A DNA stretch of 64,000 nt, from positions 58,312,673 through 58,376,672 of the forward strand of contig NC_080426.1 of assembly GCF_029873635.1 (NCBI RefSeq). The letters run 5' to 3'. Positions within the stretch are counted from its first letter, which is position 1. The number at the start of each line of letters is the position of its first letter. This document shows positions 1 through 64,000 of the stretch, in pieces. The translations under genes and the position numbers were made by a program. The DNA is from Malania oleifera (lineage: Eukaryota > Streptophyta > Magnoliopsida > Santalales > Ximeniaceae). Below the pieces are notes generated by a model, which was given only the letters and a program-made list of their open reading frames with translations, made no database searches and was not told the DNA's origin.

Positions 1-309
1 AAAGCCGGGGAAATTGAAAAATTAGGATTTTTTTTTTTTTTTTACTAAAAGAGGGCGGCAACTCCATTTATTTACTAATATACGCTTACTTTTGGTGGAG
101 AAATACCGTGGTTACAAGTTAAAACAAACAAACCAAATTAGGACAAAATAAAATTAAACATAACTAACAAAGGAAATAAAAACAAAAAAACAATCAAAAT
201 CAAAACGAAATACACCAAACGAAATTCTAGAGTTGAACTAATGACGAACGGAAACGAGACCCCACATATCCATCCGAAGAATACCTTTCAAATAACGTGT
301 TAGAAGGTG

Positions 310-897
310 TTATTTTTCGTAGATTACGTTGTTTCCCATTTCTCCTTCTTTAATAAGAAAATCAATGGCATTATTGCATTCCCTATATTGATGCATCATC
401 ATGACATTCACTCCTTCTAACTTTGCCACGAGCTTCTCCCAAAATTCCCAAAGATACCACAAAATACATCTACCTTTCCAAAGCCAATCAACTATAATTC
501 GCGAGTCACTTTCAATAATCACATTAACATAATGCAAACATTTGCACAAACGAATTCCTTCCCTGATTGCTTTTAATTCTGAACTATTATTCGTACCATT
601 ACCAAAATAACTTGAAAAAGCTGCTTTTACCATGTCATGGCAATCCCGAATAATTCCTCCACCTCCTAAAGTACCCAGATTGCCCCTACAACTCTCATCA
701 CAATTAAGTTTTATCCACCCTACTGGATGTTTAACCCATGAAATAATTTTTCTAAGCCTATCGCAAACTCCCTTATGCTTAATTTGAAACTTATTCAAAA
801 TTTTAATGTCCAACTTCTTCAATTTTTTTAAAAGAATTAGTGCTCTCAGCAATAAAACTAACCTATAATCGAACACTTCTCCACATCTGATCTGCAC
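310..897 (-). pseudogene. L1 ORF2 RNase H domain (RVT_3 type)
   Basis: An open stretch of 195 codons forming the C-terminal RNase H of the LINE ORF2. Catalytic acidic residues are visible: D in the LNCDES block, E in SSELKAI and D in IESDSRIIVDW, the usual plant L1 order. This domain degrades RNA in RNA-DNA hybrids during target-primed reverse transcription. It is still open, although the rest of ORF2 is broken. An untranslated tail of about 265 bases follows before the poly(A). Confidence 0.85.
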
Positions 898-999
898 TTT
901 GAGAAACTCCTTCCATTCTCGCTTTACATCTTCGATTCCAGAGGCACCACGTAATCAAACATGGAATCAGCACGATTAAAATACCTTTAATAGACGATT

Positions 1000-1765
1000 T
1001 TTGAGCATAGTGGAACCAATTTTCCATTTTGTTTTTTCAGGGAAGAGATCGTTGGAAAGGAATCCCCAATGCCACACTAGCCCGACGCCAAACCTTCGAA
1101 GCCACCTCACCTAAAGAAAGAATATGATCAATGTTTTCCTGATTTCTCTGAATGCAGCAATTACAAGCCAAAGCCATCGATATTCCTTTGGTCTGAATTC
1201 TATCATCTACAACCAAACATCTAAACTAGGCTCTCCATAAACACATTGAGATTCTTCTGGGTAGTAAAGAAAGCCAAAACCAATCATTCCACAAAAAATT
1301 ATCACTTCTTCTTCTCACTACCACCCAAGCCATTGTTATAGAAAAATTATCGTCCGGGGCAGGCTTCCAGACAAAAATATCCTGCCCACTTTTACCCGTC
1401 GGCACCTAATGCAAAATTTCCCATGTTTTATCAGCACGAACCAACTCCTGTACTAAATCAAAGTTCCAATTATTATTTAGTCAGCAATCCTTAATACACA
1501 GTTTCTTGTTCAAAATATCCTCAGTGCTTACATATAACGGGCCTGATGACAGCCACTTGTCGAACCAAAAAGAAGAGTTCCCACCTCTTACCAAAATTTT
1601 AAAATTATCCATAACTTCTGGAATGGTGGCCATAATTGATTTCCAAAACCAAGAGTCATTTGTTCTCCCCTTCCTTATTAATAAATGATCATTTCTGCAA
1701 TATTTAGTTCTGAAAAAACCTGCCCACAAATTGTTAGAAGTGAGCAATCTGAAGGCAAATTTCAT
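1000..1765 (-). pseudogene. L1 ORF2 linker with zf-RVT region
   Basis: Minus-strand coding remnant between the reverse transcriptase and RNase H. The open part at 1481-1765 reads FRTKYC...WFWKSIMATIPEV...WFDKW, the pattern that precedes the zf-RVT cysteine/histidine domain in plant L1 proteins. Downstream fragments keep cysteines but no continuous frame. It is a decayed part of the same LINE, not a separate gene. Confidence 0.7.
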
Positions 1766-1865
1766 GAGAAGAGATTTCTAAACTTCCTTAAGATCTCTTA
1801 AGCCCAGACCCCCTTCCGAGGTAGGTTTACAAATTTTTCCCCAAGAGCGCCAATGAATCTTCCTT

Positions 1866-3130
1866 TTATCTTTCACCTCTCCCCATAAAAAAATTAGAAA
1901 GAAGAGAGTTAATGCAAGAATATGTGACCTGCAAAACCTTAATAACATACATCAAATGAATAGGCATGCTAGACAACACATGTCTTAATAAAATCAATCT
2001 TCCACCTTGCGAGAGCAACTTAGATTTCCACCCTGCAGTTTTATTTCTAATCTTCTCCACAAGAGGCTCTAATGTCCTGGAAGACAATTTTCCAAACACC
2101 AAAGGCGCACCCAAATATGTAACAGGGAATTTACCTTCCATGAAACCTGTGATTCTCAATAAACCACGCTTCCGAGCGGCAGTGATGTATTTTGAAAGGA
2201 ATACCGTTGACTTTGTCTTACTGATTTTTTGACCCGACCACTTCTCATACCTTTCCAAAGCGTAAACTAAATTTCTAATAGACCTCTTCCCACCATTCGC
2301 AAAAGTAAGAGTATCATCTGCATATAAAAAATGCGAAACCAATGGGGTCCCAATCGGATGATTAAATTTACCAATCCGACCAATCCCATAGTTTTTCCTA
2401 AGCAACCTTATCAAAACCTCCTCCATTATGATGAATAAATAAGGAGATAGAGGATCCCCTTGCCGCAAGCCTCTCATAGATTAAAAAAACCCTTTAAAGG
2501 TTCCGTTCATCAAAACAGAAAACCATGGAGACTCCACACAATTTTTTATGAGTTTGCAAAACCTCACAAAAAAACCAAAAGCCTTAAGAACCTCTATAAT
2601 AAAATTCCAATTCACTCTGTCATAAGCCTTAGCCATATCGAGTTTTATCATCACATTGCTACTAGCTATTTTTTTGTGCAAAGGCTGAACCATTTCTTGA
2701 GCCAATGTAATATTTTCAAAAATACTTCGCCCAGGAATAAAAGTGCCTTGTTCATGCGAGACCAACTTATTAACAACCTCAGTTAGTCGAAAAACAATAA
2801 TCTTGGAAAAAAATTTATAAGCCACAGAGCAAAAACTAATAGGCCGAAATTTATCAAAGTTAGAAGGATTATCCACCTTCAGAATTAAAACAATAAATGA
2901 AGAGGAAAATTACTTGGAAAGAGTAGTGCACTGAAAAAAATCCATTGCCGCATCCAAGAGATCTTTTTTTACAATGTCCCAGTAAGATTTATAAAATTTA
3001 GATCCAAATCCATCCGGTCCCGAACTGCTTTTTTTCGGAATAGAGAACACCGCTCTTTTAATTTCTTCTTCTGTCGGTACATTATTATCAACATTTGAAA
3101 TTTTCCTTTGAATTAACTCGGAGAGATCGC
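1866..3130 (-). pseudogene. L1 ORF2 reverse transcriptase domain
   Basis: Reverse transcriptase of the L1 element. Visible blocks include FRPISFCSVAYK, KLDMAKAYDRVNW, GLRQGDPLSPYLF and the catalytic FLYADDTL. One in-frame TAA separates the open stretches 2876-2481 and 2477-1866, just before MRGLRQGDP where most L1 copies carry a sense codon. The frame is lost again at about 1.86-1.89 kb, after the thumb region. The protein would copy the LINE RNA at a nicked target. Confidence 0.88.
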
Positions 3131-3509
3131 ATGGTTCAACCGCTGAAGACTCTAAAAGAAAATTCTAGAAAAAAATAGTTGCCTCATTATGAATTGCTTC
3201 CGCACCCTCCAATATCCTCCCATAATTCAGAACCATACGATCTATACGATTCTTATTCCGCTTTTTATTGATAACTAAATGAAAGAATTTAGAGTTTTGA
3301 TCCCCCTTGGTCAACCATTTTTTTTTTTTCGCAATTTGTCCTAGGCGAGATGCTTCCCTCTTCTCCCACTCCTGAATCTACACCTTAGTAGTCAAGTAAT
3401 CAGCTTTGACGTCCTCAGAAAAACCTACTTGTAGTTGATTTTCTAGACATTCCATCCCTTCCTCAAGAGCTTTTAAATTTTCTTCCACTCTCCCAAAGAC
3501 ATTTTTATT

Positions 3510-4374
3510 TCATGCACGTAAGGCAACTTTAGTTCTCTTAAGAAGAATAGCAAGTTTCAGAAGACACGAGGCTGAGTCATTCCTGATCCAGACATCTTTA
3601 ACGTATGACAAAAACATATTATGCGAGCTCCACATATTCAAGAACCGAAATAGGGTAGGGTCATACCGAGAGAAAGACGTATTTGTATACACCACTATAG
3701 GGCTATGATCTGATGATTTTCGACTCAGATATTTGAATTGAGCCGAACCATATAGGTTGGAAAAATCATTATTAATAAGAACACGATCAAGCTTAACCCA
3801 ACTATAAGCCACCCCTTCATGGTCATTGCACCACGACATTCGTGAGCCTGTGTTTGATAAATCAAAGAGACCACAATGATGTAAGCAGTCATTAAACTCC
3901 ATTATAGGTAACAGTGGTCTTGGATTTCCACCAATTCTTTCAGTATCCGTTCGAATCACATTAAAATCACCCATTAAAATCACCCATGACCAACCAAGGA
4001 AAATCCGATTGACACTCTTCCAATTGCCGCCATAACTCTCTTCTTTCAACATAAGAACATTTGGCATAGACAAAACTCACCAAAATTCTTTGTCCATCCT
4101 TAAAACACCACCCAGAAATCTTCTGAGTCGTGATTGAAATCACCTCAAAGGCATTTATATCCTTCCAAAATAGCTACAATTTACTGCCTTGATTTTCATT
4201 AGATATAAAATGGCAGTAATTCAAAAAATTACCCAGCATTACCATCCGCTCCTCAGCCATGAATGGTTTTGAAATAGCACAACACCCAATATTAAACTTT
4301 TTAATTAGCTTCTTTAATCTGCCTCTAGACCTGCCCAACCCCCTAATATTCCAGAAAAGAATTGTATCCGTCAT
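3510..4374 (-). pseudogene. L1 ORF2 endonuclease domain
   Basis: APE-like endonuclease at the N-terminus of ORF2. The start MTDTILFWNIRGLGRSRG is typical of plant L1 ORF2, with the N of WNIRG as the conserved metal-site asparagine. Further on, GDFN and SDHSP, the catalytic D/N and the D-H pair, are visible. The frame is interrupted between 4174 and 4073. The domain nicks T-rich target DNA to prime reverse transcription. Confidence 0.88.
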
Positions 4375-4483
4375 AAATTTAATTTATGCGATCGGATGAA
4401 AACCCTCAGAGATTTGCTCACCGAATTTTTTACGGAAATCCATCCTTGCCTTGTATCAGACTCATACATTTTTTCTTTGCCCT

Positions 4484-4647
4484 TTAAAACCGATATTTCA
4501 CCTTCTCCCTCTTAGACGAATAACCCTGATCCAATTCCTCCTGTTGCAAACCTTGGTCCCGACTTTCAGTCAGTTTAGAACTATCCACGTGATCCACTTC
4601 CTCTTGAGATAGAGATTCACCATTGGAAACTCGAGGATCATCATCAC
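4484..4647 (-). pseudogene. L1 ORF1 C-terminal tail
   Basis: A short acidic and polar reading frame (DDDPRVSNGES...YSSKREKVKYRF) ending in TAA about 110 bases before the ORF2 start. Position and composition fit the end of L1 ORF1, the nucleic-acid-binding protein. No homology domain lies in the tail itself, so the call rests on its place directly upstream of ORF2. Confidence 0.6.
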
Positions 4648-4653
4648 ATCTAA

Positions 4654-4808
4654 CTCAGTTGTTGAAAATGCAACCAGATATTATACCCTAGACTTCCAAT
4701 AATTAGGCCTTCCTTCAACAGTAGACACATACTTTGTTATAGACCTCTTGTCATTCAAGTCTCCTGCGTAGTTTGCATCCATGAATCTCAAAACTGACGG
4801 ATCACTTT
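4654..4808 (-). mobile_element. Copia element A, RNase H fragment
   Basis: A short fossil of the Copia RNase H region on the minus strand, with the typical FMDANYAGD and STVEGRPNYWKS blocks. Its right edge is the ACTTT target duplication of Copia B (4804-4808); the same five bases follow B at 37646-37650, where Copia A sequence resumes. Its left edge abuts the L1 at about 4650. The fragment is broken. Confidence 0.8.
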
Positions 4809-4824
4809 TGTTGACCTTATAGGT

Positions 4825-7154
4825 TGTTAGAATTGGTGTATTCCCGAGAGGGGGGTGAATTGGAAATTTAAACTTTTTCTCCTAGGTAAATCTGTCCAAT
4901 GGCGATATATACAAAACCTAGGGTTTGTTTGTGAAATTTCCAAATGCGTAGATAAAAATGATAAGGAAATTAAATCGAACGCATCATTCACACCATAACA
5001 TACATGTGCAGGAAATATAAAGTACGGAAATATAAACAAGGAACACGATATGTTATCGGGGTTCGGCCAACTGTGCCTACGTTCCCGCCTCTAGCTCGCA
5101 AGCCCAAGGATTTCACTAATAGCTTATTTAAGGGTGGAGCGGCACCGATTACAACCAGGTTAATTAGCACAGGGCTAACCTCAACCTTAACCAGGTCAAT
5201 TAGCGGGGCTGACCTCAACCTACCCACCTTAACAGGATGGCGCACCTAGCTTTCCTAACCGGGTCTAAGCCAATCCAAGACTATTCTAGGGCTAGTCTCC
5301 CTCTTCAGGCCCGTTCCTGGAAATACAACAAATGTGTATTACAATCAAATGTTATAGTGATTATGCTTTCATGTAAAGCAAATGTGTACCCAAATACGAG
5401 CAATTACATACACCACAATAAGATTTAATATGTAAGCTCAGTGTGGTCCAATATTTCAACTCTCAGATATAAATATTTACTATCAGTGTAATAAGTGCGT
5501 GAAAGTATCAATCAAGCAATCTTTGTATTACAAGATATTCAGGCAAGATGTTCACACAAAGATTCTAGCCAAACAATTTATATGTATATTTCAATGAGTG
5601 GATTTTCTCAATCGTATGATGCTCTAGTAATGTATATGTTTGGTTTGCAAAAGATGTGTAATCTTTGTATTCAGTAGATAATATATAAGTGAATGAATAT
5701 TGCAACAAAGATCACTATCTCATAAACAAATATCTCTTCAAATATATTTTTCAATATAATGCACAATAGATATTTGAAAGTGATTATGAAAAGATTTTGC
5801 AATCAAAATACTATACAATCTTCTTAAGATATTGCAATGAATATACAACCTCAGGAGATCAGATAAAAGTCTGCTTAGGAGAGACTTATTAACAAAGTCT
5901 CCTAAGAATACTTAGGTTTTGCTCTCAATAAAATCGTATCAACCAAGCAGAACAAGGAGAGCAAACCTTTCCAAACAACACTCAATCAACTTATAGAGAG
6001 TTTAGGCAATAGTAGAAGGTAAGTATGAGTGAATGAGGTGTGAAAATGAGTAGTATAGATTTTGGGATTTTCAGAGAATTTTTTTTTTCTTAATCAAATA
6101 TGCTAATCTCACCCTAATCTTAGCAAGTGAGGGGCTATATATAGACATTGGAAGAATTATAGCCGTTCGGACATGTAGGGTATTATTAATATTGTTTAAA
6201 ATCATTTTAATCCTAATTAATCTTGTTAAAAATGTTTAACCACGGTAAAAAAATCAGGGTAACTCAAGAGATCCGGTCAACCAAAACAGTTTTGATCGAC
6301 CAGAGTTCATATGGTTTGGTTGACCAGGACAGAAATGAACTGAATGGTCGGTCGACTGAAAGTGGGCGATTTCCCATTTCTTCGAGGTTCAGTCGACCAG
6401 GCCATTTTGAACTGGCTAGTTTGGTCGACTAGACTATTGGGATTTTTCCTGAGGACCCTCAGTCGACCAGGTAGTTGGAGTACAAAAATGGCTCGGTCGA
6501 CCAGATGGTCAAATTATTGACCTATGAAGGTTTCGGTCAATCGGGGCTTTTTGAACTACCTGGTTGGGTCGACTAGGGCCTTGGTCAACTGTTGACCCAG
6601 GCCTGGTTCAGTCGAAAAAGGCCTTGGTCAACTGTTGACTCAGGCCTAGTTCAGTCAACCAGGGCAGAATGAACTGCCTGGGCCGGTCGACCGAAAGTGT
6701 ACCAAGTGTGCATTTTGGTCCAGTTTCAATACACACAAACCCTAATCAAGTGCCTAACAAACATAGGTGCAAATGTGTGTGTCATAGGGTCATTTATGTC
6801 CAAAATAAAGACACCAAAAGTCTGGTGTCGGTCGACTGAAGGGTGTTCCCTAAGCTCTATCTAAGGTCATTTTCATTTTGAGCTTACGTATTAAGTCATG
6901 CAGGTGATGCATGCAATTATTACAATCAAAGCCCTATTTACTATTAAAGACCTTTCCTACTTAAATATTATAGACCCGAATATAAATCACAACAAATAAA
7001 TTATATCTAGGGTCTTTAGGGTCTTCGTTTTCCTCTAGGTCTCCGAGTGCCATCATAGGATACTACCAAGATAAACCTGCACATCAACTTGGCAGTCATT
7101 AAATACCTGAGTATTTGTTATAATCAAAATAGGGTATGACCCATAGGGTCAACA
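4825..7154 (-). repeat. Solo Copia LTR (F) inside the Copia B 5' LTR
   Basis: A 2,330-bp solo LTR on the minus strand with TGTTGACC...TCTAACA ends and a perfect duplication TAGGT (4820-4824 and 7155-7159). It inserted 16 bp inside the start of the Copia B LTR. Ends and the CGGGGACGTAGG-like stretch near its 3' side show that it belongs to the same lineage as B. TATA near 6137-6144, with a GTCGACC array upstream of it. No internal region remains. Confidence 0.93.
6226..6845 (-). repeat. GGTCGACC near-palindrome array in LTR F
   Basis: About 16 dispersed copies of a GGTCGACC/AGTCGACC core, many altered by C-to-T or G-to-A changes, within about 620 bp. The array lies on the U3 side of the TATA box (about 6140). 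Possibly an enhancer array; function is inferred from position only. Confidence 0.65.
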
Positions 7155-7353
7155 TAGGTCACACCCGGTTTTGATAATGACAAATACTTGTTGTATTGGA
7201 TAGCTATCTAAGGATATATACAGGTATATAATTGGTAAATCAAAGTGATGGCACATGAAGGAGAGCGTGAAGACCCTGAAGACCATATTTGTGTTGTATT
7301 TTAAATTCATTTTATGTAATATGGGTCTGTAATAGTAATTAGGATATATGGTC

Positions 7354-9137
7354 TGTAAGAACCCGACCCGTGAGATATGAAATAAATAAATAAGAAAAGG
7401 GTAAAATAGTAAGTTGAGTAGGCTTCGTCGACGAAGCCAGAGTCTCATCAACGAAGGCCCTTCTATTATTCGGTGAAGAAATGTAGAGGTTCATTGATGA
7501 AGAGAAGTCGAAAGATTTTTGAAAATTCAGAAATATCAGGCTCGTCGACGAGGCCACCGCAACGTCGACGAATTTCCTTCGCTGGCTCGTCGATGAAGTT
7601 GGCTGAGTCAAGGGTGCTATAAATATATTTTTCTTTGCTTAGAAGCTAAGATACTCAAATATCTCCTCTCTCTCTCTCTCTCTCTAGAACTCGAAGCTCC
7701 ACTCTATCTCTCTAGATTTCTTTGTCGATCATCGTTAGAATCGACGATCCAACGTTACTACGACGATTAGGGAAGCAATCTCTATGTGTTATGTGGATCG
7801 GATATTCGTTTTGAGGTCTTCAGATTTTGACCCAAAAATCGAGGTAAGGCTCGGTTTTCATTTTCGTTTTGGTAGATCTATAGAGAGTAAGATTGTAAGT
7901 AATTATCATACTGTGGTTTGTAGGTTTTGGGAACTCGGTTCACTGTTTAGGAGTCGTAGAGTTCGTGTTGGATTTTTTGTGAAAGGTAAAGGGATTCTGT
8001 TTATATCAGTTCTTTTTTAAATCGGATTCGGTAGAACTGTGGTTCATGATCCTGTGTATGTTTTGGCTACTTATTTAGGGAAATCTAATGGGTAAAAATT
8101 ATGAGGTTTTCATGTTACAGTTTTGGGGAAAAAGGGGCATTGGGTTGCATCTCGAGTTTCGTTGGAAAACTGTGGATATATTGTGTTATATATTGTGTTA
8201 TGAAGATGGTAGTGTGTTGAATTGTTTAAACTGTATTTTGAAAATCATGATTTGATATTACCAAATGAGTGTGGAATGAACTATTATATGAATATGTATT
8301 GAGTAATGATTTGCTGAAATGAGATATAGGAACGTGATTTTCGAATTGTTCCAAGTTGTGAAAGAGTGTCCGGCTCTATATCTGAAGGTGTGAAATACCA
8401 CCTTCCAGTGGCAAGAGTGTTCAACTCTATATCCAAGGGTATGAAATATCACCTCCGATCGGCTGATAACCGAAGGGTGTAGATCCACCAGATGTAACAG
8501 TACGATGCCATGGGAGCTTGGGGCTATGCCATATGCCAGGGACGCCATGTAATATGGGCTGGCTTCATGCCGAAGAGTGTGACGACACTGGGTTGCTTGA
8601 TCATGTGTGTGTTGAGAACTATACTGGAACTGTTTTGTGAAATATACCGGAACTGTATTGAACTGTGATATGTTTTATGTCATGATAACACTCATATGCC
8701 ATACATCGATATAACCTGATTCTTACTGAGATGTGTCTCACCCCTATCATACGTACATGTTTTCAGGTCCTTCGAGTAACTAGAACTAGCGTCCTAGTGT
8801 TGGGAGCGTGGTGGTCAGTTTACTGCGTAGAGTATTTGTGTAAGTACTAGGACTATAACAGGGTTGTCGTTTTGGGTAATACTGGCACCCTCGGTTATGT
8901 TTTGTAATATGGAGCGTAGACTCTATTTGTATAGACTCTGGTATGGTACTATGTACGTTTGGAATGAACTTTTCCGCTACGTATATGTCATGTATGTGAA
9001 TGTGTATAGGGTGCATGAGAACCCCGCGGGGTCAGACCCTCATTCATTATAATACCATTCGTGCTTTGTATGATACAGGGACAGGTTAGGTTACTACATC
9101 ACACCCTGGGTCCCAATGTCAGGTTCGGGGCGTGACA
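7354..9137 (+). repeat. Solo chromovirus-type LTR in Copia B 5' LTR
   Basis: A 1,784-bp solo LTR beginning TGTAAGAACCCGACC and ending GGGGCGTGACA, with a perfect TGGTC duplication (7349-7353 and 9138-9142). TATAAATA at 7618-7625 is followed by a CT tract at 7663-7685. The TGAGATGTGTCTCA inverted repeat at 8727-8740 is shared with other LTRs here. The uninterrupted site is visible in the Copia B 3' LTR at about 35.9 kb. Confidence 0.93.
7423..7600 (+). repeat. CGTCGACG palindrome array in U3
   Basis: At least five copies of an 8-12 bp palindrome (TTCGTCGACGAA type), some decayed to ATCAACGA or TCGATGA, directly upstream of the TATA box at 7618. Confidence 0.7.
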
Positions 9138-9297
9138 TGGTCTATAATAATTACCCGCATATTATGCATATAGGATATATTGTAAACTCAGTAAGACCCT
9201 AGTATAACTCTAGGTCCCAACACTCATGCACATATATCATACAGAATTCAGGAGTGTTAAATATAAACTAAATTGAACATTATAGGGAAATTTGAGA

Positions 9298-9670
9298 GAC
9301 ATCGAGCGACCGAACCCCAGGAGTTCAAAACTCCCCGGGCACCCGAACTGTTGAAAAGTCAACAGTTGACCTAGCTCTCGGGCGACCGAACCGTTTTTGA
9401 ACCTATCTCCCTCGGGCACCCGAACCCTCTAATAGGGTTGCCCCACCAACTCAGGCTATCAAAGAGTTTAGTTCAAAAACAAGTCCGGGTGACCGAATCT
9501 CTGTGTTCGGGCTACCGACCCACTGATCGGGCACCCGAACCTACGAACAAATGCTACCAACTTTTGTTCGGGCTACCGTATCAGGAATCGGGTTGCTGAA
9601 CTATATTAAAGTGTTTTTGAAAATGAGTCTATTCGGGTGACCGAACCTCGGTTTAGCCACCCAAACCTTC
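9298..9670 (+). repeat. GGGCGACCGAACC array in Copia B 5' LTR
   Basis: About eleven imperfect copies of a GGGCNACCGAACC motif spaced 20-45 bp apart, upstream of TATAAATA at 9794. The 3' LTR carries the same array at 36058-36432. Confidence 0.7.
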
Positions 9671-9983
9671 TCGGGTTAAATTTATTTTACCTGAGGTTAA
9701 TATGGGTTAAAATGGATAAATTATTCTCAAATGTTTTCAATCTTTTATAAGAATACCCAATAGGCCCCAAACGATTATATTTTTTACCTTGTCTATAAAT
9801 ATAAGCTCATTTGCGAGGATTAGCAAAAATCATTAGCCAAGAATCCTCTCTACTCTAAAATCCTACATTCCCCAAATACCCTCAAATACTCATTCGTTTG
9901 ATACATCTTGGTATTGTAAGAGTTTGTGATAACTCGAATAAATATAAAAATTTAAATAATAAAGAGGAAAGGAAATACCTAGA

Positions 9984-10174
9984 GGACTCCTCGACAAACA
10001 CAGGGAATTCCTCGACGAGGGTAGAAGAGAATTCGTTGACGAAGACTAAATTTCGTCGACGAAGAAATACCGAGAGAGTTTTGAGCCGACTGAATTTCGT
10101 CGATGAGGACTGAATTTCGTCGACAAAATTATTGAAGGATTCGTCAACGAATGACGTGGCTCGTCGACGAATCC
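9984..10174 (+). repeat. CGTCGACG palindrome array, eight copies
   Basis: Eight copies of a TTCGTCGACGAA-type palindrome, several with C-to-T or G-to-A changes, immediately before the TATA box. Copy number resembles that in LTRs of element C. Confidence 0.72.
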
Positions 10175-10890
10175 AGTTCTATATATATCAAAAATCCGAT
10201 TTTTAACTTCTTTATTAAGCTAACTCTCTCTCTCCCTTTCGGCCCTCTCTCTCTCTCTCATTGATTTTGGGCCAGATTTATGTCGAATCGATAATCCAAA
10301 GTCACCACGATGCTTCTGGGGAAGTTCTCTCCAAATCTAGCGGAGCGAATCATTGGTGAAAACAAGTTGGAAATCATCCTTAAGTTGAGGTAAGGCTTTT
10401 TAAGCTAAATTTGGTCTCACGAAAGTTATAGGAAATCATATACACATAGAAATACTGACGTTTAATACTGAGAGTTTTCAGTTTCAGGGTATTGATCAGA
10501 AAATCCTACGGGTGTAAGACCAAAGTTTATAGGGGCTTTTCTCAGTAGCCAGGTAAGGGAATAAACTAAAGTAGTTATTTTTCCACACGTATTATTATTA
10601 TTATCAGTAAAGAAATGTTTAGTAAATATGTATGATCCTTGTATATTACTGAGAAAATGTGTGTTATTGGGAAAATATTGTTGTTGTAGGAGAACTTGAA
10701 TTTAAAAATGGAAATACATGATTTACCCAACTTGTGTGGCATGAATGTTATTTTTCATGAAAAATATTATGATATGAAAGATTTTACGAGTAGAGCATGT
10801 TTTCAGGGATTACATAATAATGCAGTAAATGATAATTTTGAAATACATGATAAATGATTTATTTTTAAAATGATATGTTGATATGTTCAG

Positions 10891-11002
10891 CACGAGGCCG
10901 TAATTATGTTATGTTTGACACGAGACCGTAATTATGTTATGTTCGCCACGAGGCCGTAATTATGACATGTACGGCATGAGGCCATAATGATGTTATATAT
11001 AT
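10891..11002 (+). repeat. 28-bp tandem repeat, four copies
   Basis: Four head-to-tail copies (starts near 10891, 10919, 10947 and 10975) of a unit beginning CACGAGGCCGTAATTATG, within the solo LTR downstream of its TATA box. Confidence 0.8.
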
Positions 11003-12897
11003 AAGCATGTATTATATGTTATCAAAAGCCAGATGTTAGTTTAGTTCAGTTTAGGGGCTCGGTACCGAAGCTTATAGATCAGATGTTTATGATCAGATTA
11101 GTGCTAACCACCCCACGAGGGGATAGGAGATGGATAGTCGATGTGGCTTTCAGTAGAGTGTGGACGTCCACCTGGTAGTCTGGATCAGGGTGTGGCGGGC
11201 CCATCATACTTACAGACATATTTGACTCGATAGTGGTCGGCCAGCCATTGTCGGGTCTCGCCTTCGGACTGCACAACCCGTCATGGGGGGTAATACATGA
11301 CATCAGCTAGCTATTCATCTTGGGTATGTTTTCAGTATTATAAGTTATAATAGATGTTTTATGTACGTTATGACTTATTAGAAAATATGAAAGCATGCAA
11401 TTATTCAAGTATGATATGATGAACATTTACGAAAATATGAAATGTACTGTATATGTATAATTACATTAAATATTCATGTTGCCACACAACTGTATTTAGT
11501 TTGTTTTCTTTTACTGAGATGTGTCTCAACCCCAACATTAATTAATTTTTTAGGAGACCCTGAGGGATCGGCGGGTCGTGGCCGCCGTTGTGTTTGTGAT
11601 ATTACCCCGTTAGGAGGGTAAGATTTTTGTACTAGGGTCAGAATTATTTTGTGTTTAATCCTAGAGTTATTTTCATGTTTATGAGGATGTATATAAATAT
11701 AATTATATGATGTTGTAGTAAACTCTGGTATTATGCCTTATGGATGGATGATTTGGATTTTATGCTTATTGTTGCTTAGGTTTCCGCTGCGATTAACAGG
11801 TGTCCCCATTTCCCACGGGTTCGAGTCGACTTTTCCATTTATTATGTTACATTTTATATTATGAATTTGAGGCCATTACAAGCTTTGTGAGTGTGCTTGT
11901 AATTGCTAGATAGTGCTAAAACTCCCATTTGCTTGATTTATTATTGATATTATTTTTGGGGAGTTTGGCTAACTTTTATTCCATTGATTTCATATTATAA
12001 ATCTTTTGTTGGGATAGACTAGTAAGCTTAGGGGTCTTTGCATAGTTGTTGCAAGACTCCCATAACTTTGATTTTTGTTGTGCAAAAATATTTTCAACAA
12101 GCCAAAATATTTTTCAAACTAGTAGTATGCTTATCTCATTGAAAAAAAAAAAAAAAATCTCATGAGCTAGTTTAAATATCTGATTGACATCTTTGGAATC
12201 TTGATTAGCTATTGAAATTTGCATTACCTAGTTTCAAAGATATAGCTTGTATTGAACACTCTTGAACATTCCATTGATCATACCCTATTGAGTGTTGTTT
12301 GTATAACTATTTACATCATTGAGCTTACACTATATCCATATTGTTGATGTGTATGTGACCATCTATATTGGGTACATATCTGCTTTGCATGAAAGCATAA
12401 TCACTGTACTAGTCTTATTGTGAACATACTGTTGTATTCCAAGCATGGCCTGAGGGGCGCAGTAATCCAGCTCAGTAAGGATTGTCTATAAAGGTTGAGG
12501 TTAGCCTTGTGCTAATTGACCTAGTTTTTTAGGTACCGCTCCACCTGCTTAAGTGAGCATTATAATGGTAATCATTGTGCTTGTTAGCCAAGGCGGGGAC
12601 GTAGGCAGTTTGCCAAACCTCGATAACATTTCTAGGTGTCATCTTTATTTACATCTTTCTCGTGTATGATTGGTTAATTTAGTTGTGCTATTTAAATTCC
12701 GCTGTACATTTAAATTGAGTTAATTTATTTGCACTAGATTGACCTTAAGGTTGTGTAATACTGCTATTAGAGGATTGACCTAGTGCATCAATTTTGAAAA
12801 TACCAATTCACCCCCCTCTTGGGATCACGGTAAAGCTAACAATTGGTATTAGAGCCACGTAGCATAGACTTAATAGTTAATTTTCAAAAGATCTTAG

Positions 12898-14264
12898 ATG
12901 GCTCATAGCACCGTGACCCTTTCCCTAAGGGACCATCTTCTACATTACCTCCGATTTTCAGTGGTGTTAATTACACCTTCTAGAAACAGAGGATGCACTT
13001 CTACCTTCAAAATATAGATTAGAAGGTGTGGATAAATATCTATAAGAGAAATTATGTTCCCATGAAAACAGAGGGTGAGATCAGAGTTCCAAAAACTGAG
13101 GAAGAATATAATGATAATGATATGAAAGTTGTTAGCTTAAATGCAACTGCTATGAATAACTTATATTGTCGTCTTGATGTGAAAGAGTTTAATAGAGTAA
13201 TGGCATGTTCTACTACAAAATAAATTTAGGATAAGTTAGAAGTCACATATGAAGGTACTAGGGATGTAAAAGATAGTAGGATAGACATGCTGACTAATGA
13301 GTATGAGACCTTTAGGATGAATGTAGGTGAGTCCATTCAGAGCATGTACACTAGATTCATGCACATTATAAACTCACTACATGCATTAGGTAAGACCTAT
13401 CATACATATGAGATGATTAGAAAGATCCTCGGAGGTCTGCCTTCTGTTTGGGAAGCTAAGGTTATGGCCATTTCTAAGGGTAGAGACCTTAAGGTCATGA
13501 CTCTAGATAAATTGATAAGTTCCCTAATTACCTATGAATTAGCTATAAATGAGAGACTCAATGAACATAATAGGGCAAAAAAGGTGTCTACATTGAAAAC
13601 CTCTTCTAATTCATCTAATGAATGCAACGAACCTGACTCTGAGGATGATATGGTCATACTAACTAGAAAATTCAGCAGATTCTTCAGGAAGAATAGAAAG
13701 TCATACAAAAAACATAGGGAGTCTGCATCTGAGATGGGAGAGTCTAGTAAAAGAAAAGAAAAATCAAATGCTCCCACGTGTTACAATTGCAACAAAGTTG
13801 GGCACATTAAGATGGACTGCCCACTACTAAAAAAGGATGCTAGGAAAAAGAAGAAAGCCATGAAAGCAGGTACTTCACGGGATAAATTAAGTAGCGATGA
13901 CTCAGACTCGGACCGCAGCGACTCAGAGCTTGCTAATATGTGCTTGATGGCACATGATGATGAGGTATCGTCTTCTTGTTCTTTATCTTCATATTACCCT
14001 TTTGATGATTGTGAATCAGATAGCATGCCTACTCTTAGAGATTTTCAATTTGAATATATTCGTGTCTCTAAACTGTTGAATAAAATAACCCAAGAAAATG
14101 ATGATTTGAAAAAGAAATGTGAAAATTGGTCAAAATTGTTTGGAATTGCAAAAACCTCTCATGCTTTGATTTTGAAAGAAAAAGATTTGATTATCGCAAA
14201 GCTTGAGAGAAACTCTCTTAGTAAAGAGGGTCTTGGTTTTAATGGTGTTCAAAATATTAGATGA
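12898..14264 (+). pseudogene. Copia B gag region
   Basis: Capsid/nucleocapsid region of Copia B. The start MAHSTVTLS follows the primer-binding site by about 50 bases. A UBN2-type capsid segment (NEYETFRMNVGESIQ...ILGGLPSVWEAK) leads to one zinc knuckle, CYNCNKVGHIKMDC, near 13780. An acidic serine/aspartate-rich stretch and a leucine/lysine-rich C-terminal part follow, the layout of SIRE-type gag. It would package element RNA in cytoplasmic particles. The region is broken; 13287-14264 is its longest open stretch. Confidence 0.82.
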
Positions 14265-14569
14265 CCTAATCTTTACTTGAGACATTTCACTCGTGAATCA
14301 AAATCTCAAATCCCATCTAAAGATTCTAAGTGTAGAATGAAATGTTTTAAATGTAAACAAATCGGTCACATTCAATTTTTTGCCCACTTCGAAATGGACA
14401 TGTAAAAATTAGAAAAGTATGGGTAGTTAAGGGTGATCCAGTCACTAACCCCTGTGGACCCAACAGAATTTGGAGACCAGCGTCAGTTACTTAGTCTATT
14501 TTGTAGGTGTGTTTGAGATCATCCTCCTCCAAGGACTGGTGGTGTAATAACCAGAGGAATTTTTCAGCA

Positions 14570-14760
14570 TCTCGTCGACGAACATAGGGGATTTGTCAAC
14601 GAGGATATAAGAGGAGCTCATCGACGAGGACAGGTTTTATCGATGAGAAAATGCCGAGAAAGGTTTTTGGGGCAGTTTAAAATTCGTCGATGAGAGAGTA
14701 AGTTCGTCGACGAAATTCCTTAAGGACTCGTCGATGAGATGACATGTCTCGTCAACGAAT
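14570..14760 (+). repeat. CGTCGACG palindrome array, eight copies (C 5' LTR)
   Basis: Eight TTCGTCGACGAA-type palindromes in various states of decay, ending just before TATAAATA at 14768. The matching array in the 3' LTR lies at 21798-21988 and differs from this one mostly by C/T and G/A changes inside the motifs. Confidence 0.75.
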
Positions 14761-15193
14761 CTGGGGCTATAAATAGTGGAAACCCGAATTTTTCAGTAGA
14801 AAACTAGCGCAAAAAACTTCCTCTCTCTCTTTAAAACGTCTCCCACTCCTTCTCTCTTCAATTCCGGGCCCATTGCTCGCCAGATTGAAGGTCTGAGGCC
14901 ACCACGACTCTTCCGACAAAATTCTCTACAAGTCTGCTAGAGTTGATCGTTGGTGGAGTTAGTTTGGAATTCATCCCAAACTCAGGGTAATGCGTTTTAT
15001 TTAGAATATGCTTTCCCTGCAGTTATAGGAAATGTTGTATGCAAGAAAATACTAATGTTTTGTTCTAGGGGATGTCGTTTTTAGGGTGTTGAGTGGAGAA
15101 CCCTGTGGGTGTAGGGCCAAAGTTCAGTGAAGGCTTTTCAGAAACTGGGTAAGGGATATATGCTATGATAGGAGATTTGCTTACGTTATCAAA

Positions 15194-15195
<2 letters not shown>

Positions 15196-15228
<33 letters not shown>
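15196..15228. repeat. (TA)n microsatellite in C 5' LTR
   Basis: A run of alternating T and A. The 3' LTR carries a longer run at about 22422-22460. Confidence 0.85.
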
Positions 15229-15232
<4 letters not shown>

Positions 15233-16106
15233 TGTATACCAGTTATTATACAGAATACGAATTTTTAAAGTATGTGTGGCCTGAGTAGATATTATTTGAT
15301 ATGGAATTTTATACAGTTTTCAATATATCAAGTTGTACAGATATAGTTAGATATTTACATATTTTATACAGAGAGAATGCGTATACATATACAGTTTTTA
15401 TTCAGAGGATTACACAGATATAACAGTATAAAGATGTTTATTCAGATCAGTATACATAGTATTTATAGAATGTTATGTTTTCCTAAATGCCATAACACTT
15501 AAAGTATACAGATAGAAAGTACAGACAGATTATACAGATAGAAAGTATAGACAGATTATACAGTTATATCATCAAGATGCTACAGATATTACAATATTTA
15601 CAGTACAGATTAATAGTGTTAGGGTTATTTTGGAAACATGATGAAAACAGTAAAAGAGTATATATGTATATATATAGTATCAGATCCCTATGAAAAATTA
15701 CAGACAGATACAGATATAGAAAAAAAATATAGAGCACGGTACCATTGCTAATACAAATAGAGTGCAACCACATATCTCAGATAGTGTGTGGGTACCGTCA
15801 ACTGTGCTCGAAGAGTATGTAGCTCCCCAGTTCGCTGGGTTGAGGGGACTAGTTTGACGAGGTAGCAGCCAGTCCCACGCCTAGGAGAGTATGTAGCTTG
15901 GTTGGGCTGAGGTAGTGTAGATTGTAGTGACTTTCCTGGAGGGCCGACCAGGTTAAGTCCCACCTACGGGCCACACAACCCTGTCATGAGGGGTCAAATC
16001 ACGAAATACAAAGTTCCAGGGATAAAAGCACAAGTTATGTATATGTATATAGTTTTACAGTATTTGATAAATATAGTATGATACTAGCAGTATGAAAAGT
16101 AGAAAA

Positions 16107-16482
16107 ATTCAGATGATACAATTATATTTTAAACTGCGAAAAATGTAAGATATGCTGTATGGACTTATCATTTTATTATAGTTCAGATGTTATTTAAAGT
16201 ATATGTATATAACTTAGTCGCCACACACTAGTAATAGTATATTTCCACTTACTGAGCATCGAATCACCCTATTATTCTAACATTTTTCAAAAAAAAAAAT
16301 TCAGATGATACAATTATGTTTTAAACTGAGAAAAATGTAAGATATGCTTTACAAACTTATCATTTTATTACAGCTCAGATGCTATTTAAAATATATGTAT
16401 ATAACTTAGTAGCCACACACTAGTAATCACATATTTCCATTTACTGAGTGTCGACTCACCCTATTATTCTAACATTTTTCAG
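16107..16482 (+). repeat. 192-bp tandem duplication unique to the C 5' LTR
   Basis: Two copies (starts 16107 and 16299) spanning the CCACACACT block, the TGAG...CTCA inverted repeat and the TTTTTCA end, separated by an A run. The 3' LTR has a single copy (about 23340-23525), so the duplication arose after insertion. Confidence 0.85.
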
Positions 16483-17052
16483 GTGAGTGAATTAGGCGAG
16501 CAGATCAGGCTCGTGGATAGATATTTCTTGATTACCTTGGTTGTAGGGTGAGTTTGTGACAGAGTTTTATATTTTTGGGGTAGATGATATTGGAAGGAAA
16601 TGTTTTATGGCTATAGTCTGTATGAAGTAAATTCTGGTATTGTACAGTAAATATGATTGTATGACTTATGTTTCCGATGCATAGGTATGATTGTATATAT
16701 ATATATAAAATTTTGAGGTCGTTACATTTATGTATTAGAGCCTAGGTTGCTAGGTTCTGCAGAATCTAGAATGTAACGGAAAACAATACCTGAATGTAGG
16801 AAAAAAAATTTAAGATTTTGTTCTGTGATCTGGATATAGGATTTCGTAGTGGTTTCTGTGTTTTTCTTGGAGTGACGATTTGAGGAAAACCATAGTACTA
16901 TCAACGAGTCGTGTAGTTGGGTCGCAGGATTGGATTTTGGGATTAGGATTAGGAGGGATGATTAATAGAGGATTTGAAGTTCTAGTTAAATGAGATAAGT
17001 CAGGTTTGCATGGGAAATAGGATTCTGAAACAGTGTTCTATATATTTGCAGG

Positions 17053-18070
17053 ATGGACCCAGGAAGCAGTAGCGCTCACGCCAATCAGGATGATGGAGCG
17101 GGTCCTTCCGGTGCAGGAGGTGGAGAGTCAAATGTTGTGCTACGTAGTGTGGCTCAGTAAGTTATGGCTGAGATAGCACGGAGCTCTAAAGAGCAGGGAG
17201 GTCCATCTCCAGTTCAGGGATGCACCATAGAAAAATTTATGAAGATGAACCTGCTAGCGTTCTCTGGAGCAGCTGACCCTGTAGTTGTAGAGAATTGGAT
17301 GCAGGAAGTGGATAAGATATTGATTGTACTTCATTGTATGGACAAAAAGAGAGTCTTATATGCTACATATAGGCTGACGGGGGAGCTCAAGAGATGGTGG
17401 TCAGCCACTAGACTATTGGAGGAGCAGAGGGCGATTCCAGTACCGATGACCTAGGCGCGATTCAGGGACGTGTTTTTCGATAGATATTATCCTGCCTCAG
17501 TCAAAGAAGCTCGAGTACAGGAGTTTCTGAGTCTGTCCCAGGGGTTGATGACTGTCCAACAGTATGCTGTAAGATTTATTGAGCTATCGTATTTCTGCCC
17601 CCATAATGTTCCAGACGAAGTAAAGAAGGCGAGAATATTCGAGAGAAACCCAAGGTGAGATATTTACAGGCAGGTGGCAGTACTAAGGATCTAGGATTTC
17701 TCAAAGTTGGTCGTCAGGGCTATTATAGCAGAGGAAAGTTTGCTGAGGGAGACTGTGATGTAGAGTTAGAAGAAGAGGACTGCACCCTCGAGTTTTCAGG
17801 TGGGTCCTAGTCAAGGCCCTTGGAGAGGAGGTATATCTGACAGACTCCAGATACAGATGGTAGAGCACAGTGGATTTCAGGGTGGACAACTTCCTACCAT
17901 TTGTCCTAGATGCGGACGGAGACACCCAGGTGAGTGCCAGCTGGGGGAGAATATCTATTATCATTTTGGGAAACCTAGCCATATGGCTCGATTGTGTCAG
18001 ATGCCATCGAATTATGCACCGGCTCCTAGGCCGTTTCCAGGTGGATATCAGGCGCCCCACGGAGGCCAGT
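17053..18070 (+). pseudogene. Chromovirus C gag region
   Basis: The gag region of element C, starting MDPGSSSAHANQ. A retrotransposon capsid segment (FSGAADPVVVENWMQEVDKIL...RWW) is followed near 17900-17990 by a CPRCGRRHPGEC/HFGKPSHMARLC nucleocapsid region. Its product would form the particle shell. The reading frame is broken. It resembles the short gag remnant at 27594 in element E, which ties E to the same lineage. Confidence 0.82.
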
Positions 18071-18099
18071 AGAGGAATACTGCGCCGACAAGGGTCTAT

Positions 18100-21000
18100 G
18101 TGTTGACGTCGGGTGATGCTAAAATGGCTGGAGACATGGTCACAGGTACCATTATTGCTTTATCGTATAAAGTTATTATTTTATTTGATACAAGCGCCAC
18201 CCTCTCTTTTATATCGGTGGGGTATGTTCGAATAATTGGGGTAGAGGCCCAGCTATTAGATGTAGAATTATCTATGGGTACGTTGATGGGATCAGTGGTA
18301 AAATGCAAGACGGTGCTTCAGAATTTCCCAATGAATGTTCATGAGAGAGTACTACCCGCAGATCTCATGGCTCTAGATATGTAGGGGTTTGATGTGATAT
18401 TAGGCATGGATTGGCTAGCAACTCATCACACCAGTATTGATTGCCATCAGAAAGAAGTGATTTTCAGACCCCCGAGTGAGCAAGAATATAGATTCGTAGG
18501 TTCACGTGTACGTGCCTCACCACAACTGGTGTCAGCTATCCAGGTGAGCAGATTGCTACTGGGCGGTTTCCAGGGGTATGTCACATATATAAAAGAATTG
18601 CCAAAAGAAGAATTGAGACAAGCCGATATAGCCGTGGTGAGAGAATTTCCAAATGTCTTTCCAAAAGAATTGCCTAGTTTGCTGCCTGACCGTGAGATTG
18701 AGTTTACTATAGATTTATTTCCGGGATCTGCACCAGTATCTAAAGCACCGTATCGTATGGCTCCAGTCGAGGTGAAAGAATTGAAAGATCAATTACAGGA
18801 ATTGCTTGACAAAGGGTTTATCAAGCCCAGTGTGTCGCCCTAGGGAGCGCCAGTTTTGTTCATGAAAAAGAAAGATGGAACCATGAGATTGTACATCGAT
18901 TATAGGGAGATAAAAAAACTAACAGTCAAGAATAAATATCCTCTCCCTAGGATCAACGATTTATTTGATCAGCTTCAGGGGACCCGGGTTTATTCTAAAA
19001 TTGACCTGTGATTGGGTTACCATCAGGTGAAGGTTAGAGAAGAAGATATATCGAAGACCGCATTCCATACCAGATATGGGCATTACGAGTTCTTAGTGAT
19101 GTCGTTTGGGTTGACTAACGCACCTGCAATATTTATGAACTTAATGAATTGGGTGTTCCATCAATACTTATATCAGTTTGTGGTTGTGTTCATTGATGAT
19201 ATACTGGTTTATTCGAGAAGTTTTGAGGAGCACGAGTATCATTTGAGATTGGTGTTGCAGGTATTAAGGGAAAGAAAATTGTATGCAAAATTCAAGAAGT
19301 GTGAGTTTTGGTTAAAGCAGGTTACCTTTCTTAACCATGTGATATCTGAAGCGAGAGTATCAATTGATCCAAGTAAAATAGAAGCAGTACTGAATTGGGA
19401 AAGGCCAGGAAATGTTCAAGAAGTCAGAACTTTTCTAGGATTGGCAGGCTATTACCGACGCTTCGTGGATGGCTTCTCCAGGTTGTCTGGTCCGTTAACA
19501 CGACTTACGAGGAAAAAAATGAAGTTTGATTGGACCAATGACTGTAAGTAGAGTTTTTTAGGAGTTAAAGCGACGGTTAGTTTCAACTCCAACACTGGTT
19601 ATTCCTTCAAGGGAGGACGGGTTTGTGACAGTGATGCGTCCCTGAAGGAACCTAGGTGCGTATTGATGCAGCACGGTAGAGTTATTGTGTATGCTTCTAG
19701 ACAGCTTAAAAAGTATAAGAAAAATTATCCTATCTATGATTTAGAATTGGCTGCAGTGGTGTACGCTCTCAAGATCTAGAGGCATTACCTATATGGTGGA
19801 AAGTGCAAGATTTTCACGGATCACAAGAACCTGAAATATTTCTTCACCCAGAAAGAGCTGAATATGAGAAAAAGAAGGTGGCTAGAACTCATTAAAGACT
19901 ATGACTGCACCATTAGTTACCACAAAGGGAAAGTGAATATGGTGGCAGATGCTCTGAGCAGGAAATCAGTGGGACCCGCATTGGCAGCTATGGAGATTCA
20001 GCACTCAATTCTGGTGGATTTGGAGCAACTTAGTATAGAGTTAATAGAGGAGAGTCCTCAAGCAGTTATTGCCAGTCTAGTGGTTCAGCTTACACTATAC
20101 GAGAGGATTAAAACAACTTAGGGTAATGATGCAGAGTTGGCAGAGGTAATGGTAAGAGTACGAGATAGTCAGGGTGAGAAATTCAGCATATCAGATGACA
20201 GAGCGTTGCGTTTTTGTACTAGGCTTTGTGTTCCTGTAGATATTGAGATCAGGAGAACTATATTAGAGGAGGCTTATAGATCCCTATACACCATACATCC
20301 AGGTAACACTAAAATGTACAGGGATCTGCAAGAGTACTTCTGGTGAAGCGGAATGAAGAGGGAGATAGCCGAGTTCGTTTAACAATGCTTGACACGCCCA
20401 CAGGTTAAGGTTGAGCACCAGAGACCAGCAGGGCAGTTGCAGCCGTTGTTTATTCTAGAATGGAAATGGGATCACGTTTCAATGGATTTCATTAGGGGTT
20501 ACCGTCAGTGCATCAGGGATTGAATGCGATTTGGGAGGTTGTTGATTGTTTGAGGAAGACCGCTCATTTCATCCCTATTAAAGTCGGTTATTCCATGAAC
20601 AGATTAGTGAAAATATATATATTTAGGAGATAGTTCGCATTCATAGAGTACCAGTATCCATAGTCTTAGACTGAGATCCTTGGTATACTTCACAATTTTG
20701 GAAAAGTTTTCAGGAGGCTATGGGTACACAGTTAGCTTTTAGCACTGCGTTTCACCCTCAAATAGATAGGCAGACCAAGAGGACAATCCAGACTTTGGAA
20801 GATATGCTTCGTGTGTGCGTGCTGGATTTTGGGGGTAGCTGGACCCAGTTTTTACCACTAGTTAAATTTGCCTATAATAATAGTTATCATACTAGTATCG
20901 ATATGACACCTTACGAGGCATTATATGGTAGGAGATGTTGTTCTCCTCTCTTTTAGGATGAAGTCGGTCAAAGGTGAGTGTTAGGTCCAGAAATTGTGCA

Positions 21001-21510
21001 GCAGGCGTACGACAAAGTCCGACTGATTAAAGAAAGAACGTGCAGAGTCAACAAAAAAGCTACGTAGACACTCACCATCGAGAAGTAGATTTTGATGTGG
21101 GAGATCGAGTATTTTTTAAGATAGATCCTCTGAAAGGAGTTATGAGGTTTGGAAAGAAGGGCAAGTTGAACCCTAGGTATATTGGCTATTTTCAGATACT
21201 AAAGAGAATAGGGTCAATTGCCTATAGGTTAGCTTTGCCGCCAGCTTTGGCTCGAATTCATGACGTGTTTCATGTTACTATGTTAAGGAAATACGTCTCA
21301 AACCCATCCCATATAATCAGCTATGTAGAGATAGAATTCAAGGATTCACTAGCTTATGAAGAGACGCCAGTACAGATTTTAGATAGAAAGACACAAGAAC
21401 TGCGTACTAAAGAAATTTAGCTAGTGTAGATTTTGTGGAGGAACCATGCCATGGAAGAAGCCTCATGGGAACTCGAGGATGAAATTAAAAAGAAATGCCC
21501 ACATTTGTTC
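18100..21510 (+). pseudogene. Chromovirus C pol region (PR, RT, RNase H, IN, chromodomain-like tail)
   Basis: Polyprotein region in Gypsy order. Protease with LFDTSATLSFIS near 18180. Reverse transcriptase from about 18590, with [16 protein letters not shown] and FIDDILVYS near 19195. RNase H near 19670-19960, with TDHKNLKYF and ADALSRK. Integrase near 20270-20960, with HPGNTKMYRDL and [13 protein letters not shown] tail near 21400-21510 (LWRNHAMEEASWE) looks like a chromodomain and would steer insertion to particular chromatin. The region is broken at several places and not functional. Confidence 0.85.
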
Positions 21511-21768
21511 CAAGAGTAATCAGGTAATGTAAATAGTTAGGTAATGTTTCTTTTGTAGGTACATGTACTATTTAGTTAGTAAGTAGTTTTTAATTTTATT
21601 TGTGTAATCTCCCAGAACTTAGATTGTAACCATGGTATCCCTCCGCCATAAGTGAGGGTAAGTAATAAAAATAAGTAGATCCTTTACCTTTACAAGATGG
21701 TAGAGTGTATAATGGTGTTCAATCTAGATAGTAAATTTCAAGGACGAAATTTTATAAGGAGAGCGGAA

Positions 21769-22420
21769 TGTAGTAACCCAAGGAATTTTTCAACATCTCG
21801 TCAATGAACACAGGGGATTCATCGACGAAGATATAAGAGGAGCTCGTCGACGAGGATAGGATTCGTCAATGAGAAAATACCGAGAAAGGTTTTTGGGGCA
21901 ATTTGACATTTGTCGACGAGAGAGGAAGTTCGTCGACGAAATTCCTTAAGGACTTGTCGATGAGATGGCGTGTCTCGTCGACAAATCCGGGGCTATAAAT
22001 AGTGGAAACCTAGATTTTTCAGCAGAAAACTAGTGCAAAAAACTTCCTCCCTTTCTCTAAAACGTCTCCCACTCCTTCTCTCTTCGATTCTAGGCCCGTT
22101 GCCCGCCGAATTGAAGATCTGAGGCCACCATGATGCTTCTGACAAAATTCTCTACAAGTCTACTAGAGATGATCGTTGGTGGAGTTAGTTTGAAATTTGT
22201 CCCAAACTCAGGGTAAGGTGTTTTATTTAGAATATGTTTTCCCTATAGTTATAGGAAATGTTGTATGCAGCAGAAAAATACTGATGTTTTGTTATAGGGG
22301 ATGTCATTTTCAGGGTGTTAAGTGGAGAACCCTGCGGGTGTAGGGCCAGAGTTCAGTGAAGGCTTTTAAGAAACTGGGTAAGGGAAATATGTTATGCTAG
22401 GAGATTTGCTTACGTTATCA

Positions 22421-22463
<43 letters not shown>

Positions 22464-23778
22464 TGTATACCAGTTATTATACATAATACAAATTTTTAAA
22501 GTATGTGTGGCCTAAGTAGATATTATTTGATATGGAGTTTTATATAGTTTTTCAGTATATCAAGTTGTACAAATATAGTTAGATATTTAAAGATTTTATA
22601 CAGACAGAATGTGTATACATATACAGTTTTTATTCAAATGATTACATAGATATAACAGTATAAAGATGTTTATTCAGATCAGTATACATAGTATTTACTA
22701 AATGTTATGTTTTCCTAAATGCCATAACACTCAGAGTATATAGATAGAAAGTACATACATATTATACGGATAGAAAGTACAGACAGATTATATAGTTGTA
22801 GCATCAAGATGCTACAAATATTACAGTATTTACAGTACAGATTAATAGTGTTATGGTTATTTTGGAAACATGATGAAAACAGTAAAAGAGTATAAATGTA
22901 TATATATAGTATTAGATCACTGTGAAAAGATTACAGATAGATACAGATACAGAATATAGAGCACAGTACCGTTGCTAACACAGATAGAGTGCAACCACAT
23001 ATCTCCGATAGTGTGTGGGTATCGTCAACTGTGCTCGGAGAGTATGTTGCTCCCCAGTTCGCTAGGTTGAGGGGGCCAGTTTGACAAGGTAGCAGCCAGT
23101 CCCGTGCCTAGGAGATTATGTAGTTTGGCCGGACAGAGGTAGTGTAGAGTATAGTGACTTTCCTGGAGGGCCGACCAGGTTAAGTCCCGCCTACGAGCCG
23201 CACAATCCTGTCATACAGGGTCAAATCATGACATATAGAGTTTTAAGGATAAAAGCACAAGTTATGTATATGTATACAGTTTTACAGTATTTGATAAATA
23301 TAGTATGGTACTAGCAGTATGAAAAGTAAAAAAAAAAAAAAAATTCAAATGATACAATTATGTTTTAAACTGTGAAAAATGTAAGATATGCTTTACATAC
23401 TTATCATTTTATTACAACTCAGATGTTATTTAAAGTATATGTACATAACTTAGTCACTACACACTAGTAATAGCATATTTCCACTTACTGAGCGTCGACT
23501 CACCCTATTGTTCTAACATTTTTTAGGTGAGCCAGTTAGGCGAGCAGATCAGGCTCACAGATAGAGATTTCTTGATTACCCTAGTTGTAGGGTGAGTTTG
23601 TAACAGAGTTTTGTATTTTTGGGGTATATGATACTGGAAGGAAATGTTTTATGACTATAGTCTATATGAACTAAATTCTAGTATTGTATAGTAAATATGA
23701 TTGTATGATTTATGTTTCCGTTGCATAGGTATGATTTTATATATATTAAAAAAATGATATAATTTCGAGGTCGTTACA
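21769..23778 (+). repeat. 3' LTR of chromovirus C
   Basis: 2,010 bp, TGTAGTAACCC...GGTCGTTACA, TATAAATA at 21994-22001, palindrome array at 21798-21988, inverted repeat TGAGCGTCGACTCA at 23489-23502. Confidence 0.93.
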
Positions 23779-23783
23779 GGTGG

Positions 23784-24487
23784 TGCCTGGATAGCAGGTG
23801 CTCACGGCACATGATCGGCGACAAGGCAAAATTTGCGTCAATCATTCCCAAGGATGGAGGGTATGTGACGTTTGGCGACAATGCAAAGAGACGCATCATC
23901 GGCGTGGGTAAGGTCGGTAAGGATCCTTCCTTAGTTATTGATAATGTTCTATTAGTTGATAGCTTGAAGCATAGCTTATTGAGCATAATTCAATTGTGCG
24001 ATGAAGGATATAAGGTATCATTTGAAAATGATAAATGCATAGTTGAAAGTAAATCAAATCACAAAGTTTTTACTGCAGATTTCCATGAAAATGTATACAC
24101 TACTACTTTTCATAACTTAGATTTACAAAAAGTAACTTGCTTTTCTGCAATAAATGAAGCTAGTTGGTTATGACATAGGCGATTAGGACACCCTAGTATG
24201 GATTTATTGTCAAAGATAGTAAGAAAAGATTTAGTGAAAGGCTTGCCTAAAACACCATTTGTGAAAGATAAAAATTGTGATGCATGTCAAATGGGTAAGC
24301 AAACAAAATCTAACTTTAAGAAAAAGAAATTTATATCTACCACTAGACCACTTGAAATGCTTCACTTAGATTTGTTTGGTCCTAATTCTGTGCAAAGTTT
24401 TGGTAGTAAATCATATGCTTTTGTCATTGTTGATGGCTTTTCTACATGGGTGTTATTTCTCTCACATAAAAATGAATCATGTGAATA
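23784..24487 (+). pseudogene. Copia B protease and integrase N-terminus
   Basis: Copia polyprotein sequence right of element C: the end of the protease core (SRCSRHMIGD), a GAG-pre-integrase segment with HRRLGHPSM...LPKTPF and CDACQMGKQTKS, then the integrase core start (LEMLHLDLFGP). Integrase inserts the cDNA into chromosomes. The region is broken. It is cut off from the rest of the integrase by element E at 24660. Confidence 0.82.
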
Positions 24488-24671
24488 GTTTACTAAGTTT
24501 TACAGGAGAATTCAAAATGAAAAAGGCTATAAGATAACTCATATAAGAAGTGATAGAGGCATTGAATTTAAAAATGAAGGCAAAGAACACTATTGTGACC
24601 TAAAGGGCATATCACACAACTTTTCTGCACTTAGGACCTCTCAACAAAATGGTGTAGTATGTGATGACCCA

Positions 24672-24713
<42 letters not shown>

Positions 24714-25018
24714 TAAAGTACAATAATAATAAAATAATAAAAATAGTCATTAAGTTAATATCAATACAGAAGTGTTTTTCTGTAGGATCCTTGATTCCAT
24801 GTTTGATGCCTAAGAAAGACCTTGTCTTAGCGAGTGCTCAGAGACCATTGCGGCTCAGTCGCTCCCTGGAGGTCGGCCTGGTCAAAATGGAATTTCATAG
24901 GATAAACAGGATAGATACTGTTTGTATACGTAAATAAATATATATACATAAAATAGTATTTTGACAGACATAATTTGTAGAAATACATAATAAGATGATA
25001 ATAATATAGGTATCATAT

Positions 25019-25358
25019 GTGGGGCCCACAAGACTATGTGGGGTCCACATGAGTCCCGGAGCCACAAGACACTGTTTATATACGTAAATGAGTACATAAA
25101 ACAATGTTTTAACTGATATAATTTGAAGAAATATATGATAAAATAATAATAATATAGGTATCCTATGCGGGGCCCACAAGACTGTGTGGGGCCCACATGA
25201 GTCCCGAAACCGTATGAAGGTTTTCACAAGTCTCAAAACTATGCAGGATGCATAAAATCGTATAAGAGTTATTGGAATTACGTACGATCCATTTGGGTCT
25301 CGAAATTGTGTGCGGCCCACAAGACTACATGGGGCCCACAAGACCATGTGGGGCCCAC
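25019..25358. promoter_or_regulatory. Cluster of GTGGGGCCCAC sites in E 5' LTR
   Basis: Six GGGGCCCAC or GGGGTCCAC sites (25019-25029, 25037-25049, 25167-25177, 25186-25196, 25329-25339, 25348-25358) upstream of the TATA box. GTGGGNCCCAC matches the known binding pattern of plant TCP factors. The 3' LTR repeats the cluster 5,565 bp downstream. Regulation is inferred, not shown. Confidence 0.6.
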
Positions 25359-25426
25359 ATGAGTTTTTAAAATTTAAATTTAATTCTTGTTCAAAATAAA
25401 ATAAAATAAAATAAATACTAAATATA

Positions 25427-25750
25427 GTTTAAAATTAATAACAATGATAATAATAATGATTAAGAAAAATAATAAAATAATAAAATAATTAGTTAGGTAA
25501 TGGATTAATTAATAAGGTAAGTAATTAATTAAAAATTTATTTAGTGAGAATGGTGGCAAGCACTCCCAAATGGCCTCCACTCAAGTTTAAAATTAATAAC
25601 AATGATAATAATAATGATAATAATGATTAAGAAAAATAATAAAATAATAAAATAATTAGTTAGGTAATGGATTAATTAATTAGGTAAGTAATTAATTAAA
25701 AATTTATTTAGTGGGAATGGTGGCAAGCACTCCCAAATAGCCTCCACTCA
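25427..25750 (+). repeat. 158-bp tandem duplication in E 5' LTR
   Basis: Two copies (starts 25427 and 25585) of an AT-rich unit ending in AATGGTGGCAAGCACTCCC. Both LTRs carry it (also about 30993-31315), so it predates this insertion. Confidence 0.9.
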
Positions 25751-27593
25751 ACCCATACCTTGCCCATCCCTTGCCCATTCTTTAATTTTTAAAATTATAA
25801 TTTCACCCATCTCCCCACACTTTTATAAATTCTATTTCTTCCCCAAAATTTTCCTATAAATAGGGAGCTCTCAACCTTCATTTTTCACAACAATTTTCCA
25901 AGGAAGAGAAGGATTAGTGAGTGAAAGAATTTGTGGTGGAGAGAGAATTTTTGAATAAATTCTTAATCACCCACTTTTTCCGATCTCATTTCTTAAAGAT
26001 AATTATTGTGTTCGTAGCACACGGTAAAAGAAGAAGGTAAGTAAATTTTGATTATGTTAGTTTCTTTTTATTTTAAATTCATACCCGAGTTTATTTTGTA
26101 TGTAAATTTTAATTATGTTACTTAGTTCCACAAAATTTCCATGAGTTTATTTTTACGCATATTTAATTATACCAGTTCTATCTTTAATATACTTGCATCT
26201 ATTTTTGGGTTAAGAAATGTTCCAATCCCCTCGGGTAAATTTTCAGCATTTCTTTCTATTCAAAAATAAAATTATATATATTTTTAACACAAAAATTGTG
26301 TGTCATGAGTTTATTTCTACGTTACATTTTTTTTTATGTAAATATGAGTAAAGATGAGATTTTCACGATATTATTTTAAATTGCATAAATGATAATAAGA
26401 TGATTTTCAAACCCCTTATGGCAACGAAAGTTCAAAGTTACAGATGCTCGGTACCGCAGCTTAAAGTTTATACGGATCAGAGTGCACCCACACTGTTTAC
26501 AGAGTGGTTATTTATGTTAGTGGATTTCTCCTGAGTGCACACCTGGTTTAAGTCCAGGATTTAATAAGGAAAATCTCACTTAAAGTTTACGTACGTTGAT
26601 TTAGTTTGGTCGGCCAGCCAGCTAAGTCCAGTCTTCGGACCGCACAACCCAATCATGGGGGTAAACATGACTTATGGCAAAAAGGCCTAAGGGTGGTTTT
26701 TATAATATATGTTTATACATATTTAATTACGTATACAAGTTACTGATGATTTGAAGGAAAAGTATAAGTTTACGTGAAAAGGATCATTCTGGTGCTTAAA
26801 TGACGATCTAAGGAAAACGTATAAGGAAAAGTATATGTATGTTTATCATTAAATGTTTTTACAGTTTTAAAGTTAAAAGTTTAATTTAGCAGTTATAATA
26901 TATGATTATAAAAATTTACTGTTGAAATTGATGACAAAACTTTTATGCAGAAATTTTTAAATTTATATTTATTCTAAAAGCAGTCTTGAAGTTATATTAT
27001 TAAATATTGTTTTACGAAATTCTTTAAAAGCTCATTTTAGCCACACACTAATAATAATCTTATTTACTTACTGAGCGTCGTCTCACCCCAATCATATTTT
27101 ATTTCAGATAACTCTGAAGGACATGTCGGAAATCAGGCTTAGCAAGCATGCGGGTGGGGATTAGGAAAAATAAAGATTAATTAGAAACATTAGTATGATT
27201 TCAGATATTTACGTTTGTGTAATTTTCTTCTTTTGAAATAACTGATTGTAACATGAATAATTAGCGCTCTTGTTTGAATAAAATTTGAGTTTATTTGCTT
27301 CCGCTGTAAATCAGTAGTAAAAAGTTAATATCCTAGGCCCCTCGGGGTCGGGGTGTTACATTTGGTATCAGAGCAATAGGTTATAGGTTCTGTAGACTTT
27401 AAAGAAATAATTTTACTAGAGCATAGGATATAGGTTCTGCATAATCTAATATATAAATTTTATCAGAGCATAGGTATAAAATATGATTTGGGTAGGATTG
27501 GGTAGTTTAGAATATTTATTTTAGTTTGTTATATTATTATGCGTTAATAATAGATTTATGATTTTAAAATAACATTTGATCATTATTTAAGAA

Positions 27594-27659
27594 TGGATCC
27601 TAAAGATAGTAGCATTGGAGGAAATGAGATTTACGTGAAGGCTCCCAAGGACAGGTAAT
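27594..27659 (+). pseudogene. Gag N-terminal remnant of element E
   Basis: ATG-initiated 21-codon frame MDPKDSSIGG... ending in TAA, placed about 230 bases after the primer-binding site. It resembles the start of the gag of chromovirus C (MDPGSSS). Only this stub of the normal coding region remains. Confidence 0.6.
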
Positions 27660-28476
27660 AATTATAAATTCTCTAAGAAAAATAGTACTATTATTGAAGA
27701 CACGTTAATTAATTTAAATATATTATTTATGTTTGTAGAAACACGTACCCATATTGATGATTCATAATTAATTGTCAAATGCAATTAATAATTTAAATTT
27801 TTTTTATATATAAATATAATAATAATATTTGAGATTTAATTATTTTTACTGTTGTTATTTTCACTAAATTTATAAGAAATAACCTATTAGACCCTACTGA
27901 ATTTAGAAGTGCTACACATACAAATAGATATGAACAAACGGTCTATTATGAAATCTGAATTTACCCAAAATTTTTTTGCATGTATAAGTTGGATATGAAT
28001 ATGTATTTTTACATTACATATTCAGTTATCAACAAAACATTCAAGCTTAATTTAGGAATATATATTTTGACAAAATCTTTAATTTTTATTTTGTATTAGT
28101 ATATAAGGAATTAAATATCATTTAAATATTACTTATTATATTTAAATTCAATATATATATAATCCCTTAGCATGTGCAAGTTAAATATGTATATCTATTT
28201 TTTTTCCCATTACATATTCAATTTCCATCAAGTATCCAAGTTTAATTTAGGAGTACAAATTTTGATGAAATCTTTAATTTTGTATAAATTTATAAAAGTT
28301 AATACAACTTAAAATTTTCTCTAAAAAAATATATATATATTTTTTAATGAAAGCAATATAAAAATTTACTAATTTCCTTCAAATAACTAACCAATGTCAA
28401 ATCATCAATCGGCTAAACATGCCCAACATTTATTTGATCTAATAATAATAATAATAATAATACTAATGTTAATGGA

Positions 28477-28513
<37 letters not shown>

Positions 28514-28529
28514 AGGGGTACTCTTGTAG
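27660..28529. other. AT-rich interior of element E, no gene seen
   Basis: Strongly AT-rich sequence with short A, T and AT runs (for example 28483-28513) and a small ATA microsatellite near 28441. No coding or structured element recognised. It may be a remnant of the flank of the captured gene. Confidence 0.6.
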
Positions 28530-28712
28530 TTATAAAAAAAAGAAAAAAAAAAAAGAAAAAAAAAAGGGGCCTCATGGGTGGAAATCATCGGCTATAGCTC
28601 ACTTACCCCCGAAGCAAGGTCAGGGCATGAGACCACTTGGGCGTAGTGGGGATTCGAACCCGTGATCACATGGATGCACGGCCGGTTCCTTACCACTAGG
28701 CCACCCACCCAA
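28530..28712 (-). mobile_element. tRNA-derived SINE inside element E
   Basis: On the minus strand a tRNA-like head carries an A box (TGGCCTAGTGGTAAGG) and a B box (GGGTTCGAATCCC, at 28648-28661 on the plus strand), the internal pol III promoter. A body of about 110 bp follows and ends in a T-rich tail, seen as A-rich sequence at 28533-28565. It is too long and unstructured past the B box to be a tRNA gene. Confidence 0.7.
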
Positions 28713-28794
28713 GTAGTGACATAAGGATGAAATTAATTATAGTTAACACATTAATAAAGATGTAGAAATATAAAAAAGAACCTTGAGTCCGCAA

Positions 28795-29105
28795 ATTTTG
28801 CAATACATGTCGCTTGCTCGATTTCCGCGACACATATCGCTCTCCCTCGATTTTTGAAAAATGCATCACTCGAGGCACGCGTCGCACCCTCTCTCGGTTC
28901 TCGCGACACGGGTCGATCTCCCTCAATTTGTGCAAAAAGCGTTAATTGATATCTGTGACACGTGTCACCCTCTCTCGGTTCTCACGACACACATCGTTTT
29001 CCCTCGATTTATGCAAAACACGTTGCTCGATATCCGTGACACTCGTCGCTCTCCCTCAAATCTCGTAGCACACGTCGCTCTCTCTCGATTTCCACAACAC
29101 GCGGC
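28795..29105 (+). repeat. Degenerate ~30-bp repeat array upstream of the homeobox ORF
   Basis: About nine imperfect copies of a unit like CGTGACACNNGTCGCTCTCC followed by CTCGATTT. It includes a G-box-like GACACGTGTC at about 28957. The array ends about 10 bp before the TATA box, so it is a candidate promoter array. Confidence 0.7.
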
Positions 29106-29108
29106 CAT

Positions 29109-29125
29109 CCCCTTATAAAAAGGGG
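29109..29125 (+). promoter_or_regulatory. TATA box of the homeobox ORF
   Basis: TATAAAAA at 29114-29121 within the near-palindrome CCCCTTATAAAAAGGGG. The expected transcription start near 29145-29150 gives a leader of about 90 nt before the ATG at 29241. Confidence 0.6.
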
Positions 29126-29240
29126 TCTGCCCTTCTCAAACTCTAAACATCACAACTTTCTATCATCTTGAACAATCACATTTCGGTTTGTAGTGATTAG
29201 CTCTTCCCAATTTGTCTCTTAGTTGTCTCATTACTCAAAA

Positions 29241-29930
29241 ATGTTGCCAAATCACCCAACTCCTCAAGCTACTGAGAGCAGCACTAAATCGCCAGTCCAA
29301 CGATGGAAACCTAGCAAGGCACAGCTGGAGATTTTAGAGGAGGCCTTCCGCAGCAGTCAAGGGGAACTCCCTTCTGTGGAGCGAACTATCTTACTTGCAG
29401 CACAACTTCGAAGGTATGGTCCAATCGAGTCGAGGAATGTGCGCTTTTGGTTTGAGAACCGTAGGCGTAGGCAGGAATCAATTGGAGAAGCCACTACTTC
29501 AACTACTGCCCCATCAATTCTCCATATTACCTCCTCCGCCACTACTGATCCGAGCAGTGCCCCTGCCATTCTTCCAACCCTCTTCCCTATCGAGAATATC
29601 CCGACTGTGAAACTTACAACTAATATCTCACCAATGAGTCATATCCCTTACAATGGTAATATCGCAGTCACCACACTAAGGGTTTCGGATAATGCTGGCC
29701 TACTTCACCATTTCAAGGAAATTCGATTCGCAATGAGACTCACATACGGGCCACCAATAACTCGGGAAGAGAGCAACTCTTCCTCCTTCGCCGAACAAAT
29801 GGGCGTTCTCTCCCTTTTTCCGACCCAAGCCGGTGACATTCGAAGAGGTCTCTGCCAAGAAAGGACTCTGGAAGTTAGCAGTGACACCGCTAGTACTTCA
29901 ACATATGTTGACGTTGATCTTAGGCTCTAA
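29241..29930 (+). CDS. WUSCHEL-related homeobox (WOX-type) protein carried in an LTR element
   Basis: A 229-residue intronless ORF. Residues about 21-79 form a WOX-type homeodomain (RWKPSKAQLEILEEAF...QLRRYGPIESRNVRFWFENRRRRQE) with the long loop typical of the family. The recognition helix reads WFEN where WFQN is normal, so residue 50 of the homeodomain is E instead of Q. This residue contacts DNA. A WUS-box-like LSLFPT lies near residues 190-195. The C-terminus ends in DVDLRL, like the EAR repressor motif of WUSCHEL. Family members are nuclear transcription factors controlling stem-cell and organ identity. Arabidopsis WUS has introns; their absence fits capture of a spliced copy. It is complete from ATG to stop and has its own TATA box. 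The in-frame upstream TTG at 29223 was not used. Whether it is expressed is unknown. Confidence 0.8.
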   Translation: MLPNHPTPQATESSTKSPVQRWKPSKAQLEILEEAFRSSQGELPSVERTILLAAQLRRYGPIESRNVRFWFENRRRRQESIGEATTSTTAPSILHITSSATTDPSSAPAILPTLFPIENIPTVKLTTNISPMSHIPYNGNIAVTTLRVSDNAGLLHHFKEIRFAMRLTYGPPITREESNSSSFAEQMGVLSLFPTQAGDIRRGLCQERTLEVSSDTASTSTYVDVDLRL

Positions 29931-30224
29931 AGGCCAGATTTCATTTTATTTTTATAGGACATGTATAATATATATATATATATATATATATAATTATCCT
30001 TTTCCACATCTTCTGAATTTCTTTTCCATTTCAACCACTATTAGACCGACGATTCACACTTCAATTCCCAAAATAAAATACTTCGTCAAATTGACCCTCA
30101 ATCTATTCTAAGACTTAATTAAATCATTAATCAATTTACTCTTTCTAATAGCGCAAACCAATTATACAGTACTCATTTTAAATTAGCAAATTTCGAGGAC
30201 GAAATTTTTATAAGGAGGGGAGAT
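29931..30224 (+). other. 3' end of element E interior with polypurine tract
   Basis: After the homeobox stop lie a (TA)n run (29970-29991) and AT-rich DNA. Then comes TTTCGAGGACGAAATTTTTA and the purine tract TAAGGAGGGGAGA that primes plus-strand synthesis. The same block precedes the 3' LTR of chromovirus C, again linking the two lineages. Confidence 0.8.
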
Positions 30225-30236
30225 TGTGATGACCCA

Positions 30237-30276
<40 letters not shown>

Positions 30277-32924
30277 TAAAGTACAATAATAATAAAATAA
30301 TAAAAATAGTCATTAAGTTAATATCAATACAGAAGTGTTTTTTCTGTAGGATCCTTGATTCCATGTTTGATGCCTAAGAAAGACCTTGTCTTAGCGAGTG
30401 CTCAGAGACCATTGCGGCTCAGTCGCTCCCTGGAGGTCGGCCTGGTCAAAATGGAATTTCATAGGATAAACAGGATAGATACTGTTTGTATACGTAAATA
30501 AGTATATATACATAAAATAGTATTTTGACAGACATAATTTGTAGAAATACATAATAAGATGATAATAATATAGGTATCATATGTGGGGCCCACAAGACTA
30601 TGTGGGGTCCACATGAGTCCCGGAGCCACAAGACACTGTTTATATACGTAAATGAGTACATAAAACAATGTTTTAACTGATATAATTTGAAGAAATATAT
30701 GATAAAATAATAATAATATAGGTATCCTATGCGGGGCCCACAAGACTGTGTGGGGCCCACATGAGTCCCGAAACCGTATGAAGGTTTTCACAAGTCTCAA
30801 AACTATGCAGGATGCATAAAATCGTATAAGAGTTATTGGAATTACGTACGATCCATTTGGGTCTCGAAATTGTGTGCGGCCCACAAGACTACATGGGGCC
30901 CACAAGACCATGTGGGGCCCACATGAGTTTTTAAAATTTAAATTTAATTCTTGTTCAAAAATAAAATAAAATAAAATAAATACTAAATATAGTTTAAAAT
31001 TAATAACAATGATAATAATAATGATTAAGAAAAATAATAAAATAATAAAATAATTAGTTAGGTAATGGATTAATTAATAAGGTAAGTAATTAATTAAAAA
31101 TTTATTTAGTGAGAATGGTGGCAAGCACTCCCAAATGGCCTCCACTCAAGTTTAAAATTAATAACAATGATAATAATAATGATAATAATGATTAAGAAAA
31201 ATAATAAAATAATAAAATAATTAGTTAGGTAATGGATTAATTAATTAGGTAAGTAATTAATTAAAAATTTATTTAGTGGGAATGGTGGCAAGCACTCCCA
31301 AATAGCCTCCACTCAACCCATACCTTGCCCATCCCTTGCCCATTCTTTAATTTTTAAAATTATAATTTCACCCATCTCCCCACACTTTTATAAATTCTAT
31401 TTCTTCCCCAAAATTTTCCTATAAATAGGGAGCTCTCAACCTTCATTTTTCACAACAATTTTCCAAGGAAGAGAAGGATTAGTGAGTGAAAGAATTTGTG
31501 GTGGAGAGAGAATTTTTGAATAAATTCTTAATCACCCACTTTTTCCGATCTCATTTCTTAAAGATAATTATTGTGTTCGTAGCACACGGTAAAAGAAGAA
31601 GGTAAGTAAATTTTGATTATGTTAGTTTCTTTTTATTTTAAATTCATACCTGAGTTTATTTTGTACGTAAATTTTAATTATGTTACTTAGTTCCACAAAA
31701 TTTCCATGAGTTTATTTGTACGCATATTTAATTATACCAGTTCTATCTTTAATATATTTGCATCTATTTTTGGGTTAAAAAATGTTCCAATCCCCTCGGG
31801 TAAATTTTCAGCATTTCTTTCTATTCAAAAATGAAATTATATATATTTTTAACACAAAAATTGTGTGGCATGAGTTTATTTCTACGTTACATTTTTTTTA
31901 TGTAAATATGAGTAAAGATGAGATTTTCACGATATTATTTTAAATTGCATAAATGATAATAAGATGATTTTCAAACCCCTTATGGCAACGAAAGTTCAAA
32001 GTTACAGATGCTCGGTACTGCAGCTTAAAGTTTATACGGATCAGAGTGCACCCACACTGTTTACAGAGTGGTTATTTATGTTAGTGGATTTCTCCTGAGT
32101 GCACACCTGGTTTAAGTCCAGGATTTAATAAGGAAAATCTCACTTAAAGTTTACGTACGTTGATTTAGTTTGGTCGGCCAGCCAGCTAAGTCCGGTCTTC
32201 GGACCGCACAACCCAGTCATGGGGGTAAACATGACTTATGGCAAAAAGGCCTAAGGGTGGTTTTTATAATATATGTTTATACATATTTAATTACGTATAC
32301 AAGTTACTGATGATTTGAAGGAAAAGTATAAGTTTACGTGAAAAGAATCATTCTAGTGCTTAAATGACGATCTAAGGAAAACGTATAAGGAAAAGTATAT
32401 GTATGTTTATCATTAAATGTTTTTACAGTTTTAAAGTTAAAAGTTTAATTTAGCAGTTATAATATATGATTATAAAAATTTACTGTTGAAATTGATGACA
32501 AAAGTTTTATGCAGAAATTTTTAAATTTATATTTATTCTAAAAGCAGTCTTGAAGTTATATTATTAAATATTGTTTTACGAAATTCTTTAAAAGCTCATT
32601 TTAGCCACACACTAATAATAATCTTATTTACTTACTGAGCGTCGTCTCACCCCAATCATATTTTATTTCAGATAACTCTGAAGGACATGTCGGAAATCAG
32701 GCTTAGCAAGCATGCGGGTGGGGATTAGAAAAAATAAAGATTAATTAGAAACATTAGTATGATTTCAGATATTTACGTTTGTGTAATTTTCTTCTTTTGA
32801 AATAACTGATTGTAACATGAATAATTAGCGCTCTTGTTTGAATAAAATTTGAGTTTATTTGCTTCCGCTGTAAATCAGTAGTAAAAAGTTAATATCCCAG
32901 GCCCCTCGGGGTCGGGGTGTTACA
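30225..32924 (+). repeat. 3' LTR of element E
   Basis: 2,700 bp, nearly identical to the 5' LTR. TATAAATA at 31420-31427, inverted repeat TGAGCGTCGTCTCA at 32636-32649. Ends GGGGTGTTACA followed by the TAGTA duplication. Confidence 0.95.
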
Positions 32925-32929
32925 TAGTA

Positions 32930-33345
32930 GAAAGGAAGAATAGGTCATTACAAGAAATGGGTAGGACCATGTTGAATGAGCATAAGTTACCTAAATATTT
33001 TTGGGCTGAGACCATAAATACTACTTGTTATGCCATGAATAGGGTGTTCATTAGACCATCTCTAAATAAAACCCCTCATGAATTGTGGAACAATCATAGA
33101 CCTAATATTTCCTATTTTCATGTTTTTGGTTGTAAATGCTTTGTGCTTAGGGATAATGAACATCTAGGGAAATTTGATTCTAAATTTGATGAAGGCATTT
33201 TCCTAGGCTATGCTCTTAATAGTAAAGCATATAGAGTCTTTAATAAAAGAACATTGACTGTAATTGAATCTATTCATGTCATATTTAATGAATCTAATTC
33301 ATTTTCTAAGAAAGATGATGAAGACGATGTTGATATAAGAAAATG
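32930..33345 (+). pseudogene. Copia B integrase C-terminal part
   Basis: Copia integrase sequence resuming right of element E, with LPKYFWAETINTTCY, NKTPHELWNNHRPN and FVLRDNEHLGKFDSK. This is the end of the catalytic core and the conserved C-terminal block. It is part of the broken Copia B. Confidence 0.85.
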
Positions 33346-33499
33346 ATTAGACAAGTTATCTATTGAAAACAATGCAAGTGAAAAATCAGAAATAAATGAT
33401 AAATCACCTGAATATAATGAAAATGAAAAGAAATTCAGGAGTTGCCTAGAGATTGGAAATTTATTAGGAACCACCCTATAGATCAAATCATAGGTGAAC

Positions 33500-35110
33500 C
33501 ATCCCGTGGTGTAGCCACAAGATCTTCCTTGAAGAACCTAGTGAGTCATTCTACTTTCTTGTCCCAAGAAGAACCTAAAAATATTAAAGAAGCCATAGAG
33601 GATGAATCTTGGGTGATGTCCATGCAAGAACTTAATCAATTTGAAAGAAGCAAAGTGTGAACCCTAGTTCCAGGCCTAATGATCATACAATTATTGGAAC
33701 AAAATGGGTATATAGAAATAAGAAAGATGAGAATGAGGTAGTAACTAGGAATAAGGCTAGACTAGTTGCCCAGGTTTATAATTAGGAAGAGGGAATTGAT
33801 TTTGATGAAACATATGATCCTATTGCGAAGATGGAAGCCATTCATATGCTACTTGCTTATGCAGCTTTTAAAAATTTTAAATTATTTCAAATGGATATTA
33901 GAAGCGCTTTTCTAAATGACTATATTAATGAGGAAGTGTATGTAGAACAAATGCCCGGTTTTGAAAATCATAAATATCCTGATTATGTTTACCGGTTGTC
34001 TAAGACCTTGTATGGATTGAAACAAGCTCCTAGAGCTTAGTATGAGAAGCTTAGTGGTTTTTTACTAGAAAATGGGTTTACCTATGGCAAGATTGACACT
34101 ACACTCTTCATCAAATCCAAAAATGATGATATGCTCCTAGTTCAAATTTATATTCACGATATCATTTTTGGAGCAACCAATGATGAGTTCTGTAATGAGT
34201 TTGCCAAATGCATGCAAAGTGACTTTGAAATGAGCATGATGGGTGAGCTTAGTTTCTTTTTAGGGCTGCAAATTAAACAAGCTAAATATGGAACTTTTAT
34301 ATGCCAATCCAAATATGTTAGGGACTTGGTAAAGAAATTTAATATGGAAGATTGAAAAATTCTTGGTATTCTTATGAGTTCTTCCATTAAACTTGATAAA
34401 GATGAGCAAGGGATCCTTGTTGATGTGAAATTGTATCGTGGCATGATTGGGAGTCTTCTATATCTCACTAATAGTAGGCAAGATATTATGTGTAGTGTGT
34501 GCATGTGTGCTAGGTTTCAAGTCGCTCCTAAGAAATCTCATCTATTTGCAATTAAATGAATCCTTAGGTATCTAGTTGGGACTATAGAGTAAGGCTTATG
34601 GTACCCTAAGCATACTACCTTTGAGATTGTGAGTTATACTGATGCTGACTTTATCAGTAGTAAGGTTGATAGGAAGAGTACTAGCGGCACTTGTCACTGT
34701 GTAGGATAATCTCTCGTTTCTTGGTTCTCCAAGAAACAAAACTCAGTTGCCTTATCCACATCCAAAGAAAAATATATTGCGGCTAGAAGTTGTTGTGCTC
34801 AAACTCTTTATATGAAACAACAACTTATGAACTTTGGATTGCACTATGATACAGTCTCGATTAAATGTGTTAATACTAGTGCAATCAACATCTCTAAAAA
34901 TCCTATCTCACATTCATGAACAAAACACATTGAAATTAGACATCACTTCCTTCGTGATCATGTGCAGAAAGGGATGTGGCTCTTGAGTTTGTATGCACTG
35001 GTGCACTAGTGAGCAGTGGGCAGAAATTTTCACTAAACCACTTCTAGAAGATAGGTTCATACAAATTAGACGTGAATTAGGTCTCATGCATAGTAGAGAT
35101 GCTTCCTAGA
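33500..35110 (+). pseudogene. Copia B reverse transcriptase and RNase H
   Basis: Copia RT with EAIEDESWVMSMQEL, FKLFQMDIRSAFLND, VYVEQMPGFE and YRLSKTLYGLKQAPRA, followed by the SFFLGLQIKQ block and, from about 34560, RNase H (SYTDADF...SKEKYIAA type). It lies in normal order before the 3' LTR. Broken in several places. The purine tract AAAAGGGGAGAA (about 35686-35696) precedes the 3' LTR. Confidence 0.85.
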
Positions 35111-35696
35111 TATTTCATAGTTTACATAAACTTAGGGGGAGTATTCTAATAATTTCAAAGTCTAACAACTACTATAATCATTGATATCTTTCATTGGCTT
35201 GGACTTCATGAAATTGATTATGTTTTGCAATGCACAATTCTCATATCTACTGCATGATGATGATTGCATTTATGTTTTATGTATTGATCATATTAGAACT
35301 ATTTGAGTTGAGTAGTTGTAGATAAATTGTAAAATCTTAAAAACTCAAAACATGTCATTTTTATAAAGGATTTTTTTTTTGGGAAATGTCCTACTTTCAA
35401 ACGACATGCTGCCGAAATTTTTAAAAAATTCCCAAACTTATCTTGTTTATTAATGATTTATACCCATTGCCTAAGACTATTACTTTCATAGCCCTTTTTG
35501 TTGTTGCCAAAAAGGGGAGATGAATAAGAGAGACAAAAATTGGGTTGCACTTAAGAAAAATACTTTTACATAATGCACATTGTTAGGGGCACTTAAGAAA
35601 AATACTTTTACACAATGCACATTGTTAAGGGGAGCCTTCTAAGGCTATACCCATTTCTTGCATGGTATATTTGTAAATTATCAAAAAAGGGGAGAA

Positions 35697-37645
35697 TGTT
35701 GACCTTATAGGTCACACTCGATTTTGATAATGATAAATACTTGTTGTAATTGATGGCTATCTAAGGATATGTGCAGGTATATAATTGGTAAATCAAAGTG
35801 ATGGCACATGAAGGACAGCGTGAAGACCCTAAAAACCATATTAGTGTTGTATTTTAAATTTATTTTATGTAATATGGGTCTGTAATAGTAATTAGGATAT
35901 ATGATTTGCAATAATTACCTACATGTTATGCATATATGATATATTGTAAGCTTAGTAAGACCCTAGTATGACTTTAGGTCCCAACACTCATGCACATATA
36001 TCATACAAAATTCAGGAGTGTTAAATATAAACTGAATTAAACATTATAGGGAAATTTGAGAGACCTCAGGCAACCGAACCCTAGGAGTTCAAAACTCCTC
36101 GAGCACCCGAACTGTTGAAAAGTCAACAGTTGACCTAGCTCTCGGGCGACTGAACCGTTTTTGAACCTATCTCCCTTAGGCACCCGAACCCTCTAACAGG
36201 GTTGCCCCACTAACTCAGGCTGCGAAAAAGTTCAATTCAAAAACAAGTCCGGGCGACCGAACCTTTGTGTTTGGACTACCAACCAACTGATCGGTCACTC
36301 GAACCAACGAACAAATGCTGCTGACTTTTGTTCGGTCTACCGTATTAGGAATCGGGCTGCCAAACTATTTTAAAGTGTTTTTGAAAATGAGTCTACTTGG
36401 GCGACCGAACCTCGATTCATCCACCGAAACCTTCTTAGGTTAAATTTATTTTACCCAAGGTTAATATGGGTTAAAATGGATAAATTATTCTTAAGGTTTT
36501 TTAGACTTTTCTAAAAATACCCAGTAGGTCCCAAACTATTATATTTTTAATCTTGTCTATAAATATAGGCTCATTTTTTAGGATTAGTAAGTAATTAGAA
36601 AAAATCATTAGTCAAGAATCCTCTCTACTCTAAAATCCTACTTTGCTTAAATACCCTTAAATACTCATTCCTTTGATACATCTTGGTATTGTAAGAGTTT
36701 AGTGAGTGTGCCTGTAATTACTAGATAGTGCTAAAACTCCCATTTGCTTGATTGATTATCGATATTATTTTTGGGGAGTTTGGCTAAGTTTTATCCCACT
36801 GATTTCATGTTATAAATCTTTTGTTGGGATAGACTAGCAAGCTTAGAGGTCTTTGCATATTGTTTCAAGACTCCCATAGCTTTGATTTTTGTTGTGCAAA
36901 AATATTTTCAACAAGCCAAAACATTTTTCAAACTAGTAGTCTGCTTATCTCATTGAAGAAAATCTCTTAAGCTAGTTTGAATATCTGATTGACATTTTGG
37001 AATCTTGATTTTCTATTGGAATTTGTTTTACCTAGTTTCAAAGATATAGCTTGTATTGAACACTCTTGAACATGCCATTGATCATACCCTATTGAGTGTT
37101 GTTTGTACAACTATTTATATCACTGAGCTTACACTATATCCATATTGTTGATGTGTATGTGACCGTCTATATTGGGTACATATCTGCTTTGCATGAAAGC
37201 ATAATCACTATACCAGTCTTATTGTGAACATACTGTTGTATTCCAGGCGTGACCTAAGGGGGTAGTAATCCAGCCCGGTAAGGATTGTCTGTAAAGGTTG
37301 AGGTCAACCCTCTCCTAATTGACCTGATTGTTTAGGTATCGCTCCACCCTCTTAAGTGAGTATTATAGTGGTAAACCTTGAGCTTGTTAGTGAAGGCGGG
37401 GACGTAGGTAGTTTGCCAAACATCAATAACATTTCTGGGTGTCATCTTTATGTACAACTTTCTCATGCATGATTGGTTGATTTAGTTGTGCTATTTAAAT
37501 TTCGTTGTACTTTTAAATTGGGTTAATTTATTTGCACTAGATTGACCTTAAGGTTGTGTAATACTACTGTTAGGGGATTGACCTAGGGCATCAATTTTGA
37601 AAATACCAATTCACCCCCCCTCTTGGGATCACGGTAAAGCTAACA
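35697..37645 (+). repeat. 3' LTR of Copia B (uninterrupted)
   Basis: 1,949 bp, TGTTGACC...GCTAACA, TATAAATA at 36558-36565, GGGCGACCGAACC array at 36058-36432. It shows the empty target sites of all three solo LTRs that sit in the 5' LTR. Confidence 0.94.
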
Positions 37646-37649
37646 ACTT

Positions 37650-39000
37650 TACTACCTGTCGAAACACTTCATTACACTGGTGTAGGAGACCTTTGACATG
37701 TCTTGAACATCACCGTCTATCCAGGGTATTGAGTGGTAGACAATTTACATTCATTTTACAATGGTGTATCGGTGACCAATTTTGCATTAACTATGCTAAT
37801 CCTCTCCAACAACTTCTCCACAAAACCACCCTAAGATAACCACAATCTCCCAGCAATTTTGTCCATAAAGCCACCCTAAGATAACCTTAATCTCCTTGCA
37901 GCTTTATCCTTGCAAATCTCCAACCCAAGAATTTTCTTGACCGCATCCAAAACCTTCATGTCAAATCCCTTTCTCAACAGAGTTTACAACTGATTAATCT
38001 CAATCAAAATCTTCCCAGTAATTAACATGTCATCAACCTAAAATAATAGAAAAATTGCCCACTTGCATCATATCGCCCTCTTCTCCTATGGAAGCTCCAC
38101 CAATTCCTGCATCTTATTCTTATGTAGTAACTCCATCTCCTCCACCATAGCACTAATCCATCTATTTTTCCCTTTGTTGTGCATCGCATCTTGAAAAATA
38201 GTAGGAACCTTGCTGGTAATAATGAATGCATAAGACATATGATCATCAAACTCATACCTGGGCGGTAGCCTGATAGTGCATCTAGGCCCATTATGATCCT
38301 AATGGTTTCCCGATCTCGAACTCCATGTAATATGAACAATGTCATCTCTGCCCTGAGTCTGTAACTCCACCTACATCACGTGCTCATTGCTGCTGCAGTT
38401 TTCTGATACCTGTTTCTCTTCATCTACCCGAGTACTCTATACCATGACTTTATCATCAAAAACCATGTCTCCACTAATCGCCTCCTTGATTGTCATTAGA
38501 ACCCACTACTTGAACCCCATTTCTGATACCTTAGAAAGATGTACTTTCTAGACTTTGCAATAAGCTTATATCTCACCTCACTAGAAATGTGCATGGCTGG
38601 ACCTCCAAACTCTCTCAAACCAAAGTAGTCTACCGCATAACTTGTCCAAACCTCTCTTGTAATTTTCCCATCTAGTGATACCCTTTGCAATCAGTTAATT
38701 GAGAAATATGTCATACTCACTGACCGTACCAAGAAGTTCCGTGCAAGCCCTATATACAACCTGAGATGCTACTCGCAAAACTCCTTGAATGCTAGTGTAC
38801 TCAAATCTAATGTCTAACTTGAGGATCTTTCTCCTGGTTTAGTTTTCCAACCCCAGCCACAAGTTAAACCCGACAAACATCTCTGACTTATGACACATGA
38901 AGTGCACCCAAACCTTCCGTGAGTAATCAAAAATGAAACTCACGTAGTATATATGTCCATCTCATGATGCAACCCTCATCAGTCACTAAACATCCAAATA
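37650..39000 (-). pseudogene. Copia A integrase C-terminus and reverse transcriptase
   Basis: Fossil coding sequence on the minus strand. The integrase end is visible near 38500-38690 (VDYFGLREFGGPAM, KSRKYIFLRYQK) and an RT stretch with VDDMLITG near 38030 and the conserved block before RNase H near 37700. Heavily broken; part of Copia A. Confidence 0.78.
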
Positions 39001-39003
39001 AAT

Positions 39004-39759
39004 TTAGTTAAGAATACCCTCCATTTTGTATGTGGTTATTTTACACAAAATAGTATTATCTGGCTTAGAATTTGCAGCTGTAGCTCCACCTATAACTGTG
39101 GTACCCAATAGTGCATAGATATTTCCCATTAACTTATGTCCCTTCATCTCCATCAAGACGCCTTTACACACATTCATTATCCCACTTTCAGACTTGTAAC
39201 TATACACGTTGCAATCTAAAGTGCCCAATGAAATCACATTCTTCTGTAGATCCAGTACATGTCTTACATCACATAACGTCCTTACCACACTATCATACAC
39301 CTTGATTATGATATTCCCTATTCTGACAACTTTGCAGGCAGCATCGTTTCCCATTAGAACGAAACTAGAAGTCACCAATCTGTAAGTGGTGAACCAGTCT
39401 TTATTAGGCATTATGTGATATGAACATCCCAAGTCTAGGATCCAAGAATCCTTGAGGCATTTTAAACCCAATGAAATAGAAAGCATATCACCATCACTGC
39501 TCCCTGAGTATCCTTCATTCACTACATTCACAGATTTTGACGAACTCTCTTGAGTTTCTGCATTCCCCTTCTTCCATTTCGGACACTCTAGTTTTATGGG
39601 CCTAATTTTCCCGCACTTAAAACACCGAACCTTCGTTTTCTCAAACTGCAACTGAGTTTTATTATTACTCGATCCGCTTTAGAATTTGCCTCTCCCACGA
39701 TCTCGATTACCTTTCACCATGAGCCCTTCACCTTGTGAACTCTCATCGTTGGCCTTCTT
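39004..39759 (-). pseudogene. Copia A nucleocapsid and protease region
   Basis: A minus-strand region with the zinc knuckle (VRCFKCGKIRPIKLEC, near 39610), then DSWILDLGCSYHIMPNKDWF, the Copia protease core where D-S/G is usually catalytic. A pre-integrase stretch follows. The same part of a related copy is seen on the plus strand at 62230-62560. It belongs to the broken Copia A. Confidence 0.82.
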
Positions 39760-40621
39760 TGTAATAACCCGGGAAAAAAATTTAAAAAAATGAATTAAAA
39801 ATAATAATAATAATAAATAAATAAAAGTAATTAAAAATTAAAATTAAAAAATAATTAATTAAAATTAAAGCAAGTAAAAGGGAAAAAAAAAAAAGAAACA
39901 AAAGATAAGGAAGAGGCTTCCTGCGAATTGCAGAAGCCTCTACGCCAACTTCTCTCTGCCTGTAGTCTCTATGTCGTCTCCGTCTCCACCTCTCTCTCTC
40001 CCCTCATTTCTCAATGAATATTCGACCGATCGGGAAACAGAAGGTGCCGTTCGATTCCTAACTTCGCCACCGATATTTCTACTAGAGTGAATTTGTCGTA
40101 GGAGCAGCGTAGGCACCATTCCTGGGGTAAGACAACTTTCCCCTAATTTCTAAATTTCTCATTAAATTTGCTATTGAATCGATGATCAGACACCACCATG
40201 GGGTCCTAATCATGATCGTCGTCATTTTGACTTAAGTAAAGTTCCAATTTGGGTTTTCTACACCCCACTCCAAAGCAAGAGTGGGATTTGGGAAATTTGG
40301 TAATTTGGCTATATTTAAGGGTATAATTATTTATTGGGTATTTAAGAGCCTATGAAGTATTAAATTAATATTTTATTTAGGATTAATTTAATGGAATTAG
40401 GATTTTTGATTTAGGGTTCGGGTGAGCTCCGCAGGTATTTTTCAGGGTCCCTATTAGCGTAATTCAAGAAACCAGGTAAAGGGAAAAATATATATATTAA
40501 CTCAGAATTTTTATGAATTTAACGAAAAATGAATTGTGTTATATATACATGTATATGTTTCGGTACGGGTTTAAAATGCCAACCATTAAATTATGTTTTT
40601 CCGAGTTTAGGGTTGTTTATT

Positions 40622-40623
<2 letters not shown>

Positions 40624-40666
<43 letters not shown>
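40624..40666. repeat. (TA)n microsatellite
   Basis: Uninterrupted TA dinucleotide run within the solo LTR 39760-42325. Confidence 0.9.
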
Positions 40667-40669
<3 letters not shown>

Positions 40670-40935
40670 GAAAATGAACTGATGAAAGTGGGAAAATATT
40701 TTCAAGATAATTATGTAAGAAATGAAAGGTATTTTCAGTGTATAAACATTAAATGTTGGTTGGCTTATTTTACTGGTAGTGTGTGAATTTTATTGCTAAA
40801 CTGTGTGGCATAAGTAAATGTAAATTCTGTGTAAATATATGTTAAATGTATGAGATGCAGGTTCAGTAAGTAATGCATGGTGAATAAAACATGATATGGA
40901 CTATGTTGCTTGTGTGTGTTAATGCAACCATATAA

Positions 40936-41254
40936 ACATTTGAAAGATACTGGGTAAACAGCTGAAAAATGTTGAGTAAAACAGCTGAAAGGTGCTGGGT
41001 AAAACAGCTGAAAGATGTTGGGTAAATGTGTAACAGCTGAAAAATATTGGGTAAAATAGTTGAAAGATGCTGGGTAAATGTATGACAGCTAAAAAATGCT
41101 GGGTAAAACAGCTAAAAGATGCTGGGTAAAACAACTGAAAGATGTTAGGTAAATGTGTAACAGTTGAAAAATGTTGGGTAAAATAGCTGAAAGATGCTGT
41201 GTAAATATATGATAGCTGAAAAATGTTAGGTAAAATAGCTGAAAGATGCTGGGA
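40936..41254 (+). repeat. Minisatellite, about 14 copies of a ~23-bp unit
   Basis: Imperfect tandem copies of a unit like ACAGCTGAAAGATGCTGGGT, with some longer variants containing AAATGTGTA. Directly followed by a GAAAT pentamer run (41252-41280). Confidence 0.85.
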
Positions 41255-42325
41255 ATGAAATGAAATGAAATGAAATGAAAAGGGAAATGAATGAAATGGA
41301 AATGAAATGTAAAATGTGAACAATGTAAAATGGGAAAGAGTCACTTAAAGTGAAATGCAATGCAATGTTAAGCTATGAATATGAACAGATGTTTATGATT
41401 GAATAATGATAGAAATAATGATGTATTATGATATTAGAAGTATGTATGTACGTAGAACATTTACGATTGGGCGGGGCGTACTCTTCACCTGAGGGCTTGC
41501 TGAGAAAGGCGAGTGCGCTAGTAACTTTAGATGTCGCAGTAGCTACATAACATACTAGGGCAGAGAGAACCTACTTGTATGAGCAGATAGATTTCTTAGG
41601 GTCTTTTTTGGTAAGCTATTGTTGAACAGTGTGAGTACGAGATCAATTTATCACTTGAGGGCTTACTGAGTAAGGTAAGTGCCCTGGTATGCTTTAACTG
41701 TGACCTTTGGGTTGCCTAGGTATCAGAGCAGAGGGGTGCTAATTGTATGGGCGTGTAATCATCCCTATCCTTGGGTAATCTCGTGGGTTAAATGTTTGCA
41801 TGTAATTTTAAGTCCAGAAAATGATTTCAGAAATTATGTTAAAGATCTGCAGATGTTAAATTTTATGTTGATTATAAACTCATGCTAGCCACACACTGTT
41901 TTAATATATTGTTTCTTCCCTTACTGAAATGTTTCTCACCCAAATATGAATTTGTCTTTTTTCAGGATTTCCTTGAGATCGAGCTTTGAGAGCTCGAGAT
42001 TTTTATAGCATTATTGGGAAATATAAAAATAAAAGGGTATATTTCTATGTTAATTTTGGGATGTATAAAATTTATGTCTTTACGTTTTAAGTCTGTTGAG
42101 AAATGATGGATTGTGAAAATACTGAAATGTTTTGGGAGTTATGTAGATTTATGGAAATGCAAGTGATGGATGATTTATTATGGATTATAGTTAGAATTAG
42201 TAAACTCTGGTATTATATAATTGAAGATTATATTTATATTTTTCGCTGCATATTGACTTGTGGATTATTAGGGATTTATCAGGTATAACGCGCCGGACTC
42301 AGGTTTAAGGGTTCAGGGCATTTCA

Positions 42326-42905
42326 TTCTTCCTCTAATGGAACCCCAACAATACACTTGTGATATCCTCCAACTCCAGGGTTTTTTTTCCCAATATCAGA
42401 TTCGTAACCAGGTTCTCATACGTAGGATACGTAGGTAGGGAATTCAGCAGCATCAATGCTTTGTCTACTTCCTCGAACTTCACATAAACCTGCTTCAGAT
42501 CGCTGATGATCTTATTGAATATGTTGATGTGTTGATTTAGATCTGAACCCTTTGCCATCTTAAGCTCATAAAGTCTTTGCTTAAGATACAACTTGTTTAA
42601 CAAAGACTTGAACATTTACCAGCTCTTTAGTTTCAGCCAAGCTGCAGCCAATGATTCCTTATCCATGACGTTATACATCACGTCATTGGCCAAACAAAGC
42701 TTGATAGTAGCCACAACCTTCGCTTCCAACTCCTTCCAACTCGTTTTGTCCATGTCTTCCGACTTCCTTCTGTAGAGTTCCTTCACCATACCTTACTGTA
42801 TGAACACGTCCTTAACCCTCCTTTTCCAAAGTCTAAAATTTCTTATTCCATCGAACTTACCAATATCGAACTTTGCAGAATAAATCCCAGCCATTGCAAC
42901 CATTA
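42326..42905 (-). pseudogene. Copia A gag capsid region
   Basis: Minus-strand gag start MVAMAGIYSAKFDIGKFDG just after the primer-binding site, then a UBN2-type capsid part (LYELKMAKGSDLNQHINIFNKI...LLNSLPTYPTYENL). Tork/TNT1-like. Broken, and cut by the solo LTR at 42325. Confidence 0.85.
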
Positions 42906-42920
42906 GCTTTGATACCAATT

Positions 42921-43481
42921 TGTTATGTAGAAGCACAATGGAAAAACACAAATTGAATCCAAAACAAGCAATGCAGCAACAAATGATGAATGAATACAAA
43001 AATAATCTATTACAAAGAGAATAAAATAAAGCAATAATACACACGACATAAGAAATTACGTGGTTTAGCAATGTGTCTGTCCATAGGAGAAAGCGGCTGA
43101 TTTTAACTATCAAAATGTCAAGGCTTACATCAAGGGTTACAAAATATGGTTTATATTCTAACCTTACGCGTATAGAAGACTTAGAATGCATCTAAAACAC
43201 TTCTGTGGAAAATCTCGAAGGAAAATCCTCCAAATCTCCTAATCTACTAATCTCTCAATTCAAAATTTGTGATCTGCACAAAAAAAAACCATCAACGGTT
43301 TAATACTGCGGCTAAACTTGAAGCCTGACACCTAACTAAAACCTTCGACAGATATCTCCTAAGAGTAAAATGTTGATGCAGCCGTTGACGGTTTCTTCTT
43401 GCAGCCTCCTTCCTTGTTCTTTACTTCACCATGCTTTTTCTGGCGCATGCATTCCACTCAATATGAGCCACATATCCAACT
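42921..43481 (-). repeat. 5' LTR of Copia A
   Basis: 561 bp on the minus strand, ending TACATAACA before the primer site. It matches 46842-47384 on the plus strand over its length (ATATGGCTCATATTGAGTGG-like start). Confidence 0.88.
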
Positions 43482-43486
43482 CTTTG

Positions 43487-43892
43487 GACTCACTTAAACC
43501 CCCTTTTGCTATCCTTATGACAGAATTCACCATTTTATTCCAAACAGTATTTGCATCAACCTTATCCTTATTATCCAATCACACTCTTTGTTTATTTTAA
43601 CTTTGAATTTTACTATATTATCTCCATTTAATTTCCACTATTTAGTTCTCTTGTGTTGATTTATGCTACTCCTTCTTGTCCATTCTTTAATATGTATATC
43701 TAATACAAAGACTTTATGTTGTGTAACCAAACTTTCACCTAAGATAACTTTACAATCCTTATAAGATAGATGGTCCCTCTTCTTAGTTAAAAAGAAATCT
43801 GTGGTTTTTATTGTACCCACTCTTGAAAGTTATTAAGTGTTATTCTCTTTTTATAAAACAAGTATTTAACATAACCAAATTGTAAGGCATGA
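43487..43892 (-). pseudogene. RTE LINE endonuclease C-terminal part
   Basis: Minus-strand remnant of an RTE-clade LINE: NLVMLNTCF, then DCKVILGESLVTQHKVFVLDIHIK, the conserved end of the RTE endonuclease, and a linker up to AKGGLSESK. Interrupted relative to its upstream part by the solo LTR 43898-45587, and cut on its downstream side by the Copia A LTR. Frames are shifted within it. Confidence 0.82.
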
Positions 43893-44764
43893 CAAACTAT
43901 AGCGACCTGTAAAATTTCGTTTAAAATTCTCCAATACCACCTGTAATAAATATTTTCATACAGTGGAACCTCAAATACAAATTAACAGGGTACTAATCTA
44001 CCTCATCATGACAATAATATTTTCCAGTAGCATAATTAATATTCTTAAAATTATGGACTTATCAAAACATAATTTATTTAATATCTATTCTAAATAGAAC
44101 CTTCTATCCCACCCACGCTTCTGCTGCACTACTTTGATTTCGGCTAATCTTCTTATGGCATTTGAAAAATGTGATGTAATCATGGGGTGAGACACTTTTC
44201 AGTAGAATAGAATAGATTATTATCAGTGTGTGGCAACATGAGTGTTAGTGTTCCAAAAACACAACCATTAAATAATTAACTTTAACTAAGAAATCATGTA
44301 AAACTGTACTCACACCTATATATTTAAAAATACATACTTTTCTCAACAACATGCTTTGGCTTTATAAATTTCTCTGTGTACGTTAATCATCATATATACA
44401 TAAAAGAATTCCCCTAGATGGACAATCATATAACATCATGTAATAACCCCATATGATCGGCTTATGCGATCCGAAGACTAGACTTAGTACTGACTAACCT
44501 ACCAGGCTAAGTCAAACATACTCATCTGTAAGTACGTTGGCCACCCAAGCTGGTCCGGACTTCAGAAAGGTACTCTACTCTTCTTTGGCCTAATTGACTA
44601 CCCATCCACCAATACTTTCTGAATAGTGTGGTTGCACTGACTATCATAATAGCTACGGTACCGTGATCTCTTAACATAATTGGTCCATCAGGGTTCTTAT
44701 ACCATATAATACAATTTATAAAATATAACAGTAACATGATCTCATTTCATAATTATCATTTCAC

Positions 44765-44930
44765 ATATCGGTATAAAACCATCTTTTTGTAACATCATAT
44801 CATATCGATATAAAATCATCTGTTCATAACATCATATCATATCGGTATAAAACTGTCTGTTCATAACATATCACATCATATCGGTATAAAACTGTATGTT
44901 CACAACATATCGTATCATATCGTAAATCCG
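44765..44930 (-). repeat. ~42-bp tandem repeat, about four copies
   Basis: Imperfect repeats of ATATCGGTATAAAACTGT with TTCATAACATCATATC between, inside the solo LTR. Confidence 0.75.
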
Positions 44931-45475
44931 TATAATTCCTATCATATTCATAAATCAGTATAAAATAAACATTCTCATGACACACAATTTAAATGTTAAA
45001 TCATCTGCACAAGAAAAATGTACTTTACTAAAAACAGAGGTATGATCATCTTCATGATTTTAGTTAACTCATAATATAGGTTTTATAGGAAAAAGGAGAT
45101 GATTACCTTTACTCACTTTAGTTTTTCCAAGTACATGTATACATATAATAAACCAAAATTATTATTTTCATAAGCTTGATTATTCAGAAAACGATATATA
45201 ACATTCCTGCAATCACATGCTACAATTTAATCGGTTAAATTTTCAAAAATAACTGACAAAATATATTCCCATTACCTTGGCCCTGGAGTGGTGCCTACGA
45301 CATCCCAACGACGAATCCACTCCGGTTAAAATGTTCAGGAGCGAAGCTAGGACCCGAAAATGGTGTTTGTTTTTCAATTCGGCGGAGAGACAGAGAGAAA
45401 TTGAAGATAGAGTGAGAGAGAACCATGGGGGGGGGGTCTCAGGGATTGTAATTCCTAAAGCTTCTTTTGAAGCTT

Positions 45476-45477
<2 letters not shown>

Positions 45478-45517
<40 letters not shown>
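45478..45517. repeat. (TA)n microsatellite near the LTR start
   Basis: Alternating TA run within the first 110 bp of the minus-strand solo LTR. A nine-G homopolymer lies close by at 45427-45435. Confidence 0.88.
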
Positions 45518-45520
<3 letters not shown>

Positions 45521-45850
45521 TAATATATTATTTAATTAATAATATTAATTAATTAATTAATTTAATTTTTTTTTTAGGATCACTACACAAAATCTAAGAT
45601 TGTATCACCAAACTCATTTTTATCTCCATATCCATGGCATCCAAGTATCCTCTCATGTATATATATATAAATATATTATTATATTATATTATATTATATT
45701 ATTTAATTAATAATAATAATAATAATTTAATTAATTAATTAATTAATTTAATTTTTTTTTTAGGATCACTACATAAAATCTAAGATTGTATCACCAAACT
45801 CATTTTTATCTTCATATCCATGGCCTCCATGTATCCTCTCATACCCTGCA
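45500..45850. repeat. ~186-bp tandem duplication across the LTR-RTE junction
   Basis: The LTR start (CACTACA on plus) occurs at 45581-45587 and again at 45767-45773, each followed by the same 65 bp of RTE sequence and preceded by similar AATT-rich DNA. The duplication therefore happened after the LTR inserted. Copies differ in AT repeat length and a few bases. Confidence 0.85.
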
Positions 45851-46195
45851 TTATCCTTCCCAATGTGAGCATTCAAATCAGCTCCTATATATGTTTTTTC
45901 ATACATCGGGATCCCTTATAAAATACTATCCATTTCTTTCCAAAATTGTCTTTTTAAAATTTTTTTTTTCTAAGCTTGTTTGGGGAGCATATGCACTAAT
46001 GATGTTTACTATCTTTAGGGCCTAAAACTAACTTGATTGTAATGATTCTATCCCCTATTCTTTTAACATCTACTGCATTATCTTTTAGATCTCTATCTAC
46101 AAGAATACCCATCCCATTTTTTTATGATTCTCTATACCAATGTACCAAAGTTTAAATCCTGATTTTTTGGGATTTCCTCTTATTTTATCTTCGAA
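45774..46195 (-). pseudogene. RTE LINE endonuclease N-terminal part
   Basis: Minus-strand RTE endonuclease: SGFKLWYIGIENHKK followed by a VDRDLKDNAVDVKRIGDRIITIKLVLG block, the GADLNAHIGKD catalytic region and HGGHGY-like sequence before ILDF. Broken by several frame changes. It ends at its 5' side near 46195, next to L1 ORF1-like DNA. Confidence 0.8.
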
Positions 46196-46199
46196 ACAA

Positions 46200-46640
46200 T
46201 GTATTTGGCAAGATGCCAAATATGAAAAGATGGGTTTTTTCTGCTCGAAATGTTGCAGGCGAGGACATACCTCGATTGTTTGCAGGTTGGGAGAGAAGCG
46301 AAAGGAGGAGGAAAAATATAAAGAAAAAAAGATATGGAAAACCAAAGACTAATGACAGTGTGATAGAAACCAATGCCGACGTGGATAAAGGGGCAAAGAA
46401 GGTAGTGCAAGAAGTAGGATCCAGTAATATGCATATGAAGAAGCAGATTAATGATAAGGGCCCTGAAATAGTGGAAACTCTTGTAGTTCAAGAAAAAAGA
46501 GGATTATGCAAGGCAAAACTATGATATACCGTAGAGAGCATTAGAAAATAATGGGAATGAAGATTCAATAGAGAGGAATGAAGGGGAGTGTGAAAAAGTT
46601 AGAGTACATGGTAGTGGCTTAGATTGTCAAGGAAGCACTG
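46200..46640 (+). pseudogene. L1 ORF1-like fragment with CCHC knuckle
   Basis: Plus-strand sequence with DAKYEKMGFFCSKCCRRGHTSIVC, the zf-CCHC_4 pattern of plant L1 ORF1 proteins, followed by a lysine-rich and then acidic tail without domains. A stop occurs after about 103 codons of the open part (46213-46524). It ends near 46.6 kb against Copia sequence. It may be the 5' part of the L1 whose remainder is at 28-4647. Confidence 0.6.
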
Positions 46641-46659
46641 TGGTTTACATGATCGGTCA

Positions 46660-47384
46660 ATGTGCTAAGTATTCAACTAGGTGGAGTTCTTGTTAGCACG
46701 AACAAGTTCAAGCATCACTTGGACATGGTTAACATCTCCAGGTGCTAGACAGGAGGTGGTCCCAATCTACTGTCCTAGGTGGAGCAGTGAGTTATGCTTT
46801 CATATTTCTCTTAAGTGGTGAATATTCGCCAAGTTGGAGATTGTTAGACATATGGCTCATATTGAGTGGAATGCATGCACTGGGAAAGCATGGTGAAGCA
46901 AAGAACAAGGAAGGATGCTGCAAGAAGAAACCATTGATGGTTAGGTCGACAATTGCATCAACGATTTACTCTCAGGAGATAATCATCAATGGTTTTAGTC
47001 GGGTGTGGCTTTGTTTAGCGCAGATAATAGATTTTGAATTAGGAGATCAGTAGATTGGGAAATTTGAAGGATTTTCCTCCGGAATTTGCTACAAAAGTGT
47101 TTTAGATGTATTCTAAGTCTTCTGTACGCATAAGATTAGAATATAAACAATATTTTGTAACCCTTGACATTTTGATAGTGAAACTCAGCTACTTGCTTTT
47201 GTGGACGTAGATAGATTGTCAAGCCACATAATTTCTTATGTTGTGTGTTCTTATTACTTTATTTTATTCTCTTTGTAATTGATTATTTTCGTATTCATTC
47301 ATTGTTAGTTGCTATATTGCTTGTTCCAGATTCAATTTGTGTTTTTTCGTTATGTATTGGTATACTACCTCTCTCTGCACAACA
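46660..47384 (+). mobile_element. Copia A 3' end: RNase H tail, polypurine tract and 3' LTR
   Basis: Plus-strand tail of a Copia element. The KFKHHLDMVNIS block ends the RNase H (near 46700), CAAGTTGGAGAT precedes the LTR, and the LTR ends ACAACA followed by CAAAG (47385-47389). The same CAAAG borders the 5' LTR at 43482-43486, and RTE sequence lies beyond both. Same family as 42921-43481 but in the opposite orientation. Confidence 0.83.
46842..47384 (+). repeat. 3' LTR of Copia A
   Basis: 543 bp, TGTTAGACATATGGC...GCACAACA, homologous over most of its length to the minus-strand LTR at 42921-43481. Confidence 0.87.
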
Positions 47385-49289
47385 CAAAGGAAGATACTTG
47401 GGTAGTAAATAAAGTCAGTGGTATGATCAAGAAGTCCAAAAATCCATTAAGAAAAAAAGAAATTAGTATAAGATATGGCAAAATTGTAGAAAAAAAAAAA
47501 TCTTGAAAAATATAAAGAAATGAGAAAAGTACAAAAAAATATATATATATATATCAATGAAGCTAAACATAGAGCTTATGATATTTTATATACTAAGTTA
47601 GATACAAAAGAAGGAGAAAAAGACATTTACAGACTTACTTGAGCTAGAGAAAGAAAATGTAAGGATATAGGTTTTGCAAAATGTATAAAGGACGAGAATA
47701 ATAATGTCTTAATTAGAGAAGAAGATATAAAAGAAAGATGGCGAAAATACTTTAACAAGTTTTTCAATGAAAACTTAAATGAAAGATTGAACTTGAAAGT
47801 GACAAATGAAGAGAAGATAAAAAATAGAAGATTTATTCGTAAAATTAGAGTCCTTAAAGTTAAGATGACATTAAAAAAGATAAAAAGTGAGAAATCTATA
47901 GGACTAGATAAAATACCAATTGAAGTTTGGAAATGTTTAGGGGATAAAGGTTTTATTTGGTTAATTAATATATTCAATAATATTATAAAAACCAAGAAAA
48001 TGTCAGAAGAATGGAGGAAAAGTACGTTAGTACCTCAGTATAAAAACAAAAGTGATTGAAAACTGTAATAACTATCCGAAATTATGGGAAAAGGTAATTG
48101 TACATAGAATAATATTAGAAATAAAGACTTAAGAAAATCAATTTCATTTTATGCCTGAGAGATTAACTATAGAAACTATTTATCTTTTACGAAGTTTAAT
48201 GGAAAAGTCTAAGGAAAAGAAGAAGGACTTGCATATGATTTTTATTGATATAGAGAAAGCTTATGATAGAATACTTAGGGAAGTGCTTTGGTGGATATTA
48301 GAAAAAAGGGGAGTGTAGTAGATATATAGAGGACGTTAAGGACATGTGTGATAGAGTAAGGACTAGAGTTAGGACCGTAGGAGGACAGTCTGGAGAGTTC
48401 CTAATCTCAATAGGTGTTCATCAAGGTTCTACTTTGAGTTCTTATCTTTTTTACTTTAATAATTGATGAAATATCTAGGAATATCCAAGATGAAATCTCT
48501 TGGGGTATGTCGTTTGCAGATGATATTGTGTTGATTGATGATAGTATGAGCAGAGTAGAATCAAAGTTAGAACTTTGGAGAGCTACATTGGAGTCTAAAG
48601 GGTTTAGGATAAGCAGGAATAAGACTGAATAGATAAAATGTAATTTTAGTAATGTAAAGAGTAGCACCAAAGAGAAGATTAAACTGGACAATCAAGAGAT
48701 TAATAGCACTGATAGATTTAGATATTTTGAATCTATTATGCAAGGTTAAGGGGAAATTAAAGAAGATGTAGTACATAGAATTACGACAAGTTGGGTAAAA
48801 TGGAGGAGTGCGTTAGGTGTGTTGTGTGATTGTAGAATACCCTTAAAATTAAAAGGAAAATATTTTATGGTTCAATGTTGGGTAACTAAATAACAATATA
48901 TACAAAAACTAAAAGTGGTTGAGATGCATATGTTAAGATGGATGAGTGATTTAACATTAAAAGATAAAGTGAGAAATGAACATATATGTAACAATTTAGG
49001 CATAACACTAGTTGAAAACAAGATAATTAAGGGAGGGGCGATTTAGATAGTTTGGTCATTTAAAACGCAAACCTAGTAGAGCACCTATGAGGAGGAGAGA
49101 GTTATCATTTTTGACACGAAAAGGGGTAGGCCTAAAAGTACTTGATATAAGGTAGTGAGAAAAAATTTAATAGCCCTCGACCTAATAGAAGAAAATGCTT
49201 TAAATCGAGTGAATTAACGAAAAAAAAATTCATATAGACGACCCAACCTATTGAAAGTTAAGACTTATGTTATTGTTGTTGTTGTTGTA
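47385..49289 (+). pseudogene. RTE LINE reverse transcriptase and 3' end
   Basis: RTE-clade LINE sequence on the plus strand. Linker KEDTWVVNKVSG, then LRKIKSEKSIGLDKIPIEVWKCLG, IDIEKAYDRI and the catalytic SFADDIVLIDD near 48507-48533, then late RT blocks. Ends in a (TTG)n tail at about 49271-49289, typical of plant RTE elements. Broken by stops and shifts, for example between the open part 47787-48059 and the rest. The 5' half lies inverted at 43487-46195. Confidence 0.85.
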
Positions 49290-49964
49290 TGATGAGATCA
49301 AGGATATTTAAAAATAATGAAAAAAAAATATGTAAGTTCAAAATTATTTTCTCCTCTTAATGAATATTAGTTGTGAGCATATATTATGTATATCTCACAT
49401 TTTTAAATTATTTGATTTTAGAGGATAATGGAGAGTGAAGATAATTCAAAATTAGAAATATTTTTAAAATTTTAAAATTTAGTATAAAGGATAATGGGAG
49501 GTCAGGAAGGTAATGAAAAATTATAATTTTTTTAAAATTTAAAATAAAAAATAATATGTGAAAATAGTTATATACTTACAATTTGTAAATTGTAAATATA
49601 AAATAAGTTGAAAATTGTGGGATTTTGGGAAGAGAACTTTAAAAAAAAAAAAAAAAAGAAGATTAAAACTGTCTGTACAGCCCTATACAGCATAGATCAA
49701 AATCCACATAATTAAATTTTAAATGAATATTAATAGCTTTAAAATAAATTTTATTTTTTGTAATAAAAATTAGTGAGAGCATTTTTTGTAATAAAAAAAA
49801 GAGTGAGAGCGCTTCATCTAATAATGATAAATCTATCAAAAAATGTTACATCCACACCAGCCAAAAGGGCACTCCACGCCAGATCACCGCCTTTCGCACT
49901 CACACTTTTTTTCTTTTTTCTTTTTTTTTTTAAAAATCACACTCTCTCCTTCTCTCTCTTCTGT
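49290..49964. other. Intergenic, upstream region of the protease gene
   Basis: AT-rich single-copy-looking DNA with A and T runs and no coding features. The last part holds CT-rich tracts (49941-49962) just upstream of the TATA box. Confidence 0.6.
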
Positions 49965-49972
49965 TATTTATA
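49965..49972 (+). promoter_or_regulatory. TATA box of the aspartic protease gene
   Basis: TATTTATA, 47 bp before the ATG at 50019, preceded by a pyrimidine tract. This implies a very short leader of about 15-25 nt. Confidence 0.55.
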
Positions 49973-50018
49973 CTCGCTAGTCCAACTCTTTCCCCTTAAC
50001 CTCCATAGCCTCTCTGCC

Positions 50019-51455
50019 ATGGAAGCTGAACCCAAATCCGTTCTCTTCTCCTTCTTCTTCCTCATTTCCCTCTGTGCAGGTCTCCGTTACCAGACTCTGA
50101 GTCCAGGGACTCTCCCCATCCCATCCAAGCTCAACCCCGATGTCTCATGGACCGAATCCGAGACCGTAACCCTACCTGATTCTGCCCAAGCGGAGACCCA
50201 AACCCAATCCACCCTCGCCCTCTCCCTCCGCCTCGAGCACATTGATGCCTTGGCCTCCGACCTCACCGCCGAGTCCCTCTTCAAGCTCAGACTCGACCGC
50301 GATGCTATCCGGGTCGGATCCCTCCTCGCTAAGGCCGCCGGCGTCCCCTTCAAACAAACCCCCGGCGAACACTTCAGTAGCTCCATCATCTCCGGCCTCG
50401 CGCAAGGCAGCGGCGAGTACTTCACTCGCTTGGGCATCGGAACTCCTCCGACGTTCGAGTACCTGGTTCTCGATACCGGATCCGACATTAATTGGATCCA
50501 GTGTAAACCCTGCGCCAGATGTTACAATCAGACGGATCGGCTCTTCGATCCGGCTAAGTCTCATACCTACGCCGCAGTCCCTTGTAGGTCAGCACAATGT
50601 CAAAAGCTGGACAGCTCCGGATGTGATCGGCAGAAGCAAAGGTGCCTCTATCAGGTGTCCTACGGCGACGGGTCGTTCACCGTCGGCGTGCTCTCCACTG
50701 AAACGCTGACGTTCCGGCGGACGAAGATTGCGAATGTGATGATTGGGTGCGGCCACGACAACGAGGGATTGTTCGTCGGCGCCGCTGGATTGTTGGGGCT
50801 CGGCCAGGGGAAACTTTCTTTCCCGGCCCAAGCTGGCGCCCAGTTCAAGCAAAAGTTCTCGTACTGCTTGGTGGACCGTTCGGCGTCTTCGAAGCCGTCT
50901 TCGCTGTTATTTGGCGAATCGGCGGTGTCGCACAGGGCCCGCTATACTCCTCTAGCCCCAAACAAAAAGCTCGACACCTTCTACTACGTCAACCTCCTCG
51001 GAATCAGCGTAGGCGGGTCTCCAGTCCGGGCAATTACTCCGTCGCTGTTCAAGCTCGACCAGATTGGAAACGGAGGAGTCATAATCGACTCGGGGACCTC
51101 GGTGACCCGACTCACCATGCCGGCTTACACCGCCCTGCGCGACGAATTCAAGAAAAAAACGAAGAATCTGAAACTGACAGACGGATTCTCTCTGTTCGAT
51201 ACGTGCTACGACCTGAGGGGGAAGGCGGAGGTAAAGGTGCCGACGGTGGTATTGCATTTCGAGAACAAGGTGGACATGTCGCTGCCGGCGACGAATTACC
51301 TGATTCCGGTGGACAACGAGGGGACTTTCTGCTTCGCCTTCGCCGGAACGGCGAGCGGGTTGTCGATAATTGGGAATATACAGCAGCAGGGATTCCGGGT
51401 CATGTTCGATTTGGCGAAATCCATGGTCGGGTTTTATTCGGGCGGGTGCACATGA
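50019..51455 (+). CDS. A1-family aspartic protease, APF2-like
   Basis: An intact 478-residue ORF without introns. A hydrophobic signal peptide (about residues 8-21, SVLFSFFFLISLC) indicates secretion. A propeptide-like stretch runs to about 120. The TAXi-N lobe starts with GSGEYFTRLGIGTPP and has catalytic DTGS at 152-155; the second lobe has DSGT at 357-360. Cysteine-rich CKPCARCYNQ (162-171) is the plant-specific insert pattern of atypical (nepenthesin/CND41-like) proteases. The C-terminus NIQQQGFRVMFDLAKSMVGF is highly conserved. It closely resembles Arabidopsis APF2 (At1g01300) from memory, which is also intronless. ATG at 50019 was chosen because it starts the signal peptide; the frame is open for 82 codons upstream but the TATA box lies inside that stretch. 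It is GC-rich compared with its surroundings. The only clear host gene here. Confidence 0.93.
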   Translation: MEAEPKSVLFSFFFLISLCAGLRYQTLSPGTLPIPSKLNPDVSWTESETVTLPDSAQAETQTQSTLALSLRLEHIDALASDLTAESLFKLRLDRDAIRVGSLLAKAAGVPFKQTPGEHFSSSIISGLAQGSGEYFTRLGIGTPPTFEYLVLDTGSDINWIQCKPCARCYNQTDRLFDPAKSHTYAAVPCRSAQCQKLDSSGCDRQKQRCLYQVSYGDGSFTVGVLSTETLTFRRTKIANVMIGCGHDNEGLFVGAAGLLGLGQGKLSFPAQAGAQFKQKFSYCLVDRSASSKPSSLLFGESAVSHRARYTPLAPNKKLDTFYYVNLLGISVGGSPVRAITPSLFKLDQIGNGGVIIDSGTSVTRLTMPAYTALRDEFKKKTKNLKLTDGFSLFDTCYDLRGKAEVKVPTVVLHFENKVDMSLPATNYLIPVDNEGTFCFAFAGTASGLSIIGNIQQQGFRVMFDLAKSMVGFYSGGCT

Positions 51456-51897
51456 CTTGCGCGTGCTCCGTGTCAAGGGGTGAGGAACATGGAACAAGGA
51501 AGGCACTCTTTCTCTCTCGCTTGCCGTCCTTGAAAAAAAAAAAAAAGAAGAAGAATTTGTGTTTTGTTTTTTGGGGGGTAAAAATGTTGAACTCCCATCC
51601 GAGAAAATAGAGAAGGAAAAAGGAAAAGTAGAGAAGGAAAAACTCGGATTGTGCAATGTTGTGTTGTTTGTTGTAAGCTTGTATTAAATTAAGAAAGGGG
51701 GTTAAGGGTAATGAGTGTGATCAATATGGAAAATTGAAGGCAGACGCGCATTCCCAGTAAATAATAGTGATTTGTATGGAAAAGGTGTTTGTGTTTGGCC
51801 TTTGGCTACCCCTAATGATGTCTGCCAGCTGACGCTGCGATCATGCCTGCCCAAAAAGCTAGCTTGCTGCTTTCCATGGCTGCAAAACGACACACCA

Positions 51898-51928
<31 letters not shown>

Positions 51929-52177
51929 GGGACTACGGGGATTTACTTAGATCTTTGTTCACCTTTAAGGGTAAAATTTACTAAATGCTAGTATGTTTAA
52001 TTTATTTTTTTCCTCCTTTCCATTGTTGCGAGAGACTCTCTTGTCAAAAGAATGTTCCCCTCTCTCCATATGCCAAAATTGATGGGTCTGTCTATACGAA
52101 TGTGTTGAGAACATGCGTCTAATACTAAAAAGAATCGGAAATTATATTCACGATTTAGTCAATTGTGAGACATTTGC
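51456..52177. other. 3' flank of the protease gene, no further gene seen
   Basis: Begins with the likely 3' UTR (A run at 51533-51545, then AT-rich sequence to about 51700). A CT microsatellite lies at 51897-51925. No coding sequence, tRNA or transposon boundary recognised. Confidence 0.6.
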
Positions 52178-52402
52178 TTTTCTTTTTTTTCTTTTTTTTT
52201 TTTTGGAATACCCACTGAGTACCCACACGTCCGTTTTACAGTCCACGTGACTAATCCTGCGTCCCTTAAAGTTGACCCCATAACTTCAAAGGAAGGGTAA
52301 ATTCAGGAGTCCAAGGACGGAAACGAGTTCGGGAGGGTTTGAACACCTGATCTCGTGAAAGGCACTTTCGTAGTCCGCACTACCACCTGAACCACATCTT
52401 TC
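52178..52402 (-). mobile_element. tRNA-derived SINE with poly(A) tail
   Basis: On the minus strand, an A box (TGGTTCAGGTGGTAGTG) and B box (GGTGTTCAAACCC; plus 52335-52347) are followed by a body of about 130 bp. It ends in an A-rich tail seen as T at 52178-52204. Its head overlaps the start of the truncated LTR at about 52395. Not a tRNA gene: no acceptor stem after the B box. Confidence 0.75.
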
Positions 52403-52577
52403 ACTTCTTTTTCATAACAAGGATTTAGTAAACTAAAAAGGAAGTGGTTTAATAACTGCGCTTCAAGTCTCAGTGGATCGATATCCAACTTACCCACTTT
52501 CTATTGAACTTGGGATAGTTAGGTTTTATAAATATTATTTTTGGTGCTTAAGGAACTAAGCCTTGGCAAGCCTACCA
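52395..52577 (+). repeat. Truncated 5' LTR of element G
   Basis: Only the last 183 bp of the LTR remain, matching 59868-60040. The missing part is replaced by a SINE and unrelated DNA to the left. Confidence 0.85.
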
Positions 52578-52876
52578 AATTTTGGCACTATTGCCGGGGA
52601 CTTGGCTACGGTTATAAGCCAAATTCTACTTTAGAGTATTATTGCCTTGTTCTTTTGATTTGCTCTCCCTTTTGTTTTCATTTTCTTTATTAATTTCTAT
52701 TTTCTTTATTTTGGTTCCTGTTTTTGAAGTCTGAATTTGTGTGCTTACACGTGTGTATGTTTGGTCTGCGTTCTTTGGAAATTGAGATAATTCCCTTAGA
52801 TCTTGATATTGAAAAATCCTGTAGGTCCCTTAGGAATCCAATCTCTAATTCGGAGAAGGCCGAGTTTTCTGAACTG

Positions 52877-53809
52877 AAAGCAATGGCCGAAGATAACCCC
52901 CTGGTTCTCGCTGAACAAATCTCAAAGCCCCATGCTCCTCACCTACATGTAGTGGGAGAGCAACACCTTCGGCCTCTTAGGGACTACTTTGTACCTAATG
53001 CATACACATTGTCTTTTTGCATTTGGTTCCCAAATGTCCAGGTGGCACAATTTGAGATTAAGACTTCGATTATCTCGATACTGCCTAACTTTCATGGGAA
53101 CTCTACTGAAAGTCCTTACCAACATCTAGATGAGTTCTTGGAAATTTGTTTTACCATCCACATCCCTAATTTTAGTTATGATGCTCTCCGTATTAGGCTT
53201 TACCCATTCTCTCTGAAGGATAAGGCCAAATATTGGCTGACGTATTTAGAACCGAACTCGGTGACAAACTGGGCCACCATGCAACATGAATTCCTTAAAA
53301 AATACTTTTCAATTGGGAATACTAATCAACTTCGAAGAGCCATCACAAGTTTCTCACAGATGAATGGGGAACTCTTTTTCAAGACTTGGGAGCATTTTAG
53401 GGATCTGCTCCATAAATTTCCACATCACAAGGTCCCCAAGTGGCAATTAGTCCAAACTTTCTACGAAGGGTTGGTTAAGAGAGATAGGTTTTTGGTTGAT
53501 GCATCGTGCAGAGGCACTTTCCTCACTAAGCACGAGAATAAGGCCTAGATTCTCTTTGAAAATTTGGCAGAAAACTCTCAGCAGCACATGGCTTCCACCC
53601 GTAGACTACCTAATCCATCGACAATCTACAAGTTGATCGCAACCCAGGACCTGACCCCCATTCTACATGCTATATCTAAAACATTATATCAATGCTTGTC
53701 CCTAGGACCGCATGCAATAGCGTGTGCAGAGGTTTGTGTAATTTGCCTCGACCCTTCCCATACATGTTACAATTGTCCTCACATGCATTCCCAGCTTGAG
53801 CTTGTGTAG
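52877..53809 (+). pseudogene. Athila/Tat-like gag
   Basis: Gag of element G. RPLRDYFVPNAYT, IISILPNFHGNSTESPYQHL, LYPFSLKDKAKYWL and LVQTFYEGL are the typical retrotransposon gag blocks of Athila/Tat elements. A candidate nucleocapsid knuckle CVICLDPSHTCYNC follows near 53740. It would form the particle. Broken after about 53548. Confidence 0.82.
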
Positions 53810-54457
53810 GAGGAAGTAAAGGCCACTCACAATTGGTACAATAAGCCGTCCAACGACCCTTATTCGAATACATACAATCTCGAGTGGAAACAACATTCTA
53901 ACTTCTCCTGAAGGCCGCAAACCCTGGGTTTTCAAAGCCAAAGACCTCAACAAAACCCTAATGTTGTGCCCCCATGACCATATCAAAATTTCCAAAATCA
54001 TCCGGACTTAGCCCCCAAACCTTCAACCGTTCAACATCCTCCTCCACCTTGATCCAAATATGACTCATCTCAGGAGATGGTGTTGATAGCCCTTAAGAGA
54101 ATCAAAGCTGACCGTCAAGTGGACTAACAACTCCTTCACTCCCATTCCTAATCTATCATAAACCTAGAAACCACCATGGGACAGCTAGCTACTACTCTAA
54201 GTCGGAGGGATGAGGGCAAGTTACCAAGTCAGTCCATTATAAATCCAAAGGGACAATATGGGGTAGAATGTGAACCGGACACTGGCCCCTTATCATATTC
54301 TGAGCTGACCCAAGCGATAACTACATTTCAGAATAATAGGCTGATAGTTGCATAAGGCAAGGAGCAGCTGAGCACTGGGAAAACCCAAAATGAAAAACTG
54401 GGTGCACCCAATGCTGATTCATGCACTCTTTCTTCCTCTAGTTGGGTACCAATACCA

Positions 54458-55450
54458 TTGAGTCTCATGCCTACCACCAGAAGGACCACACCTCACTTCG
54501 TCCCCTATAGGGCTTTTCACGGCTACCCAGTAACACATCCGATAACCCCACTTGCACCCTCTATATTTAGGAAAGAGGCTTCCACTGAATCCATCTGGGA
54601 TATGTTGAAACAAGTGAGAATAGATAAGCCTCTCATAGATGACATTAAGAAATCGCCTGCATTCATAAAGTTCCTTAGGGACTTGTCAATGCAAGAGATA
54701 GAATCAAGGGTGCACATGGATGGCTTAGTTAAGCAAACTGAGAATATGAGTGCCATAATACTAAAGCATTTTGTTCCTAAACTAAAAGATCCCGACTCAC
54801 CTACTATTTCGTGTGTAATTGGAAATTACACCATTGAGGGCACTTTGCTAGATCTAGGAACAAGTGTGAACATCCTTTCATACTCGGTCTATCAAAAACT
54901 TAACTCAAGAGTGTTGCAACCCATCTCGGTTTCTTTATGCCTTGTTGATCGATCTCTTAAGGAACCCCAGGGTATTGTAGAAGACGTGGTAGTTAAGGTG
55001 GGAGATTTCAATTACCCTGTTGATTTCATCATTTTAGACTTGGAGACCTCCACCAACCCAATCCCTATTCTTTTGGGACGACCATTCCTAGCCACGACTA
55101 ATGCTTGCATTCAATATAAGACAAGGATTATGGACATCTTTTGGGGCCACAAGCAACGTAGGCTAAACATATTTAATGCTTCCCAACATCCACTTAATGC
55201 CGTCCAAGCCATATACGAAGACATGATTTATAAAATTGTTAGGGAAGCAACTCCTTTAATGCTATGGAAATACCCTTGGGATAGCACACTTCAGCTTGAC
55301 AACCCTACCATTGCCGAATTTGAGGACCCTTTTGAGCAATTCATAACAAAACATGATTCGGGCTCCAATTCTAAAAATAAGTTGGGGGTATGCAACTTCA
55401 GGTGTGAGGAAGAAAAAAGAGAAGCCATTGCTACTTGGGAACCAGGATGA
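54458..55450 (+). pseudogene. Element G late gag/protease region
   Basis: An open stretch of 330 codons. DKPLIDDIKKSPAFIKFLRDL leads into a retropepsin-like fold (GTLLDLGTSVNILSYSVYQKL, then IILDLETSTNPIPILLGRPFLATTNA split here over two blocks), the form of the Athila/Tat protease. The usual catalytic D-S/T-G is represented by DLGTS. The frame ends where an RT would be expected, but no RT follows. Confidence 0.78.
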
Positions 55451-58400
55451 GTCCACACCAAGCTTCAATACATCTGACTAAAGATGGTAAACTTAGTGCT
55501 TCCGAAAGGCAACCCGATAATTTTTATTTACTTTTTGAGTCCTTAGGACCGTGAGAGTAGATTAAGTAGGGTTGAGAGTCTTTCAAGTAGGATTTAGTAC
55601 AAGTCAGGGGTGTGACAAAGTACAGTGACCATCATGTATGTGGGTGACTTGGTCGAGCCCCCGCACCGTTAAGAGATTTGGAGATACTGAGAGGATCGAC
55701 CAGGTCCGTGACTAGCATTGAGCTTGGTGCGACCCGATCGAGAAACAATAAGAATTCATTTAAAATCTTCTTGACCCCGACTCTTCATATCCCGCCTTCT
55801 TATTACAACTTGGATGAGCATAGTCGCCCTCTTCTCTCACTTGATACTGGAGCAAGTCGTGGCCCCATTGCACTCCCTCGTAATGTCTTCTCTATCTGAT
55901 TCATCTCCAACATCCTCCCATGTATCATCTTAGCCCGCTGCCAAGAGGCGACGTCTTCGAGCCGTGCCACGACAAGGGTCTTCATTGCAGGACCGACAGG
56001 GTCTCGAGTCACAGGAAGAGGTTGTGCATGTAGTTCGAGCTCCTTGCAAGCGTCTGCAGATGACACCAAGATGAGGGTCGGCCCCATAACCAGGGAGCTC
56101 AGCGTGAGTAGTAACACCATCATTCGTGGACCAAACCTCCATTGATTTTTAGGAGGTCCAATTTCCCCACCCCCTGGCATTCCACCACCTCTAGCCGACC
56201 ATGCCATATATCCCACCGTCAGAGATTCATGATTCTCCCACCACTGTGGCTCCAGTTCCTAAGCCTGACCCACAACCGTGGCCATGCCCTTTTCAATCAT
56301 ATCAGTTCCTCCCGCCATGTACCATACCTGATCAGCTGTAGCCACTTTAGGTTCTCCAACCACATTAGACTCGACTCCCACTCTCCCCCAGCCAACTTCT
56401 ATACTTGCGAGAAACGACACCTTCTTGTGACACAGCATTAGCCCAACCACTGATGTTTTCATATGATTCAGAATCTGACTCTGACTCTGTCTAAAATCAA
56501 CAATGCTATGTCAATTACATTTGGGTCTTGTATTATGCCTTTGCGACATAGGGTTGTTTTCTTTCTTCTTCTAGTTCCAGTTAGCCTTGTTTTTGTCGCA
56601 ATCTCAATATTTGTACTATGTCTTTCTACATTGTACTATTGGTATCTTAATGACAAATTTCATGGTGTTTTTGTGTCTTTTGTGCTATAGTGTCAATTTG
56701 CATGCATGACTCGTATGAACATTATATTTTGTAGGAACACTGTTTGTTCTTATCGGCACCATGCACTGTATTATCCCTTGCTCGAGTTTTATTTTCTATC
56801 CACTCTTTAGTGAGGACATTGAAGTTCTAAGTTGGGGGTAGGGGGCAATACACTACATGGCACATTCAAAAAAATTTTCTTAGTAAAATATGCTTCATAA
56901 CATGATAACAACTAGTTTACCCTTTTTACATACACCTATATAACTCAGACGTTACATGCCTAGGCCAATCTATTATATGATTCTATTATGCTCACTAACA
57001 ATGTAGTGAGCCGTTTGTGCATGGTTTCGCATTAAACGACCTAATGAACAGTCATGCCACTCTAGAAGGTCAATTAGTGATTCATTTGTGTTAATATTGC
57101 TGTGTGAAATCTTGTATTCAATGGTACTTCAGGAGGCTCAAAACCACACTTACACGTGATTTGTAACACTTAGGGTTCTTTGAGAGCCTTGAGAGAACAA
57201 CCATGGCAACTATGACCTCTTATGAGGTATTGTTGAGCCATTCATTCATTGCTCGAGTTTTAACGTCAAAGTCTGAGTTTACAAAAGTCAACTATCTTTC
57301 TTTTACTGGATTCCCTATGTCAATTAGACGTTGCTCTTGTATGTGTTATCCTAAAGGTGACATCATGTGGGGAGATATAAACCTAGGTCTTGTAGCCTAC
57401 TCAAGACATAAAAGTCAAGCCACCTTTAGAGACAGAATTTTTCCATGGACTCTGGTTCGAGCTACATTCCTATTGGAAACATGAAGACAAGATAAAAATG
57501 TGATGATTGTATTAATTGACCATGTTAAAAAAAAAAAAAAAAAGGAAGAGAGAAGAACAAAAGAGAGAAAGAAAAACCTGAGCAAAGGAAAATAAAAGCA
57601 AAAAAATATACACTTGCTCTGAGAAAAGATAAAAAGGTCAAGCTGAGGACACACATTACGAGTTTGCTCGTATAAAGGATCTTCTAACCAATGCATTTGC
57701 TGAATTCATGCAAGTCTGGGAATAAGTTCATCTAGGGTGGTCTTGATTAAATATGGCGATTGAGAAGATGTTAGGGTGAAGGACCCGACACCTTTAAGGC
57801 TGGATCCCTTTCCTATAAGACTAGTCCACTTCATACTTCTAACGTTAGTTCTTTAAAATATGTGGGATGTTTGATCATGACATTCTTCCTTACATATGAG
57901 AGTGAACCTCTTCTCTTGAGTGTTTTCCATTCTGAGGGTATACCAATGAGGTTGAGTCATGACAACTGTTCTGTAGGTGTCCAAAGGCACCCTGAGTGTG
58001 ACAGATCATGCACCTTACATATGCTTTGTGATATAATCTAGCAATGCTTGAAACTACATGGAAATATTAGCACTGAACTAAATTTGTTGGTTGATCCCCT
58101 AAGAGTTGTAACTTTGGTGTAATAGTTATGTAGTGTTAAGATTTGCATTAATGAATTGTTGCGGAGTGTGTGTAATGGAATCATGAATGAACAAGCCTAC
58201 GTGTAATTGGGTCATATTTTTGTATGTGAAATGGTAAGGTTCTTATTATATGCATATATTTTCTGATATTCACCAAGCATGTGTTTGTGGGAATCGCCCT
58301 AGAAACCCTCACGAGACTAGAACTCATACACTAGGATCAACTTAGGGGTTTAAAGCCTTATTTCATAAGGTAAATGCAACAGTGTTTCCCACGAAAGAGG

Positions 58401-58462
58401 ATATAGGTAGGATTTGGTAGATTTTGCTTTGCTCAAGGACTAGCAAAGTGTAAGTTGGGGGT
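55451..58462 (+). other. Element G 3' interior without recognised genes
   Basis: Three kilobases with only short frames and no RT, integrase or envelope-like motif. Two AAGTTGGGGG-type tracts (near 56830 and 58452), the second at the LTR. An A run at 57526-57543. Probably the long 3' untranslated part typical of Athila-type elements. Confidence 0.6.
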
Positions 58463-60040
58463 TGTGATGAGTCCCTAACATATATGATTTTAGATCCTCA
58501 TTTACCTGTTCTTATCCTCATTTTATTATATATTTACCAAGAGTTATCATTGTTTAGAGTTATGCAAGGTTTGTTTGTCTTTTCATAAAAAACAAGTTAA
58601 AACCATAAAGTTAGGGATTACAAGAAGCCAAGGAGGATTCAAAGCTCGAATTCATAGATTCAGCCAAGCCCCAAGGCTTCAGATCATAAATGGACAAGGA
58701 GATAATGCTCGACCATGTGGCGCGACCAGCAAACCACAGAGGCGACTTAATCTTCCACTGCAGACTCCAAGGTTCAGATTGAGATCATAATTCTGCACGG
58801 TTCGACCAAGTGCTCGACCAAGTGACCCGCTGGGGCGACCATGTCGAGATATTGAGACGGAACTGAAATTCAGAAGTACCGAGAGTTTTGACAAAGTGTT
58901 TGACCAAGAGACCGTCAGGGGCGACTATGTTGAGATACTAAGATTTCCTAAAGATTGAGATACTGCAAGTCTCGACCATTGACTTGACCTTCAATACCCT
59001 AAGGTGCGATGAAGTCGAAGACATTGAAGATTTGAATCCCTGACTTCCCACGAGCCTCAACTAGGGTGCGCAAAAGTATGATAGAGGAGCGACCTAGTTG
59101 ATAGCGACGATCTTCTGCGCGAGATTTGCTGCAAACCTTCTTAATTTGTAAAACAAACCTTGTAAACCCTAGAGCCTATAAGTATTCTCTACGAAAACAA
59201 GCTCTGGGTTCCTCTTTGACCTCTCTTAGGTGAGTGATAGACCTAGGAAGTCATTAAGAGCCAAGATAGAATAAGAGTAGAGTAGTTTTGGTTTGTGTAT
59301 GGAGTGTCCGTCGTCCTATGACAACCAGCGGCGTTCATGCAACAGTCGTGTATATTAGGATCTCATCTTGTACTTCTGGTGTTAGTGACAGACGTTTGGA
59401 ATGATAAAGGGATGATCTTTTTACTCATGCTTTCATTTATTGCTTTTAATTTACTGCTTTCTATTTACTTGCTATGGGCTTGATGAAAGGTTGCAAATAA
59501 GGATAGACATTGCTACGTATCAGTCAGAGGGAAGTAGTTGGCTATGGAACTGCGGAGGTGTTCGTTATCATTGAGACAGGGTATACTTCATTTCCCAACC
59601 GTACTTCAGATAGTTGGTGCACCCTTGCTACTCTGTGCCCTCGATCGCCCTTCTCCCGCTTTGGCCCGCTCGGGTTAGTACTTCTATGGAAGTCTAGATG
59701 AGCATAGTTAGAAGCATGGCATCCAGCTTATGATTTGAACCACAACATTGCTTTGTAGGGTAACTTAGAAGTTTACTTGTTTTCCAGTAGTTTAGATTTA
59801 TTTGCTTTCAGTTATGTTCTTTCCGGTAGTTGTTAGATAATCACCATTGCAAAATATCATCTTTCACTTCTTTTTCATAACAAGGATTTAGTAAACTAAA
59901 AAGGAAGTGGTTTAATAACTGCTCTTCAAGTCTTCGTGGATCAATACCCAACTTACCCATTTTCTACTGAACTTGGGATAATTAGGTTTTATAAATATTA
60001 TTTTTGGTAGTTAAGGACCCAAGCCTTGGCAAGCCTACCA
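58463..60040 (+). repeat. 3' LTR of element G
   Basis: 1,578 bp, TGTGATGAGTCCC...GCCTACCA. A TATA-like TATAAGTA lies at 59177-59184, preceded at 58708-58990 by about ten CTCGACCA/GGCGACCA motifs. Confidence 0.82.
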
Positions 60041-61291
60041 GAGCTCAATCAAGTAATGTATATTTTTCAATTTGCATGCACAAACAAGTTCCTATTTTTT
60101 ATGCTTAGTTGTTCCTATTTTTCATTCTTCTTCCCCTTTCATATCGTCAAAATCAACACATGATGAATGAAGATATTGTCAACACTAGGCTCGGGTGGCC
60201 CAATTGCCAACATATTTGGTGACCGTTTAAAAATCAAACAAGTCTAGATAACCAAACCAATGGTTCCTAAACTTGTTTATTTATTTTATAAAAATGGAGT
60301 TGCTACTTTATTTTAGTTTTGAAAAATAAAAAATAAAGGAAAATCCTTTCGAAAAGAGATTTAGATTTGGGAGTATCATTGTGAATAGGAAAGGTAATTC
60401 CTTTAATTTCCTTTTCATCTGATCTCCTTATTCTTTTTTTTTTGTATCCTCTTTTCTCACTCATTTTCTTTCTCTCCTCTCTTTTTCATGGATCCCACCT
60501 CTTACTTCTATTTCTTGCAGGTAAAAAAAAAAAAGACTTTGAACTCCCATATTCAAGTTTTGGCTCCTCACTTTCAAATAAATTTTTTTCATTCCCTCTT
60601 TATCTCCTTTTCCTTTACTTTCCCTTATTTTTTCACGAACCAAAAAGAACCCTATGAGCTTGTATAGCTTTTGTTTGGTTCCAACTTGGCTTGGCCCTCT
60701 ATTTGGCTTTGGGCCTCTATCTGGTTTTGAGTTAGCTTGGCCCCTATTTGGCTTTTGAGGATGAATTTGGGCCTCTATTTGGCTCCAACCACTGTTGGGC
60801 TTTGGGTCTCTATGTAACTTCAAATTCAAATTTTGCCTTGGGCTTAGGCCTCAGTTTTTAATGTACTATAGGGAATTTGAACTTGGACTTGGGCTTAAAT
60901 GAAATTGGATTTTGACTTAGGCTCATCCCACTGTTGGCATTGGCTTTATTAAACAAATTTGGGCTTAGGCACTCTATTGGGCCTAAACCCTAGAATCAAT
61001 GGACCCAGGTCCAAACTAGACCTGGGTTTTGAGTCTTTGGATCCATAAACCAAATGGGTTGGGTCAATGCAGCTTAGTGTATCGGGTCAATTGACCTGAT
61101 TTAATGAATTGGATCCACAAGTTGGATCCGAATCAGGACCATTTTCGATGCCCTTTCCTCACCAGATTAAATATAAAATTAAAACATAAAAAAAAAAAAT
61201 GTAAAAACCAACCTTTGAGCTCCTATAATATTCTTCAAAATCCCTTTTGATTTTGTTTTGCAATTCTTTGCTCTAAATTTGACTTCAATAC
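60041..61291. other. Unassigned region with short imperfect repeats
   Basis: No gene recognised. At 60686-60795 a CTCTATTTGGCTTTGGG-type unit recurs four or five times with about 35-bp spacing. Around 61010-61150 GGGTCAAT/TTGACCTGA and GGATCCA motifs recur. May be an old element or leader. Confidence 0.5.
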
Positions 61292-62560
61292 TGTTGTAAT
61301 ATGTGGTTCATATGTTGAGTGGAAAACATGTACAAAAAGAACATGGAAGAAAACGGAAATGCTGACTTGTAAGAGGAAACAGTCGATGTAGGCATTGCCG
61401 AACTACGTAATTTTTCATGTCATTGTTTCATTACTTTCATTATAATCTATGTGATTGTGTTTTCTGCATATTTCACAGTTAAGTGCTGCATTGTGAGATT
61501 TTTTTTTGTCGTGCATTGATTTGCACAACAAGTTGGTATCAGAGCATTGTTGTAATGACTTCTGAAATTTCTTCTGCAAATTTTGATGGAAACTTCAAAC
61601 TATTGGTAGAGAAGGGTTAAGGATTTGTTAGTGTAGCAAGGTATGGTGAAGGCACTATACGGAGGTTAACCAGAAGGCATGGATGAAACAAGTTGGAAGG
61701 AATTGGAAGCGAAGATTGTTACTATTGTCAGACTTTTTCTGGCCGATCACGTGTTGCATCACGTCATGGATGAGGAATCTCCTATGGCTATTTGGAAGAA
61801 ACTTGAAAGCCGATATATGTCTAAGTCTCTAACAAACAAATTTTATCTCAAGTAGAAGTTGTATTGGCTTAAGATGGCGGAGAGTTCATATTTGAACCAA
61901 CACATCAATGCATTCAATCAGATTGTGGGTGATTTGATGTGGGTTGATGTCAAGTTCGAGGAAGAAGAAAAGGCATCAATGCTATTGAATTTCCTACCTG
62001 CGTCTCACATGTATGAAAATTAAGTTACAACCCTAACATGGAGCAAAGAAACTCTGAATTTGGAAGAGGTAACAAGCGCACTATTGGGTTTTCATTGAAG
62101 AAAGAAGGCCAACGATGAAATTTCACATGGTGAAGGGTTTGTGGTAAAGGGTAACTAGGAATGTGGGAGAAGAAAACTCCGAAGAGGATCGAGTTATAAA
62201 AAGTCTCGATCGTGGTCCAAGAAAAATAAGGATATTCAGTGTTTTAGGTGCGGGAAAAAAGAGCATATAAAATCGGAGTGTCTAAAGAGAAGGAAAGGGA
62301 ATGCAGGAAATCAAGAGGTTCTTTAAAATTGGCGAATGTAGTTGAAGATGGGAACTCGGAGAGCAGTGATGGTGATAGGCTTTCTGTTTCATCTGGGTCA
62401 GATCGCATTATGGATTCTTGGATCCTAGATTCGATATGCTTTTATCACATGACATCAAATAAAGAATGGTTTAACACCTACAAGTCAGTTAATTTTGGTA
62501 AAGTTATGATGGGTATGATACTTCATGCAAAATTGTTGGAAAAGTTTGGAACACCAGTTC
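61292..62560 (+). mobile_element. Copia element D, partial (5' LTR, gag, protease start)
   Basis: LTR 61292-61530 (239 bp, TGTTGTAATATGTGG...GCACAACA), primer site GTTGGTATCAGAGC, then a gag fossil starting MTSEISSANFDGNF, a zinc knuckle CFRCGKKEHIKSEC near 62240, and DSWILDS...TSNKEWFNTY of the protease. Closely related to Copia A. It stops near 62560 against another LTR. Broken. Confidence 0.82.
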
Positions 62561-63314
62561 CTATATACCATTTCAAACACATCACAACTCAATCATCATA
62601 AAATATCCTCTCTTGCCATACCTATTTGGATAATTAAACAATCATATGATAATTGATCCGAAAATACATTTTAACATAGAATAAAGGTACAGTCATCTCT
62701 ATACTTTAGTTTTATTCAAAGAAACGTTTTTCCAAAAGAAACGAAACGATACCCGAAACCCTAATTTTCCCGAAAATCACACACTCGGAAAACTGGCAAT
62801 CTCACCCGGTGAAATTTTCCAAACAAGTAACCAAAACATCCGTATAAACATAACCTACAGTTTTACTAGATCAGATTTTAAAAATAATTTATATAAACAA
62901 ATCTCCTTACCTATTCTTGAATACCAAAACACGACTCCAAACGGCTCGAAACAGCCACACGGATTCCCAAATCCTAATACCGAAAGATCATACGTCAATA
63001 TCACCCTATTTAGTACAGATCTACAAGTCACTAGGCTCGTTTCGACCCTTACCTCAACTTTGGGCAAAAAACCCAGAAATCCTCAAATCGAGATTCTACT
63101 CTGTAGGACTTGTAGAGATTCACCCGCTGATTCACGTAGTAATGTTGGATTGTTAATTCGGGCAATGAGCTGCTCGAGATCATAGAGAGAGAGAGAGAAA
63201 GTGAATTCGTGGTTTAGAGAGAGAGAGAGTTATATATAAACATAACTTAGCCCTTAAGTAATTTAAAAATATCTCCTCCAAGATATTTATATATAAATAT
63301 CTAAAAATATCTCG

Positions 63315-63349
<35 letters not shown>

Positions 63350-63363
63350 TTTGGGTTACTACA
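62561..63363 (-). repeat. Truncated chromovirus-type LTR
   Basis: A minus-strand LTR start TGTAGTAACCCAAACC at 63363, followed by a (TA)n run (63319-63347), GA-rich tract (63186-63230) and about 600 bp of LTR-like sequence. The other end is missing and runs into Copia D near 62560. Confidence 0.65.
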
Positions 63364-64000
63364 TTTTTGACTCATTTCTCATGTCTCTTACATTTCATTA
63401 AATTGAGTTCACTATCCAAGTTGAGACGGTTCAAAAATTCACTAGGCAGTAGAAGTATAGCACATCGCAATAGGTTTAATAAAAACCTTTACACATAAGT
63501 GAAACCAGGCAAAGTACTGCCATTATCATAAAGACCACACACACAACATTGTAGAGTGGCACCTCTAGAATGCAGCTGAAGCTATGAATTTATATGGCAA
63601 CCACACCAAGTTTGTAAATAAGGAGGTGATGAGCAGGGAAGGAGGCAGCTAACAACCTAACCCTAATAGAAGAACCTATTGCAAGGGAGATCATAGTCAT
63701 CATTAACTCCCTGCTAAGTGGAGTATGTTCACCAAGTGTTTCACATAGACTTATTTGCATGCAAAAGGAGAACCCCCGAAAGTAATCTAGGAGGGAGGAA
63801 GATATTACTTTCTCAAAGGATAGTCTAGAGAATGTGTAGACAACACATGAGGACGCCCTAGTGGTCTCCTTGGTGACCACCGACTATAAGGTGAGTAGGA
63901 TCCTACTCCGCTAACATACTACTTTAGTTAGCTTTAATAGTAACGAAGACAGGACAAGATTGCATGAAGTAGGTTGGATCACTACTCGTTGGGTTTGGGG
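63364..64000. other. Right edge, nothing recognised
   Basis: No domain, LTR end or RNA gene seen. A 96-codon minus-strand frame at 63590-63880 lacks any recognisable motif and is probably chance. Confidence 0.5.

Follow-up and report, generated by a model that had tools for sequence, protein, structure and literature searches.

How does a homeobox gene of the WUSCHEL type come to lie between the long terminal repeats (LTRs) of a retrotransposon, and does it act there or is it only carried along? This question is raised by a window of 64,000 nucleotides from the genome of Malania oleifera, in which positions 24660-32924 form a young non-autonomous LTR retrotransposon (element E) with paired LTRs, a target-site duplication (TSD), a primer-binding site and a polypurine tract. 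All positions given here are those of the window. Our main reading, to which we assign a probability of roughly 0.6, is that a non-autonomous LTR family of this species took up a WOX-type coding copy long ago and has since had it as its sole substantial gene. A plant master-regulator type seems to have turned into a part of a genomic parasite.

Anatomy of element E

A preliminary description of the locus had proposed 2.7-kb LTRs with less than 1% difference, a perfect TAGTA duplication, a primer-binding site, a purine tract and no pol. This anatomy was borne out (Table 1), and the LTR pair differs by 16 substitutions and 4 gap runs over 2698 aligned sites (0.6%, K2P 0.006). The primer-binding site is presumably of the initiator tRNA-Met type. 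Pol was considered absent because E contains no stop-to-stop frame of at least 150 codons beyond the WOX-type ORF and one minus-strand frame per LTR. The ‘gag stub’ of the same description turned out to be merely a 21-codon ORF without Pfam match. Rfam at gathering thresholds gave no match in 24600-33000, and ARAGORN found no tRNA in the window.

Element E sits within the integrase gene of a copia element. If E is removed, one frame reads through the empty site, with SQQNGV before and VERKNRS after the junction.

Table 1. Coordinates of element E, its WOX-type ORF and the interrupted copia element.
Feature	Position	Strand	Details
Copia element, left part	23811..24659	+	Pol_BBD, gag_pre-integrs, start of rve
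Left TSD	24655..24659	.	TAGTA
5' LTR	24660..27360	+	2701 bp, TG...CA, tandem GGGGCCCACA units
Primer-binding site	27363..27374	+	TGGTATCAGAGC
Leader ORF	27593..27658	+	21 codons
Cassette	28660..30060	+
Repeats 5' of WOX-type ORF	28790..29110	+	81-bp period at 28885-29042
TATA box-like motif	29114..29119	+	TATAAA
Open WOX-type homeodomain ORF	29241..29930	+	229 codons
Homeodomain	29298..29486	+	residues 20-82, WFEN in place of WFQN
WUS-box-like motif	29808..29828	+	LSLFPTQ, residues 190-196
C-terminal EAR-like motif	29916..29927	+	DLRL, residues 226-229
Polypurine tract	30212..30223	+	AAGGAGGGGAGA
3' LTR	30225..32924	+	2700 bp
Right TSD	32925..32929	.	TAGTA
Copia element, right part	32930..33346	+

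The LTR had also been called rich in TCP sites. The motif GGNCCCAC, which we take to be of the TCP type, indeed has 8 matches in the LTR on both strands against 0.02 in mononucleotide shuffles; this richness is in part one of repetition, as several matches lie within tandem copies of one unit. With element C, the Tekay-like chromovirus proposed as the type of helper, E shares only a 34-base purine-tract context. In the case of the LTRs, the matches of E to C among the 60 best pieces listed are confined to AT-repeat stretches.

Homeodomain and motifs of the ORF

As first described, the ORF is open and holds a WOX-type homeodomain together with both accessory motifs. It matches the Pfam Homeodomain family (E 1.6e-9), and a chance open frame is ruled out by 150 long relatives. 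The LSLFPTQ and DLRL motifs recur in other copies across subfamilies. Taking the WUS-box consensus to be TLxLFPxx, the window ORF has the LxLFP without the leading T; in 29 old copies the P of this box is replaced by S in 11 and by L in 4.

The best solved-structure matches of the ORF were STENOFOLIA (2.6e-10) and WUSCHEL (6.3e-9), the next homeodomain following at 0.22. A good fold model was built from an alignment that included WOX sequences, while a family-only model failed, and in the fold comparison the 11 best PDB matches were all WUS or STENOFOLIA homeodomains. The long loop of the WOX-type insertion between helices 2 and 3 is also present, again with WOX as the best matches. Profile score, fold and loop length all mark the homeodomain as WOX-like. 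A second folded domain 3' of it was considered and rejected, as its strands were weak in model 1 and mostly lost in the family-only model.

In a tree of 31 homeodomain sequences, the element copies fall in no WOX clade and sit on a long branch; they are separated from the WOX proteins by two non-WOX stretches, which join the tree in between with supports of 88-89. This position outside WOX is possibly a long-branch artefact. Because the copies do not group with WOX proteins in the tree, we use the label ‘WOX-type’ and do not speak of a WOX gene of a given clade; the phylogeny that had been suggested for finding the parent gene pointed to no WOX parent. Identity alone is no separator here, with 31-42% between the window homeodomain and WOX and 36.5 and 37.8% for the two non-WOX stretches.

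The base-reading residues of WUS described in PMC7203112 are R38, Q89, N90 and R94, three of which are kept in the window ORF (R21, N73 and R77). At the position of Q89, 58 of 59 element copies have Glu, whereas all 119 retrieved proteins have Gln. As a whole, the element ORF resembles WUSCHEL/WOX proteins in its long helix 2-3 loop, WUS-box-like motif and EAR-like end, and differs from them in its low homeodomain identity, the Glu for Gln exchange, the position outside the WOX clades, the lack of introns and its multiple copies.

Copies in the genome

That the element spreads WOX-type copies, as had been proposed, is confirmed by hundreds of copies genome-wide. A 26-base WUS-box pattern occurs at 512 places in the genome (reversed control, 0). 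A protein search gave 1017 candidates, and 123 of the 150 matches scored have no in-frame stop; a further protein search gave 2318 candidates, 150 of them scored. Elements were also chosen by their leader DNA, independently of the ORF (1175 candidates, 40 scored). The ORF or its remnants are present in 39 of these 40, with 27 free of in-frame stops, among them L028 with a lost ATG, and 6 with one stop. At all 60 loci with 1.5-kb flanks the sequence outside the ORF aligns to E, in 58 cases into LTR sequence. Paired LTRs and TSDs were found for L031 (GGGTT) and L033 (GTACC); in L032, no start of the 5' LTR could be located. Only 1 of 20 exact WUS-box loci outside the earlier lists is fully open, in a set chosen by eye from 65 listed places and biased to broken copies. 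All 30 young copies and 27 of 30 old ones have a TATAAA in the 160 bases preceding the ORF.

Two apparent exceptions were discarded. Firstly, P0001 seemed to have no WUS box, but its DNA has one just past a stop. Secondly, a 1069-codon open frame in L052 is an artefact of a run of N. L052 was left out of the codon counts for its N, and L077 was left out of the ORF tree.

Possible selection on the ORF

The main alternative is that the cassette is a neutral passenger of a few successful master elements and that young copies are intact merely through their youth. Older copies hold the same cassette as the young ones, mostly broken: stops occur in 26 of 29 old copies and are rare in the youngest, as this alternative expects. 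Between the two young subfamilies, on the other hand, the net dN/dS is 0.26 (bootstrap 0.16-0.40), although the choice of group members by the similarity of their proteins depresses dN inside each group. NG86 ratios are blind to transition bias, so private mutations were used for calibration. In an MK-like test between the young subfamilies, N/S was 0.88 at sites at least 90% alike within each, compared to 2.08 for private mutations (p=0.006), which argues against a passenger; with strictly fixed differences p was 0.09, in its favour, or 0.018-0.061 in another count of such differences. Old-to-young differences (N/S 1.86 and 2.29) look neutral, and variants common to old copies are statistically indistinguishable from private ones (p=0.13, 0.15), so that both stay near the private-mutation ratio; this calibration weakened the claim of selection for the older branch. 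Additionally, five copies differ from the window ORF by indels of whole codons (3; 3; 9, 30, 3; 9, 30, 3; 9, 33, 3, 3), and indels in the flanks are mixed. The indels and the recurrence of the motifs at both ORF ends speak against a passenger, and we consider this alternative unlikely.

History of the cassette

Compared with L032 and L033, two group 2 copies, the window element agrees by 82-95% within the cassette and by 94-100% everywhere else, leaving deleted stretches aside. The history of the cassette differs from that of the rest of the element. This would suit a selected host gene that repeatedly donates fresh cassettes, the codon constraint being the host gene's own. However, the nearest relatives of the window cassette in the ORF tree are the copies L076, L082 and L090 (816 bases of each), and element sequence surrounds the ORF at all 60 flanked loci, which makes repeated capture quite improbable. 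Instead of a recent capture by one element, as initially envisaged, we see a cassette that is old and belongs to a large family; a living WOX parent as recent donor was rejected with the low homeodomain identity to the compared WOX genes and the absence of a clade. It is hardly credible that a host WUSCHEL-like gene was hit by element insertions or that the ORF is an annotation artefact: one copy, LOC131144967, is listed by NCBI as a protein, but it is one among hundreds, its DNA has a stop exactly where the listed protein ends, and copy number and structure, with paired LTRs and target duplications in the window, L031 and L033, refute a host gene with nested insertions.

Possible mechanism and meaning

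Returning to an old uptake by the LTR family, the two end motifs suggest a parent gene from the WUS clade. The element ORF lacks introns, whereas two of them separate the homeodomain from the WUS box in Malania WUS; hence capture probably went through spliced RNA. Movement of E would depend on the proteins of an autonomous gypsy-type element, and transcription is predicted to start from the cassette's own TATA promoter. The product is predicted to be a nuclear repressor whose DNA-binding specificity may be altered by the change from Gln to Glu, and whose WUS-box and EAR-like motifs would recruit co-repressors. Its targets would most likely be the element's own copies or host stem-cell genes, and this would allow the elements to be active in the meristem or in cells that found the germ line. 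We tentatively put forward, as a possibility below even odds, that the family now has a stem-cell transcription factor of its own making: a repressor that descends from WUSCHEL, binds DNA with a re-tuned preference and is maintained by selection on the element. It would influence how active the elements are, or redirect the stem-cell programme of the host, so that new insertions reach the germ line.

Plant germ cells are set aside late, from shoot meristems kept by WUSCHEL. With a WUSCHEL-type protein bearing both repressor-type motifs in hundreds of copies, the E family makes it directly testable whether transposons in plants manipulate the stem cells of their hosts in order to be inherited.

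Known systems show partial likeness. Bs1 of maize is, like E, an LTR element with host coding sequence, described in the review PMC13317346 as segments of three host genes, none full-length; in E, by contrast, a single ORF includes the homeodomain as well as the motifs at either end, and the family numbers hundreds of copies. Rider/SUN of tomato, according to the same review the sole experimentally characterised transduced segment in plants, likewise involves a developmental host gene moved by an LTR element, whereas the gene of the E family is a standing part that diverged along with the family. Genes captured by LTR elements in rice and sorghum, some of them expressed or under purifying selection, are comparable to that of E, but PMC3726574 surveys many captures and not a single family; the terms ‘homeobox’, ‘WUSCHEL’ and ‘transcription factor’ are absent from its main text. 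A thin search of published titles and abstracts on this subject gave no WOX gene inside an LTR retrotransposon. Finally, gene-family surveys of Malania oleifera may take element copies for host genes, the protein listed by NCBI being an example.

Structure and insertion site of the element

The element E is a complete LTR retrotransposon, delimited by a TAGTA target-site duplication; its features are collected in the table. The alignment of its two LTRs (2701 and 2700 bp) has 16 differences over 2698 sites (K2P 0.0060), which gives an insertion age of 0.23-0.43 million years if rates of 1.3e-8 and 7e-9 are assumed. Apart from the WOX ORF, no frame of at least 150 codons was found in E except one minus-strand frame per LTR, and a 21-codon leader ORF had no domain match. 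E is nested in a copia element: Pfam identifies Pol_BBD, gag_pre-integrs and rve on the left (the last two with scores under the Pfam cut-offs) and an SH3-like retroviral domain on the right. When E is removed, one continuous reading frame runs across the empty site.

Features of E and its surroundings (window positions)
Feature	Position	Description	Basis
LTR element E	24660-32924	complete	LTRs, target-site duplication
Primer site	two bases past 5' LTR end	TGGTATCAGAGC	sequence
SINE-like piece	28560-28715, minus strand	tRNA-derived SINE-like when reversed	presumed, from resemblance in sequence words
WOX ORF	29241-29930	229 codons	Pfam Homeodomain, E 1.6e-9
Purine tract	ahead of 3' LTR		sequence
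Older gypsy element C	14543-23778	LTRs ~89% alike; protease and reverse transcriptase pieces	
Open frame	49767-51455	562 codons; putative aspartic protease gene	by eye

The SINE-like piece was also found in L031-L033, three other loci of the family, and is absent from the alignments of several old, diverged copies; ARAGORN and Rfam gave no match to it.

The encoded protein

Among PDB sequences, the window ORF matched STENOFOLIA (2.6e-10) and WUSCHEL (6.3e-9), the next homeodomain reaching just 0.22. An AlphaFold model had a mean pLDDT of 83-92 per ten residues across the homeodomain and was poor elsewhere. The 11 best Foldseek matches of this model were WUS or STENOFOLIA chains, a result that is not independent because WOX sequences stood in the model's alignment; a model built solely from family copies failed (mean pLDDT 35). 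The protein carries LSLFPTQ inside and DLRL at its C-terminal end, which resemble the WUS box, here without its leading T, and an EAR motif.

According to PMC7203112, WUS reads bases through R38, Q89, N90 and R94; the corresponding residues of the window protein are Arg, Glu, Asn and Arg. Glu occupies the Gln position in 58 of 59 element copies, whereas all 119 other retrieved proteins have Gln. By eye, the last base-reading Arg is replaced by Lys in many old copies.

Copy number and intactness

A search of the genome (1494.3 Mb, 510 scaffolds) for the window ORF yielded 1017 first-look candidates. All of the 150 that were scored include residues 2-225 or more, at 83-100% identity; by hand count, 27 contained in-frame stops and 123 did not. 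Twelve copies including that of the window are 97-100% alike (group 1), and the remaining scored copies, comprising a second young subfamily (group 2) and its kin, reach 83-88%. A diverged Malania protein as query gave 2318 candidates, with stops in many of the 150 scored. A 26-base WUS-box pattern, allowing up to three mismatches, occurs at 512 places in the genome, and its reversed control at none.

An ORF-independent sample came from the leader at 27361-27680: 40 of 1175 candidate matches were scored, and every one reached 98-100%. In 33 of the 40, matched to the ORF list by eye, a scored ORF copy lies ~1.9 kb downstream, 27 without a stop (one of them, L028, having lost its ATG) and six with one stop. 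The other seven comprise six frameshifted or partial ORFs and one element without any ORF in the 1.3 kb examined. Against this intactness counts that only one (L092) of 20 exact WUS-box loci beyond the earlier lists is fully open, these being drawn from 65 such places by a choice biased to older copies.

Outside the ORF, each of the 60 loci read with flanks of 1.5 kb (L001-L030, L034-L063) is E-like on one side or both, and LTR sequence was reached in all except L023 and L048. L031, L032 and L033 (8.5-8.8 kb each) have a layout identical to E, with LTR K2P and duplications of 0.0029 and GGGTT in L031 and 0.0040 and GTACC in L033; the start of the 5' LTR in L032 was not found. In L063, LTR sequence (94.7% to 26192-27360) nearly abuts the ORF cassette and the 1.6-kb leader is absent, possibly a shorter variant. 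ORF copies lie 5.6-5.8 kb apart on the same strand in L017/L018 (contig C6) and L020/L021 (C7), the spacing expected for recombination-made tandem LTR-internal-LTR-internal-LTR arrays.

The only protein match at E <= 0.01 (824 candidates, 5.8 billion proteins searched) was LOC131144967 of Malania oleifera, which maps to C1:79445174-79445680 at 99% identity. This listed protein is a broken copy of E's ORF, shortened by a premature stop.

Tests of selection on the reading frame

In comparisons of the window ORF with five copies, three of them picked from stop-free old copies, all indels are whole codons (3; 3; 9, 30, 3; 9, 30, 3; 9, 33, 3, 3), and those in the flanks measure 1, 2, 4, 5, 25, 29 and other lengths. 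Private frameshifts occur in other old copies. Stops were present in 0 of 12 group 1, 1 of 16 group 2 and 26 of 29 old copies.

NG86 ratios within groups were 0.70, 0.15 and 0.50. Between groups 1 and 2 the ratio was 0.26 (bootstrap 0.16-0.40; net dS 0.196, dN 0.051), against old copies 0.49 (0.31-0.79) for group 1 and 0.61 (0.37-1.06) for group 2. Because NG86 ignores transition bias, mutations private to a single copy among the 29 old copies were used for calibration: 74 synonymous, 154 nonsynonymous and 12 stops (N/S 2.08). Differences between groups 1 and 2 at sites at least 90% alike within each number 25 to 22 (N/S 0.88, Fisher p=0.006); strictly fixed ones number 14 to 16 (p=0.09). N/S was 1.86 for old versus group 1 and 2.29 for old versus group 2, neither different from private mutations, and 1.60 (p=0.13) and 1.46 (p=0.15) for variants common to at least three and at least five old copies. 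These tests therefore support coding constraint in recent times but do not show it for the older branches.

History and possible role of the cassette

Outside 28660-30060, E and the group 2 copies L032/L033 are 94-100% alike per 200-base step, deletions excluded, but within it (the cassette of ORF and upstream region) just 82-95%. In the ORF tree, the copies L076, L082 and L090 are closest to the group 1 cassette (support 100). The simplest reading is that the cassette was exchanged between element lineages. All 30 young copies and 27 of 30 old ones have a TATAAA in the 160 bases upstream of the ORF. Old copies are 83-93% identical to E over the final 160 bases before the ORF, versus 65-84% in the repeats upstream.

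Most likely, E is copied by proteins supplied from another gypsy-type element; among the 40 scored leader matches no such helper was found, 39 carrying the WOX ORF or remnants. The cassette would most likely be expressed off its own promoter, its product acting as a DNA-binding repressor, with the elements' LTRs or host stem-cell genes as candidate targets.

LTR elements that carry parts of host genes have been described before: Bs1 and Rider/SUN (PMC13317346), and examples in rice and sorghum (PMC3726574). A limited open-access literature search found none carrying a WOX gene. Compared with those elements, what is new here is that a complete regulator-type ORF is the standing gene of a family with hundreds of copies.

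Origin of the cassette

Over the homeodomain, the window ORF shares 31-42% identity with the WOX proteins used for comparison, among them Malania WUS and the Malania WOX-type loci L064-L068, L070 and L071. Two non-WOX stretches score 36.5 and 37.8%, across fewer residues. In a 31-sequence tree the copies from the element sit together on a long branch; the points where the two non-WOX stretches join lie between this branch and the WOX proteins. A WOX affinity is favoured by the profile scores, by the helix 2-3 loop and by the end motifs, but the tree leaves it undecided.

Malania WUS (P0043) maps in three pieces (residues 1-149, at 100% identity, 148-186 and 183-331) and therefore has two introns between homeodomain and WUS box. 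Unlike it, the element ORF is intronless there, which would fit capture of the cassette via spliced RNA.

WUSCHEL exon-like pieces that share mostly 75-87% identity with Malania WUS and often contain stops occur in clusters at C1:44567324-44824424 near the WUS gene and at C13:48345803-48527417, and also on C435; they are broken WUS duplicates, apparently separate from the element family. L070 (C2:15438800-15439140) has a WOX-like homeodomain (WRPQQAQIKLLKSLF...NVFCWFQNRRSKK) that the tree places apart from the remaining WOX genes of Malania.
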